A stretch of 64,000 bases of DNA from Hypomesus transpacificus (Eukaryota > Chordata > Actinopteri > Osmeriformes > Osmeridae). The stretch covers positions 1 through 64,000 of the forward strand of contig NW_025813854.1 in assembly GCF_021917145.1 (NCBI RefSeq), read 5' to 3'. A program made the position numbers and the translations under genes. The notes beneath the pieces were generated by a model. It was not told the DNA's origin. It saw nothing but the letters and a program-made list of their open reading frames with translations, and searched no databases. How positions within the stretch are numbered: the first letter of the stretch is position 1; each line of letters begins with the position of its first letter. Shown one piece after another: positions 1 through 64,000 of this stretch.

Positions 1-905
1 GAAGTCTGAAGAGGAAACAGATGATTGGACTGCGTTAGCAAACCTAATCAAAGGGGATTATCGTCAAATTCCTGAGTTAGATTGCTTCACTCTGGGCTTA
101 TTTGTCCCTATTCTATTTTCTACACAAATCCAATAACAGGAGAAATGAAGAGCCACTTAAGATAATTAACTCTTCCTCATTCTCACTCATTATAATAATT
201 ACCAAGCGCTTGTGAAGCCACAAAGACGAAAGATACGCCATGCCGTAATAACCACAACCCGTTCTGGTAATCCCTGTACTACTCTAGATAATCATGACTG
301 TAATCTTGTCCTAATTGTAAATGGCATGAAGAGATTCTCTCTTCCACCTTGGCCTTTATTAACGGGCTCCTGTTCAGTCCATGTCTCTATTTTCTTGAAC
401 AGAAGCTTTATATTTTTTAATGTGATTTTTCCTCTGTTGCGGGAGGGTTTGATTGATCGCCACAGACGCTCTATTAATTCAGCTGGAATTGAATGTCTGT
501 TTGAAATAAAGCAAATCATACTCCAAAACTGAAGTCAATGACAGCAGCTCTGTAAAAGCACACCATAAATCCAGCGTGGGTACCAGGAGAGGCGTCAGGG
601 AAAATAATCCAATTTGATATGAACAAATGTCTTATTCTTTTATAAATAGCATTTACCTTTCTGCATTACCAGCAGATGAGGCAGAGCTAGAGGGCCATGA
701 TATCTCTAGATTTATACTCCCCCCTGCATCACCACTCTGGTCATTAACCAGAATTTATCTCTATTACCCACAATCCATCTGTATTAGCCTCAAGCTGTCT
801 GTGCTTTGCTGTGCGTATATGTTTGCACTGAGCAGGATTAACAGGACTCGTGTCTTACGTGGACACGAGGTCGGACGTCAGAGTCCTGCGTTTCACTCGC
901 TCTTG
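1..905. other. intergenic, no gene seen
   Basis: The base composition is balanced and not repetitive until the TC tract begins. No exon with plausible splice sites and a recognisable protein was found on either strand. Stretches rich in TAATTA-like words are compatible with conserved non-coding DNA, but this cannot be tested here. Confidence 0.5.
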
Positions 906-916
906 TTATTCATCTA

Positions 917-1226
<310 letters not shown>

Positions 1227-1239
1227 CTGTCTATTTCTC

Positions 1240-1936
1240 TATCCATGTCACCCCTACTTTGTTCTTTACCACCACTTTATTTTTAATCAATCCATCCTCT
1301 AGTTAACTCTACACACACACACACACCCGCAAGCACCGACACACACATCAATGTCACCGAGCAGTCTTTTAAAAGAAACGCATTTATAGATGTGAGGCGT
1401 GCAGGGAAAGAGCCCGTCCCTTCATGAGAACAGTATATATCATGTGTGAGTCCATGAATAAGAGAGCAGTCTCTGGTTAATGAAGACCCAGATAGAGAGG
1501 GCATGTAATGAATAGGCAGAGTGTGCTCTCCTATAATTACATCCGCATCACTGGCCCCCTAAGTGATTTGAAACATCCTGGAAGCCTGCAGGTGTGAAAT
1601 TGGGAATGCGTGTCTGCGAGCCACAGAAGTTAACATGCACAGGACTACGTGTTCGCTGTCACCATGCTAAACTTCGGCGATATTTCCGATCGTAACTTAA
1701 GCGGTCCGAACAGGATCATCTTGAGTGTGAGAGGCAGGTGGTTAGTATGTTTCTGGGTTAGAGGCAGCACTCCCGTTTCACTGAGTTGTTCAGGCTGGAA
1801 GACTCAGTAGCAGTTAGTTGATATCCACCATATCAACAGTCCAGATACTCCGTCGTGGTATCATGGTTCTGCTCGCAACTGCTCTGTGCCGAGGAACTCA
1901 GCTGACACTGCGTCTCGACATCCATGGCATGGTATC
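1240..1936. other. intergenic, no gene seen
   Basis: Unique-looking sequence with a short CA tract at about 1310. A diverged single copy of the 43-bp minisatellite unit lies near 1735-1800 (TTTCTGGGTTAGAGGCAG), upstream of the main array. No coding exon is supported. Confidence 0.45.
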
Positions 1937-2119
1937 GGGAGTCAGATGGCTGAGCGGTTTATGAATCGGGCTATTAAGCAGAAGGTTGACGGTTCGATTC
2001 CCGGCCGTGCATTTAATGTTGTGTCCTTGGGCAACGCACTTCACCTTACTTGGGGGGAACGTCCCTGTACTCACTGTAAGTCGCTCTGGATAAGAGTGCG
2101 TACTAAATGTAAATGTATT
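1937..2119 (+). mobile_element. tRNA-derived SINE, copy 1
   Basis: The head resembles a tRNA promoter: an A-box-like TGGCTGAGCGG and a B-box GGTTCGATTCCCGGC. It is followed by a conserved central domain (TGTCCTTGGGCAA, CACTTCACC) and a tail TCGCTCTGGATAAGAG ending in AAATGTAAATG. Six copies of the same family occur in the window, which establishes it as a dispersed repeat. The layout fits tRNA-derived fish SINEs; the exact family name is not assigned. Confidence 0.88.
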
Positions 2120-2227
2120 GTAGAAGAGGTGATTGGGTGCTGACTGACAGCGAGGGTGGGGCAGAGTCTCCATGAACCAGCTTTGCTGTTTAACATGGTA
2201 TTGGATTGGAGGCAGGAAACATTAGGG

Positions 2228-3126
2228 GGTTAACATGTTCCTGGGTTAGAGGCAGTACTCCTGGATAACTGGTTAACATGGTACTGGATTAGAGGCAGTA
2301 CTCCTGGATAACTGGTTAACATGTTCCTGGGTTAGAGGCAGTACTCCTGGATAACTGGTTAACATGGTACTGGATTAGAGGCAGTACTCCTGGATAACTG
2401 GTTAACATGGTACTGGATTAGAGGCAGTACTCCTGGATAACTGGTTAACATGTTCCTGGGTTAGAGGCAGTACTCCTGGATAACTGGTTAACATGTTCCT
2501 GGGTTAGAGACAGTACTCCTGGATAACTGGTTAACATGGTACTGGATTAGAGGCAGTACTCCTGGATAACTGGTTAACATGGTACTGGATTAGAGGCAGT
2601 ACTCCTGGATAACTGGTTAACATGTTCCTGGGTTAGAGGCAGTACTCCTGGATAACTGGTTAACATGGTACTGGATTAGAGGCAGTACTCCTGGATAACT
2701 GGTTAACATGTTCCTGGGTTAGAGGCAGTACTCCTGGATAACTGGTTAACATGGTACTGGATTAGAGGCAGTACTCCTGGATAACTGGTTAACATGTTTC
2801 TGGGTTAGAGGCAGTACTCCTGGATATCTGGTTAACATGGTACTGGGTTAGAGGCAGTACTCCTGGATAACTGGTTAACATGTTCCTGGGTTAGAGGCAG
2901 TACTCCTGGATAACTGGTTAACATGGTACTGGATTAGAGGCAGTACTCCTGGATAAATGGATAACATGTTCCTGGGTTAGAGGCAGTACTCCTGGATAAC
3001 TGGTTAACATGTTCCTGGGTTAGAGGCAGTACTCCTGGATAACTGGTTAACATGTTCCTGGGTTAGAGGCAGTTCTCCTGGATAACTGGTTAACATGGCA
3101 TTGGATTAGAGGCAGTTCTCCTGGAT
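2228..3126. repeat. 43-bp minisatellite, about 21 copies in two variants
   Basis: The unit reads AACATGGTACTGGATTAG, then AGGCAGTACTCCTGGATAAC, then TGGTT. Two versions differ at the start: GGTACTGGATTAG (A) and GTTCCTGGGTTAG (B). Reading left to right the order is B A B A A B B A A B A B A B A B A B B B A, with single substitutions in a few units. No coding potential is apparent. Confidence 0.97.
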
Positions 3127-3129
3127 TAC

Positions 3130-3640
3130 TAAAACTGTTTACAGAGTCTTTTTTGTTACTGTTATGAATAATAGATTGTCACTGTGCTGAATTTTAGAAT
3201 ATGGAGCAACTGCAGACAGTTTTTCTTCAAAAGAAATCACCTGCACCGACTGCCTGGAAATGAGTCTGTAAAGAAGTGATCACCATATAGACGAGTGATC
3301 ATCATATAGAGAAGTACCACTATGATCATTAAATACTATAAAGGATCATTTCTTTACAGAGGAGTGTAATTATACAGCATGGAGGAGTATTAACATATAG
3401 ACTGTCCCTATGTAGAGGAATGTATCACTATGATCCCTACAGTATAAAGAGAAATGTTACTAAGTATCAGTTGGATACAGAAACAGGAGACGACTAATAT
3501 TTTGTAAGCTGATTTGGTATCTTCGCTTGTTGTTGCTGCAGTGTGGCAATTGCAGCGATATCTACCGGGCTTCAACAATCCTGGTATCAAATGTCACATT
3601 ATCATACGCCCTTATCAGTTATCATCCTAGCTCTTACCTA
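3130..3640. other. intergenic, no gene seen
   Basis: AT-rich spacer between the minisatellite and the TC tract. Short direct repeats (GATCACCATATAGA / GATCATCATATAGA) occur near 3280-3315. No exon is supported. Confidence 0.45.
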
Positions 3641-3645
3641 GCTCT

Positions 3646-3787
<142 letters not shown>

Positions 3788-3994
3788 GTCTGTCTATCTT
3801 TCTCTTTCTCTCACTCTCTCTCGTTATCTCTCTGTCTCTATGCATGTCTCTCACTGTCTCTCTCTTTGTCTGGGACAGGGAATGTGCATTGGTGTGTCTT
3901 GTTATAAGAGTTAAGCTTCGTTGTGATGCTACATTTCATGGTGGAGGTACTTTAAGACCCCTGTTTTCCCCTCAGTCTGTGTGTGATTTAACTG

Positions 3995-4188
3995 TGGGAG
4001 TCAGATGGCTGAGCGGTGAGGGAGTCGGGCTCGTAATCAGAAGATTTCCGGATCGATTCCCAGCTGTGCCAAATGACGTTGTGTCCTTGGGCAAGGCACT
4101 TCACCCTACTTGCATCGGGGGGAATGTCCCTGTACTAACTGTAAGTCGCTCTGGATAAGGGCGTCTGCTAAATGACTAAATGTAATGT
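3995..4188 (+). mobile_element. tRNA-derived SINE, copy 2
   Basis: Same family as the copy near 1940. It has GTCAGATGGCTGAGCGGTGA, the B-box-like GATCGATTCCC, the TGTCCTTGGGCAAGGCACTT central motif and the CTCTGGATAAGGGCGTCTG tail, with an A-rich TAAATGTAATG end. Confidence 0.9.
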
Positions 4189-4189
4189 A

Positions 4190-5748
4190 CTGCGACCAGG
4201 GTGCACACACCTGACTGCAGCTCGGGTCAGAAGACTGGCTCTTTAATTAAGCTGCTACTGTTATAATGGGCTGATGAGTTATCAGCACTTGCCACTCTGC
4301 GAGCCTTCTCCGAGCCAGGCAGCAGTGTGTGTGTGTGTGTGCGTGTGCGTGTGCTTGTCTTTCGCTACTAACTGGTCTACTGTATTTGCCAACTTCAATG
4401 TGACACAGAACAGAATACATTGGAAGCTACAAATGAAATTGGACGTAAATGTCAACTTTGTAATGAGAAAATTGGTTTAGCTGTCCTGTCCACAAGGCAT
4501 TTCGCCCAGATAAAAGAAATGCATGATTAGATTATACAGCCGTTCCCTGACAGAATTCAGCTGAGGCCTTTGAAGAATGAATGCAGAATAAGATAAATAT
4601 TCCAAGCTGAGAAATGGTTTGGCAGTTTGTGTGGATGTGTGGAATACCAATAAGTGTTGCTTCCAGTGAAGCGTCTGCAGCAGTTTTGGGTTTCCATGGT
4701 GTTGACCCAATGTCAGTCAATGAGATCGGTGTCACAGCTGAGCCAAGAGAGGTGAAGAGAGGAAAAAATCAAGACAGAAGGAAATAGAAATTGAACTGGC
4801 CTTTTATTTTACAAGACATTTCACCGAGAGCTTTACAGGCGCTCATGCAGACGTCAACAACTTCTGAGGTCCTGTGGGCAACAAGACCTCCTTAAGAAAC
4901 GTGAGAGGGGCAACAAGACCTCCCTAAGAAACTACTGGGGAAAAGAGGATAGGAGACAGGCAGAGAAAAGAGGGCTAAAAGACAAAATACGCATGAGAAC
5001 GGGGAAGGGAAAGATGCTGTGTCGTGATCACGTTTCGCGTTTTCAGGGTTTGGACTTCAACCTGCATTTCCACTCTTGAAATGCTTCACTTTTCTTTTTT
5101 TTTGCCGGCAGTCACACGTAAAAGTCTCTATTAATGTTCTGCATCGAAGCTAAGCTGCTATCTGAGGAAGGAGAGAGAAGGTTAAGGATTTTACAGAACT
5201 GCGTTGTGTGTCTTACTTTAGAGAGGTTACTGAGTTCCAGTCACTGCCTGTGACAAACACACGGACAGTCTCTCTCCCAAACTTATTCTCATACACTCTT
5301 TTTCCCTTCCTTCATAACCCCCACCCCCACCCGTCTTTGACACACACACACACACACACACTACTAGCTTTCAAATGAGTGTCTCCCTGGAGGCGATGAA
5401 AAAGCTTGGTGAACATCAAAGACTTCCTTTTTCTTAATTACCCCAACTCAGCTCTCACCCTGCCCTCTTCCACTGCAACACTTCTCCTAATGGCTAATTA
5501 GATTAGACTATTTATAGTCTCAGATGCTGCGGATGTTTTGAGTTCATATATACTACAGCACTCTTAAACACTTCCTGTATCTGGTTCTTTAGTTTCGGAT
5601 GCACCCTCCGGAAGGTTCTTGTTTTTCCTTTTCCTGTATCGGGGAACATGTTCTGTGCCTATCTTAAACATCTTCAATGTCTGGGTACATACCGACTGAT
5701 CGATGCATGATCATTTTTCTTTCATGGTTGTTTTTTGTTTTGTACGTG
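4190..5748. other. intergenic, no gene seen
   Basis: Contains a short (GT)n near 4325, an imperfect direct repeat around 4880-4935 (CAACAAGACCTCC appears twice), a C-rich run near 5320 and a (CA)n near 5342. No exon with splice sites and a recognisable product was found. Confidence 0.45.
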
Positions 5749-5753
5749 CATGT

Positions 5754-6261
5754 TGTTATGTTCTGTATTGTCCAGTCCTGGGTTTGAGTGTGTCTGTCCA
5801 GTATGTGTTCCAGGTTACATACCCAAACACTCCAGTTCACATCTTCCAGTTTACCTCCCAACCAGACGCACCTGTTACCCATCTATCGTTAACTGTACAG
5901 TTAATTTACCCTGGCTTCCCACAGACTCATTGCCAGTTAGACATTGCTACTTTGACGGTAGTTGGTCAATGCCTTGCCGAGCCTTGCCGAGCCTTGCCGA
6001 GCCTTGCCGAGCCTTGCCGAGCCTTGCCGAGCCTTGCCGAGCCTTGCCGAGCCTTGCCGAGCCTTGCCTCTATCCCTATGTGCTAGAGACACCACCATCC
6101 ACAACCTACGGCTCCAACCCCGCTTCCTCCTGTCTGGAATCCACGGACCTCACTATCATTACCCTCTGTTTGGCTACAATAAACCTGGTTCATATCACAT
6201 CAGCATCTGAGTGTTGCATTTGGGTTCACCTGTCACTCCCGGGGCAGCCGGGATCACAACA
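5754..6261 (+). mobile_element. solo LTR of an LTR retrotransposon
   Basis: The element begins TGTTATG and ends CACAACA, so its ends are short inverted repeats of the TG...CA type. It is flanked by a perfect 5-bp duplication CATGT (5749-5753 and 6262-6266). A polyadenylation signal AATAAA lies at 6178-6183, about 80 bases before the end, as expected for an R/U5 arrangement. No internal retroelement sequence adjoins it, so it is probably a solo LTR left by recombination. The long open frames across it are incidental. Superfamily (Gypsy-like or ERV-like) is not resolved. Confidence 0.82.
5971..6067. repeat. 10-bp tandem repeat inside the LTR
   Basis: Nine perfect copies of GCCTTGCCGA plus a partial tenth, with no sequence variation between units, inside the solo LTR upstream of its AATAAA. 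Confidence 0.97.
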
Positions 6262-6266
6262 CATGT

Positions 6267-9200
6267 AGCATAAAGATGTTTTGTTTGTTTTTTACCTGAA
6301 GGAAGAAATACTTCATTTGCTCGGTTGCACATCGAAGGGTTGTATATGACTGTATATGTCTGATTTGTGAAATTCATATATTCGGTCTTGAACGCAATAA
6401 ATCCACTCTGTCTGCATAGATATGTCGAATTACGCTTGCAACGTTTACAAATGGGGGTGAGGTGTGTGTGTGTCGGCAACGGCAACAGGCTAATCCCCAA
6501 CATCCACGCGACTCAAAGACCTCAGTACATGAAACCAGTAAGCCTTCCATCTGACAGAAACTTCCCTGAGCTATGACATCACTCACAACCAGAGTCGGAC
6601 AAGAACACTCCACATTCCATTCCATCCCTGCATCAAAGCTTCGAGCTGTTGTACCAAAATGGTTTCTGTAATGTTTAACCCATGTGATTATTTGGTGTGT
6701 TTGTTCTTTCCTTGTTAAGTGTGTATGTGGGAAACATCCAGACACATCTACCTATGTGGAGAAGGCTTGTGGAGGACCCACCTGCTACATCAAAGCACCC
6801 AACCTGGCTAACCAGATGCTAATGTTGTGTTTTTGGTTGTTATGCACAAGCCCTCCTGTAGGGAGATTGCACAGTTGACAGCTACATTTCATACTAGGAA
6901 GAGGTGATTCAATTGAAAGCCGACGGCTAGATGCCTGTTGTATCCTTTTAGCTCAATGCCTCAGTCGAGCGAGTTCGTCAGAGTGAGTTCGCCAAGAAGT
7001 TCATCGGGGCAGGACTGGATGGGTACTTACCGTCCGGTGTTGTAGCGGTGTGCCTGGATGAACTGTGTGTGTGTGTGCGTACGAGGGGCAAGCGTGTGCC
7101 CACATGCATGTCGCAGTGCGTGTCCACCTGTGTGTGGTCCGCGTCTTCTTTCAGTCAAATGGAGCACTCCCATTGCATGTTTTATATCATGAATTGAAGG
7201 GCTTTCCAGTTTGTGAGCGCCTCTTCATCTCTCCCATTCTCACTCGGCCCGTGTTCCTCCTCGCTGCCGCGGCAACATCTCACTGCCTGACATCAGGGGG
7301 TCAGCAGCTAATGGGCTCCAGCATGGCTTTGAAGAAGCCCTACCTGCAACCTTAGCTTCAATCTTGCTTGCGGATCGCACGTCTCCATCCAACACACACA
7401 CACACATGCATACAATCCTGCACGCACACACACACACAGTCACGCACTCACGCCCAGCTTCAATCATTTATTTTTTCCGCTGCTAGATATATTCAGAGAC
7501 CTTTCATACCTGGCTGGGCTTTTTACACCTCTTCAACTCCACAGAAAGCCTGAAACACTGATCTGATGACCTCTTTCATCCACCCCCCACACCCCCCCAC
7601 CTGCTGTCTTGCGCTGGTTTCAAGAGCCAACGCCTTCAGCTCAGCCCTCACTGCGCTTTGGCTGTTTCATGGCCTGCAAGACACTCGAGACAGACAGACA
7701 ACCAGACAGGCAGACGGGTTCGGAGGAAGGAAGACAGACAGGCAGACAGGCATACATGTAGGCAGGCAGACAGACAGACAGACAGGCAGGTAGAGGTGCT
7801 AAGGAAGACAGTGAGGGGTTCTAAAACTTGTGAAGTGGTTCTGCGAGAGTTAGAACCCGTCCGGGTCCATGTCAGAGGTAAGAGAGCTGCCTGCCCTGTC
7901 TCCTGCTGACAGACAGCCTGCAGAGGCTAGGGTCTGCCTGCACAGGCTCAGAGACGTGTGATCTCTGATACCCTCTGGAACATCTCTGAAGTTTTTCCTA
8001 GAGTCGCCATGGCAGAGAATTATAGGCTGTACTGGCCCATACTTAGGCTACTCTTAGGCTCAGCAAGTGAGATGATAGGGTTCCATTTGGGTTGGGAAAC
8101 ACAGAGGGGGACTTTAAGAAGAGGAGGGGAGAGAAGTGAAGAGGAGAGATATTGAAGTTGCCAGTTCTTCCATGGGGTGAAATCAAAGGGAATCCTCTAT
8201 AACCTCTGGGAGCAGAACAGATGGGTGGAAAGTTCCACTGGAAATTAAACCCTCAATCTCTCTTTCAAACTTTTCTTTCTTTCTTACTTTCCACTTCTCT
8301 CTGTCTCTTATTTACTAATTGTCTTGCCGTGGTGCGGAACACAGACACAGCATTAGGGCGTCAATATTGATGGAGTTGAATTTTGGATGACAATTGTTTT
8401 CTATCATTGTTTCTGTTAAGAGAGGAGAGGATGAGGAAGCTGAAGATCTCCTATTACTGTAACCAGTCGTTCCTGACACAACCTTTTCAAAATAACTCTT
8501 TGAACTAAAAAGGCGGTAACTCAAAACTGCTTGTACGGTATCGTCGACATCGCAGAACAGGCCTTTAGAGCGTCAGCGAGGCAGATTACTTTTAAAATCA
8601 CATCAAAGGAGGTCTCTAAACTTTTGTCTCTTCCTTTTTGCGAGCAAGCCCGCAAAGCGTTTTGACATTCTTATCTCGCCCAAACAGACCCTGCTTGCAA
8701 ACACATCAGCTGGCAGGGCAACTCACACACATACGCACACAACAATGGACGCACACGAATGGACGGAAACACAGACACACACTCACTCACACACACACAC
8801 ACACACACCCCTGTAAGCTATATCAGTTTCCTCTGTCATCATTTCTTTTTTATGTTTATTACAGAAGCTTCTCTCGCCATATTCTGGTTGGATTTGGTGC
8901 CTGAATGGTTTCCAGATCCATAATCTCTGTCATGGTTTGGCGAGGAACTGACCCACCAGTGCCACGTCAACCATAAATAAGCAGTGCTGTACCAAAGCCT
9001 TTTCTGCATCTAATTGTTCCTGGATTTGCTTCATATATTGATTGAGGATGACATGCATGTTGCAGTTTTCTATAAGACGGCAAAAATATGTTTTGTTTTG
9101 AATATTATTTATTGATAGCCTTTTTTTTGTAGGTAGCCTAATACACCTTTACTCTAAATGATTTGTTTCCTTCTATTTCTGAGTAGTATTTCTGACTGTT

Positions 9201-9920
9201 AACCGGGTATCTTGGGACTTTAGACCATAGTAGGTATGTTCCAGAAGCTCTGTCTATTTGTATGATATCATAATTTATTTTTTTGCAATGAGGCCTTCAA
9301 CAAATTATTTTCAGAAAACGTGGAAGGAGGTGCATATCTACTGCCATCTAGTGGGTGTACTGAAGTACCACAGCGCTGAATGTGAATTACACTTTTCTGC
9401 TTTACCAGTTTATTTCGCTGGCCATTGCTTTCCAATCCAAGTCACTTGGATTACAGTAATCATATTTAAACGTGTGAATGCATGTTAATATTAAACAGAC
9501 AAAATTATTAACCTTAAACTATTTATGATGATTTTTTTTCATCGTTTAGAACACAATGGCATGACATGAACAGGAGAGGACTTATGTTTCTAAAATTGGG
9601 TAAGTATCTTAAAATCTGTAAGTAGTATTTCGGGACTGGTCAAGGATACGGTGTAGGTTTGGATATAGCTGGCTGACAAGTGCTCAACATGTTTGCCGAG
9701 GAATGACCTCGCCCAGTCCATATTGCGGATTCATTGCCTATCTTACATCATTCAGCCTCACCGCCTGATACTAAGTTACCTCCAGTAGGCGACAGTTCAT
9801 CCATGTTTCTGAGTAGCGAGTTAAAGAAGACTTGATAAGACTGGGCATTTTCATATCTAATATAGAGCTGTCAAAGGCGAAGGCGGGGATTGTGTGTAGG
9901 TGATTTGATTTCAGAAGCTA
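6267..9920. other. intergenic, no gene seen
   Basis: Mostly unique sequence with (CA)n/(GT)n patches (about 7060, 7385, 8770) and a GACA-type tract at 7685-7795. Sequence just before 9921 holds the promoter and 5' UTR of the RNF14-like gene, but no promoter element can be named with confidence. Confidence 0.45.
7685..7795. repeat. GACA/GGCA microsatellite
   Basis: Imperfect AGACAGACAGGCAG tetranucleotide repeat of about 110 bases. Confidence 0.9.
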
Positions 9921-11756
9921 ATGTGCGATAATTGCGAAGCCCAAAAAGATGAACTATTGGCGCTGGCGAGTATCTATAGTGACGACGAGTTCGTTTGGAC
10001 CGAGTCGACATCAGGCGGAGAGATCCGAGTTACAGTTGACTTGCCTCGGGACTTCAGTGTAGTTATTAAAGAAGGTACGATATGAGATTAAAGCGTTATT
10101 CATGATGTTTTAGACTATTTGACAATTTTGCAAGTTAGTGTGCTAAACTATAGCCTATATGATTATAAGTATAATTTAGTTGGTAGGCTTTGTAGTCAAT
10201 ATCACAGAGGATACAATATCAGCCATATTTGTAGTTAAGGCCAACCCAGTTTTAAAGCCGTCCTGATGTGTGTAATTTCTGAACAACATGACTGCATACA
10301 CCCTGTTCCTGCCATCTAGGATCACAGTTTTTATTATTTAAACCAAAGGTGAAGGCTCAATGTATGCAAATCCGTAGCAATAGTGGCATGAGAGTTACTA
10401 ATTCCTCATGTGAGATGACGGCTAAAGCAAATGTAGAGGGCCTCAGGTGTTGTTGCTATTGTCACTTAGGAGACTCGTTGAGGCAGCACGCCATATCTTT
10501 TCTTCCTCCACTGGTTCTGACCTTCAACCTGCCAGGGGATTACCCTTCCTGTTCCCCACCCACATTCACTCTCAGCACTAGATGGCTGTCACGTGCACAG
10601 GTGTGAGGGTGTATGTGTGTGTGTGTGTGTGTGTTTCTCCACAAACAAGTCTAATGCATTTCCTCAATTTAATGTAATACAACAGAATACATTGGAAGCT
10701 GTGTGTGTATACGATATGTATGTAGGCCTATGTATGTGTGACATGCTATGACCCCTGACTCTCTCCCTCAGCTCTCAGCAGTGTCCAGGCATCTGGAAGC
10801 GCTGTGGCAGGCTGCAGAGGGCAGCGTAGTTTTGTTCTCCTGGGTCCACTTCCTGAAGGAAGACCTTCTCAGCTTCCTTCACATCCGACCACCCCTTGTG
10901 GTCCCGGTCAGCCGGGCACCTGAGGAGCCCAGCCAGTGTGGAGACTCAGGGGCTTGTGGAGGAGCTGATGGCCCCGGGTCCCAGGGTCCTGGAGAGGCCT
11001 CGGTCGGTCCCCCAGAAGCTGACCTGCTGGCGGGGCTCCTTGCCTACGATGTGAGCCAGAGACGGAGGGAGTTCGAGGGCCAGGTGTTCGACTGCGGCAT
11101 CTGTTTCCGGGGTATTCCCGGCTCCGGGTGTTTCCAGTTCCCACGGTGCGGTCATGTGTTCTGTGACCCTTGCGTGGCAGAGTACTTCCGGATGCAGATC
11201 ACCGCCGGCAACGTGCAGAGCCTCACCTGTCCCGAGTCCCGGTGTGACTCCATGGCTACGCCTGGCCAGGTGACAACTGAAACACAACCCCTTAAACACC
11301 TGCTTATGTCATTGAACACACACACACATCCCCTCAACACCTGCTTATGTCATCAAACACACACACACTCATCCCCTCTCCCTCCTCTTCCCCTCACACC
11401 TTCCAGGTGAAGCAGCAGGTGGGGGAGGAGCTATTCCTTCGCTACGACCGCCTCCTCCTCCAGTCCAGTCTGGACAGCATGGCGGACGTGGTGTACTGCC
11501 CTCGCCGTGGCTGTGCGTCCGCCGTGGTCCTGGAGGCTGACCGCAAGTTCGGCATCTGCCCCGCATGCCGCTACGCCTTCTGTAGCCTCTGTAGGAGGAG
11601 CTACCATGGCCACGCCCCCTGCTTTCAAAAAGAGGAAACGGCGAAGGAGGCGGCAGAGGACGAGTATGCAGCCATACCCAAGAATCTGGGTGAGGGGAAG
11701 TGTTTGCGTTAGTGTGTGTTAATGTACTAGTGTGTCGGCATGTTGCTGACTCTTCA

Positions 11757-11789
<33 letters not shown>

Positions 11790-12429
11790 TGTGTGTGTGT
11801 CCAGCCGGTGTGCAGATGCTCTGGGAGGACTACACCACAGGCAGTCTTAAACGAAGGAAGGTTCTGGAGAACCGCTATGGAAAACCCGGATTACTGGCAG
11901 ACTGTCTAAGTGAGGACTGGTTATCCCACAACAGCAAGTTCTGTCCTCGGTGCAACTCCAAAATATATGTGAGTCACTGTCCACACTGCACTGCTGCAAT
12001 AGAGGTTTACCTGCCCAAATATTGTATTTTAGTTTAAATAAAATAAATATAGTAGTTGAAATAAAAATGTAATGCTTGTAACTTTGTTTGATACAATCCT
12101 TCTCTTGTGTCTGTTGAATCGCTGTGTCCGCATGCCTTTTGTAACGTGAACTAAAAACAAGCAAGTCTAACCTCCAGAAGCCCTTGTGTAGGGGGACTAT
12201 TTGAACAGCCTTTTTACATGACATGTTACAGACGGCTTCACAGACTCCCACAGACCAGCACCTGTAACCAACCGAAACCCTCGAGCACTAACCTGTTATT
12301 TATCTCCCGGCTTCTTTGCAGAAGGACGGAGGCTGCAACAGGATGTTCTGCACTAAATGTCGACTTCGGTTCTGCTGGGAGTGTCTGGGACAACTTAATG
12401 AGAAGACTAACTGTGTACACGTTAGCTGA
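9921..12429 (+). CDS. RNF14-like RBR-type E3 ubiquitin ligase, short C-terminus
   Basis: Six exons: 9921-10074, 10470-10600, 10772-11269, 11407-11689, 11805-11968, 12322-12429. All use GT/AG sites with matching phases, giving 445 residues. Residues 1-135 form an RWD domain (DELLALASIYSDDEF near the start, then FLPPLVLTFNLPGDYPS). RING1 begins at Cys203 (CGICF...CGHVFCDPC) and is followed by an in-between-RING in exon 4 (YDRLLLQSSLDSMADVVYCP). RING2 spans exons 5-6, with CPRC and the catalytic motif GGCNRM at Cys415. RBR ligases pass ubiquitin through this cysteine; RNF14 is known as an androgen-receptor coactivator and an E3 acting on stalled translation factors. The protein stops three residues after the RING2 histidine, so the last zinc-binding cysteine and acidic tail of RNF14 are missing. 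A true RNF14 with an unseen terminal exon is the alternative. Confidence 0.88.
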
Positions 12430-12817
12430 TGAATAGCATGAAGGCATGCTATAATATTATCAGCACTGGTTTGGAGTGGTGACCAACAATACATTTAACA
12501 TAAAAACGATGATAAAGCTACAATGGAAACAGCACTCGTGATGTGTGTGAAAATTCCTACTAATAGTGGATCAATGCTAAAAGGATGTAATGTTACCATG
12601 CTAATGGATTTAAATGTATTACAGTATCCTAATCTTATGATAGTAACTTTCGCTTATTTATTTTTGTATGACTGATTGTGTTGTAAATTGTGTGTTTACT
12701 GACGGGAAAAATAGGTTTTAAAATGTTCTATGTTGACATGATTCAAATGACAATAATCAATAGATAAAAAATCTACAGTGTATAGGAACAAATACAAAAA
12801 AGACATCATCACAATTT

Positions 12818-12823
12818 AATAAA
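12818..12823 (+). terminator. polyadenylation signal of the RNF14-like gene
   Basis: AATAAA about 390 bases after the stop codon in an AT-rich 3' UTR; the first canonical signal in this stretch. Confidence 0.6.
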
Positions 12824-13256
12824 GACGATTTAACATTCATATCATCTCTGTGCTTGGTGAATGTGCTCGGAGGCACAAATTCCTTGTTGAATTAACATTC
12901 CCATTCTTCTTGCGGGTTTATTTATTAGAATTCAAACCTTTTGACTAGAACCAATATGGTTTCCAGAATAACCAGTATTATGAGCATCAGGTATCTCGTG
13001 GTTTCAAACAGCCTCTCTTCTTCCTGGTTTATTCTTTATTGTGTTGGAGTGAAGGCGGAGCTTCAATTGATAGGGAATTTAATGACAGGTTTCTCTCATA
13101 AGACTTAACAACAGGGATGCTTGCCAGACAGGTTTACAGGTATTTACATTGCAGGATTTTGGTGTAAAACTCTTTAAAGGACATTTTTCAAGAGGTCTGG
13201 ATATCACAGTCAGTTGAAGAACAGCACTGGAGGCAGTTAGAACAGGAGGTTCTAGA

Positions 13257-14364
13257 ATGCTTTGGTACACAGCACTCTGTGTGCTTGGATTAATCCTTCC
13301 CTGCGTACATGGAGACGTATCTGGTAAGAGCTGTTGCTCACTGTATGCATCGATTCCAAACCAATCAACACCCTATATTGGCCTATTTGTGTTGACCTTC
13401 AACTGTGAGATCTTAAAATGTAGAACATAATCAAGGTCACTTCCTAATGTACATATTGCATTATATGTTATATATTTATTATTTTACCATATTTGGCCAT
13501 GATATGTTTTTTGTCATACAGTTTTTATATCCTTCATTTTCATACCCATCAAGTAGGCCTTCCTCATTGACTGCATCAATGTCATTATTTTTGTATTATT
13601 GATATTTGTTTACATTTACATTACATTCTGTCATTTAGCAGATGCTCTTATCCAGAGAGACTTACAGTAAGTACAGGGACATTCCCTCAAGGCAAGTAGG
13701 GTGAAGTGCCTTGCCAAGGGACACAACGTCATTTTGCATGGCCGGAAATCAAACCAGCAACCTTCTGATTAATAGCCCGATTCCCTAACCGCTCAGCCAT
13801 CTGACCCCTGTTCAACATACACTATTCATTTAGTCACTTCTGAACCTGCGTGTTCAGTTTAAACCTCACATGCATGATAGAACATCAAAGCATCCAAGTG
13901 AACAGTGCTAGTCTCACACACTTCACAAAAATCAGAACTGGAAATTTGTGTGTTTGCCAGAAATTCAGACCCTCGGTAACTTGAAGATCTCTATTCTGGC
14001 TTCCTCCAACTCAACGGATGCCTCTATCCAAGCTGCTCTCCTAAATGTAAGAACATCTTTAATATTTATCAGTGCCGATCTGAACTGAGTTCCAAGGCTC
14101 AGGGCATTACATTCTTAAGCTGTCATTCCACTATGTGGACTAAGCCAGTGTTAAATTGAATATTGTCATGAAGAGACTGATGCATGTTATTATTTATCTC
14201 TCTCTCTTTCTCTCTGTCCATCTATGTATCGATCTTTCTCTGTCTGTCTACGTATCAATCTCTCCCTTTGTATCTTTCAGGCAGCTGTCCAGCTCGAGTT
14301 ATATTTGAAGACAAACTATGAAGACATACGTTCCTTCAGAATCACCAATATCAAGAAAGCATGA
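13257..14364 (+). CDS. small secreted protein of 78 residues, family not recognised
   Basis: Three exons: 13257-13323, 13961-14046, 14281-14364, with consensus sites GTAAGA / CCAG, GTAAGA / TTTCAG and matching phases 1 and 0. The start codon opens a clear signal peptide (MLWYTALCVLGLILPCVHG, cleavage probably after Gly19). The mature part is about 59 residues, with an Asn-Ser-Thr glycosylation site (SSNSTD), a probable amphipathic helix (AALLNAAVQLELYLKTNY) and a basic C-terminus (ITNIKKA). It has no cysteines after the signal peptide. A SINE lies in intron 1 and AATAAA at 14685. The LELYLKTNY...IRSFRITNI stretch loosely recalls the first half of a SEA domain, but the C-terminal half is absent. 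The gene model is well supported; the function is unknown. Confidence 0.72.
13611..13808 (-). mobile_element. tRNA-derived SINE, copy 3, in an intron
   Basis: Reverse-oriented copy: it starts with ACATTTACATTACATT and TCTTATCCAGAGAGACTTAC (tail), passes through CCTTGCCAAGGGACACAACG (central domain) and ends with CCGCTCAGCCATCTGAC (tRNA-like head). It lies inside intron 1 of the small secreted-protein gene. Confidence 0.9.
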
Positions 14365-14684
14365 CCTGTACAAATGGTTGTTAGGTGATAAAGTTTAAGC
14401 TTGTGATTAATTGATTTGTTCTGGAGTTACATTATTTGTTGCATAGAAAGTTGTCGAGGTATTTTATCACTGTATCCCAATCTCTCTCAAGGTAATATGT
14501 ATATTATATATTCAAATGATTGTTCAAAATAGGAAGTGTACAGAAGATTAAGTGATTCCCCCAAGACAGCCAGCAGAGGGCCTTGTTGATTTGTTGTATT
14601 TTTTCTATCACAGGATATCAAGCACTGGATGTGATTTTAATTTCATATGATACATTCTGGTCCTTGGACACCATCTTATGGCTG

Positions 14685-14690
14685 CAATAA
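14685..14690 (+). terminator. polyadenylation signal of the small secreted-protein gene
   Basis: AATAAA 321 bases after the stop codon, in GGCTGCAATAAAACAC, followed by T/G-rich sequence. Confidence 0.65.
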
Positions 14691-14699
14691 AACACTACA

Positions 14700-16002
14700 C
14701 TATTCGTCGATAAAGTGTAGAAGGCCTCTGTAGCACAGTGTTCACGGCAAATTATAGGAAAAAGTTTTAGATGACACAATAAGCCTGACACTAATTTGAG
14801 AATTTGATTACTGTAATTGTTTTTTGTTCAGTAAGAACCAGTTAGTACACTCCAATACAGTACAGATTTACAACATTACAGATTTATAGAACATTACATA
14901 ATGCATAGGCTGAACTGGCTTACTGTACAAATACTGTAGCCTACATAGACTTTTTGCCTAGTGAGCCTATGTTCAAATATTGAATCCGGAAAAACCTTGT
15001 AAAGACAGTGTAGAAGAAGAGGAAGCCGGCGTTTGACCCACAGTCTTGTTACGAATTAGACCGAGAAAGACGGTGAAAGGAGGGGCTAGCGACGAAGGAA
15101 CGTGGATAAATTGGATGACACGGTGCGTGCGCAATGAGGCTGACAAATAACGGTGGATGGGATTTAAGAAAAAGGAAATGTCTTGATTCAATACATTTGT
15201 TTATTCAGATTGAAGCGTCTATTGTTGAAACAAATTTCCGTGGATTTTAGTTTTTCTGGTTTTTATGCGGGTCCTCGCGGTTGGCTTCCAAGATAATGAC
15301 CAGTGGAACGCACGTATAATTCATGTTGGATAAAGCTGCAGCGGTTAGTCGGAAATATATATTTTAAGCACAGGTCTGTCTATGCATCACTGCGAGGTGA
15401 TATCGGGGAAAGAGCTTTGTCAAAATATCCCAGATCGTGATTAAACAACATATCTCTCCATTCTCGTCGGTATGTACAGCATGACGCTCGTGTGTGTCAG
15501 GTTTTAGAATCAACGATATAAACGTGGACGGCTAGAGTGCGTAAATAGGATTATTCTGAACACTGTATCAGATGGATATTTAAAGATGGATAGCATACCG
15601 ATCAAATTTAGTTTGACTGAAATAAATTAAATGTTAATACTGTATTTTTGTTATTGTAGTGGTGTTATTGGTTCATAATATAGCTCTATGGCAAATAGGC
15701 CTGAATAAAAGAATCGATACAAAGATAATATTACTATGTTATGATATGCATCCTATACCATAATACAAATAGTATGTTGTTTTGGTTGCTAGTGTGTTCC
15801 AAAATGACAGCTATGTAGGCATTCCAAATCATGTGTAAGCCAGTGTAAACAGATCATAGGAGGAGGAGAACCATTCGTGCCCTCTGCTTGTACGAGTGGG
15901 CAGACATACAAACAGGACAACATGGCCATTGTTCAGTCAAGCCGTTCAGTTCAGTGGCAGGTCACTAAGCTCTTACTCTCCGTCCATCCCTCCTTCTGAC
16001 AG
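14700..16002. other. upstream region of lrrc24 with possible 5' UTR exon
   Basis: No coding exon is seen. A consensus acceptor (TTCTGACAG, ending at 16002) precedes the lrrc24 start codon by 21 bases, so a non-coding first exon upstream is implied. The best donor candidate is TCG/GTATGT at 15469/15470, which would end a UTR exon near 15400-15469. This is inference only. Confidence 0.4.
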
Positions 16003-16023
16003 GTCATCTGTGTCGCGTGAGAG

Positions 16024-19014
16024 ATGGCGTGGGTCCTGTCTGTGCTGGTGTTCCTGGTGCTGTCCGTCCACAGCCGGCCCTCTCTGGGCTGCCCCCACGG
16101 GTGCCGCTGCTACAGCCTCACGGTGGAGTGTGGCTCCATGGCCCTCCGAGACATCCCGCTCCACGTGCCCCCCTCTGCACAGGTAGGCTGCACGCAGGCA
16201 CACGTCACGCCAGCATGCAGGCATGGACACCGGCATGCACACGCACACGCAAGCGTGCACACACGCAAAGCATATACACCCACACATGCAAGAATGCACA
16301 CATTTTTTTCACAGCACTTATACATACAAATGTACAAATAAATATGCTGTACATTTAACTCATACACGTGTAACCAGCATTAGAGTTATGTTTTTTATTC
16401 AAATGATATCTTCTTGTATTACTCATCATTTATAATATTTTTTTTTTTAAGAATCTGCATTCTTCTCTTCCTCCTCATGTCCCTTCTCTTCTCCCTTGGC
16501 TGTCGCTGTGTAGACCATCTTCCTCCAGGATAATGCCATAGGTCAGATCAGAGTACAGGATCTCTCACACCTGGGCCACCTTCACTACTTGTACCTGCAG
16601 AACAACAGCATCTCAGCCCTGGAGCCCGGAGCCTTCCGGAACCAGAATCTACTGCTGGAGCTGGCACTCAACGGCAACCGTATCCATTTGCTGACTGCAG
16701 ACATGTTCCGAGGCCTGGAACACCTCCGCATCCTGTATTTGGCAGGAAATGACATCACCCGCCTGCAGGACTACACCTTCAGAGGCCTACAGGTGGGACC
16801 CAAAAGTTTTTGAAGTTCTGTGCATTTCCTGGAAACAAACAGAAAACAGACCTTGATCAAGCGACTCTAACGTTGTAAGATTTAAGGCCTAGACAAAGTA
16901 TACTATGGTGACAGTGGTTGATCAAATTCAACTTAAATTTTAATTGTACTGCCCTTTTTAACAAGCAATGCCACAGAGGGCCTCACACAAACCTATAGAA
17001 CTGCACCTAACCCTCCAACCTAAACCCTCATAAGAAGACAAGGGAAATCTTCCAGTGAAACTCAGAGAGAAAAACTGTTGACGATAGTTGCATAGTCGTG
17101 ATGTTAGGAAGAGGTTATCAAAAGCATGAGTCATGCAGAGGACTGAGACAGACCTTATTTATGAAAATGCCCTCAGACAGAAGAATCAAGCCACAGCCTG
17201 TGCACAATTCATACAAACGTACCTATTATACGTAGGATTGGACTGTTGCAAGGCCATCTTTTCTGAGGACGTACACATAGAAAACACGATTCCATTATTC
17301 ATCCAAGGCATGATGCTCCCAATCGTAACAGCACAGGTTTTTCTCCATGGCAGCGTCTGCAGGAGTTGCACCTGCAGCAGAACAGCATTGAGCTCCTTGG
17401 GGACCAGGCTCTGGTGGGCCTCACCTCCCTGGCCCTGCTGGACCTGAGCAGGAACAACCTCCAGACCATGGGCCCCGCCACCCTCCGACCTCTGGTCAGC
17501 CTCCAGGTCCTGCGCCTCACAGGTCAGGCTGCAGGATGTGTGTGGGTGTTTACGTTGCAGCCCCGAATGTATGCAAAATTATTCTCAGTTTGGACTAGGT
17601 GGCGAGCAATACGCCCACAGTCAAAGCCTTCATGTCCTACGTGATTAATTTATTCCCTCTTTTCTCCTCACTGTATCAATCTAACCCCTAACCCTCTACA
17701 TGTATCACTGCGTCGATCTTTCCACACAACACCTACACAGCTGTAGCCCAAACATTTCTCATCCGACCCTAACCCCCCCCCCCTTGTCACCTCTGACCCA
17801 CGCTCCTCCTCTCCTCGCCAGACAACCCGTGGCGCTGCGACTGCGCCCTCCACTGGCTGCGCAGCTGGATCGACGAGGAGGGCCAGCGTCTGCTCAGCTC
17901 GGCCGAGCGTCGGCTGGTCTGCACGGAGCCGCCCCGCCTCTCCCACCTCAGCCTGGTGGAGGTGCCCCTCAACAGCCTGGTGTGCATCCCCCCGCTGGTG
18001 CAGCTGGAGCCACGCCGCCTGGCCGTGCGGCTGGGCGAGAGCCTGCGGGTGTCCTGCCACGCCTCGGGCTACCCCCGGCCCCAGGTGACCTGGAGGAAGG
18101 CCTCTCTGGGCAAGCTGCCGCTGGCCCCCCGCGGCCTGGTGCAGGAGCTGGGGGGCGGCGGCGCGGCCGGGAGCGGAGGGGCGGAGAACGCGGCGGGCCA
18201 CCTGGGGGAGGAGAGGGTGAGGCTGCAGAAGGGGGACGGCGGCGAGAGGTTTGATCCCGACACGGGGAGCGGGATGCTGTTCCTCAGCAACGTGACGGTG
18301 GCTCACGCCGGGCTCTACGAGTGCGAGGCCTGGAACGCCGGGGGCGTGGCCCGGGTGACCTTTCAACTGGGCATCAACTCTTCTTCCTCCTCGTCCTTCT
18401 CATCTCCCTGGGCCCCCGTCTCGCCCTACGCCCCTTCCTGGCCCCGCCTACGCTCCTCCCGCCCCGCCGCGTCGGACGTGAGCCGCGAGCCTCTGTACGC
18501 GCTCGGCAGCATGGCCTTCAGCGCCCTCGGAGCCGCCACACAGACTGCCATCGCCATAGGGATCTCGCTCCTGGCGCTCACCGCCCTCCTGCTGGTCGCC
18601 ATGATCTACAGTCGCCAGCGGCAACGCCAGAAGGAGGCGGAGGACAAGGAGGAGAGCATCCTGTACGTCAACGACTACTCCGACGGCCCCACCACCTTCG
18701 CCCAGCTGGAGGAGTACCGCGACGAGAGGGGCCACGAGATGTACGTCCTGAACCGCGCCAAACCGGTCCTCCCTCCGCCGCCCCACACCGCCGTGACCAC
18801 CGCGCTGGGCTACCCCCAGCCGGAGCCCCCCTCCCCGCCCTCTTGCCCCGCCAAGCTCCAGTCTCAGGGGGAGCCTGACATACGGACCATGAGGCGGATG
18901 GCGGGGGAGGGAGGGGAGGCGGAGCCCGTCACCACGGCGGAGTCCGAGGGCCTGTTCCTCAACCACACCGGTCTCTTCCTCGACTCTCAGATAGCATACG
19001 AGATCCACTGCTGA
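16024..19014 (+). CDS. lrrc24: LRRC24, leucine-rich repeat and Ig-domain membrane protein
   Basis: Four coding exons: 16024-16182, 16514-16792, 17354-17522, 17822-19014, with phases 0, 0 and 1, giving about 599 residues. Order: signal peptide (1-22), cysteine-rich N-cap (CPHGCRCYSLTVECG), about six LRRs (LHYLYLQNNSISALEPGAF; LRILYLAGNDI; LQELHLQQNSIELL), C-terminal cap DNPWRCDCALHWL, an Ig domain with cysteines in RVSCHASGYP and YECEAWNAGG, and one membrane helix near 445-466 (IGISLLALTALLLVAM). The cytoplasmic tail has FAQLEEYRDERGHEM and ends YEIHC. The LRR caps, SMAF...TQTAIA juxtamembrane segment and terminal AYEIHC match vertebrate LRRC24. The protein is longer than human because of extra Gly/Glu-rich sequence in the Ig domain and a Pro-rich tail. 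Type I plasma-membrane protein, presumed adhesion role, poorly characterised. Exon 4 is very GC-rich. Confidence 0.95.
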
Positions 19015-19608
19015 AGAGAGGAAGACTGCGAGGAGGATGAGGATGAACAAGTGTGGGTGAATCCTCTGAACTAATAGGGACATGGGTTGAGGAGCAGCGG
19101 GATCGGAGTGTCGTCCCTCTATGGCCTGTTGTGACCGGAGAACCTAGAGATCTCCTGAAACCCTGGAAACTGTGATACTCTCACCAGCATGGAGGTGGAA
19201 CTGGCCCTTAAGCTGACTAGCCCAGAACAACCAACTGTCCTTCACTGGATAAGTCCCTTTTATTTAACTGGGATTTGTGGAGCCGTGTGGCTAATTGATT
19301 GGAAGCCTTCCAACCAAGAACTGCTGATGCTGCGTTGTACCTAGCTGTGAGAGAAGAGGAATGATATCAAAGTGTTGTTGTGTGGATTCAATTGGAGTTG
19401 GGTTCGTTCAGGGCAGTTGTTTTGAAGAAATGTGTTGTGGATAAACCAAAACAGAATCCAGCCAATCAGAAATACTGTTGTGTTGTGTCTCCTTCCCCAC
19501 TTCCCCTCTTTTAACATACCAACCTATCACCTACCAACCTACCAACAGTTGTGTGGATCCAAGAGCAGGCTTAGCTGACCTGCTGTATCTCACCTGACCC
19601 AGATCAAG

Positions 19609-19614
19609 AATAAA
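19609..19614 (+). terminator. polyadenylation signal of lrrc24
   Basis: AATAAA about 595 bases downstream of the stop codon, in CAAGAATAAAAACGC. Confidence 0.6.
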
Positions 19615-19649
19615 AACGCACAAAACTTACTGACATTGTCTAGAATCTG

Positions 19650-21314
19650 TAATATCTTACAATGGGTTTCTCTGAGACATTGTACAGATCAAACCCAATT
19701 CCCCATTTTCTACTGCATAGCGTAATCTCTAAAGATTGGTTTGGTCAAATTATGTCGACCCTCTTGGATCTCCTCCAGTTTCTTCTCATCGTATTATTGG
19801 CTAAATTTCCTGAAAATTTGTAAGATGTGAACTTGCATGGAGAGGCAATATTGCATTGGAGTGCATTATGAGATCGTAAATGTCAGCCATATAAATGCAA
19901 AACATATTTTATAACTAGCCTATGAAAGTAAGGCTTGCTTCTTTATCAACACGTTTTTCTGCCTCATGTTGCCTCCCAGTCCCCCAAAAATATGTTCTTA
20001 TGTGTTCCCTGTATTCACATGGTCATGTGTTTCAGTTGCATTTCATTTCAGTTTACCTCAATAAGTCTAGTTACTGTACAATCTATGTTTAAAATGTGTC
20101 GCCTGTTGGCCCATTAAACTCAGCACAGTATGAAGCCTGTGTGGTACGTTCTATGTGCTGTGTACTGTGAAGCTGCTCTTACAAATATTTAAATATGTAG
20201 AGGGCATCTATTACCTTAACATTGACATTCTTCAACCTGTGATTTTGGATTCCAGATGTAGAAAATGTTCATATTTTGCTAATATAATTATTGCTGGGAC
20301 GTACGGCTCTACATTGAACCAAAAAGGGCGGTTGTGCATTTCTACTACGTTAAACTATCGATTTCTTAATTTTGTCTCGATGTTATTTATATTCCAGCTA
20401 CATATTTATTTCCAAATAAATTACAACTTATTGCTGTGTCCTCTTGGTTGTGGGAAGTTTTTATGTTGGAAATAAGGCTACATGCAACGATGCAGTAAAG
20501 TATAGGCTGCTAAATCAGCATTTTCCGTCAGGCATAACCAAGAAGCAGTGATAGGCCTAAAATGTTTCAGTTCACTTCGTTAAGAAAATTGGTCTATCCA
20601 TATCGCATCCACATCGGGTAATTAGTTTTACACACCTGTTGTAAATTCACGCTGTTGTAGCGCAAGCAGCAAATGAGGCTTCTTCATGTCTAAATCAAGG
20701 TATGCCAGGGTATGCGCCCAAAAAAATTGTTGAAATTCTACCTAAACGTCTGATGTGGCACCAATGTGATGTCGTTTTAAGCGGGCAATATAAAGCGTAA
20801 TTATTTTTAGTCTTTTCACAACTTATTGATTTCGAGACTAGCGACGACCCACTAGTAATTACTGCATCGATCTATGAACGCATTCATTTTTTGCCTGGGC
20901 TGATTCTGTTCAATGTTGTAACCATTGAAAAAAAAAAAAAATACGTTTTAATCTTCAGAGCCAAACCGGTATTTTACTCTTGTAGTCAATTGTCCTCCTC
21001 CTCCCATTGCCCTCCAGACCTTGTCTGGACAAATCCCTTCAGTGACAGGATGAAACTTACTAATCATTGGTGATCAATGAGGTCACAGAAGTAAGAACAA
21101 AGAGCAATTGGCTAAAGTTTAACTTCTAATCATGAGTGGGTGGGGGAGTCAGTCGTTGGAGTGCTATGTGTGTCCATACTCTGTTCCACTCTGAATTACC
21201 TCATCAAATGGGCCAGTAGCAAGGGACAGTTTACTGTAGGAAGGGGAGGGAGACAGTGAGACCAGACTGAAGGAAACACCAGTCAAGAAAGGAAGAACCG
21301 GCGTGTCTTGATTA
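19650..21314. other. intergenic, no gene seen
   Basis: AT-rich spacer between lrrc24 and the HECT-like gene. In-frame stops (including TAG at about 21237) lie upstream of the ATG at 21315. No exon for an earlier part of the HECT-like gene could be identified, though a non-coding first exon may lie here. Confidence 0.4.
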
Positions 21315-21697
21315 ATGGAAGTCAGAAGACATAGAGCAGGCCTCAAAACGGATTGCATAAGTGAGAGGGAGGTGAAGCTGGAAGGAAAGAGCGCGACGGT
21401 GATGATATCGATGGAGAACATTGAGATGAAGCTGTTTGCCTTTGATCCTCCGTCACAAGTGGGACCACTGCAGGAATCCCAGTTTAATGACCCGGACCCG
21501 AGCCCAGGCCCTGAAGAGGTAAGAACCACATTCAACCTCATGCTATACATTGTTAGTATTGACGAGGCAAGGTATAACTTCATAGTTTCTCATTGGTTTG
21601 TGATCATGTAAAAAAAAAACCTTGCTAGATACTCTGACAAGGTGAACTAAAATAACATGTTTTCAAGCATTTAAATTTAGCTTCAAGTTCCAGGTTT

Positions 21698-21894
21698 CAT
21701 TACATTACATTTAGTCATTTAGCAGACGCTCTTATCCAGAGCGACTTACAGTAAGTACAGGGACATTCTCCCCGAGGCAAGTAGGGTGAAGTGCCTTGCC
21801 CAAGGACACAAGTCATGTGCACCGGCCGGGAATCGAACAGCCAACCTTCAGATTACTAGCCCATAGCTCTAACCGCTCAGCCACCTGACTCCCT
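21698..21894 (-). mobile_element. tRNA-derived SINE, copy 4, in an intron
   Basis: Reverse copy of the same SINE: CATTTAGTCATTTAGCAGAC tail, GTGCCTTGCCCAAGGACACA central domain, GGCCGGGAATCGAAC B-box complement and CGCTCAGCCACCTGACTCCC head. It lies in intron 1 of the HECT-like gene. Confidence 0.92.
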
Positions 21895-24800
21895 GGTGGC
21901 CTGGTTGCTTGGAATTCTTTGATCCGGCTCCTCTTGACAGTTTCCAAGTGGCCTGTTTAAACTTATAATAAATAAACAAGCTTATAATAAAGAAGTCCTA
22001 ATGCTATATAAGACATTAGTACTGACTTCACTCGTGTGTGTCTCTCTCTCACAGCCTTACCTTGAACACCCCCTGGTGCCTCTAAATGAGATTGTGACAG
22101 AGCCTGTTGAAAAACAAAATCCCAGGAACACTACAGAATCTCCATCACCTACTAGGATGGTGAACAAGGGACCACAGCCTCCTGTGATGAAGATGGAGAA
22201 CGTGGAGATAGAGATGGAGATGTTTCCGTATACAAGGATGACTGAGGAGGACCTGGCGGACAGATGGTCTAACGCCTCTTCGGTAAAGTTCACAGAAAGA
22301 AACACCCATGTGGCGAATCAGCTAGAATCTGCATTTGTTTAGTCTTCCTTATGAAACAAGTTGGAGGCCTGATGTCTTCCACTTAGTACATGAGAGGAAG
22401 GAGTGAAGGTCTCCACACTTTGTTTTGTTGGGGGTGGGAGAAGGTGAGGGTTGTTTCAACCCTTACTGCTGTGTTAGAATACCTGCGCTGGATGTTGAAG
22501 TCATACAAAGTCAGTTTGACCCTCCTCTCCATCCAGACCCCCGTGACGCCCGCCCCCGAGGCCCCCCACAGCTCACCCACCAAGCTGAAGTGGAGGAGGC
22601 CGGTGCCGGAGAAGAGGGGTCTGGTGGTGAAGGATGTCGTCTGTCTGCCCAGCGGGCACCCTCGGGGCCATGAGCTCAGTCACAGCGTGCCGTGGGGCAG
22701 GGAGAGGGCAGAGCTGGAAGCCCTAGGCCTCGTTACCAGGATGTCCATCGACGAATCCTGGAGTGCCCATGAGATGGAGAGTCGTCTGGCTTCTCTATTC
22801 AAGAGACGGTTCTCCAGCAAACAAGGGCAGGCGGTCTCTTTTACCTACCTCAAGGTAGTTAATATCACATTCAGACAAATGTTATGTGAAAGCCGACTTG
22901 GCTCTTAACTATAGACTTACTTTCGTGTGTGTGTGTGTGTGTGTGTGCGCGCGCCAGTGTCTGCAGGGCTCTCGGGTGTTATTTATCCCTGACTTACCGC
23001 CTCAGTTGGATTGGACCGGGAAGCAAGTGCTGAAGATCACAGGACATGGACCCCTCTATGTCCTCTGTCACCATGATTACACTGAGGTAAACACGCTAGC
23101 TCTCTCTAGAAATAACCCTGAATGGAAATGGACAAAGGAGGAAATGGGCTTAAGTTACTCTGGTTGCATTGCTCTTTGGTTTGTTTGTGGTGCACTCTAC
23201 TATTCCATTGTGTGATTTTGATTGAAAGCATCTGTCAGCTTATTTATTTTGTCTTGTTTTGTATAGACAAAAAGTGACTGTGTGGCTGACTGTGATCAAG
23301 CTTTGAAACGGTACGCCTTTTTAATCTGAGAATTGGTTGCTAAACATTGTTCCGAGAAAATTATTAAGAAATTCCACAACCCACATGACCGGTTATGTTG
23401 AGTACACTCGGCACGGCTCATCCACATTCTTTTCTCAATGTCTCATTCAGACAGGAGTTATGTTGGGATGCCAATAAAGATGGTATACATGACGTTAACC
23501 CTCGGGATGAAATTAGGGTAGAATCCCGTTTATCTACCCCCACTGTTGAAGAAGTAAGTTTTCAAATTAATAAGAAATGAATGCTCTAGAGTTATGTACA
23601 GTGCAACGTCATTTTCTTTGGGGGTGAGTAGAGGCAGGTAGTGGTGAGAAACACCAGTCTTCTCGCCTATGAAGTACTGGTAGTCTTTCCAGGAGACTTT
23701 GGAAGTAGATGCCGTCCTCAGACTGTTCAGGGAACAGAACATGACTCCAGATGTCCAGACCCATTTTCATGTGCCGAGGTCGGCAATCCTCAGCAGTGCC
23801 TTCGCAGCCTTGAAGAATCCCTCCTTCAGCTTCAGGACGACTCCCATTCTCCACTTTGTCGGAGATGATGACCAAGGGCACGAGGGGTCGCTTGGAGAGT
23901 TCTTTAGGTACCCGTTTCCCTGCCAACTTTCTAGGTAACTAGCTTTAATTGACAAAATTACCCAATTATCCCTTCGGGGTCTCTTTGTGCCACCGCTTCT
24001 GCCTGCAGACTGGCACTGCTGGAGGTGCAGGAGAGCTCGCTATTGGAGGGCCAGCCAGGCCATCTGTTGATGACCTATGACCTGGTCGCCTTGGAAGAAA
24101 GGCGCTACTTTGCTGCTGGAGCACTGGTGGGCTGGTCGCTGTGCCATGGAGGACCAGGCCTTCGCTGCCTTCACCCGGCCCTCTACCAGCTCATGTGTGG
24201 CCACAACCCCTCATTGGAGGACTTTGACTGGAGGGAGGTGGCGGATGCAGACATTCAGGTCCAACTGCAACAGGTACTTCAGACTTTTCACATACTTGGG
24301 AAAAAGTACTTTTGCAGTAACTAATTCTTGCAGGATTAGTAGTTTGTGCAACAGTACTCTGGTCAACATTTGACCTTTTCTGCAGTTCAACTGTATCCAT
24401 GGTATAGAATACAGTATGTGTGCAGTATGAAACTAACTGAACCTCAAACTGTTACACCCATTCCTTCTACTTTCTCTGTGGTGGTGCTGGTGGATGCCCT
24501 GCAGCTACGGACTTGTGGCTCCATCCAGAAGCTCAGCCCCAGGCTGTGTGAGTGGGTGGCAGACTGTGGCCTCCCAGAGTTCTACACAGCCCACACCAGA
24601 GAGCTTCCCTCCATCTATGCTTGTGTGGTCGAACACTACATCTACCACAGGTAAGATACTTAACCTAAAGTACTCAGAACTGGGACCAAATAGATCCATC
24701 TAAAAACCTAATTGAATAATGCAGTGTTAGCCTGCAGTGCCAAAATAATAGACAGGTGAATCTCAAGTTTCAAGGTATAGGTTTATCATGCTAAACAACC

Positions 24801-25224
24801 ATCAATCTGCTTTTATTGTGAAAACTTCTGATCCTCTCCCCAGGTTGAATAGCATGATCTCACAGTTTACAGAGGGTGTGAACAGCTGCGGTGGTCTATG
24901 GGATATCATGAAAGCTCACTCTGCGGCCTTCCTGCCTGTCATGACAAACACCCCAGAGCCTGGGTCTCACTCGAGATGTTCCAGGTCTCCTTGACTCTCC
25001 CAGAATCTGATCTGACAGCATCTGAGAGCCCCATCACCTGTTGGGGAACAGTCCTTACGATTGGTGGGAGGCTTTCTGTCCTGTTTGAATTGATCAGTTC
25101 ACTTGGTTTCATGTTTTTACTAATGATGTGCAGAGCCAGCATGCAATGGCAGTACAGTACCCACAGGGACAGTGCAAACAGTACTATGACAAAACAGGTT
25201 TAATGTTGTCTATCAACAACTTAC

Positions 25225-25428
25225 CCCTTGTGCTGCCTTCGGGTCACAATGACCCGAAGGTTCACAACGAGCAGCATTTTCTTTTAACCTTCGCGCTGTG
25301 GAGGTTCTGAGAAAGTGTGACGGTTAAAAGAAAATGCTTCACTTTATTGTGTATTGGGTAAAGTTGACGCAACAGGACGGTGGGTCACAATGACTGAAGA
25401 GTCACAATGACCCGAAAGTAACACAGGG
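25225..25428. mobile_element. MITE-like element with terminal and internal inverted repeats
   Basis: The left end reads CCCTTGTGCTGCCTTCGGGT and the reverse complement of the right end reads CCCTGTGTTACTTTCGGGT, an imperfect terminal inverted repeat starting CCC. An internal perfect 16-bp inverted repeat (GCATTTTCTTTTAACC at 25274-25289, complement at 25322-25337) can form a hairpin. There is no open frame. CCC ends suggest a piggyBac-like origin, but the flanks (TTAC and ATCA) are not a clean TTAA duplication. It lies in the last intron of the HECT-like gene. Confidence 0.65.
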
Positions 25429-25739
25429 ATCAATTAAAACTCAACAAAAAAACACCAGAACGGAGACTAACTCATCTTGTTGCCACTTCAAACAAAGAAC
25501 CAGACCACCTTTTCCTTTGAGGACCTCCTTGCCGTCATCACAGGAGCAGATCATGTTCCTCCATTGGGCTTATCAAGGGACCTCATTCACCCATTCTATA
25601 GCCAGGACCCACACACGATCAGTGTGCATCTGCCCTACACCAGCACCATAGAGCAGCACATTCTATGGAGAATAGCCACTCTGCCTGCCCTTAAGGACCT
25701 ATTGATGAAGGCTGTAAGGCCCCTTACAAGGCTGTAAAC

Positions 25740-26750
25740 GAGTCTCGAGGCTCTGGACAAATTCTGATCAGCTACACTTTTAACACACTTTGAAATGGTG
25801 GTGGACCCAACATAACTCTATAAGTTTCTTGTGCACCAATCACATTCTCAAATGACAGTGGCTCTTCAAAAGTGTCAGTGTGAGTTATTTTAGGACATCA
25901 TATGACGACAACCTTGTTTCGTAACTTTAAATTTGATGCATTGTATGTTGTAACAATGTCAGCCCATGGGGTATATTATCAAATTCATATTTCAAAATAA
26001 TTTCATACTTCAATGTATTTGTATTTTTAAAACTAAGACTGAATTAAAACATTATTTTTTAATATATTGCATGGCTTAATGCTAATTTGCTTAAAATAGA
26101 ACAACAGATTTAACAAGACAGTATTTTCATTGAGTAATATTCTTCATAATATGTCAAAAGCACACTCAAAAGAAACAGTACATTGCATATGACACGTTCA
26201 GCTGAGATTTAGCTTTCACATGACAGGTAAATGACCTGTGTACGTTCACGGTCCAATAGTCTTCTGGATTCTTCTCACTGTGACTTTGATGGGCGTTTTA
26301 AGATTATTCAACAAAAGCTGAAAAAAGTTTTACATGAATCTTTTGTCTGTCGTTATGGCAATTCACTAATTTTTATACATTTTTGTCAATTCCAGCAATT
26401 TCTTAAATTGAATTTGTGGCTACACATATTCACGTACTCACCTGTTCTATTAGAGTTGTGAGAGTTTCGTTTGTCAGCTGACCAATGGAGGTTATCTTGA
26501 TTTGTGCGTGTACCAGTGTAGTCAAGTCTAAGGGAGTCACATTAGAAAAAAGAAATGTTACTATCCAAGCACAGTTATCAAAGAAGAACTAGTATGTGCA
26601 TGTTTCACAAAGGGAGAACTATGGGAGGAGGACTGGTTTATAAAAAAATATAATTAACATCCTAACCTTACATAGGTATGTATATACTGTAGTTGCCAAA
26701 GCAACACAATATGTCAATATTCAAATACCTTTGCATACTGTAAGTATACA
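25740..26750. other. intergenic between convergent genes, no gene seen
   Basis: AT-rich sequence between the end of the HECT-like gene and the 3' end of the minus-strand mucin-like gene. No membrane-segment exon or further SEA exon of the mucin was recognised on the minus strand. Confidence 0.4.
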
Positions 26751-26752
26751 TT

Positions 26753-26758
26753 TTTATT
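26753..26758 (-). terminator. possible polyadenylation signal of the mucin-like gene
   Basis: AATAAA on the minus strand overlapping the proposed stop codon (26757-26759). The overlap is unusual, so either the true end is further left or the gene continues through the alternative donor at 26803. Confidence 0.3.
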
Positions 26759-29700
26759 AAGATCGTATTGCATTTGTAAAATAAATTTTAAAACATTGCC
26801 TACTTTGAAAAGGTGTTGTAGTTGTTGGGAAAGTTGTTAAGGATGTAGTTGTTGGAACAGCGGTTGGAGCAGCGGTTGGAGCAGCTGTTGGAACAGCGGT
26901 TGGAGCAGCGGTTGGAGCAGCTGTTGGAACAGCGGTTGGAGCAGCTGTTGGAGCTGATGTTGGAGCTGCTGTTGTAAAAGAACAATTACATAATTATTAT
27001 TGGTAATTATTTTTAATTATCCCGGTCAAAAGCAATACCAAATCCATTTTTATATCTTTGCATTGCGATGAACAACAAAATCATTGGAACCACTATCTTA
27101 ACCATTCATTAAAGTGGGTGGGACATGTATACTGAAACCTTCGCTTTATTAATACTTACGAGCACTGACACTGCCTGGAATAATGTTTAGGGAGGTGGAG
27201 TTATTGGTGAGAGCTGTATTCAGAGTTGATTCCACTTCGTTTGCAGAGGGAACTGAAGACGCATTCTGGAACACGAGTGTCATATCAGCAACTACGGATC
27301 CACTCCTATATGGGACAAGAAAATGGGCTGGAATAATCTCAGAGGTTCATTAACTTCAAACCTTACAGTAACATATGATGAATGATGGACATGATTCCTT
27401 ACCTGAATCTGTTGATGATGGCACGGAGAAACCTTGAAAATTTTTTCTTGTAAATGTTGTTTATCTGCATACAGACACACATATGGTAAACACAGTGGAT
27501 ACAAATGTAACATTTCATCAGTATTTCAGACTGCAAGTAGTCTTAAAGTTGCAACTTTTCATTATTTCAGAAAGAATGAATGTTACATTAAAATTAGTGC
27601 GGTCAAACGATTAAAATGTTTAATCGCGATTAATCGCATTAATGTCATAGTTAACTCGCGATTAATCACAATTAATCGCACATTTTTATCTACTCTAAAT
27701 GTCCCTTGATTTCTTTTTGTCCCATTCTTTTTTCAAATTGTAATGCTCTTATCAACATGGAAAAGTGGTTCGGATTGCTTCGTGCAAATATTTTTTGTTA
27801 TTGAAAACAACATTGCAATCGCCTGGCTTTGACGAGGGGGCGGAGAATTCGCATCATCTGTGTGCTTGGCCATCAAGTGGTATTTCAGACTGGACGTGCT
27901 GCGATGATAGCTCAGTTTACAACGACAAAACACACAGATCACTTTGGTCTTGTCAATGGAACCATTTGGCAACTTTTTAAAAGTAAACTTTCCATTCAGA
28001 ATCTTATTGGCATCCATTTCGGCGTCTCGCGCTCGCCATCAACTCAAAACGTAACGTTAACCTACTACCAGAGAATGTCTCATATCCGTAAACGGGCTCT
28101 GCTACTACGCTTTAGCCGGATCGCAAGCCAAACAAGTGTGTGGCGTGCCTGTTGTTTTGTTTCCGGTCTAGCTAGATCCGGTGTGGTGTTGTAGTTTTTC
28201 TAACTTCGGTAGTTGTTGCAACAGCATGTGAAAAAAAACTACAAAGTTTGCTAGGCCAAAAAGAGCGTTAATCGCGCGATAAAAAAATTGACGCCGTTAA
28301 TTTGGGTTTGCGTTAACGCCGTTAATAACGCGTTAAACTGACAGCACTAATTAAAATTGTTCCTTAGTTGTTACAGTGGGTGATCTTAACATGTCTCATG
28401 ACTCTTATATGTATATTGATGTGTGTAACAATGTTGAGTTGTACCTCAGAAATCACAGTGGCAGCAAGATTCTGGAATGCTGCAGAGGATGAATTAGACA
28501 GATCTGCATTGAAAGGCTGGTTCAGACTGAATGTTAGATCCAGACTGCCCTCACTTGACGATGGTGGGTTGGTTGAAGCAGTTGTTGGAGCTGCAGTTGG
28601 GGCTGCTGTTGGAGCGGCTGTTGGAGCGGCTGTTGGAGCAGCTGTTGGAGCAGCTGTTGGAGCAGCTGTTGGGGCAGCTGTTGGAGCAGCTGTTGGAGCT
28701 GCTGTTGGAGCAGCAGTTGTGGGTGTAGTTGTTGGGGAAGTTGTTAAGGCTGTAGTTGTTGGAGTAACTGTTGTGGATGTAGTTGTCGTTGTTGGAGCAG
28801 CTGTTGTGGATGTAGTTGTTGGAGTAGTCGTTGGAGTTGTTGGAGTAACTGTTGTGGGTGTAGTTGTTGGAGCAGCTGTTGTAGTTGTTGGAGTAACTGT
28901 TGTGGGTGTAGATGTTGGAGCAGCTGTTGTGGATGTAGTTGTTGGGAAAGTTGTTAGGGGTGTAGTTGTTGGACTACCTGTTGTGGTTGTAGTTGTTGGT
29001 GCAGCAGTTGTGGGTTTAGTTGTTGGGGAAGTTGTTAAGGGTGTAGTTGTTGGAGTAACTGTTGTGGATGTAGTTGTAGTTGTTGGAGCATCTGTTGTAG
29101 TGGTTGGAGTAACTGTTGTGGATGTAGTTGTCGGGAAAGTTGTTAGGGGTGTAGTTGTTGGAGTAACTGTTGTGGATGTAGTTGTTGGTTCAGCTGTTGT
29201 GGATGTAGTTGTTGGGGAAGTTGTTACGGGTGTAGTTATTGAAGCAGCTGTTGTGGGTTTAGTTGTTGGGGAAGTTGTTAAGGCTGTAGTTGTTGGAGTA
29301 ACTGTTGTGGATGTAGTTGTCGTTGATGAAGCAGCTGTTGTGGATGTAGTTGTTGGAGCAGCTGTTGTAGCTGTTGGAGTAACTGTTGTGGATGTAGTTG
29401 TTGGAGCATCTGTTGTAGTTGTTGGATTTACTGTTGTGGATGTAGTTGTTGGGAAAGTTGTTAGGGATGTAGTTGTTGGAGCAACTGTTGTGGATGTAGT
29501 GGGGGAAGTTGTTAAGGGTGTAGTTGTTAGAGCAGCTGTTACAGGTGTAGTTGTTGGAGCAGCTGTTGTGGATGTAGTTGTTGGGGAAATCTTTAAGGGT
29601 GTAGTTGTTGGAGCAGCTGTCACAGGTGTAGTTGTTGGATCAGCTGTTGTGGATGTAGTTGTAGTTGTCGGAGCATCTGTTGTAGTGGTTGGAGTAACTG

Positions 29701-32700
29701 TTGTGGATGTAGTTGTTGGGAAAGTTGTTAGGGGTGTAGTTGTTGGAGTAACTGTTGTGGATGTAGTTGTTGGTTCAGCTGTTGTGGATGTAGTTGTTGG
29801 GGAAGTTGTTAAGGGTGTAGTTGTTGGAGCAGCTGTTACAGGTGTAGTTGTTGGAGCAGTTGTTGTGGATGTAGTTGTTGGATCAGCTGTTGTGAATGTA
29901 GTTGTTGGGGAAGTTGTTAAGGGTGTAGTTGTTGGAGTATTTGTTGTGGGTGTAGTTGTTGGGGGAGCTGTTGTGGATGTAGTTGTGGGTGCAGCGGTTG
30001 TGGATGTAGTTGTTGTGAAAGTTGTTAAGGGTGTAGTTGTTGGAGTAACTGTTGTGGATGTAGTTGTTGGAGCAGCTGTTGTAGTTGTTGGAGTAACTGT
30101 TGTGGGTGTAGTTGTTGGAGCAGCTGTTGTAGTTGTTGGAGTAACTGTTGTGGGTGTAGTTGTTGGATCAGCTGTTGTAGTTGTTGGAGCAGCTGTTAGA
30201 GGTGTAGTTGTTGGGAAAGTTGTTAGGGGTGTAGTTGTTGGACTAACTGTGGATGTAGTTGTTGGTGCAGCAGTTGTGGTCCTAGTTGTTGGAGCAGCTG
30301 TTAGAGGTGTAGTTGTTGGAGTATTTGTTGTGGGTGTAGTTGTTGCAGCAGCAGTTGTGGGTGTAGTTATTGGAGCAGCTGTTGTGGGTGTAGTTGTTAA
30401 GGCTGTAGTTGTTTGAGTAACTGTTGTGGATGTAGTTGTCGTTGTTGGAGCAGCTGTTGTGGATGTAGTTGTTGGAGCAGCTGTTGTAGTTGTTGGAGTA
30501 ATTGTTGTGGATGTAGTTGTTGGTGCAGCAGTTGTGGATGTAGTTGTTGGGGAAGTTGTTAAGGGTGTAGTTGTTGGAGCAGTTGTTACAGGTGTAGTTG
30601 TTGGAGTAACTGTTGTGGATGTAGTTGTTGGAGCATCTGTTGTAGTTGTTGGGGCTTCTGCTGTAGTTGCAAAAAAGTTTGTTGAATAAAAATACATCAT
30701 TGTATGGATTAAATAGCCAACTTGAAAACGACAGTGACATCTAAATGTTGGGATACATGTTGTCAATAATTTGATTCAAACTGAATATCTGACAGAATAG
30801 GTGTGCATATAGCCACAACAAATATTGTGATTGATTAACTAAATGGGACAAACTAAACTAAATAAAATTATTAGCAGGCCTAATTATTACACAGGCTAAT
30901 GATGCTATTCAGATTGTAGAACTTTCCATCTCATTGTTGAATCCCACACATAGGGAATACAATAATTATAGTATTTAATTGTATTAGAGCAATTAAATAA
31001 TATAGATAAAGCTTTTTCCATCGCCGCTCCCTCCCTTTGGAACTTACTCCCCAAACCCATCAGAGACTGCACCAACCTGTTAACTTTAATATCACTAGTC
31101 AAAACACACCTTTTTAGATCTGTTTTTAATGTGTAATTAATGCTGTGATTTTAAATGAAGTACTTGTTTTATATTTATTTTAACCATGTACAGTGACTTT
31201 GAGTACTTTGAAAAGCGCTAAATAAATAAAATGTATTATTATTATTATAACATGGTCTGGGTGAATACTCGATTCTGATTCGCTGCGCGTCGGACGGTTC
31301 ACGCCTCTGTATCGTCCATTAGGCCGTCACACTTGACTTATTTTCTCAGAAAAAAGCGCCTTTTGAGCGCCTTTTGAGCGCCTTTTCAGAAAAGCGCTGG
31401 GTGACGTCAAGCACCTTTCTGACGAGAATTCTCTAACCTGAACGGGAATCATACATTCTAGCGATACATTATTATCCGTTATTTTCCGTTGGTTACTTAT
31501 TGACAGCTAGCTACTATGGCGAATACAATGCAATTTCTTGCTTTAGCTTTGGCGTTTGAGGAGCCATAGCCTGGTAACTAAGGCAGAAGGTTACTAGGGA
31601 AGGTACACACGTATCCTACTCTCCTCATCCTGATTGGTCAGCTATCAGAAAGGCACTTGACATAACCCAGCGCTTTTTTGAATTTTATAGTAGCCTACTA
31701 TTTGCTACATTCTTCGATAGCCAAACAAATGTTCTGGTGCACGTAATTCTGCCAAGCTATTGCATTTTGTACTTCTGTCAATCAATTTTATATTTCTTGT
31801 TAGTTAGCCTATTGCATCCAATCAGCGCTAAAGTGTAGTACCTACCCTTTCCGCTCAGAGTTAATGTAATGTGCTTTTGAGTTAATGTAATGTCGTTTTC
31901 CATTTGGGGGAGCGTGTTTTTGTATTGGGGGGAGGTGAACAAGTCATCCGATTTGGGGGGAGTTGACTCGTATTCGGGGGGAGTGTTTTCATTTGGGGAA
32001 TGTCCTCATATTAGGGGGTGTGTTTTGCACTTCAGGGCCACCATAATTATACCTTACTTAAAAACAAGTCCTTGAAGGACTTGTTGTTAACGTGGATTAG
32101 TGATAGGCTCCAATATATTTGATTAGATAATTGAGTATCCATTTGAAAACCATTTAGAAATGCATTACATGCAAATAATACATCATTTAAGACATAGGAT
32201 TTATAAAAATAAATTGTACATAGTCCTTACTTGTTGTTCCTGTGGTTGTTGGGGCTTCAGTTGTAATTGTTGGAGCTGCTGTTGTGGTTGTTGGAGCTGC
32301 TGTTGTGGTTGTTGGAGATGCTGTTGTGGTTGTTGGAGCTGCTGTTGTGGTTGTTGGAGATGCTGTTGTGGTTGTTGGGGCTTCAGTTGTAGTTGTTGGA
32401 GCTGCTGTTGTGGTTGTTGGGGCTTCAGGTGTAGTTGATGGAGCTGCTGTTGTGGTTGTTGGAGATGCTGTTGTGGTTGTTGGGGCTTCAGTTGTAGTTG
32501 TTGGAGCTGCTGTTGTGGTTGTTGGGGCTTCAGTTGTAGTTGTTGGAGCAGCTGTTGTGGTTGTTGGAGATGCTGTTGTGGTTGTTGGGGCTGCTGTTGT
32601 GGTTGTTGGGGCTTCAGTTGTAGTTGTTGGGGCTTCAGTTGTAGTTGTTGGAGATGCTGTTGTGGTTGTTGGGGCTTCAGTTGTAGTTGTTGGAGCTGCT

Positions 32701-35700
32701 GTTGTGGTTGTTGGGGCTTCAGGTGTAGTTGTTGGAGCTGCTGTTGTGGTTGTTGGAGATGCTGTTGTGGTTGTTGGGGCTTCAGTTGTAGTTGTTGGAG
32801 CTGCTGTTGTGGTTGTTGGGGCTTCAGTTGTAGTTGTTGGAGCAGCTGTTGTGGTTGTTGGAGCTTCAGTTGTAGTTGTTGGAGCTGCTGTTGTGGTTGT
32901 TGGGGCTTCAGTTGTAGTTGTTGGGGCTTCAGTTGTAGTTGTTGGAGCAGCTGTTGTGGTTCCAATATATTTGATTAGATAATTGAATATCCATTTGAAA
33001 ACTATTTAGAAATGCATTACATGCAAATAATACATCATTTAAGACATAGGATTTATAAAAATAAATTGTACATAGTCCTTACTTGTTGTTCCTGTGGTTG
33101 TTGGGGCTTCAGTTGTAATTGTTGGAGCTGCTGTTGTGGTTGTTGGAGCTGCTGTTGTGGTTGTTGGAGATGCTGTTGTGGTTGTTGGAGATGCTGTTGT
33201 GGTTGTTGGGGCTGCTGTTGTGGTTGTTGGGGCTTCAGTTGTAGTTGTTGGAGCTGCTGTTGTGGTTGTTGGAGATGCTGTTGTGGTTGTTGGGGCTTCA
33301 GTTGTAGTTGTTGGAGCTGCTGTTGTGGTTGTTGGGGCTTCAGGTGTAGTTGTTGGAGCTGCTGTTGTGGTTGTTGGAGATGCTGTTGTGGTTGTTGGGG
33401 CTTCAGTTGTAGTTGTTGGAGCTGCTGTTGTGGTTGTTGGGGCTTCAGTTGTAGTTGTTGGAGCAGCTGTTGTGGTTGTTGGAGCTTCAGTTGTAGTTGT
33501 TGGAGCTGCTGTTGTGGTTGTTGGGGCTTCAGTTGTAGTTGTTGGGGCTTCAGTTGTAGTTGTTGGAGCTGCAGTTGTGGTTGTTGGGGCTGCAGTTGTA
33601 GTTGTTATAGCAGCTGTTGTGGTTGTTGGAGCTTCAGTTGTAGTTGTTGGAGCAGCTGTTGTGGTTGTTGGGGCTTCAGTTGTAGTTGTTGGAGCAGCTG
33701 TTGTGGTTGTTGGGGCTTCAGTTGTAGTTGTTGGAGCATCTGTTGTGGTTGTTGGGGCTTCAGTTGTAGTTGTTGGGGCTTCAGCTGTAGTTGTTAGAGC
33801 AGCTGTTGTGGTTGTTGGAGCTGCTGTTGTGGTTGTTGGGGCTTCAGTTGTAGTTGTTGGGGCTGCTGTTGTGGTTGTTGGGGCTTCAGTTGTAGTTGTT
33901 GGGGCTTCAGTTGTAGTTGTTGGAGCAGCTGTTGTGGTTGTTGGGGCTTCAGTTGTAGTTGTTGGAGCTGCTGTTGTGGTTGTTGGGGCTTCAGTTGTAG
34001 TTGTTGGAGCAGCTGTTGTGGTTGTTGGAGCTTCAGTTGTAGTTGTTGGAGCTGCTGTTGTGGTTGTTGGGGCTTCAGTTGTAGTTGTTGGGGCTTCAGT
34101 TGTAGTTGTTGGAGCTGCTGTTGTGGTTGTTGGGGCTTCAGTTGTAGTTGTTGGGGCTGCTGTTGTGGTTGTTGGGGCTTCAGTTGTAGTTGTTGGAGCT
34201 GCTGTTGTGGTTGTTGGAGATGCTGTTGTGGTTGTTGGGGCTTCAGTTGTAGTTGTTGGAGCTGCTGTTGTGGTTGTTGGGGCTTCAGGTGTAGTTGATG
34301 GAGCTGCTGTTGTGGTTGTTGGAGATGCTGTTGTGGTTGTTGGGGCTTCAGTTGTAGTTGTTGGAGCTGCTGTTGTGGTTGTTGGGGCTTCAGTTGTAGT
34401 TGTTGGAGCTGCTGTTGTGGTTGTTGGAGATGCTGTTGTGGTTGTTGGGGCTTCAGTTGTAGTTGTTGGAGCTGCTGTTGTGGTTGTTGGGGCTTCAGTT
34501 GTAGTTGTTGGAGCAGCTGTTGTGGTTGTTGGAGCTTCAGTTGTAGTTGTTGGAGCTGCTGTTGTGGTTGTTGGGGCTTCAGTTGTAGTTGTTGGGGCTT
34601 CAGTTGTAGTTGTTGGAGCAGCTGTTGTGGTTCCAATATATGGTTGAGTTTAGAGCTGCTGTTGTGGTTGTTGGGGCTTAAGTTGTTGGGGAAGTTGTTG
34701 GAGCAGCTGTTGTGGTTCCAATATATTTGATTAGATAATTGAATATCCATTTGAAAACCATTTAGAAATGCATTACATGCAAATAATACATCATTTAAGA
34801 CATAGGATTTATAAAAATAAATTGTACATAGTCCTTACTTGTTGTTCCTGTGGTTGTTGGGGCTTCAGTTGTAATTGTTGGAGCTGCTGTTGTGGTTGTT
34901 GGAGCTGCTGTTGTGGTTGTTGGAGATGCTGTTGTGGTTGTTGGAGATGCTGTTGTGGTTGTTGGGGCTGCTGTTGTGGTTGTTGGGGCTTCAGTTGTAG
35001 TTGTTGGAGCTGCTGTTGTGGTTGTTGGAGATGCTGTTGTGGTTGTTGGGGCTTCAGTTGTAGTTGTTGGAGCTGCTGTTGTGGTTGTTGGGGCTTCAGG
35101 TGTAGTTGTTGGAGCTGCTGTTGTGGTTGTTGGAGATGCTGTTGTGGTTGTTGGGGCTTCAGTTGTAGTTGTTGGAGCTGCTGTTGTGGTTGTTGGGGCT
35201 TCAGTTGTAGTTGTTGGAGCAGCTGTTGTGGTTGTTGGAGCTTCAGTTGTAGTTGTTGGAGCTGCTGTTGTGGTTGTTGGGGCTTCAGTTGTAGTTGTTG
35301 GGGCTTCAGTTGTAGTTGTTGGAGCTGCAGTTGTGGTTGTTGGGGCTGCAGTTGTAGTTGTTATAGCAGCTGTTGTGGTTGTTGGAGCTTCAGTTGTAGT
35401 TGTTGGAGCAGCTGTTGTGGTTGTTGGGGCTTCAGTTGTAGTTGTTGGAGCAGCTGTTGTGGTTGTTGGGGCTTCAGTTGTAGTTGTTGGAGCATCTGTT
35501 GTGGTTGTTGGGGCTTCAGTTGTAGTTGTTGGGGCTTCAGCTGTAGTTGTTAGAGCAGCTGTTGTGGTTGTTGGAGCTGCTGTTGTGGTTGTTGGGGCTT
35601 CAGTTGTAGTTGTTGGGGCTGCTGTTGTGGTTGTTGGGGCTTCAGTTGTAGTTGTTGGGGCTTCAGTTGTAGTTGTTGGAGCAGCTGTTGTGGTTGTTGG

Positions 35701-36727
35701 GGCTTCAGTTGTAGTTGTTGGAGCTGCTGTTGTGGTTGTTGGGGCTTCAGTTGTAGTTGTTGGAGCAGCTGTTGTGGTTGTTGGAGCTTCAGTTGTAGTT
35801 GTTGGAGCTGCTGTTGTGGTTGTTGGGGCTTCAGTTGTAGTTGTTGGGGCTTCAGTTGTAGTTGTTGGAGCTGCTGTTGTGGTTGTTGGGGCTTCAGTTG
35901 TAGTTGTTGGGGCTGCTGTTGTGGTTGTTGGGGCTTCAGTTGTAGTTGTTGGGGCTTCAGTTGTAGTTGTTAGAGCAGCTGTTGTGGTTGTTGGAGCTTC
36001 AGTTGTAGTTTCTGGAGCTGCTGTTGTGGTTGTTTGGGCTTCAGTTGTAGTAGTTGGGGCTTCAGTTGTAGTTGTTGGAGCAGCTGTTGTGGTTGTTGGA
36101 ACTTCTGCTGTAGTTACAAATAGAAGTTTGTTGAATTTCAAATACATCACGGTATGGATTAAATACCCAACTTGAAAACGACAGTGACATCTGAATGTTG
36201 GGATACATGTGCAAACTTATTAAATCAAAATCAATAATCCTACAGACATATATAGTCAATAATTCAATTCAAACATAATCTTTCTCACAGAATAAGTGTT
36301 CATATGGCCACAACAAATATTGTGATTGATAAACTAAATTGAACAAACCAAACGAAATAAAATAATTAGCAGGCCTTTATTACATTATTATTACATAAGC
36401 TAATGATGATAGTCAGATTTCAGAATTTACCATCTCATTGTTGCATCCCACAAATGGGAATACTACTGTGTATCATCAGACTAAATACAAATACAATATA
36501 AATACAACAATACACAATAATTGATGGGCTCCAATATATTTGATTAGATACATTTTATATCCATTTGAAAACTTTTTAGAAATACATTACATGCAAATAA
36601 TAGATTATTTAAGACATAGGATTTACAACAATATAGTAAATAGTAGATAGTCCTTACTGGTTGTTCCTGTAACACACATGCAGAAAGCGCCTGCTAAACA
36701 TATCAAAATAAGTTTGTTTTTAATCAT
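26757..36727 (-). CDS. secreted Thr/Pro-rich mucin-like protein with SEA domain, about 2,077 residues
   Basis: Eight exons in transcription order: 36727-36658, 36107-34839, 34621-33083, 32950-32231, 30660-28445, 27464-27403, 27305-27160, 26968-26757. Every junction is GT/AG and every phase agrees. Exon 1 is a signal peptide (MIKNKLILICLAGAFCMCV, then TGTT). Exons 2-4 are each a multiple of 3 and phase 1-1, coding near-perfect 7-residue repeats (PTTTTEA / PTTTTAA). Exon 5 codes irregular PTTTSTTAA / PTTTPLTTF repeats, a (PTAA)n run and the first half of a SEA domain. Exons 6-7 complete it (IYKKKFSRFLRAIINRF, then RSGSVVADMTLVF). Exon 8 is PTAAPTAV repeats. Long Thr/Ser/Pro tracts are heavily O-glycosylated in mucins; SEA domains usually cleave at G/SVVV-type sites. 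No membrane helix or cytoplasmic tail is seen; exon 8 either ends at 26757 or splices at 26803. The promoter is not identifiable. Confidence 0.8.
27595..28349 (-). mobile_element. non-autonomous hAT-type DNA transposon with 8-bp target duplication
   Basis: The ends are inverted: TAGTGCGGTCAAACG at the left, and TAGTGCTGTCAGTTTAACG on the complement of the right end. The element is flanked by a perfect 8-bp direct repeat ATTAAAAT (27587-27594 and 28350-28357), the hAT signature. Subterminal regions are rich in ATTAATCGC repeats. It carries a BED-finger fragment but no transposase catalytic core at 755 bp. It sits in intron 5 of the mucin-like gene, between the two halves of the SEA domain. Confidence 0.88.
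27733..28017 (-). pseudogene. BED zinc-finger remnant of a hAT transposase
   Basis: 94-residue open frame inside the hAT element. It reads VICVFCRCKLSYH...LKYHLMAKH, a Cys-x2-Cys...His-x4-His BED finger, the N-terminal DNA-binding domain of hAT transposases. The catalytic dimerisation region is absent, so this is a deletion derivative or the first exon of a truncated copy. Confidence 0.75.
28560..30660. repeat. irregular PTS-coding minisatellite (exon 5 of the mucin-like gene)
   Basis: On the plus strand the motif is GTAGTTGTTGGAGTAACTGT with variants, mostly 24-27 bp periods. The 28560-28720 end is a GCAGCTGTTGGA 12-mer array coding Pro-Thr-Ala-Ala on the minus strand. Both strands are open for about 700-800 codons because the repeat lacks stop triplets; only the minus frame joins a signal peptide and SEA exons. 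Confidence 0.92.
31008..31250 (+). mobile_element. 3' end of a 5'-truncated LINE
   Basis: A 43-codon frame ends at TAA 31134-31136 and reads KAFSIAAPSLWNLLPKPIRD then LVKTHLFRSVFNV, the C-terminal end of non-LTR reverse transcriptase proteins of the L2/CR1/Rex type common in fish. A short 3' UTR ends in AAAGCGCTAAATAAATAAAA and a TTA/TAT repeat tail. It lies in intron 4 of the mucin-like gene, antisense to it. Confidence 0.8.
31388..31680. mobile_element. fold-back / MITE-like inverted repeat
   Basis: The left arm at 31388-31426 contains AAAAGCGCTGGGTGACGTCA and continues AGCACCTTTCTGA. The complement of the right arm (31641-31680) reads AAAAGCGCTGGGTTATGTCA then AGTGCCTTTCTGA, so nearly 40 bases are inverted with few mismatches. 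About 215 unique bases lie between. No open frame is present. Triplicated GCGCCTTTTGA just to the left may be part of the element. Confidence 0.65.
32231..36107. repeat. 21-bp minisatellite in exons 2-4 of the mucin-like gene, with duplicated introns
   Basis: Unit on the plus strand: GTTGTTGGGGCTTCAGTTGTA, alternating with GTTGTTGGAGCTGCTGTTGTG. The array is broken by near-identical intron segments at about 32155-32230, 33007-33082 and 34763-34838 (ATGCATTACATGCAAATAAT). A related diverged segment is near 36580-36657. Exon-intron units have therefore been copied as blocks. Confidence 0.95.
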
Positions 36728-38401
36728 TATGGTTTAATAATAGTCCTTATCCTATGCCGTAATAATAATGTAATCCAAAATTGCTTGTAGTTTGGGTTAC
36801 TGGCTTCAACTCCTAGACTGCGCAGGTGAATAGGACACTTGATTATACACCAACCTGTCATGCCTATAAGAAGGGTAAAAACCAGTCATACCGGTTGTAA
36901 GTCTACTGCCGATAACTGATCAACAAAGATGGTTGTGAAACAGGTTTCCTTGGATAAGCAACCAATTCCAATTCCGTCCACTGCAAAGGACGTATAGCCC
37001 CTATACGTCCACTGTAGGTTAGTGCATGACATGTGCACCAGCAAATACTATTTCAAAATAAATTCCTGCATTAAAATAATGTATCATGAGTTTGTATGAT
37101 TTGGTCATGTATTATCACACTAGCATTTAATTATCACGTCAAACAATTACACTGCACTAAACTGTAAGTGTAAATGTAAAGTGAAAATAACAAAACCAGT
37201 CAGTATGATGACTTGAGCGAATATCATTCATTCACGTCTTACTAAAACAGCGGCCACGCGAAAGGGAATAAGGAAACTGTTTCCTCTACTAAAAAATACA
37301 ATGCAGGTCACGTGAAAAAAGGATCCAAAGACTCGTAGAAAGACCGAGTCGGGGAAGGAACTAATCATTCGTTTCCTCTAGCTACAGAGCCTATGCAGGT
37401 CACGTGAAAAATGATCCAAAGACTCGTAGAAAGACCGAGTCGGGAAAGGAACGAATTATTCGTTTCCTCTTGCTACAGCCTATACAGGTCACGTGAAAAA
37501 TGATCCAAAGACTCGTAGAAAGACCGAGTCGGGAAAGGAACGAATCGTTCGTTTCCTCTAGCTACAGAGCCTATGCAGGTCACGTGAAAAATGATCCAAA
37601 GACTCGTAGAAAGACCGAGTCGGGAAATGAACGAATCACTCGTTGAGAGGACTCGTTACTCCCGAGTCCTTATAAGGATTCGTTCAAAATGAACGAATCG
37701 TTCACGAACGACACATCACTAGCAGCTCCGGGAGAGCATCATCAGCCAGTGGCAACTAATATTGCGTGGCTTCAGATGGAGTATTGTCAATCCTATGCAT
37801 ACTATTCACGGTTTATTATTTAAATCCACTTATTTAAGTTTAGGATGGTTGACACAATGTTGCTGGTAGTGGAATGTTTTCTCCAACACTGACCAGTAAA
37901 CGGAAGTTCCCACTGCTGATTTATTTGAGAGAGGGGGAAGGCTAGAATGTAACACACGCTGTATCGCTAGCTAACGTGTTTGCTACCAACTCCACACCGA
38001 TTAATGGCGAACCCCGTTTGTAACTTTTATACAACTTATTTTGATTTGCACCTGTGGGGCTAAAGCATTTAGTTGAACTAGCTGGAAGTCGGATAGTAAG
38101 TCCCTGTCGCCAATTTGTTTTTGTGCAGCAGCTTGCTAGCTACAAAAAAAAACACAGAAAATGTTAGCTACTGTACGTTACAATAGCAAACTGTCTAGGA
38201 ATTTGTCTAGCTAGCTGACTGTTCACCAATAGCAAGTATGATCTGTATGTAACATTGCTATACAACTTCGAAGGTTCTAAACTGTTTCCCCTGTATTTGC
38301 AGGATGACGTTCACATGATGAGCTTGCTAGTTAGCTTAACGTTAACTACTAGCTAGACTATTAGCTACATACGACGACAACAAGAACAACAACAATTGAC
38401 A
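36728..38401. other. intergenic between divergent mucin-like gene and ttc14
   Basis: Must contain the promoters of both genes. It includes a short perfect hairpin at 36988-37010, a 91-bp tandem repeat with palindromic end sequence, and an AT-rich upstream region of ttc14 with several TAGCTAG/GCTAGC words. No coding exon is seen. Whether ttc14 has a separate UTR exon is not resolved. Confidence 0.45.
37280..37721. repeat. 91-bp tandem repeat (about 4 copies) with palindromic transposon-like end
   Basis: CAGGTCACGTGAAAAATGAT recurs at 37304, 37396, 37485 and 37576, followed in each copy by CCAAAGACTCGTAGAAAGAC and GAGTCGGG. The array ends in TTCGTTCAAAATGAACGAA and CGTTCACGAACG palindromes and ACATCACTAG. 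The arrangement resembles one end of a DNA transposon with subterminal repeats; the matching left end is not found. Confidence 0.8.
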
Positions 38402-41400
38402 ATGGATAGAGATTTATTGAGGCAATCGTTGGTCTATCACGGACAGTCCCTGTACGCCCATCTATCATGTGAACAGAGTGAAAATCCAGACTTCAAAGAT
38501 GTTGCCCCAGACTTATCTAAATTCAGCTATGAAAGGTAAGCAACTTGGCTCGGTACCGCACATGTTAATCATGGCAACGACGTCACAGAATCATCTCATC
38601 CAAACAATATAGTAAATGTTACTTTTAACAGATATAGTTTAATACATCTAGGATTCCGTTACAAGAGTGAAGCTGTGTTACAGTCCTCAAATGACCATTA
38701 GTGTGTGGCTGTCTCTTCTAGGAAAGATGGAGGAGTGGGCAGTCACATGGTGGAGCAGTTCATTGCTAGGAAAGCGGACATTCTGTTTGAACCTTCTTGG
38801 AGGTCTGCTGTACCGGTTGAGGTGGAGCTGGATGAGGAGGCTGAAGGTAAGCCTTTCATGTCCTGTCAAGTTCAAGCGGGAGAAAAGGAGAGCGAGTGAG
38901 TGCCCGCGATGTGTGTGTGTGTGTGTATGTAACATTCAGCCAAAATATATTTGTAAATGAATGCTATGGTGCCTGAAGACAATACTGTGTGCAGAGCCCT
39001 ACGCTATCATGCCCCCCTTGGAACTCTTCATGGAGGTGTCCTACGAGGACAGGAGGAACATGTTCTACAGGGACGTCGAGAGAGGGGACGCCGTCATCGG
39101 AAGGATCAACAACATCCGAGACTTTGGTTTCTTCCTCACGCTCATCTGCATGGGCGGAGGGCTGGAGAGAGACATCGAAGACCTGGAGCTCTCGGTAACG
39201 ACTGCCGCCCGTCTGCACGTTTATTTTTATTTTTACACAATGCCTCGGGCGCCGATCGACGGTGAAGCCCGTGCTGTTGAAATGCACTTTGGGAAAGTGT
39301 TCTTGCGGACCCGGCCTTCGTTAGTCGGTCTGCTTTTGAGTGTCAGGGGTATTGCGCTGTGCTCTAACTCTCTCCCCCTCCGCAGGCACTGTGCCCTACA
39401 AGAGATGTACCTTCGAACGGAAACCATGACGACCCACTGTCTTACTACCAGATTGGAGATCTGATCAGAGGTGAATGCTAATTGCCTGAGCAATAGGGGA
39501 AGTTACTGGGCATGCCAGTGGATTACCTGGGGGGAAAAAGTGATGTTTTGGGTTGTGAATGTCAACTACTTGTTCCTCTGGGGAGTCAAAGTGGTGGGGG
39601 GAGGGAGTGTCTGGCCTGGTCCTTCTGGATGGAACATTCCCTCCAGGGGTTGGAAGGGGGGAGTCAGGTGGCTGAGCGGTGAGGGAATCGGGCTAGTAAT
39701 TTGATTCCCGGCTGTGCCATATGACGTTGTGTCCTTGGGCAAGGCACTTCACCCTACTTGCCTCGGGGGGGAATGTCCCTGTACTTACTGTAAGTCGCTC
39801 TGGATAAGAGCGTCTGCTAAATGACTAAATGTAAAATGTAAAAGTAAGACTCTCCATCCAGGGATTGGAAGACTCTATCAAGGGATTGGAAGACTCTATC
39901 AAGGGGTTGAAATGACTGGAGAGTTCTGTCCACACGGTTCCGTCCATCTGACCCCTGTGACCTCTGCTGCCCCCTAGCTGGAGTGAAAGACATAGACCGC
40001 TACCACGAGAAGGTCACCATTTCTCTCCAGCCCTCCTCCCTCTCTTGCAGTCTGTCCAGACTGAAGCTGGGAGTCATCAGTAAGGACGACCTCCCTCTGC
40101 ACTACACGTAAGAAGCCGTTCGCTTGTGGGGGGGGGACAGAATTGGATTCTTAGAAGGGCCTGGGGGCAGGGCTCGCAACTAGCTTTTTCCCTCTCTGTC
40201 CCAGTACCGTCCCGACGTGCAAAATGAACCGTCCCAAACTGAACTTGACCTGTCCCAAAATGTACATTCTTGTGTTTTGGCGAAGGGAGTGGGGGTGAAA
40301 CCTGTTTTAAACCCCCCCAGCTGTGCAGTGCTCATGGTGGTGTGTGTGTGTGTGTGACCCCTCTCCCCAGACGCAGTCTGCGCGTGGCCAACGACAGCAC
40401 AGAGACCTACGAGAGGGTGATGAGGAGCTCTCTGGGGTACTCCAACCCGTCCATCGTCCAGTTCCTCCTGGGGAAGGTTGGGGTCAGTGATACCCGGCCT
40501 CCGTCAGTAATGAGGGGTTTACAGAGGTAAGGAGTGAGAGAGAAAACGCTAGAACATCTCATGAACAGGTTCTCCTGCACCACATACAGCCATTAATGAC
40601 CAATCTGACTGCTAAATTATTTCTTTTTTAACTGTAAGTTCAATGTCTGCACTTTGCACCTCATATGCATAATAACAAATAGTCTCCATGCTGCTATTCT
40701 CAGCACTTTGCACTTTTCTTTAATATGTTGTTTTTGTCGTATATGTTGTTTTTTAACCTGTTGACATCTGTTTGCATGAGTATGTGAAATGTTATAATGC
40801 TGTTTTACTTGCACATTTGGAGTATGGGGAAACGCAATTTTGATTATCTGCGTAACTACTTGTTGAATGGTCTTTTTCAATAAAATTCACTTTGAGTTTG
40901 ACTTTGAGAGGGAGAACATCTTAGTTTTTCTTGTATTTATATGAAGTAGGAACAAAGAAGCTATTGTCATTGTATCTTTTTAAATAACTTTCTATTTTCA
41001 AGCAAACATTTCCTGGAAGAGGACTTTGCCATCTCTCTCAGAAAGACACAATCTGCCTCGTGGGCCCTGAAATGGTATGTGGGACAAGTGCCAACCTTTG
41101 AGAGGGAAAAAAAAACAAACCTGTAAATCATGCCTTCTCTGAACCCAAACTAACCCTCACCGGGCTCTGCATCCACGCGTGCTAGTTAGTAGTTTGGACC
41201 CTGTGTTGCACTGGAGACACGTTTTCAGTGTGTCCATCTCTTGTGTTTCAGTGTGAGGTCCGGTGTGGACCATTTCAAACACAACCGCCACGTAGAAGCT
41301 ATGAATGAGTACAATAAAGCCCTGGAGATCGACACCAACAACACGGAGGCTCTTGTTGCCCGGGGAGCTCTGTAAGTGTGACACGTGAGAAGTCAAACAT

Positions 41401-43938
41401 GCCAAGCTTCTTCCCCGCAGTCCTTAGTGACCCGGTTGGTCTGGCATTTGATTACAGAAGAGGAAAAAGTAAACATCATTCCACAGGTATGCCAACAAGG
41501 GCAGCCTTGTGAAGGCCATCGGCGACTTTGAGCTGGCGTTGGAGAGTTGCCCCACTCACAGGAACGCCAAAAAGTATCTATGTCAGACTCTGGTGGAGCG
41601 CGGAGGGCAGTGAGTGCACTTCCTCGCATCGATACATTCCTGCATCGTAACCAGTAGCGATTTCGATGAGCCGTGCCATTGTTTACGATTGATGGTGACG
41701 ATAACTGTAGCCGTGGTACTAGTCGAACCGCATTGTGTAGGTTGCTTAACTCCACGTTTAATCCAACCACGTGACTGTGAGTCAGGCTGGAGGAGCAGGA
41801 GAAGCTGGTGACTGCCGAGGGTCTGTACCGGAGAGCCCTGGGGCTGGACAGCACCTTCCCTGACGCCCAGGAGGCCATGACCAAGATCCAGCTGCTCATC
41901 CAGGTGAGCTGGGCCCAACACACACACCTCACCTACCCTCTCACCTGGCCCAGAGAGAACACACCTCACCTACCCTCTCACCTGGGCCAGAGAACACACA
42001 CCTCACCTGACCCAGAAAGTACACACCTCACCTACCCTCTCACCTGGGCCAGAGAATAGACTGCACTACTACTAACGGTCTCCCATCCTGCCACCCCAAG
42101 TGCTGTAAAACCCTCTGGAAGGGACTTACCATGTCACAGAGATATGCCGAGTGTTGCTCACCTTTTGACCTCCAGTGCTAACCAGTGTGCAGTGCTGAGG
42201 TATTGTGTAATACTGATGAGGTGCTTCCTTCTGTTTGTGTCCCCGTGACCTGGGCCCCCCACCCTGACCGCCTGGCTGCTTCACTCGTCGCCTGTCTCTC
42301 TGGGGAAAACAACCAATAAACAACCCAACAACCGCCTTCTAACTCTGATGGTTGGTGTCCTGTACCTGGTCTGCAAACGGTAAACTCCAAAACCCCTCTT
42401 TTTAATCCCTTCAAACTGGGGAAATGTAAACTGCTATGTGCTGTGTCCTGGGCCTGTCACTTTGATCGGTAAATTCCTGCCGCTGTCTGTGTTTTCACAA
42501 ACCTTACCCGTGTGTGTGTGAACTTTTTCGACCTCTGCTCCTTCACACTTCCGTCGCGTTCTCAAACGAATGGATGGACCTCTTGTTTGGGGTTTGTGCA
42601 CACCCGGCTGTCTGTGTGCGCTTGAACCGCGGGGGTGCAATTGTACTCTGTTGATTGGCTGCGTTAAAGAAATCGATGAAACTGAGAGAAGAGGCGGCCG
42701 CCAAGGAGCTGGAGGAGGTTAAGAACACCACGGAGAGCAGCGCCCAGAAATTGCGTAAGATCTTGAAAGAAGAGAAAAGGTAAATCCACTGTGCCATGGT
42801 AACCAAAGGTAACCCCAATACCGTCTAGTCAGGTACTCACACACATACATGTTTGTATTTTTTTTGTATTGGCTTTTTATTTTCTTATTTCGAAGAAGTC
42901 TTGAGTTCTGAGCGTTCACTCTTGAAGACAGCCTGGAGGTTTAGTTCTGTTTCTGTCGTTACGCACTCTCCTAGGATGAAAAAGAAACGGAAGCGGTCGA
43001 GTTCGTCCTCAACGTCCTCCAGCAGCTCTGCCCGCTCCTCGTCCTCTTCCTCCGGACACAGGAAGTCCAAGAAACGGAAGAGGAAGCGCAGGCGCTCGTC
43101 CCACGGGAGCAGACGCCAGCGCAGGCTCTCCTCCCGCGACGACAAGCGGAGTCCGGACGAGGAGAGGGGGAGGGAGGAGGAGGACGAGGAGGAGGAGTGG
43201 TACCCTGCCCCAGCCAACACCTCTGCCTCCTTCCTCGGTCGGGGGGCCGGGGGCGCGGCCGGGGGGGAGTACACGGGGGCAGACGTGACAGAGTGGGACA
43301 GGGAGTCCTACAGCCAGAAACAGGCCCCACGCTCCCTGTCCACCTCCCCTCAGCGCTCAGACTCCCCAGGCTCCTCCCCCCGGGCGGCAGACAGACAGAG
43401 GGATGGAGCAGAGGTGGAGGAGCGGCCCAGCGGGAGCGGCCGGCCAGGAGGAGGAGGAGGAGGAGGAGGGAGCAGCAGGTGGGAGAGGAGCAAGGAGAGA
43501 AACGGGAGCGAGAAGGAGGCCTCCAGGGTCCTGCACAGCCCCAGACACAGGAAGCTGTCCTTGACCTCCTCGGTGGGGTCCGAATACTCCCGCAAGTCTG
43601 ACCTCCCGTCCCAGAGCCAGACTTTGTCCAGACGATCCGACGGCTCGAACCAGGACAGTTTCGCTTCCCGGAGATCAGAGGGCTGGAAGAAGAAGAGTGA
43701 TCTCTCCAGGAGATCGGATAGCGGCAGGCACGAGGTTGGAGCCAGGTCGAGCAAGAAGGAGGATGTCAGAGCAGCTCGGATATCGGAGGGAGATAAGCAG
43801 TTTCCCTCCAACACTTCGCGTAATGGCCAGGGCTCCTCTGATGGAAGTGATAAGAAAGCCCTTCCTGCTAATCTGCTCGACATCTTCAGCCAGATAGCCC
43901 AGTTTGAGAAGGAGAAAGGTGGCAAGCCAAAAAAATAA
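38402..43938 (+). CDS. ttc14: TTC14, tetratricopeptide repeat protein 14
   Basis: Twelve exons: 38402-38535, 38722-38846, 38995-39194, 39386-39470, 39978-40107, 40371-40526, 41003-41074, 41252-41371, 41487-41609, 41786-41903, 42670-42779, 42975-43938. All phases match, giving about 778 residues (human is about 770). The start [10 protein letters not shown] is the family N-terminus. An S1-like RNA-binding fold follows ([50 protein letters not shown]), then TPRs ([50 protein letters not shown]). The C-terminus is a long basic Ser/Arg/Lys-rich tail ([18 protein letters not shown]) ending [18 protein letters not shown], characteristic of TTC14. S1, TPR and RS-like regions suggest a nuclear RNA-associated role; the precise function is not established. 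Confidence 0.96.
39660..39842 (+). mobile_element. tRNA-derived SINE, copy 5, in a ttc14 intron
   Basis: GAGTCAGGTGGCTGAGCGGT head, with a deletion around the anticodon region, then TTGATTCCCGGC, TGTCCTTGGGCAAGGCACTT, TCGCTCTGGATAAGAGCGTC and an AAATGTAAAATGTA tail. Same family as the other five copies. Confidence 0.92.
39846..39918. repeat. 23-bp tandem repeat, three copies
   Basis: AAGACTCTATCAAGGGATTGG and close variants repeat three times just after the SINE tail in the same ttc14 intron. Confidence 0.8.
40600..40915 (+). mobile_element. possible retroposon 3' tail in a ttc14 intron
   Basis: An AT-rich block with CAATAAAATTCACTTTGAG followed by TTTGACTTTGAG micro-repeats looks like a LINE 3' UTR and its terminal repeat. 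No coding part is present, and the assignment rests only on the end structure. Confidence 0.35.
41917..42058. repeat. short tandem repeat in a ttc14 intron
   Basis: About four imperfect copies of ACACACCTCACCTACCCTCT followed by CACCTGGGCCAGAGA, starting right after the donor of exon 10 (41903). Confidence 0.85.
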
Positions 43939-44246
43939 ATTGAGTTTTTATGAAATACACATACTAATCTCTTCTTACATGTGGGCAGAAAGTGGAACCA
44001 AATGGTAAAAAAGAAAGTTTACTCTGGGGTAAAACACATTAACAATTGAACTATTGAAGGTTAAGCCAAGTGTTCAGCCTTCAGATCCTAATGTTCTGGT
44101 TTCTATGTGAAATTACTACTCATGTTTACGTTTAGTTGCTTAGTGATATCAGTGATAAATTAACTTTGTACCACTGTGTCTATGCCACATTTTACTTCCT
44201 GACCTTTGATTGATGGTCATGTTTGAAGTGTCACATTTCTGTCCAC

Positions 44247-44252
44247 AATAAA
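44247..44252 (+). terminator. polyadenylation signal of ttc14
   Basis: AATAAA about 309 bases after the stop codon, in CCACAATAAACAGAATG. Confidence 0.7.
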
Positions 44253-44361
44253 CAGAATGAATGAACTAAGCTCTTGTTATTTTGTCTGATTTGATGTGTG
44301 AGTTGTTTGACACGAGGGGGATTGTAAATGCAGGTTTTAGTTAAAGATCCCATCAGTTATT

Positions 44362-44362
<1 letters not shown>

Positions 44363-44428
<66 letters not shown>
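44363..44428. repeat. 66-base C homopolymer
   Basis: Uninterrupted run of C about 110 bases beyond the ttc14 polyadenylation signal. The exact length is likely unreliable in any assembly. Confidence 0.9.
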
Positions 44429-44430
<2 letters not shown>

Positions 44431-47400
44431 GTACAGCCCAGACTGGTTATCTCCTGTCATGTGTCCCTGTGTCTCACACTTGAACTCCAGAGATGTGACA
44501 CCAGCCTGTGTCCCTCCCTGGTCCCTGGTGGCTTATTGGTAAGCTACTTGCTGTCACGTTTATGATTTAATAACTGGACATGATATAACCCTGTAGAGTG
44601 AGCGCGACATGGGTCCCAGACTGGCTTATACACAGCTTAACATCCTCCGCACACCAACTCTGTCATTACTTTGCCCATCACAGACAGCTAGATGTTTCCT
44701 CTCTCTGCTTCATCCTGTTACAGGAGATTAGTCACTAATTTACAGGCATCGAATTTTACCCTGCGCTGCTCTGCCGTTCTGTAAAAGGCGTTACCGATGT
44801 TGTCCACTGGAGGGCAGTGCAACACCAGTTCTGCACATGATTTCACTGTTTTATATCGGTATTAAATTTAAGACACAATCGGATTATTCTGGCAAGTTTA
44901 TATGATGTGTAAATGTACATGATTTCGGAATTTTGATTGACCAGTGAAGAAGGTTAACAAGTGTATTTGTGAGTTGGAAGAAAGAAAATAAGAAAATTGT
45001 AAAACAGTATTCAGAATACAAATGTTCTTGTTGTACTTGTGAATAAATGTGACTGTCTGGTGTCTGTGAAGGACCTTCAGTCCTTGGGGTCTGTCTGGGA
45101 GACAGGACCAGGACTTAGGGGGCAGGCTTCACTGCTTTTTGATGAAACTGCAGATTTTGGCATTTGTGAATCCTGACTTTCCCTTTTCCTTCAAACTCCA
45201 AACCTAGAGTCCTTTTCAAAAGAGGGATTCTGTCGTTAAGAGGTCTTTCTTCTGTCTGACAATCAGACGGTGGAACATGCAGAGGTGAGACGTTTTGAAT
45301 TAGTGTAAGTTAGGGAACAGGATGTTTCAGTCTTTACAACAAAAGTACAGTCTAAAGTTCTCAGAGCATGACTGAATGACAGTGACATGGAAGGGCTGTC
45401 TTTAAGTTCCAGGATAATTGAGAATTAAGGGTCTTAGAATTCACAGTATAGACTTTTCCCCTTTTCAGATTCTACATGGACATGGGACCTACTCAGCACA
45501 TTGTTCAATGCTGGAGAGAAATAGTTACAATATGCTGTATGATAGTTCATCATAAATGTAATCTTAATATAAACAGAACATTTAGAGGAGAGTTGCTTTC
45601 TGCTAAATACTTTTGACATTTGGCCGGCACTTCAACCATTTCAATTTCAATCATTGAAATAACTCTTTCATGGCAACCGCACTGCATGTTCTACGTTCCA
45701 CAAATGCGTTCCAATAGTTTACAATAGCGTTCCTATATTGTCTCTTATGTCAAATCAAAGATTGGAAGGAACAGGCATTCTTAGCTGAGGCCTTCAGAGT
45801 ATTCTTTCAAAGATTAAAAAATAATAAAACGACAGTAAGTACAGTGTGGTCTCCTGCAGACATATATTCTATGAACTGCACAAAAACAAGAGGGCTTTAG
45901 AGGAATTTGTACCTTCTCAAACACAAGAAGGTGGACTGCATGTCAAAACAATTGAATACTCTTGACTACTGCCCTCCTTTGCAATCTTCAATCTCCAAGT
46001 GTTTGTTTTCCCTGTCAGTCATAACCACATTAGCTTAGCATTCAAAGGCCCACACTTCTGATTGAAATCTCCCGGCAAAATAGTATTTTCTATGGGTTTA
46101 CTCACTCACTACAAGCAAGGGGAATGCATTGTACAGCACGAGGAAATTTAAATCAGAGTGACAAAATAGCCTACACTCTGATACACACATTGAAGAAAAA
46201 AATCAAATAAAAAAAGAAGTCTGCAAATTCCATTATGGCTGAAAAGTCCCAAAGGATTTGGGTTAATTTAGTAAACACAGTGTCAGAGGCTCCTATACAG
46301 AAGACTGTGAGAGGAGAGAGGAGAGCGATCTCACCGGGTGCCTGAGATAGAGAGAGAAACGCTGACTGTGTGAACCGCAGCCCTGGCGAGCCTAAACCCA
46401 GTCCTCAGATAGCAGCACTTTCTCATTTGCTTCCTCCCTATTTTAATAATAGCTGTGCATAAGTAATTTATGAAAGGCCAACCAGGCACCGGGCATGGGA
46501 AAATTAAACTCATTTTATCTGAAAGCAGGTGGATTTCTATTTATCATTAACATGCATAGAATTTGCACAATGTTATTTCTGCTACTGATGGAACGTAACC
46601 AAATAATGTATGAGTTTTTTTTTTGTGTGCTTATGCTGGAGTGAAATTCATAGATAAAAGTACCAGCTTTTTGTGCAATTTTCTGCACACGGAAACTAAT
46701 TCTGGGAAGCTTCTTATTACAGCACAGGCTCATTTGGTTTGCATTAAATAGGGACATAAGTGACATTAGGATTCCTCTGCAGATTTCAGGAGATGTGCGT
46801 CCTGTTAAATCATTAGTCCCCCCTCCCTTCCCCCTCACCAATATTTAGCAATCTGCTTTTTCTCCAGAATAGACATTAAACAATTTATTTTCACTTGACC
46901 AATGTTATGGCATGAATGTGTCTGGTGAATGATATTAAAAGATATGATATTGGCGGAAAGATACATTTGACTAAGAAATAAGTCTTTTAAAATTATGTAT
47001 CAACAGTGGTATTATTATTATCATCACTAGTTTGCTGGAGATCAGCGATATTTCCTAACCTTTACAATGAATCATCCCTAGTGGATAGACCACTTCAGTT
47101 GTCTTTAGTTTATTTGAAGACAATGTTGTCTCAGTAAAATGTGTGTTACTGCTCATGACTTGTACTGTGACAGATGGACCTGTGGCTGTTCACAGGATAT
47201 CAAAATGCATTACCAACCACCTTATCACCCTTCCTGGCGTCTGTTCCGGTGATTCTGCGTGTACTCTGAAGGGGCATGGAGGGATTGGAAAGGTTTAGAA
47301 GACACAACCTGCCAGCTATACATACCTCTCACTATTCTAATTATGAACGGTGATGTGTGTGTCTGTGTATGTCTGAGTGTGCGTGTGTGTGTCTGAGTGT

Positions 47401-49690
47401 GTGTGTGTGTGCGCGTGTATTTGTGTCTGAGTGTGTGTGTGTCTGTGTGTGTGTGCGCGTGTGTTTGTGTGTGTGTGCTCACTCTATCATCTTTGTGCTC
47501 CAGCAAACAGCAAAGCTACATAGAGATTCCTGGCCGGTATTGTTTTGTAATGTGTTTCTGACTGTCTGCACTGATCCCAAGCTAAGGTACTTACCAAGCC
47601 ATTGTTGTCTAAGTATGCTATTTTCTGGCTGGGCAGCTCCAGTATAGATTCTGGGGTTTCAAAGAGACATTTGTTACAGCAAATGGAATGCTAATCCCAC
47701 TGTGATATGTATACGTGTCAACACTGGAGCCTTTAAAAGCCGGTAATGCACCAAAGAACAGTCTTGGTCCATTATGACAACCAGATTTAACCACCTATTC
47801 ATTCTCCCCTTTCCATAAAGTTGTCCTGACTGACAACACTTTAGTATTTTTTGTAAATACAACTACTTCTATGTTCAAAGAATCTTTACACTGTCTAATA
47901 TTATAGTATATTATATGAAACGGAAACACACCGACTGAAACAGTTGAAACTTAATTGTTATAATAATGCACACATTTATTAGTCATTAACAATACAGCTA
48001 TGCTGTCTTAACGTGATGAAATATAGTATGTTTTATAAATGTGATGTTTTTTTTCCTCATGGTTTTGGTCATGCTAGGTCATGACCAAAGATGAAATAAA
48101 TTACAAAATAAAATATGAATTGTACATTTATGATGGCATGTTTTCCTAATATTCAGTGCAGCATTTTGCCAACTTCTGTGTAACCATTTCTAAACATGCA
48201 GTGGAAGATCATAGTTAATTCTGCTGATTTAATGCAAGGGACGTATCGGCCACAGCATCAGAAATACTAACAAGCTTAGTATAAGCTTTGGCTGAAACGT
48301 TATGAGGTTTGAATTTCTGGAACGACCATGGTCTGTGGAGGGAAATCTCACTTCAGCAGAAATAGAACGATTCCTGTGCTTAAAAATTAGTGCTACTGCA
48401 TATATTTTTTTGCAAGGAAAGGAGGTTTGGTCCTTATAAAAAAATGCACCGCATGTAAAAATTGTGTGAAGAAACCGTCCTCCAAGGCCTAATCAGTTAA
48501 GAAGTTGTCAAATGTAATGTGCATTAAGAGATTAAGACTTTGCAGGGTTAACCCTGAGATCATTGTTAACTCATTATGAGTGCAAACGTCCTTAACTTTG
48601 AGCACTTAACAAATGTATACGGGACAACTTGGTGTAGCTGCACTTCCAGAGTGGGCCCATAAATCAGTCAAAACTGACATAAGCATGTTACGTTTACAAC
48701 TCTCATCATTTTTTGGAGCTCTGTAAGGGGCAATGGGGGGGGGGGGGTGTCCCCCCTGAACATGGCAAATCCTGTTTGTGTCTATCGGTCTCTCCCAGGT
48801 CTTACGCTAATCTGGCCATCCTTGCCCCACAGGCATATCTGTTTTCATTTACAGGGAAGAGATAACTTCTTGAACTTGTTTAGCCAGGTGCTAGTCATCA
48901 TTCAGATTCCAGATGATCTGAATCAAAAATGTGCTATCCCGCTTGTAATAAAAGTATGTGGTTATCGTCATCTGATGTGAGTCACAGCTAAAACCATAAG
49001 GGAAATTCCAGACTAGGAGTGCATTTTCATGATCAGACATTATTTTCATATAAACCACATTTTGTGGTTTATGAATTAAGGAAACAGAAATTGTGGAATT
49101 AGTTAAAATCAAATTACAAACCACACTATCTCATGTAAAAACATGCCTGTTTTTCCATTCTCATTGATTTGACAGAGTAATTAGTTCTGGACCCCAAAAT
49201 GCTTCCCTTTAAATCCAGGAAAAGCAGATGTGATTTGAGGTGCAATTTAATCTTGCTTTAATGAAGAACTAATGGATGCATTGCAAATTACTTTTTTTGT
49301 AGTTGAACAGGAAAAAAAAATATATTTCCTGCTTTGAAAAGATCAAGAGTATCTTTGATAAAGGCGAGAGTGGCACAGCCAGCCCTATTGCATCGAGCCA
49401 ACAAGCTCTTTTACCCAACTCACAATTCAATGGTGAGGAGGCCACAATTAGCGACAAAGCGGGGAAAATGCATGGCTACAGCAGAATTGCTCTCCACGCA
49501 TGGCTCAACCCTCAAGCTACTGACGCCTTGTTAGAGCCAGGGTCCAAAGTGTCAGGCAGGAACAATGAGACGTGATAAATTACCCTCCAAAAAAAGATGT
49601 ACTACTAATTTTCAATTATACCTATAATACATCACAGATCGGAGGGAAAATTGGACGTGGGTGAGAGCAAACATTAATAGATTTTAAGCT

Positions 49691-49866
<176 letters not shown>

Positions 49867-51528
49867 TCCTCTCACCTCCCAGATTTGGTTATGGAACAGA
49901 AGAGAGCTTACTAAGAGCCAATAATCCTCCCATTAATGTGTGTGTTTATGGATGAATAGGATAGTGCTTTGGGCTGCTCACCTACCTGGCTGTTTGGTAT
50001 ATCACATGGCAGCATGGGCTGTGAAGATACTGGGGACAAAAAGATGTCTCACGACTAATTTGTAAAGTCTGAAAAAAAATGTATCGAACTGATTTGCAAA
50101 TTACCAAAATACACAATTATTATAATGAGTTTATCCTCTCATTCCTTATTGTAAGCTTCACGTCATCGGGAGGCTGTCTTGGTTTGGATGGTGTATGGTT
50201 TTGGCAAAAAGCCATCCATATCTGCAGCCAACCGCTGAAGAGCATTTTTTTTTACAACATTACTTTTGATACATATGAAGGATGTTTTACAAAATACTGA
50301 GACTAAACACAAGTGTTTAAGGGGAAAAGAGACTGTATGAGCTATGGAGGTCTCTGTGTGCATGCACTTCACAAAATATAAGCGAGTTTAAAAGCCTAAT
50401 AGAAGTTGGCTTAACTCTGTAGACAGCATTGCTGTCTATCTGATTACTGAGGGCAGTAATTTTCTTTCTTAAATAAGGAAGAAATTGGATAGGATGAATG
50501 AAATTTGGCTGTCACATTGCTGTGATGGTAGCATAGGAGATTACGTATTTTATAATCATTTATCATTTCCACCAGTGTTCAGGCTTAGCATAATGGAATT
50601 GGTAAACTGGTTTAAATCTGAAAGTGAGGAAAGACTATCTGCTGAAGCCTAAATGGTTATATGGTAATGGTTTTGTACCTCAGCAGTAAAATATTTTCAC
50701 CAGTACAGGCTGGCCTACATTATATTGATTTGATTTATATTTCTCTCTTAACAGCACGGTCAGACATGCATGCATTAAAACGACTCATCTAACGTGTTTG
50801 CAGGGTGATGATTACATTGTTTTAAACAACTGTAGGCTAAGTGATACATGTCATGCATTTAATATTTAGATTTTAAAGTATTTACTTGACTTGATTAACA
50901 TTTGCACATAAATATTCACACGCATATACATATTTACCTATGTCCTTTTGACACTGTAAAATAAGGACAAGGGTACCAGTGAGAAAATGTTACGGTGAAA
51001 GGAAATATGTGGATGGTTGAATACGACACACCGCATCGTTGAGGTGGACTGGCAATGTTGCTTCAAACATCCACCACTAGATGTCACAAAAGGCTTCTAA
51101 AATGTTGATCAGACCTCAACATTCAAACAAACTCGCTTTGAGTTGGCGCTTTGATTTGTTATACTCCAACCTGACTTCCAGTTGCCATTATAGTACTTAT
51201 TTCGGTTGTGATTTGTTGTTAATCACTACAGAGACAACACTGGCATCCTCCCTTGCAATATGTGACCTCCCCACCCCTTCCTGGTTTCACACCCCCCCAC
51301 AATTAAATATATTAAAGATGCCCCACAATTTCAGCTGGAGGACAGTGAGGAGGGGTGCGGTTGTGGATTTTAAATTGACTACTTTTATTGTTTTTCGCTT
51401 TTGGTTATGGAATTCATCTTATAGGCGAAGTATATTATATTGTTAGGCTGATGTCTTATTAATATGGGTGTAGCAACTTTGTACGCTTCTAGAACTACCC
51501 CCTCCCCAGCATGCTTTGCATGTCCAAT

Positions 51529-54500
51529 ATGGAGGAACTGACAGTGGAGGTCCGTGGCTCCAACGGGGCTTATTACAAGGTAAATACTGTTTCCTAAATC
51601 AAACAGGATTTAAAATAAGCACAAGACATACGCACTGTCTTATTGCTTTGCTGGCTAACACCATTAAAGTTTGTCTCTTCCAATACAAATAGTACATTAG
51701 CTATAACTGATTGATTAGCTCGCTAGCTAGCTAGCTAACAGACTACTCATTTACTAGACATTCCATGTCTCTTGGCTAGTGTTTACAGATCTTGCTCGCT
51801 AGCATTGTTATTGTGAAGTAGAAATGACTATAATAAATAAAAATCCAGATAGCAATTTGTTTGCTGTTAAAGTGTAAATAGTGTACTGTATATATGGATC
51901 TGGTTTAGGTGGATAACGTCACATCTTGATTGGTTTCGTTTCTTGTGAAAGGAGATGCAATATGAAGCAGGGCTTGTCAGCTATCTTATCTAGGTGCGGT
52001 TTTACATTGTGTTCTCTAAACAAAACTGGACTAGCTGTCGTTGGTGGTCAGGTCTCGTTTAAGCACACATTGTTTTAGTTTGTCATTTAGTTAACCAGCT
52101 TGCTTGTGAACTTGGATAATGCATATTAGCTTCCTCCTTGTCTTGTCTCAAGTTTGATTGACCTGGATGGTCGTGCCTGTCTCTATGGGGTTCTGTGAAT
52201 TGCATAAATTACGATCATTCGATGTTTTCTTGGACAATATTCCATATATTATTCGATAATTGAGACCCCAGCTAACAATTATCTAACTGCGGTTGGGAAT
52301 CTCAGTGTAGCAACTGTAGCTGGCTATTATTTGATCCTCAGCGTCACGTTAAAGTTAGCTATGGAATTTCATTCTCAGTACTGCTGTCAGCTGCTTCCTG
52401 TCAATCCACAGCTGTCACTAGGCGCTGTAGCTAGCTAAAATACCGCAGACACCTGAGCTATTTCTAGACCCACTGGCTAAATGGACACCAACTAACAGCC
52501 CAGGCCTCTGAAAAAGTTGGGCTGAAGTTTTAATCTTTATAAGTTTATCTTGGGATTTGAACTGCTGTCTTTAAGGGAAGTTTACATTCATATTGTATAA
52601 ACGAATGTCAGTCACACATTTGATTATACTATACATTTTGGCACAGTTCGATTAGGCTTAGTGGGACAATTTTACTACTTAACCAATCAAGAGCATTGCA
52701 AGCCTTTGCTTGAGAATAACTCAATGTGTTTGTTCCCTGAAGGGGTTTGTCAAAGATATCCACGATGATTCACTCACCATCACCTTTGAGAACAAGTGAG
52801 TGTTCAGTGTTCACTCAGTGTTGCACTTGTGTGCTCTTCAATCATGCTTGTAGCCTCTCAATTTATGTTGATACATGTTAAATGGTTTTAATGGTGTGGT
52901 TTTCTTTTCTGTTTACGACCGTGTTTACAACATCCACACAGCCAGCCTGTATGAGGACTAGTCTAAAAAGGTTCTGTAGTTGATATTAGAACTTGTCTGT
53001 TCTTAAGTTGGCAACCAGAGAGAAAAGTCCCCTTCAGTGACGTCAGGATGCCTCCTCCAGCTGACGGTAAGAAGGACATCGGCGAGGGAGAAGAGGTGGA
53101 GGTAAGTCACTGCACAGCTGCCCCTTCTTATAGAACACCCCCCCTCTCTCTGCAGCATCAGCTTTTGTCAACCTCCAGACTTGGACAGCTGTCTACAAGA
53201 TTGATCCCTATTCAGTCTTCCACCTTGGTTGTTGTGGGTCAGTAGAGCAGATTGACAATATTCTTGACCATTTAACGAGTGGTGGGTGTCGCTCGGTGGG
53301 TAGAGCATCTGACTGCGGATCCCAAGGTGGCATGTTCAAATACACCTTAGACTTCCCATCACTTCGGAGTTTCTGCTCAGTAAATGCCTCATATAAAAGG
53401 CTGGATCATGTTTTTGTTGTCCTGGTCATTATCATCCTCACTGTTACTACTTCCTGACAGATCTTCTCACGGGCCAATGAGCAAGAGCCGTGCGGTTGGT
53501 GGCTGGCCAAAGTCCGCATGATGAAAGGGGAAGTGAGTACATTTACATTTAGTCATTTAACAGACGCTCTTATCCAGAGCGACTTACAGTAAGTACAGGG
53601 ACATTCCCCCCGAAGTAGGGTGAAGTGCCTTGCCCAAGGACACAACGTAATTTGCCACAGCCGGGAATCGATCTGGCAAAATTCAGATTACTAGTCCGAT
53701 TCCCTAACCGCTTAGCCATCTAACTCCCATACGAGTAGGAAGCTTGGATCCTCCGCACTGTTGCTCCATCTCAAGACAAGTCCCCGTGGGCACCATCCCT
53801 GACCCTGCCTCCTTAAATCTTGTGCTTCCTGTTTCCTGTCATGTTTCAGTTCTACGTAATCGAGTACGCCGCCTGTGACGCCACCTACAATGAGATTGTG
53901 ACGTTCGAACGCCTACGGCCCGTGAACTTCAACAAGCCCGTCACCAAGAGCTCCTTCCACAAGTGCACCGTGGCGGTCCCGGAGGACCTCAAAGAAGCGT
54001 GAGTCTCGTTTGGCTTTCAGCAACGTCCCGTGCCGTCATCAGACTCGTGTAGAATCCAGAGAGGGCCCCACGCCAAATAGATGAAGAAGGCTGCGTACTG
54101 GCTTGATAGGCTGTGCCTTTTACGCTTGAGTGATAAAAAAACAAGCGTTTTGAGAGGTCAGCGTGGAAAGAAACCGGACATGATGTCGGCGGAATCCATA
54201 GTCACAATCCCACTTTTCTGTTTGACTTTGAAGGTGTCAGAATGAACAGGCCCACAAAGACTTCAAGAAGGCGGTGGAAGCCACGAGCATCGTCTACTGC
54301 CCAGACACCGGCAACCTGGTCATCCTGGTAAGTCCACTCCAGCCCCCCAACACCGCTGTCGCCATGACACCGAGCCACACGTCGCTACAGCAACGCACAC
54401 GTCTCTCAAAACGTTCCCAGCGTGTCTAAACCCAGATGACGGCGTTGACATCCTTCTGTCTCCTTGTCCTTTTCCTGCCCGTCCTCCGCCGACTGCCCCC

Positions 54501-57500
54501 GTCTCCAGTCCATGAACGACACTACGGTGAAGCGCGTGTCCCTGCTCAGCGACATGCACCTGAGGAGCATCCGCACCAAGCTGCTGCTCGTGTCCCGCAA
54601 CGAGGAGGCCACCAAGCACCTGGAGGTGAGGCCTTGGCCAAGCTCTGCACACAGGGGCCCAGAGCTACACACACAGGGCCCAGAGCCACACACACACAGG
54701 GCCCAGAGCCACACACACAGGGCCCAGAGCCACACACACAGGGCCCAGAGCCACACACACACAGGGCTCAGAGCTACACACACACAGGGCCCAGAGCCAC
54801 ACACACACAGGGCCCAGAGCCACACACACAGGGCCCAGAGCCACACACACAGGGCCCAGAGCTACACACAGGGCCCAGACCCACACACACAGGGCCCAGA
54901 GCCACACACACACAGGGCTCAGAGCTACACACACACAGGGCCCAGAGCCACACACACACAGGGCTCAGAGCTACACACACACAGGGCTCAGAGCTACACA
55001 CAGGGCCCAGAGCCACACACACACAGGGCTCAGAGCTACACACACAGGGCCCAGAGCTACACACACACAGGGCTCAGAGCTACACACACACAGGGCTCAG
55101 AGCTACACACAGGGCCCAGAGCCACACACACAGGGCTCAGAGCTACACACACACAGGGCTCAGAGCTACACACACACAGGGCTCAGAGCCACACACACAC
55201 ACACAGGGCCCAGAGCCACACACACAGGGTCCAGAGCCACACACACACACAGGGCCCAGAGCCACACACACAGGGCCCAGAGCCACACACACAGGGTCCA
55301 GAGCTACACACGCACACAGGGTCCAGAGCCAACCACACAGGGTCCAGAGCCACACACACAGGGCCCAGAGCCACACACACAGGGTCCAGAGCCACACGCA
55401 CACAGGGCCCAGAGCTACACACACACACAGGGCCCAGAGCTACACACACACACAGGGTCCAGAGCCACACACACAGGGCCCAGAGCCACACGCACACACA
55501 GGGCCCAGAGCCACACACACAGGGCCCAGAGCCACACACACAGGGCCCAGAGCCACACACACACACAGGGCCCAGAGCTACACACAGGGCCCAGAGCCAC
55601 ACACACAGGGCCCAGAGCCACACACACAGGGCCCAGAGCCACACACACACACAGGGCCCAGAGCCACACACACAGGGCCCAGAGCCACACACACACACAG
55701 GGCCCAGAGCTACACACACAGGGCCCAGAGCCACACACACAGGGCCCAGAACCACACACACAGGGCCCAGAGCTACACACACAGAGCCCAGAGCTACACA
55801 CACAGGGCCCAGAGCTACACACACAGGGCCCAGAGCCAGACACACAGGGCCCAGAGCTACACACACACAGGGCCCAGAGCCACACACACAGGGCCCAGAG
55901 CTACACACACAGGGCCCAGAGCCACACACACAGGGTCCAGAGCCACACACACACAGGGTCCAGAGCCACACACACACAGGGCCCAGAGCCACACACACAC
56001 ACAGGGCCCAGAGCCACACACACACACAGGGTCCAGAGCCACACACACAGGGTCCAAAGCCACACACACACAGGGCCCAGAGCCACACACACACACAGGG
56101 CCCAGAGCCACACACACACACAGGGTCCAGAGCCACACACACAGGGCCCAGAGCCACACGCACACACAGGGCCCAAAGCCACACACACAGGGCCCAGAGC
56201 TACACACACACACAGGGCCCAGAGCCACACACATACACAGGGCCCAGAGCCACACACACACACAGGGTCCAGAGCCACACACACACACAGGGTCCAGAGC
56301 CACACACACAGGGTCCAAAGCCACACACACACAGGGCCCAGAGCCACACACACACACAGGGCCCAGAGCCACACGCACACACAGGGCCCAGAGCCACACA
56401 CATACAGGGCCCAGAGCCACACACACAGGGCCCAGAGCCACACGCACACACAGGGCCCAGAGCTACACACAGGGCCCAGAGCCACACACACAGGGCCCAG
56501 AGCCACACACACAGGGCCCAGAGCCACACACACACACAGGGCCCAGAGCCACACACACAGGGCCCAGAGCCACACACACACACAGGGCCCAGAGCTACAC
56601 ACACAGGGCCCAGAGCCACACACAGGGCCCAGAGCTACACACACAGGGCCCAGAGCCACACACACAGGGCCCAGAACCACACACACAGGGCCCAGAGCTA
56701 CACACACAGAGCCCAGAGCTACACACACAGGGCCCAGAGCTACACACACAGGGCCCAGAGCCAGACACACAGGGCCCAGAGCTACACACACACAGGGCCC
56801 AGAGCCACACACACAGGGCCCAGAGCTACACACACAGGGCCCAGAGCCACACACACAGGGCCCAGAGCCACACACACAGGGTCCAGAGCCACACACACAC
56901 AGGGCCCAGAGCCACACACACACACAGGGCCCAGAGCCACACACACACACAGGGTCCAGAGCCACACACACAGGGTCCAAAGCCACACACACACAGGGCC
57001 CAAAGCCACACACACAGGGCCCAGAGCTACACACACACACAGGGCCCAGAGCCACACACATACAGGGCCCAGAGCCACACACACACACAGGGCCCAGAGC
57101 CACACGCACACACAGGGCCCAGAGCCACACACATACAGGGCCCAGAGCCACACACACAGGGCCCAGAGCCACACACACACACAGGGCCCAGAGCTACACA
57201 CAGGGCCCAGAGCCACACACACAGGGCCCAGAGCCACACACACAGGGCCCAGAGCCACACACACACACAGGGCCCAGAGCTACACACACAGGGCCCAGAG
57301 CCACACACAGGGCCCAGAGCTACACACACAGGGCCCAGAGCCACACACACAGGGCCCAGAACCACACACACAGGGCCCAGAGCTACACACACAGAGCCCA
57401 GAGCTACACACACAGGGCCCAGAGCTACACACACAGGGCCCAGAGCCAGACACACAGGGCCCAGAGCTACACACACACAGGGCCCAGAGCCACACACACA

Positions 57501-60500
57501 CACAGGGCCCAGAGCTACACACACAGGGCCCAGAGCCACACACACAGGGCCCAGAGCCACACACACAGGGTCCAGAGCCACACACACACAGGGCCCAGAG
57601 CCACACACACACACAGGGTCCAGAGCCACACACACAGGGCCCAGAGCCACACGCACACACAGGGCCCAAAGCCACACACACAGGGCCCAGAGCTACACAC
57701 ACACACAGGGCCCAGAGCCACACACATACAGGGCCCAGAGCCACACACACACACAGGGCCCAGAGCCACACACACACACAGGGTCCAGAGCCACACACAC
57801 AGGGCCCAGAGCCACACGCACACACAGGGCCCAGAGCCACACACACAGGGCCCAGAGCCACACACACACACAGGGTCCAGAGCCACACACACACACAGGG
57901 TCCAGAGCCACACACACACAGGGCCCAGAGCTACACACAGGGCCCAGAGCCACACACACACACAGGGCCCAGAGCCACACACACACACAGGGCCCAGAGC
58001 CACACACAGGGCCCAGAGCTACACACACGGGCCCAGAGCTACACACACAGGGCCCAGAGCCACACACACAGGGCCCAGAGCTACACACACACACAGGGCC
58101 CAGAGCCACACACACACAGGGCCCAGAGCTACACACACGGGCCCAGAGCTACACACACAGGGCCCAGAGCCACACACACAGGGCCCAGAGCCACACACAC
58201 ACAGGGCCCAGAGCTACACACACACACAGGGCCCAGAGCCACACACACACACAGGGCCCAGAGCTACACACACGGGCCCAGAGCTACACACACAGGGCCC
58301 AGAGCCACACACACAGGGTCCAGAGCCACACACGCACACAGGGCCCAGAGCTACACACATACAGGGTCCAGAGCCAGGCTGAGTAAACCCAGCAATCGAA
58401 GACGACTGCTCAGTGACTGTAATGGATTCGATGTTTGGGAAATGTGTCTGGATATAGTCTCCCTCCGTGTTTGAACTTCTGGAACTGTTCTATTGATTTC
58501 GGTTAAGTGCGTTAGACGTTTTTAGTGGTGTTCCAAATAACATCCTGGCTATCTCACTCAGCAACCTCCTTTTCAACCTGGCCGGAAAAAAGAAGACTTC
58601 TTTTTTTTGAATAATTGAATTAGTCGTTCCTCCTCTATTTCCCAGAGTACCAAGCAGCTGGCGTCGGCCTGCCAGGAAGAGTTCACCGTCAGGGTGGACC
58701 TGATGGGCCTGGCCATCGGTAGCCATGGCAACAACATCCAGCAGGCCCGGAAGGTTCCTGGCGTCACCGCCATCGAACTGGACGAAGAGACAGGCACCTT
58801 CAGGATCTACGGAGAGGTGGGCACGCACACACACACACACATCCCTCCTTCTGTCAGCTCCTGAATTCTGGTTGTAGTTGAAGGCCCAGAAGTTCGTAAT
58901 GTGTCACCAAACTCAGTGTTATGTTTGTCTGATACAGTGTCAGGGTCATCTGGACAGTAAAAATTGAAAAAAGCAAAGTAAGATACATAAATACTTTGTT
59001 ACTCAAGTCTGTTCTCGTTTGTTTGTGTGTTCCCGCAGAATGTAGAAGCTGTTCAGAAGGCCAGGAACTACCTGGAGTTTCTGGAAGATTCTGTCCAGAT
59101 TCCAAGGAACTTGGTTGGTATGTACAAAGTTAGCAGCAGGCAATCTCAGATGATGATGATGATTGATGAGGATAAAGATGATCATTCAGTGTGTCTAGGC
59201 TGTTGACGTGTGTGTGTCCCCCAGGCAAGGTGATCGGTAAGAACGGAAAAGTGATCCAGGAGATCGTGGACAAGTCTGGAGTCGTGAGGGTCCGCATAGA
59301 AGGAGACAACGACACCAAGCAACCTCGTGAAGAAGTAAGGCCCAACTCTTCTGCCAGCCTCGCCTCACCCCTTCACACCCTCACCTCTCACCCCTTCACA
59401 CCCTCACCCCTTCACACCCTCACCCCTTCACACCCTCACCTCTCACCCCCTCACACCTCACCCCTTCACACCCTCACACCCTCACCCCTTCACACCCTCA
59501 CCCCTTCACACCCTCACCCCTCACACCCTCACCCCTTCACACCCTCACCCCTTCACACCCTCACCTCTCACCCCTTCACCCCTCACACCCTCACACCCTC
59601 ACCCCTTCACACCCTCACCCCTCACCCCTTCACACCCTCACCTCTCACCCCCTCACACCTCACCCCTTCACACCCTCACCCCTTCACACCCTCACCCCTC
59701 ACACCCTCACCCCTTCACACCCTCACCCCTTCACACCCTCACCTCTCACCCCCTCACACCTCACCCCTTCACACCCTCACCTCTCACACCTCACCCCTTC
59801 ACACCCTCACCCCTCACACCCTCACCCCTTCACACCCTCACCCCTCACACCCTCACCCCTTCACACCCTCACCCCTTCACACCCTCACCTCTCACCCCTC
59901 ACCCCTTCACACCCTCACCCTTCACCCCCTCACCCTGACCACAGTCCTGAAGTCCTGTCCCGGGATGCTAACATTGTTTATTTGTCGTGCCGACGCAGGG
60001 AACAGTCCCCTTCACCTTTGTGGGCACGAAGGAGAGCATCGGCAACGTGCAGGTCCTCCTGGAGTACCACGTCTCCTACCTCAACGTAAGGCTGCGCTCC
60101 TCCTCCTGGTGTGTGTGTGTGTATGTGTGTGTGTGGAACAAGATAACAATGTAGGTTTTACAGGGAGTTCTGCGTGTGCATAATTCCCTGTGAGCCTGTG
60201 GTTTATTGGATCGTTTCATGACCCTTTATGATGCGTGTCGAGCGTGTGTGTGTGTGTCCAGCGCGTGTGTGTGTCTCGAGCGTGTGTGTGTGTGTGTACT
60301 GACCCGTCGGCGGCGTGTGTTCTGAGCAGGAGGTGGAGCAGCTGCGTCTGGAGCGCCTGCTGATCGACGAGCAGCTCCGTCAGATCGGGGCTCCCGGCCA
60401 CAGGCCCGCCCCTGGACGCCCCGCCCCGGACCGCGACCACCGCGACGACGGCCCCAAAGACGCCGCCCCCTCCTCCTCCTCCGCCCTGCACACCAGCCGT

Positions 60501-62550
60501 TCCTACACCGGCCGGGGGCGGGGCCGCAGGGGGGCCAACCCCTCGGGATACGGTAAGCTCCCCCTCTGGATGAGCCTGGTGGGATCCTGCCCTGGCCCCC
60601 CTGACTGCCTGCTCCTGGCACGGCGCTCCGGTGGACGGCTGACGTGACGCAGCTTTCACTTTGTGACCACCAGGCACCAACTCGGAGCAGTCGAAGACGG
60701 AGTCCGAGACGGACTCGGAGCGGAAGGACGAACTGAGCGACTGGTCCCTGGCCGGGGAGGACCAGGAGAGAGGCCAGAGGCCCCAGAGAGACAGCCGGAG
60801 GAGGCCCGGGCCAGGGGGCGGCAGGGGCCGGGGAGGGCCTGGGAGCCGCGGGCGAGGGGCCGGGAGAGGGGCCCCTAACGCCAGTAACCATGGTACTGAA
60901 CACACACACACACAGCCAAGCTTGGTACACTGGTACTGAGACGTCACACACTCACACATCGGATATTTCCTTCGCTGCGCTGTCAGTAACCACCTGTGTG
61001 CTGCTCTCTCCCCTCCCCTGATCCAGCAGTGAGGGACCCGGATGGGAACCCCTACAGCGTGCTGGATAACACTGAGACGGACCAGACGGCCGACACGGAC
61101 GCCAGCGACTCCCAGCTCAACACCAACCGCCGCCGCCGCTCTCGCCGCAGGCGCACCGACGAGGACGCCACCCTCATCGACGGCATGAGCGAATCGGACA
61201 ACGCCTCACTCAGCGAGAATGGCATCGGTAAGCCCCTCCCACCCGACGGCACTTAACTGACAGGTTTTTTTCAAGGGGAACACAGCTATCGAGGACATAT
61301 TGAAATAAACAAATGTCAAAACCCCAGCAAGGAAGTGACATCAAGGAACCATCATCGTCTGCTCTTGGTGCTCCAGGAAGTTGACTATAGTTTAGCTAGA
61401 AAGCTATTCAAAACTAGGAGTTAAAATGTAGTTTTGCAGCTATGACTCGTCACCTCAGATTGGTGGAAGTAAACAGGGGCCAGCACTGTACAAGAGAGAA
61501 AGTTCTGGAATGGAACGTAGCCGCGATATCACCAGCCCTACAGCAGGAGTGCACAAGGCATAGCCTCTGCCTCCACCACTTCTAAAACCCCCTGACCCCT
61601 CCCCCCCCCCCCCCCCCCCCCCCCCCTCCTTCCTAGACGAGTCCGAGGTCAAACCCCAACGGCTTAACCGCAGCCGGCGCCGCAACATCCGCCCTCCGGA
61701 GGAGCGGCAGCCAGGTAACGGCCGGCGGCCGGCAGTAGGCTAGCGGGCCTGGCGTGTGTTTCCCTTCAGCTACTGAAGCATGACAGAGGGTTGTGAACCC
61801 GCAGTCCTGACCCTGACCCCTGACCCCTGCTCCTGGTTCACTGGACCAGTCCCAACACGCTCCAGTAGCATTTTCATCTAATATGAACTAACCTGGCTCC
61901 CCGCAGTAGTGTGCTCAAGGTGTTGGTTTAACTCAGCAGCATGCCAGTACGTGGTATAACAACTAAAAATACAGGTTTGGGGGGGGGTCTATATTTTGTC
62001 TGCTGTGTCCTGACCTGCACAGTGTGGGTTTGTTGAGTCCGGCCATGAAAGTGCCATGGCCTGAATACCCACTCAGTGGTCAACACGTGTGTGTGTGTGT
62101 GTAGTTACAGTAGCAGACTACATATCCCGGGCTGAGTCACAGAGTAGACAGAGGAACGTCAAGGATCTGAAGAGGAACAAGAAAGAACTGGTAAGTTTGA
62201 CACTACAGCGACGAGACCCAGTGCATTTCTTTAACGAGCCCTCCATGTTTTGTTGATTGAGGCAGCTGGTGGAGGTCCTGAAAGCAGGAGGTTTTCCCAG
62301 TTCGTGTTTTCTCAGGACCGTACCTCAGGCTAACCCTGCACACTTCCTTTCCTATGTGCTTCAGGGCCAGGTGGAGTTAATCGCCGAGCAAGGCCCATCC
62401 TCGGCAACCACCAATGGCGCCGGCAACGCCCACAGCCACACCAGTGGCGACCCGTCTGGCAGGGCACCCAAGTCTTCCACAGAGAGGCCCACCAAAGCCT
62501 CCAAACAGGAGGATGTAAACCCACAACCGGTCGTGAATGGTGTCTCCTAA
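51529..62550 (+). CDS. fxr1: FXR1, fragile X-related RNA-binding protein 1
   Basis: Seventeen exons: 51529-51579, 52743-52795, 53008-53101, 53461-53532, 53850-53998, 54234-54327, 54509-54625, 58646-58816, 59039-59117, 59225-59334, 59999-60085, 60330-60552, 60674-60892, 61027-61227, 61637-61714, 62105-62190, 62365-62550. All phases agree; 689 residues if every exon is used. Two Tudor/Agenet domains ([39 protein letters not shown]) lead, then KH domains with GxxG loops GSHG ([18 protein letters not shown]) and GKNG ([17 protein letters not shown]). The tail has RGG-type Arg/Gly stretches, [30 protein letters not shown] and a terminal VVNGVS. FXR1 binds mRNA and ribosomes and controls translation and stability, notably in muscle. 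[13 protein letters not shown] and linkage to TTC14 and DNAJC19 favour FXR1 over FMR1/FXR2. Two in-frame upstream ATGs (51511, 51520) could add up to six residues. Confidence 0.95.
53278..53400 (+). mobile_element. possible tRNA-derived repeat remnant
   Basis: GTCGCTCGGTGGGTAGAGCA with TCTGACTGCGGATC, followed by a degenerate B-box (ATGTTCAAATAC), recalls a tRNA head and anticodon loop. It differs from the main SINE family and cannot fold as an intact tRNA. It lies in fxr1 intron 3. Confidence 0.4.
53538..53730 (-). mobile_element. tRNA-derived SINE, copy 6, beside an fxr1 splice donor
   Basis: Reverse copy: CATTTACATTTAGTCATTTA, TCTTATCCAGAGCGACTTAC, GTGCCTTGCCCAAGGACACA, GCCGGGAATCGATC, CGCTTAGCCATCTAACTCCC. 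It begins only about five bases after the exon 4 donor (GTGAGT at 53533). Confidence 0.92.
54650..58378. repeat. 3.7-kb minisatellite in fxr1 intron 7
   Basis: Unit ACACACACAGGGCCCAGAGC plus C or T and A, 20-26 bp depending on the number of CA steps; roughly 160-170 copies. Variants include GGGTCC, GGGCTC, CACGCACAC and CATACAG. A variant block (GGGCCCAGAACCACAC... GAGCCAGACACAC) recurs near 55740, 56670 and 57355, so larger segments have been copied. Because units lack stops, very long open frames (over 1,300 codons) appear on the plus strand but are spurious: the block lies between exons 7 and 8 of fxr1. Confidence 0.97.
59359..59935. repeat. 15-16 bp minisatellite in fxr1 intron 10
   Basis: Imperfect repeats of CACCCCTTCACACCCT with CTCTCACCCC variants, about 35 copies, between the exon 10 donor (59335) and exon 11 acceptor (59998). 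Confidence 0.95.
61601..61626 (+). promoter_or_regulatory. C-rich tract at the acceptor of the alternative fxr1 exon
   Basis: 26 consecutive C residues followed by TCCTTCCTAG form the whole polypyrimidine tract before exon 15 (61637). An all-C tract is a poor U2AF site and a potential binding site for poly(C)-binding proteins; a regulatory role is inferred. Confidence 0.5.
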
Positions 62551-63530
62551 TCCGCAGGATCCTCTACCCCCCCCCCCCCCAACACACTCCAGTACCCCCT
62601 CAGCTCTCCAACTCATCAATTGTACTAAGTTTATACAATAGTTCTTTGTACAAGCTTGCCAAAGATAGACACATATGGACTTCCAGATTCTCTACTGCAC
62701 TTTTCAGATCCCTGGCCTTGGGTCACCTGGAAGGGGGGTTGAGTAAATAGAAACAGGAAACTGACACTGGGATTAGATCGAACACGTGTCTGTAGTGATG
62801 ATGTAGTGGTGTGTGTTCCGGTACAATCACAAAGTGGCTTTGGGCCGAAACCACTTGGTGATAGGTTCTCTTTCTGGGGGGAGTTAACCTGTATTTTCAG
62901 ATTCAGTAAATTGTTGGTACTGCGTTAATCACCACACTGTGTTGGATCAAATCCCAGACAAGTATGTTTCACGTACATTATCAATGTTGTGCCTTGAGAG
63001 TAAATTCAACGTAAAGTTGTTTGACTGTAGAGAGTTAAGTAACTTGTGTGGCAACGACAGGAAGAAAAACCAGTTATCCTAACATCTGTTCAGGACTTAA
63101 CTGCTTTTTTGTTACGTTTTAATATGCAACCACTTCTTCATATGGGAAAACGTGTAGGAAATGCAGTCTGAAATAGAAAGAGTATGAGAAACAAGCAAAA
63201 GGTTTTGCACTGAATTGTAATACTTTACCATAAGAATGTTAGTCTGTAAACTGGTCTGTTGGTGTTCTTGGCTACTTATATGCTGAACTCCACTCTCAGA
63301 GAACTCATTTGGTTTTATTTATTTTTCAAAAACTGTACAGTATTTAAAAAGAAAAACAATTGAATTCTTGAACACTAAAACTGGCCTTGATGTATTTTCA
63401 CACAGGTGGCAATTTGGACTACTGAGAAAACAATCTCCAGATTTTGTTTGGTCAGCTGCGTTTGTCTGTTTTTTTAATGATCATTCTGGTTGTTTGATGT
63501 GCAATATGTTTTGTATGCAGGTAGTTCTTA

Positions 63531-63536
63531 AATAAA
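63531..63536 (+). terminator. polyadenylation signal of fxr1
   Basis: AATAAA 981 bases after the stop codon in TCTTAAATAAAACCTG. The roughly 1-kb AT-rich 3' UTR fits FXR1. Confidence 0.7.
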
Positions 63537-63827
63537 ACCTGATCTTTCATCTGGATCTAAAACAGCCTTGTCAATTTTGTAATTTAAGTATGAGATTGTT
63601 CTGAAGAAAAAAAAAAAACATGTCTAACCAACACTGCAAGGCACCAGTTGTCCACCAGATATTTTTTTAAGCACCAGGTTTTAAAAAGGTTTGTAAAATA
63701 TTTTAGGGGATTGTAGCACAACATAGTACCCCTTTTTTTACCAGATGTTCTTAGACTAAATGCATAGCTTAAGTCCCTATATCGTAGCTCCAGGGGTAAA
63801 CCAAGCAGTTGAGTGGTATATACATAA

Positions 63828-63833
63828 TTTATT
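63828..63833 (-). terminator. polyadenylation signal of dnajc19
   Basis: AATAAA on the minus strand, 58 bases past the dnajc19 stop codon. The two convergent genes end about 300 bases apart. Confidence 0.7.
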
Positions 63834-63890
63834 TGGGAACATGCAATTACAAAAGATCCCCATCCCATCCAGTGCAACAATATGAAGAGT

Positions 63891-63961
63891 TTATTTCTTC
63901 AACTGTCCATCCATTAGATCCTTTGCCTCATTTATCTTGGCTGCTAGGTAGGGTGATCCGC
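63891..63961 (-). CDS. dnajc19: DNAJC19 (TIM14), last exon only
   Basis: On the minus strand a consensus acceptor (CTTTCTAG) is followed by 71 bases that complete a glycine codon, then encode [22 protein letters not shown] and TAA. This is the end of the J-domain (helix III/IV) of DNAJC19/TIM14, a short inner-membrane co-chaperone of the mitochondrial TIM23 import motor; human ends almost identically. The HPD motif and membrane anchor lie in exons beyond the right edge of the window. Entry phase 1 agrees with a split Gly codon. Location next to fxr1, convergent, matches tetrapod gene order. Confidence 0.93.
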
Positions 63962-64000
63962 CTAGAAAGAAGCGGAGTTCAGTTGAAAGTCAGGATTGTT

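Follow-up and report, generated by a model that had tools for sequence, protein, structure and literature searches.

What kind of gene lies on the minus strand between 36.7 and 26.2 kb of the window, the 64,000-nucleotide stretch of Hypomesus transpacificus DNA analyzed here, and is its product held at the cell surface or secreted? An earlier note had read in this region a large, lineage-specific mucin-like gene with a signal peptide, long Thr/Pro repeats and a SEA domain split by introns. We re-built the gene exon by exon, compared its SEA domain with that of other fishes, and searched the sequence behind the domain for an anchor.

Gene Model

In the minimal model, eight exons run from 36727 to 26246 on the minus strand and comprise 1361 codons; all junction phases close, internal stops are absent, and the sole stop codon is terminal. 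The encoded protein begins with a signal-peptide-like sequence and continues with repeats and the SEA domain; a short PTAA tract separates the latter from a C-terminus of 54 residues. This model, along with the Pfam SEA match (E = 2.6e-16), bears out the claim of a mucin-like gene whose SEA domain is divided by introns, and judged from its sequence the region looks like a real mucin gene belonging to a family that is present in many bony fishes.

Exon 1 (36658–36727) contains the start codon and a sequence that, by eye, resembles a signal peptide; its donor ranks in the top 4.7%, as scored, like all splice sites here, with splice matrices. Exon 2 (34839–36107; acceptor top 1.9%, donor top 1.5%) encodes PTTTTAAP/EAP repeats and is in phase 1 at both ends. 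A second repeat exon, exon 3 (28445–30660), also encodes the first third of the SEA domain (about 28552–28445). Its acceptor region duplicates the one in front of exon 2. Its donor is weak (top 19.7%), but the SEA match backs the join to exon 4 (27403–27464), which encodes the middle of the SEA. The last part of the domain is encoded by exon 5 (27160–27305; acceptor top 0.4%), together with the cleavage-type motif in RSGSVVADMTLVF, the first codon of which is split between exons 4 and 5. Exon 6 (26804–26968) encodes PTAA/PTAV repeats and is again in phase 1 on entry and exit. The signal-peptide-like exon, the repeat exons 36107–34839 and 30660–28445, the three SEA exons and the PTAA exon from 26968 had all been proposed before and stand, while the use of two further repeat exons is uncertain and the proposed gene end is doubtful, as discussed below. 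Long open frames on the opposite strand overlie low-complexity repeats. The strong G skew of the plus strand in this region and the frames open on both strands are in keeping with the ACA/CCA-rich repeats.

SEA Domain

The earlier note had suggested a profile search with the SEA exons as a check. The three-exon translation matched the Pfam SEA profile PF01390 with 60.1 bits (E = 2.6e-16; cut-off 26.4), and the window protein scored 152 bits against a profile made from the 20 aligned fish relatives. When the window was searched for a second SEA (tblastn with 22 relatives, best 60 rows), nothing fell below E = 0.15 outside 28.6–27.1 kb of the minus strand.

Among the sequences of solved structures, the best matches of the SEA were ADGRF1 (E = 2.3e-4) and TMPRSS11D (E = 0.0025), neither of which is a mucin, and the same two came first when the 20-row alignment of relatives was used for the search. 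A fold was modeled with AlphaFold2 from this alignment for the relative P0010, not for the window protein itself (mean pLDDT 78.9; residues 118–146 below 50). With Foldseek, the P0010 model matched 1ivz, a murine MUC16-like SEA (E = 5.4e-5, probability 1.00), TMPRSS6 (E = 3.2e-4) and further MUC16 and TMPRSS SEA structures (E = 0.0024–0.0052). The window SEA carries GSVVA, a motif of the self-cleavage type, and G67, S68 and V69 are invariant across the 20-row alignment. GSVVV or GSIVA motifs lead to self-cleavage of SEA domains between strands 2 and 3, as described in the part of PMC6954182 cited here.

Relatives in Other Teleosts

The query from the SEA to the C-terminus, scored against the 7994 candidates sharing most words with it, identified at least 176 proteins at E ≤ 0.001 (best E = 6.7e-64), 120 of which were considered. 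Twenty-two relatives (P0001–P0021 and P0045) were fetched for comparison; the remainder of the 120 were taken, by their Pfam labels and short coverage, to be probable low-complexity repeat matches. As 20 relatives (P0001–P0020) from 18 named teleost taxa have the SEA in common with the window, the description of the gene as lineage-specific did not hold for this domain, the part on which the comparison between species bears. P0021 matches the window at 77–86% across introns as well as exons and is therefore probably from a near relative. Among 888 candidates for longer relatives (about 750–2380 residues) none reached E ≤ 0.001, and an NCBIfam search of the protein gave nothing useful. In databases the relatives go under names of the type integumentary mucin C.1-like, cell wall protein DAN4-like or ice-structuring glycoprotein-like.

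Of the 22 relatives, 9 contain two or three SEA domains and 13 contain one, several of the extra SEAs being partial. The window SEA shares 54–61% identity with the last SEA in each of the 20 relatives and 32–63% with their ten inner SEAs. In the tree, from which P0021 and P0045 were left out as they were from the identities, it belongs to a group of 26 rows (fork 100/99), in which it is joined by all 20 last SEAs and 5 of the 10 inner SEAs. It branches first in this group, but the fork that follows is not well supported (84/91).

Secreted or Anchored Protein

Of the 20 aligned relatives, 19 have a hydrophobic stretch (mean ≥ 1.89) that stops no more than 7 residues short of the C-terminus, and in most of them a Ser/Pro-rich linker precedes it. 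By a simple hydropathy rule this tail looks like a GPI signal. The aligned relative without it, P0012, is named partial, and the unaligned P0021 and P0045 also lack it. A partial search of the literature found no description of a GPI-tailed fish SEA family. The window model has no hydrophobic GPI-like C-terminus, and neither a transmembrane helix nor a cytoplasmic tail was found in its eight exons; the statement that the SEA is not followed by a membrane helix, an EGF module or a cytoplasmic tail thus holds for this model. This apparent absence is the one unusual trait of the gene. As no anchor is evident, the protein is most likely secreted, and we favor, with moderate confidence, a single-SEA teleost mucin without an evident anchor.

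A competing reading is a membrane-bound or GPI-anchored mucin whose anchor exon was missed because it has diverged, has dropped out of the assembly or belongs to another splice form. We consider it possible, at clearly lower probability than secretion, because the relatives carry an anchor-like tail. The grouping of the window SEA with all 20 last SEAs also favors it, even though five inner SEAs share this set. Against an anchor, a first scan for an anchor exon gave nothing, and of seven open minus-strand stretches at 19500–27160 that contain a hydrophobic segment, none had a tail like that of the relatives; the closest candidate, 26208–26113, scored 1.81 compared to 1.89–2.33 in three relatives. 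Scanning 111 AGs between 27130 and 25000 did yield two terminal exons that are in phase and encode a hydrophobic stretch. The one at 26201 has an acceptor of –5.4 bits (top 50.5%); the one at 25183 has an acceptor of 0.0 bits (top 12.8%), and about 60 residues follow its hydrophobic stretch. In control stretches, however, at least one such exon with any acceptor occurred in 54 of 58, and a candidate with an acceptor as good as that of 25183 in 31 of 58. Both candidates are therefore at chance level and provide no evidence for an anchor, although they leave room for one. Another terminal path closes in phase, which counts against a missed anchor.

Repeats and Duplication

The repeats of the minimal model, from the signal peptide up to the flank of the SEA, amount to 1118 residues, composed of 56% Thr, 15% Ala, 15% Pro and 4% Ser. 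The earlier estimate of about 1,900 residues is thus covered in part, and the remainder needs two middle blocks (32231–34838, minus strand), which consist of duplicated intron starts and repeats. The segment 36115–33996 aligns to 34359–32241 with 94.6% identity over 2125 columns, and the duplicate blocks include the donor of exon 2 along with the beginning of the intron that follows it. The alignments indicate that the repeats were expanded by duplication; the 94.6% duplication itself may be an assembly fault. Since the region before exon 3 matches exon 1 and intron 1 in three pieces (82–90%), exons 2 and 3 appear to derive from a duplicated intron-plus-exon unit.

These middle blocks raise the possibility of a larger gene, as first proposed, in which they are spliced in as two additional exons ending at 33083 and 32231. 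The copied donors at these positions are good (top 1.5%), whereas the acceptors are weak: near the block starts the repeat-side acceptors score –3.5 bits or less. A wider look found two in-phase acceptors, also weak: 33784 (–0.1 bits, top 13.5%), which scores like the accepted acceptor of exon 7 (–0.0 bits, top 13.0%), and 33001 (–1.4 bits, top 19.4%). Phase closure nevertheless proves nothing here, because nearly every AG in these repeats is open and closes in phase (94 of 98 and 45 of 45 in the two blocks). With donors and in-phase acceptors on one side and the weakness of the acceptors on the other, splicing of the middle blocks is possible, but we do not favor it.

End of the Gene

The gene had been thought to end near 26757, which is now doubtful. 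If exon 6 is read through, it reaches a TAA at about 26757, and an AATAAA is present at 26758. If it is instead spliced at 26804 to 26527–26442 (exon 7; donor top 0.02%) and 26317–26246 (exon 8; acceptor top 9.3%), the frame closes in phase at a TGA, downstream of which an ATTAAA is found at 26063. Both exons are tentative, with weak acceptors, and lie beyond the model first proposed; exon 7 encodes the first part and exon 8 the end of the C-terminal module. When the window was cut into 282 overlapping stretches, with the real exons included and the thresholds set at the observed values, 10 of them contained exons of this kind, which lends modest support to exons 7 and 8.

By eye the module has a beta-alpha-beta look. 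A search for relatives of its 54 residues among proteins of about 236–752 residues gave 10 candidates and none at E ≤ 10, and the best match to a solved-structure sequence had E = 0.54. Two assignments were tried and rejected: as a partial second SEA, it scored 12.2 in hhalign, a value that 22 of 200 shuffles equaled or exceeded, and as a known domain the best Pfam hit, DUF4368 (E = 0.08), was below the cut-off.

That the gene stops near 26757, with the AATAAA at 26758 in use and exons 7 and 8 not real, we consider unlikely. The signal itself, the lack of detected relatives of exons 7 and 8 and the only moderate donor of exon 6 (top 6.6%) speak for it, but the AATAAA would lie on or directly next to the stop codon, the donor of exon 7 is in the top 0.02% and the exon closes in phase, and exons like it occur in 10 of the 282 stretches. 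This early stop would still mean a secreted protein, and so overlaps with our preferred reading.

A decaying gene, marked by blocks duplicated along with intron pieces and by a transposon-like insert in the intron within the SEA (27595–28349, minus strand, with ATTTTAAT on both flanks), presumably a hAT-like transposon remnant, is very improbable given 1361 codons without an internal stop and a SEA so similar to the last SEA of 20 relatives.

Comparison With Known Mucins

SEA-type mucins are defined by a PTS tract plus a SEA domain in the section of PMC1552070 consulted; the window protein has a long Pro/Thr/Ser-rich tract by composition and a SEA by Pfam. A strong candidate would also have a SEA that groups by phylogeny with those of mammalian mucins; the tree built here is one of teleost SEAs, and the best solved sequence match of the window SEA, ADGRF1, is no mucin. 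The Cys-rich VWD and cystine knot of gel-forming mucins are not part of it: the 1361 residues contain three cysteines, all within the first 18 residues, encoded by exon 1. With the teleost proteins P0001–P0020 it shares the SEA sequence, the GSV cleavage-type motif and, in many of them, an STxPPSSSEG-like lead into the SEA. It differs from the teleost relatives in having one SEA, as opposed to two or three in 9 of 22, and in lacking the GPI-like tail. The gene is a further member of this teleost SEA mucin family, possibly an anchorless variant.

MUC1 possesses a transmembrane helix and a cytoplasmic tail, neither of which is present in the window model. Common to both are repeats followed by a SEA with a GSVVV-type motif (for the motif in MUC1, see the excerpt of PMC4456727). 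MUC16 shares the SEA fold, as the best solved-structure match of the P0010 model shows, but is described in the same excerpt with 56 SEA domains and a transmembrane segment, unlike the window model. Chicken Muc13 likewise has a repeat tract spread over several similar exons, but is membrane-bound and has EGF domains, whereas the window model shows neither feature (PMC1552070, same section). The I-Muc of gilthead sea bream, another mucin from a fish, contains a SEA and lacks a clear orthologue in mammals (PMC3680472); it is described there with a transmembrane domain and a cytoplasmic tail, and the likeness is one of description only.

Proposed Mode of Action and Meaning

We propose that the Thr/Pro/Ala repeats would be densely O-glycosylated. 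The SEA would fold and, as its motif suggests, probably cut itself at G-S in RSGSVVAD, and the two halves may stay together, as in MUC1. The protein would then be a secreted component of mucus. Its mature chain contains no cysteine, so that it would not polymerize through disulfides in the manner of gel-forming mucins. In the relatives, the SEA probably adjoins a GPI anchor, which could allow shedding at the SEA.

A more speculative scenario, which we hold only tentatively, is that in this lineage a surface SEA mucin, probably GPI-anchored, became secreted: a repeat exon and a novel module of 54 residues would have taken the place of the anchor exon, and the repeats would have grown by duplication of an intron-plus-exon unit.

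The fish SEA family is filed under misleading names, among them those of a yeast-type cell wall protein, an ice-structuring glycoprotein and a nuclear pore protein. Treating these entries as a single family of SEA mucins that are probably GPI-anchored, with a possible shift to secretion, would put this annotation right, and the possible change from surface to secreted protein would offer a test case for how mucins move between bound and secreted forms.

Features surrounding the mucin gene

The intron that splits the SEA domain of the mucin gene contains a transposon-like element at positions 27595–28349, with ATTTTAAT at both flanks. We take this element to be hAT-like, and a fragment within it is presumably BED-finger-like. 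A short distance upstream of the gene, a tandem array of 91-base units was found at 37301–37644. The database names of the fish SEA-family members related to the mucin (P0001–P0020) are misleading, including cell wall protein, nuclear pore protein, poly(A) polymerase and adhesion GPCR.

Three neighboring stretches were located on the + strand. The RING-type stretch at 10742–11410, which we assume to be RNF14-like, gave Pfam matches below the cut-offs, and a stretch with LRR and Ig was observed at 17267–19014. The stretch at 38961–43938 is presumably TTC14-like; no Pfam match was obtained for the two pieces tried.

Two further tandem arrays were observed. In the first (2228–3130), a 43-base unit is repeated 21 times with 93% matches, and the second is a 3.7-kb array (54648–58376) of a 21-base unit, CACACAGGGCCCAGAGCCACA, in which more than 1,200 codons are open in all three + frames. 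Near the latter, at 59182, lies a KH-domain stretch, which we take to be FXR1-like.
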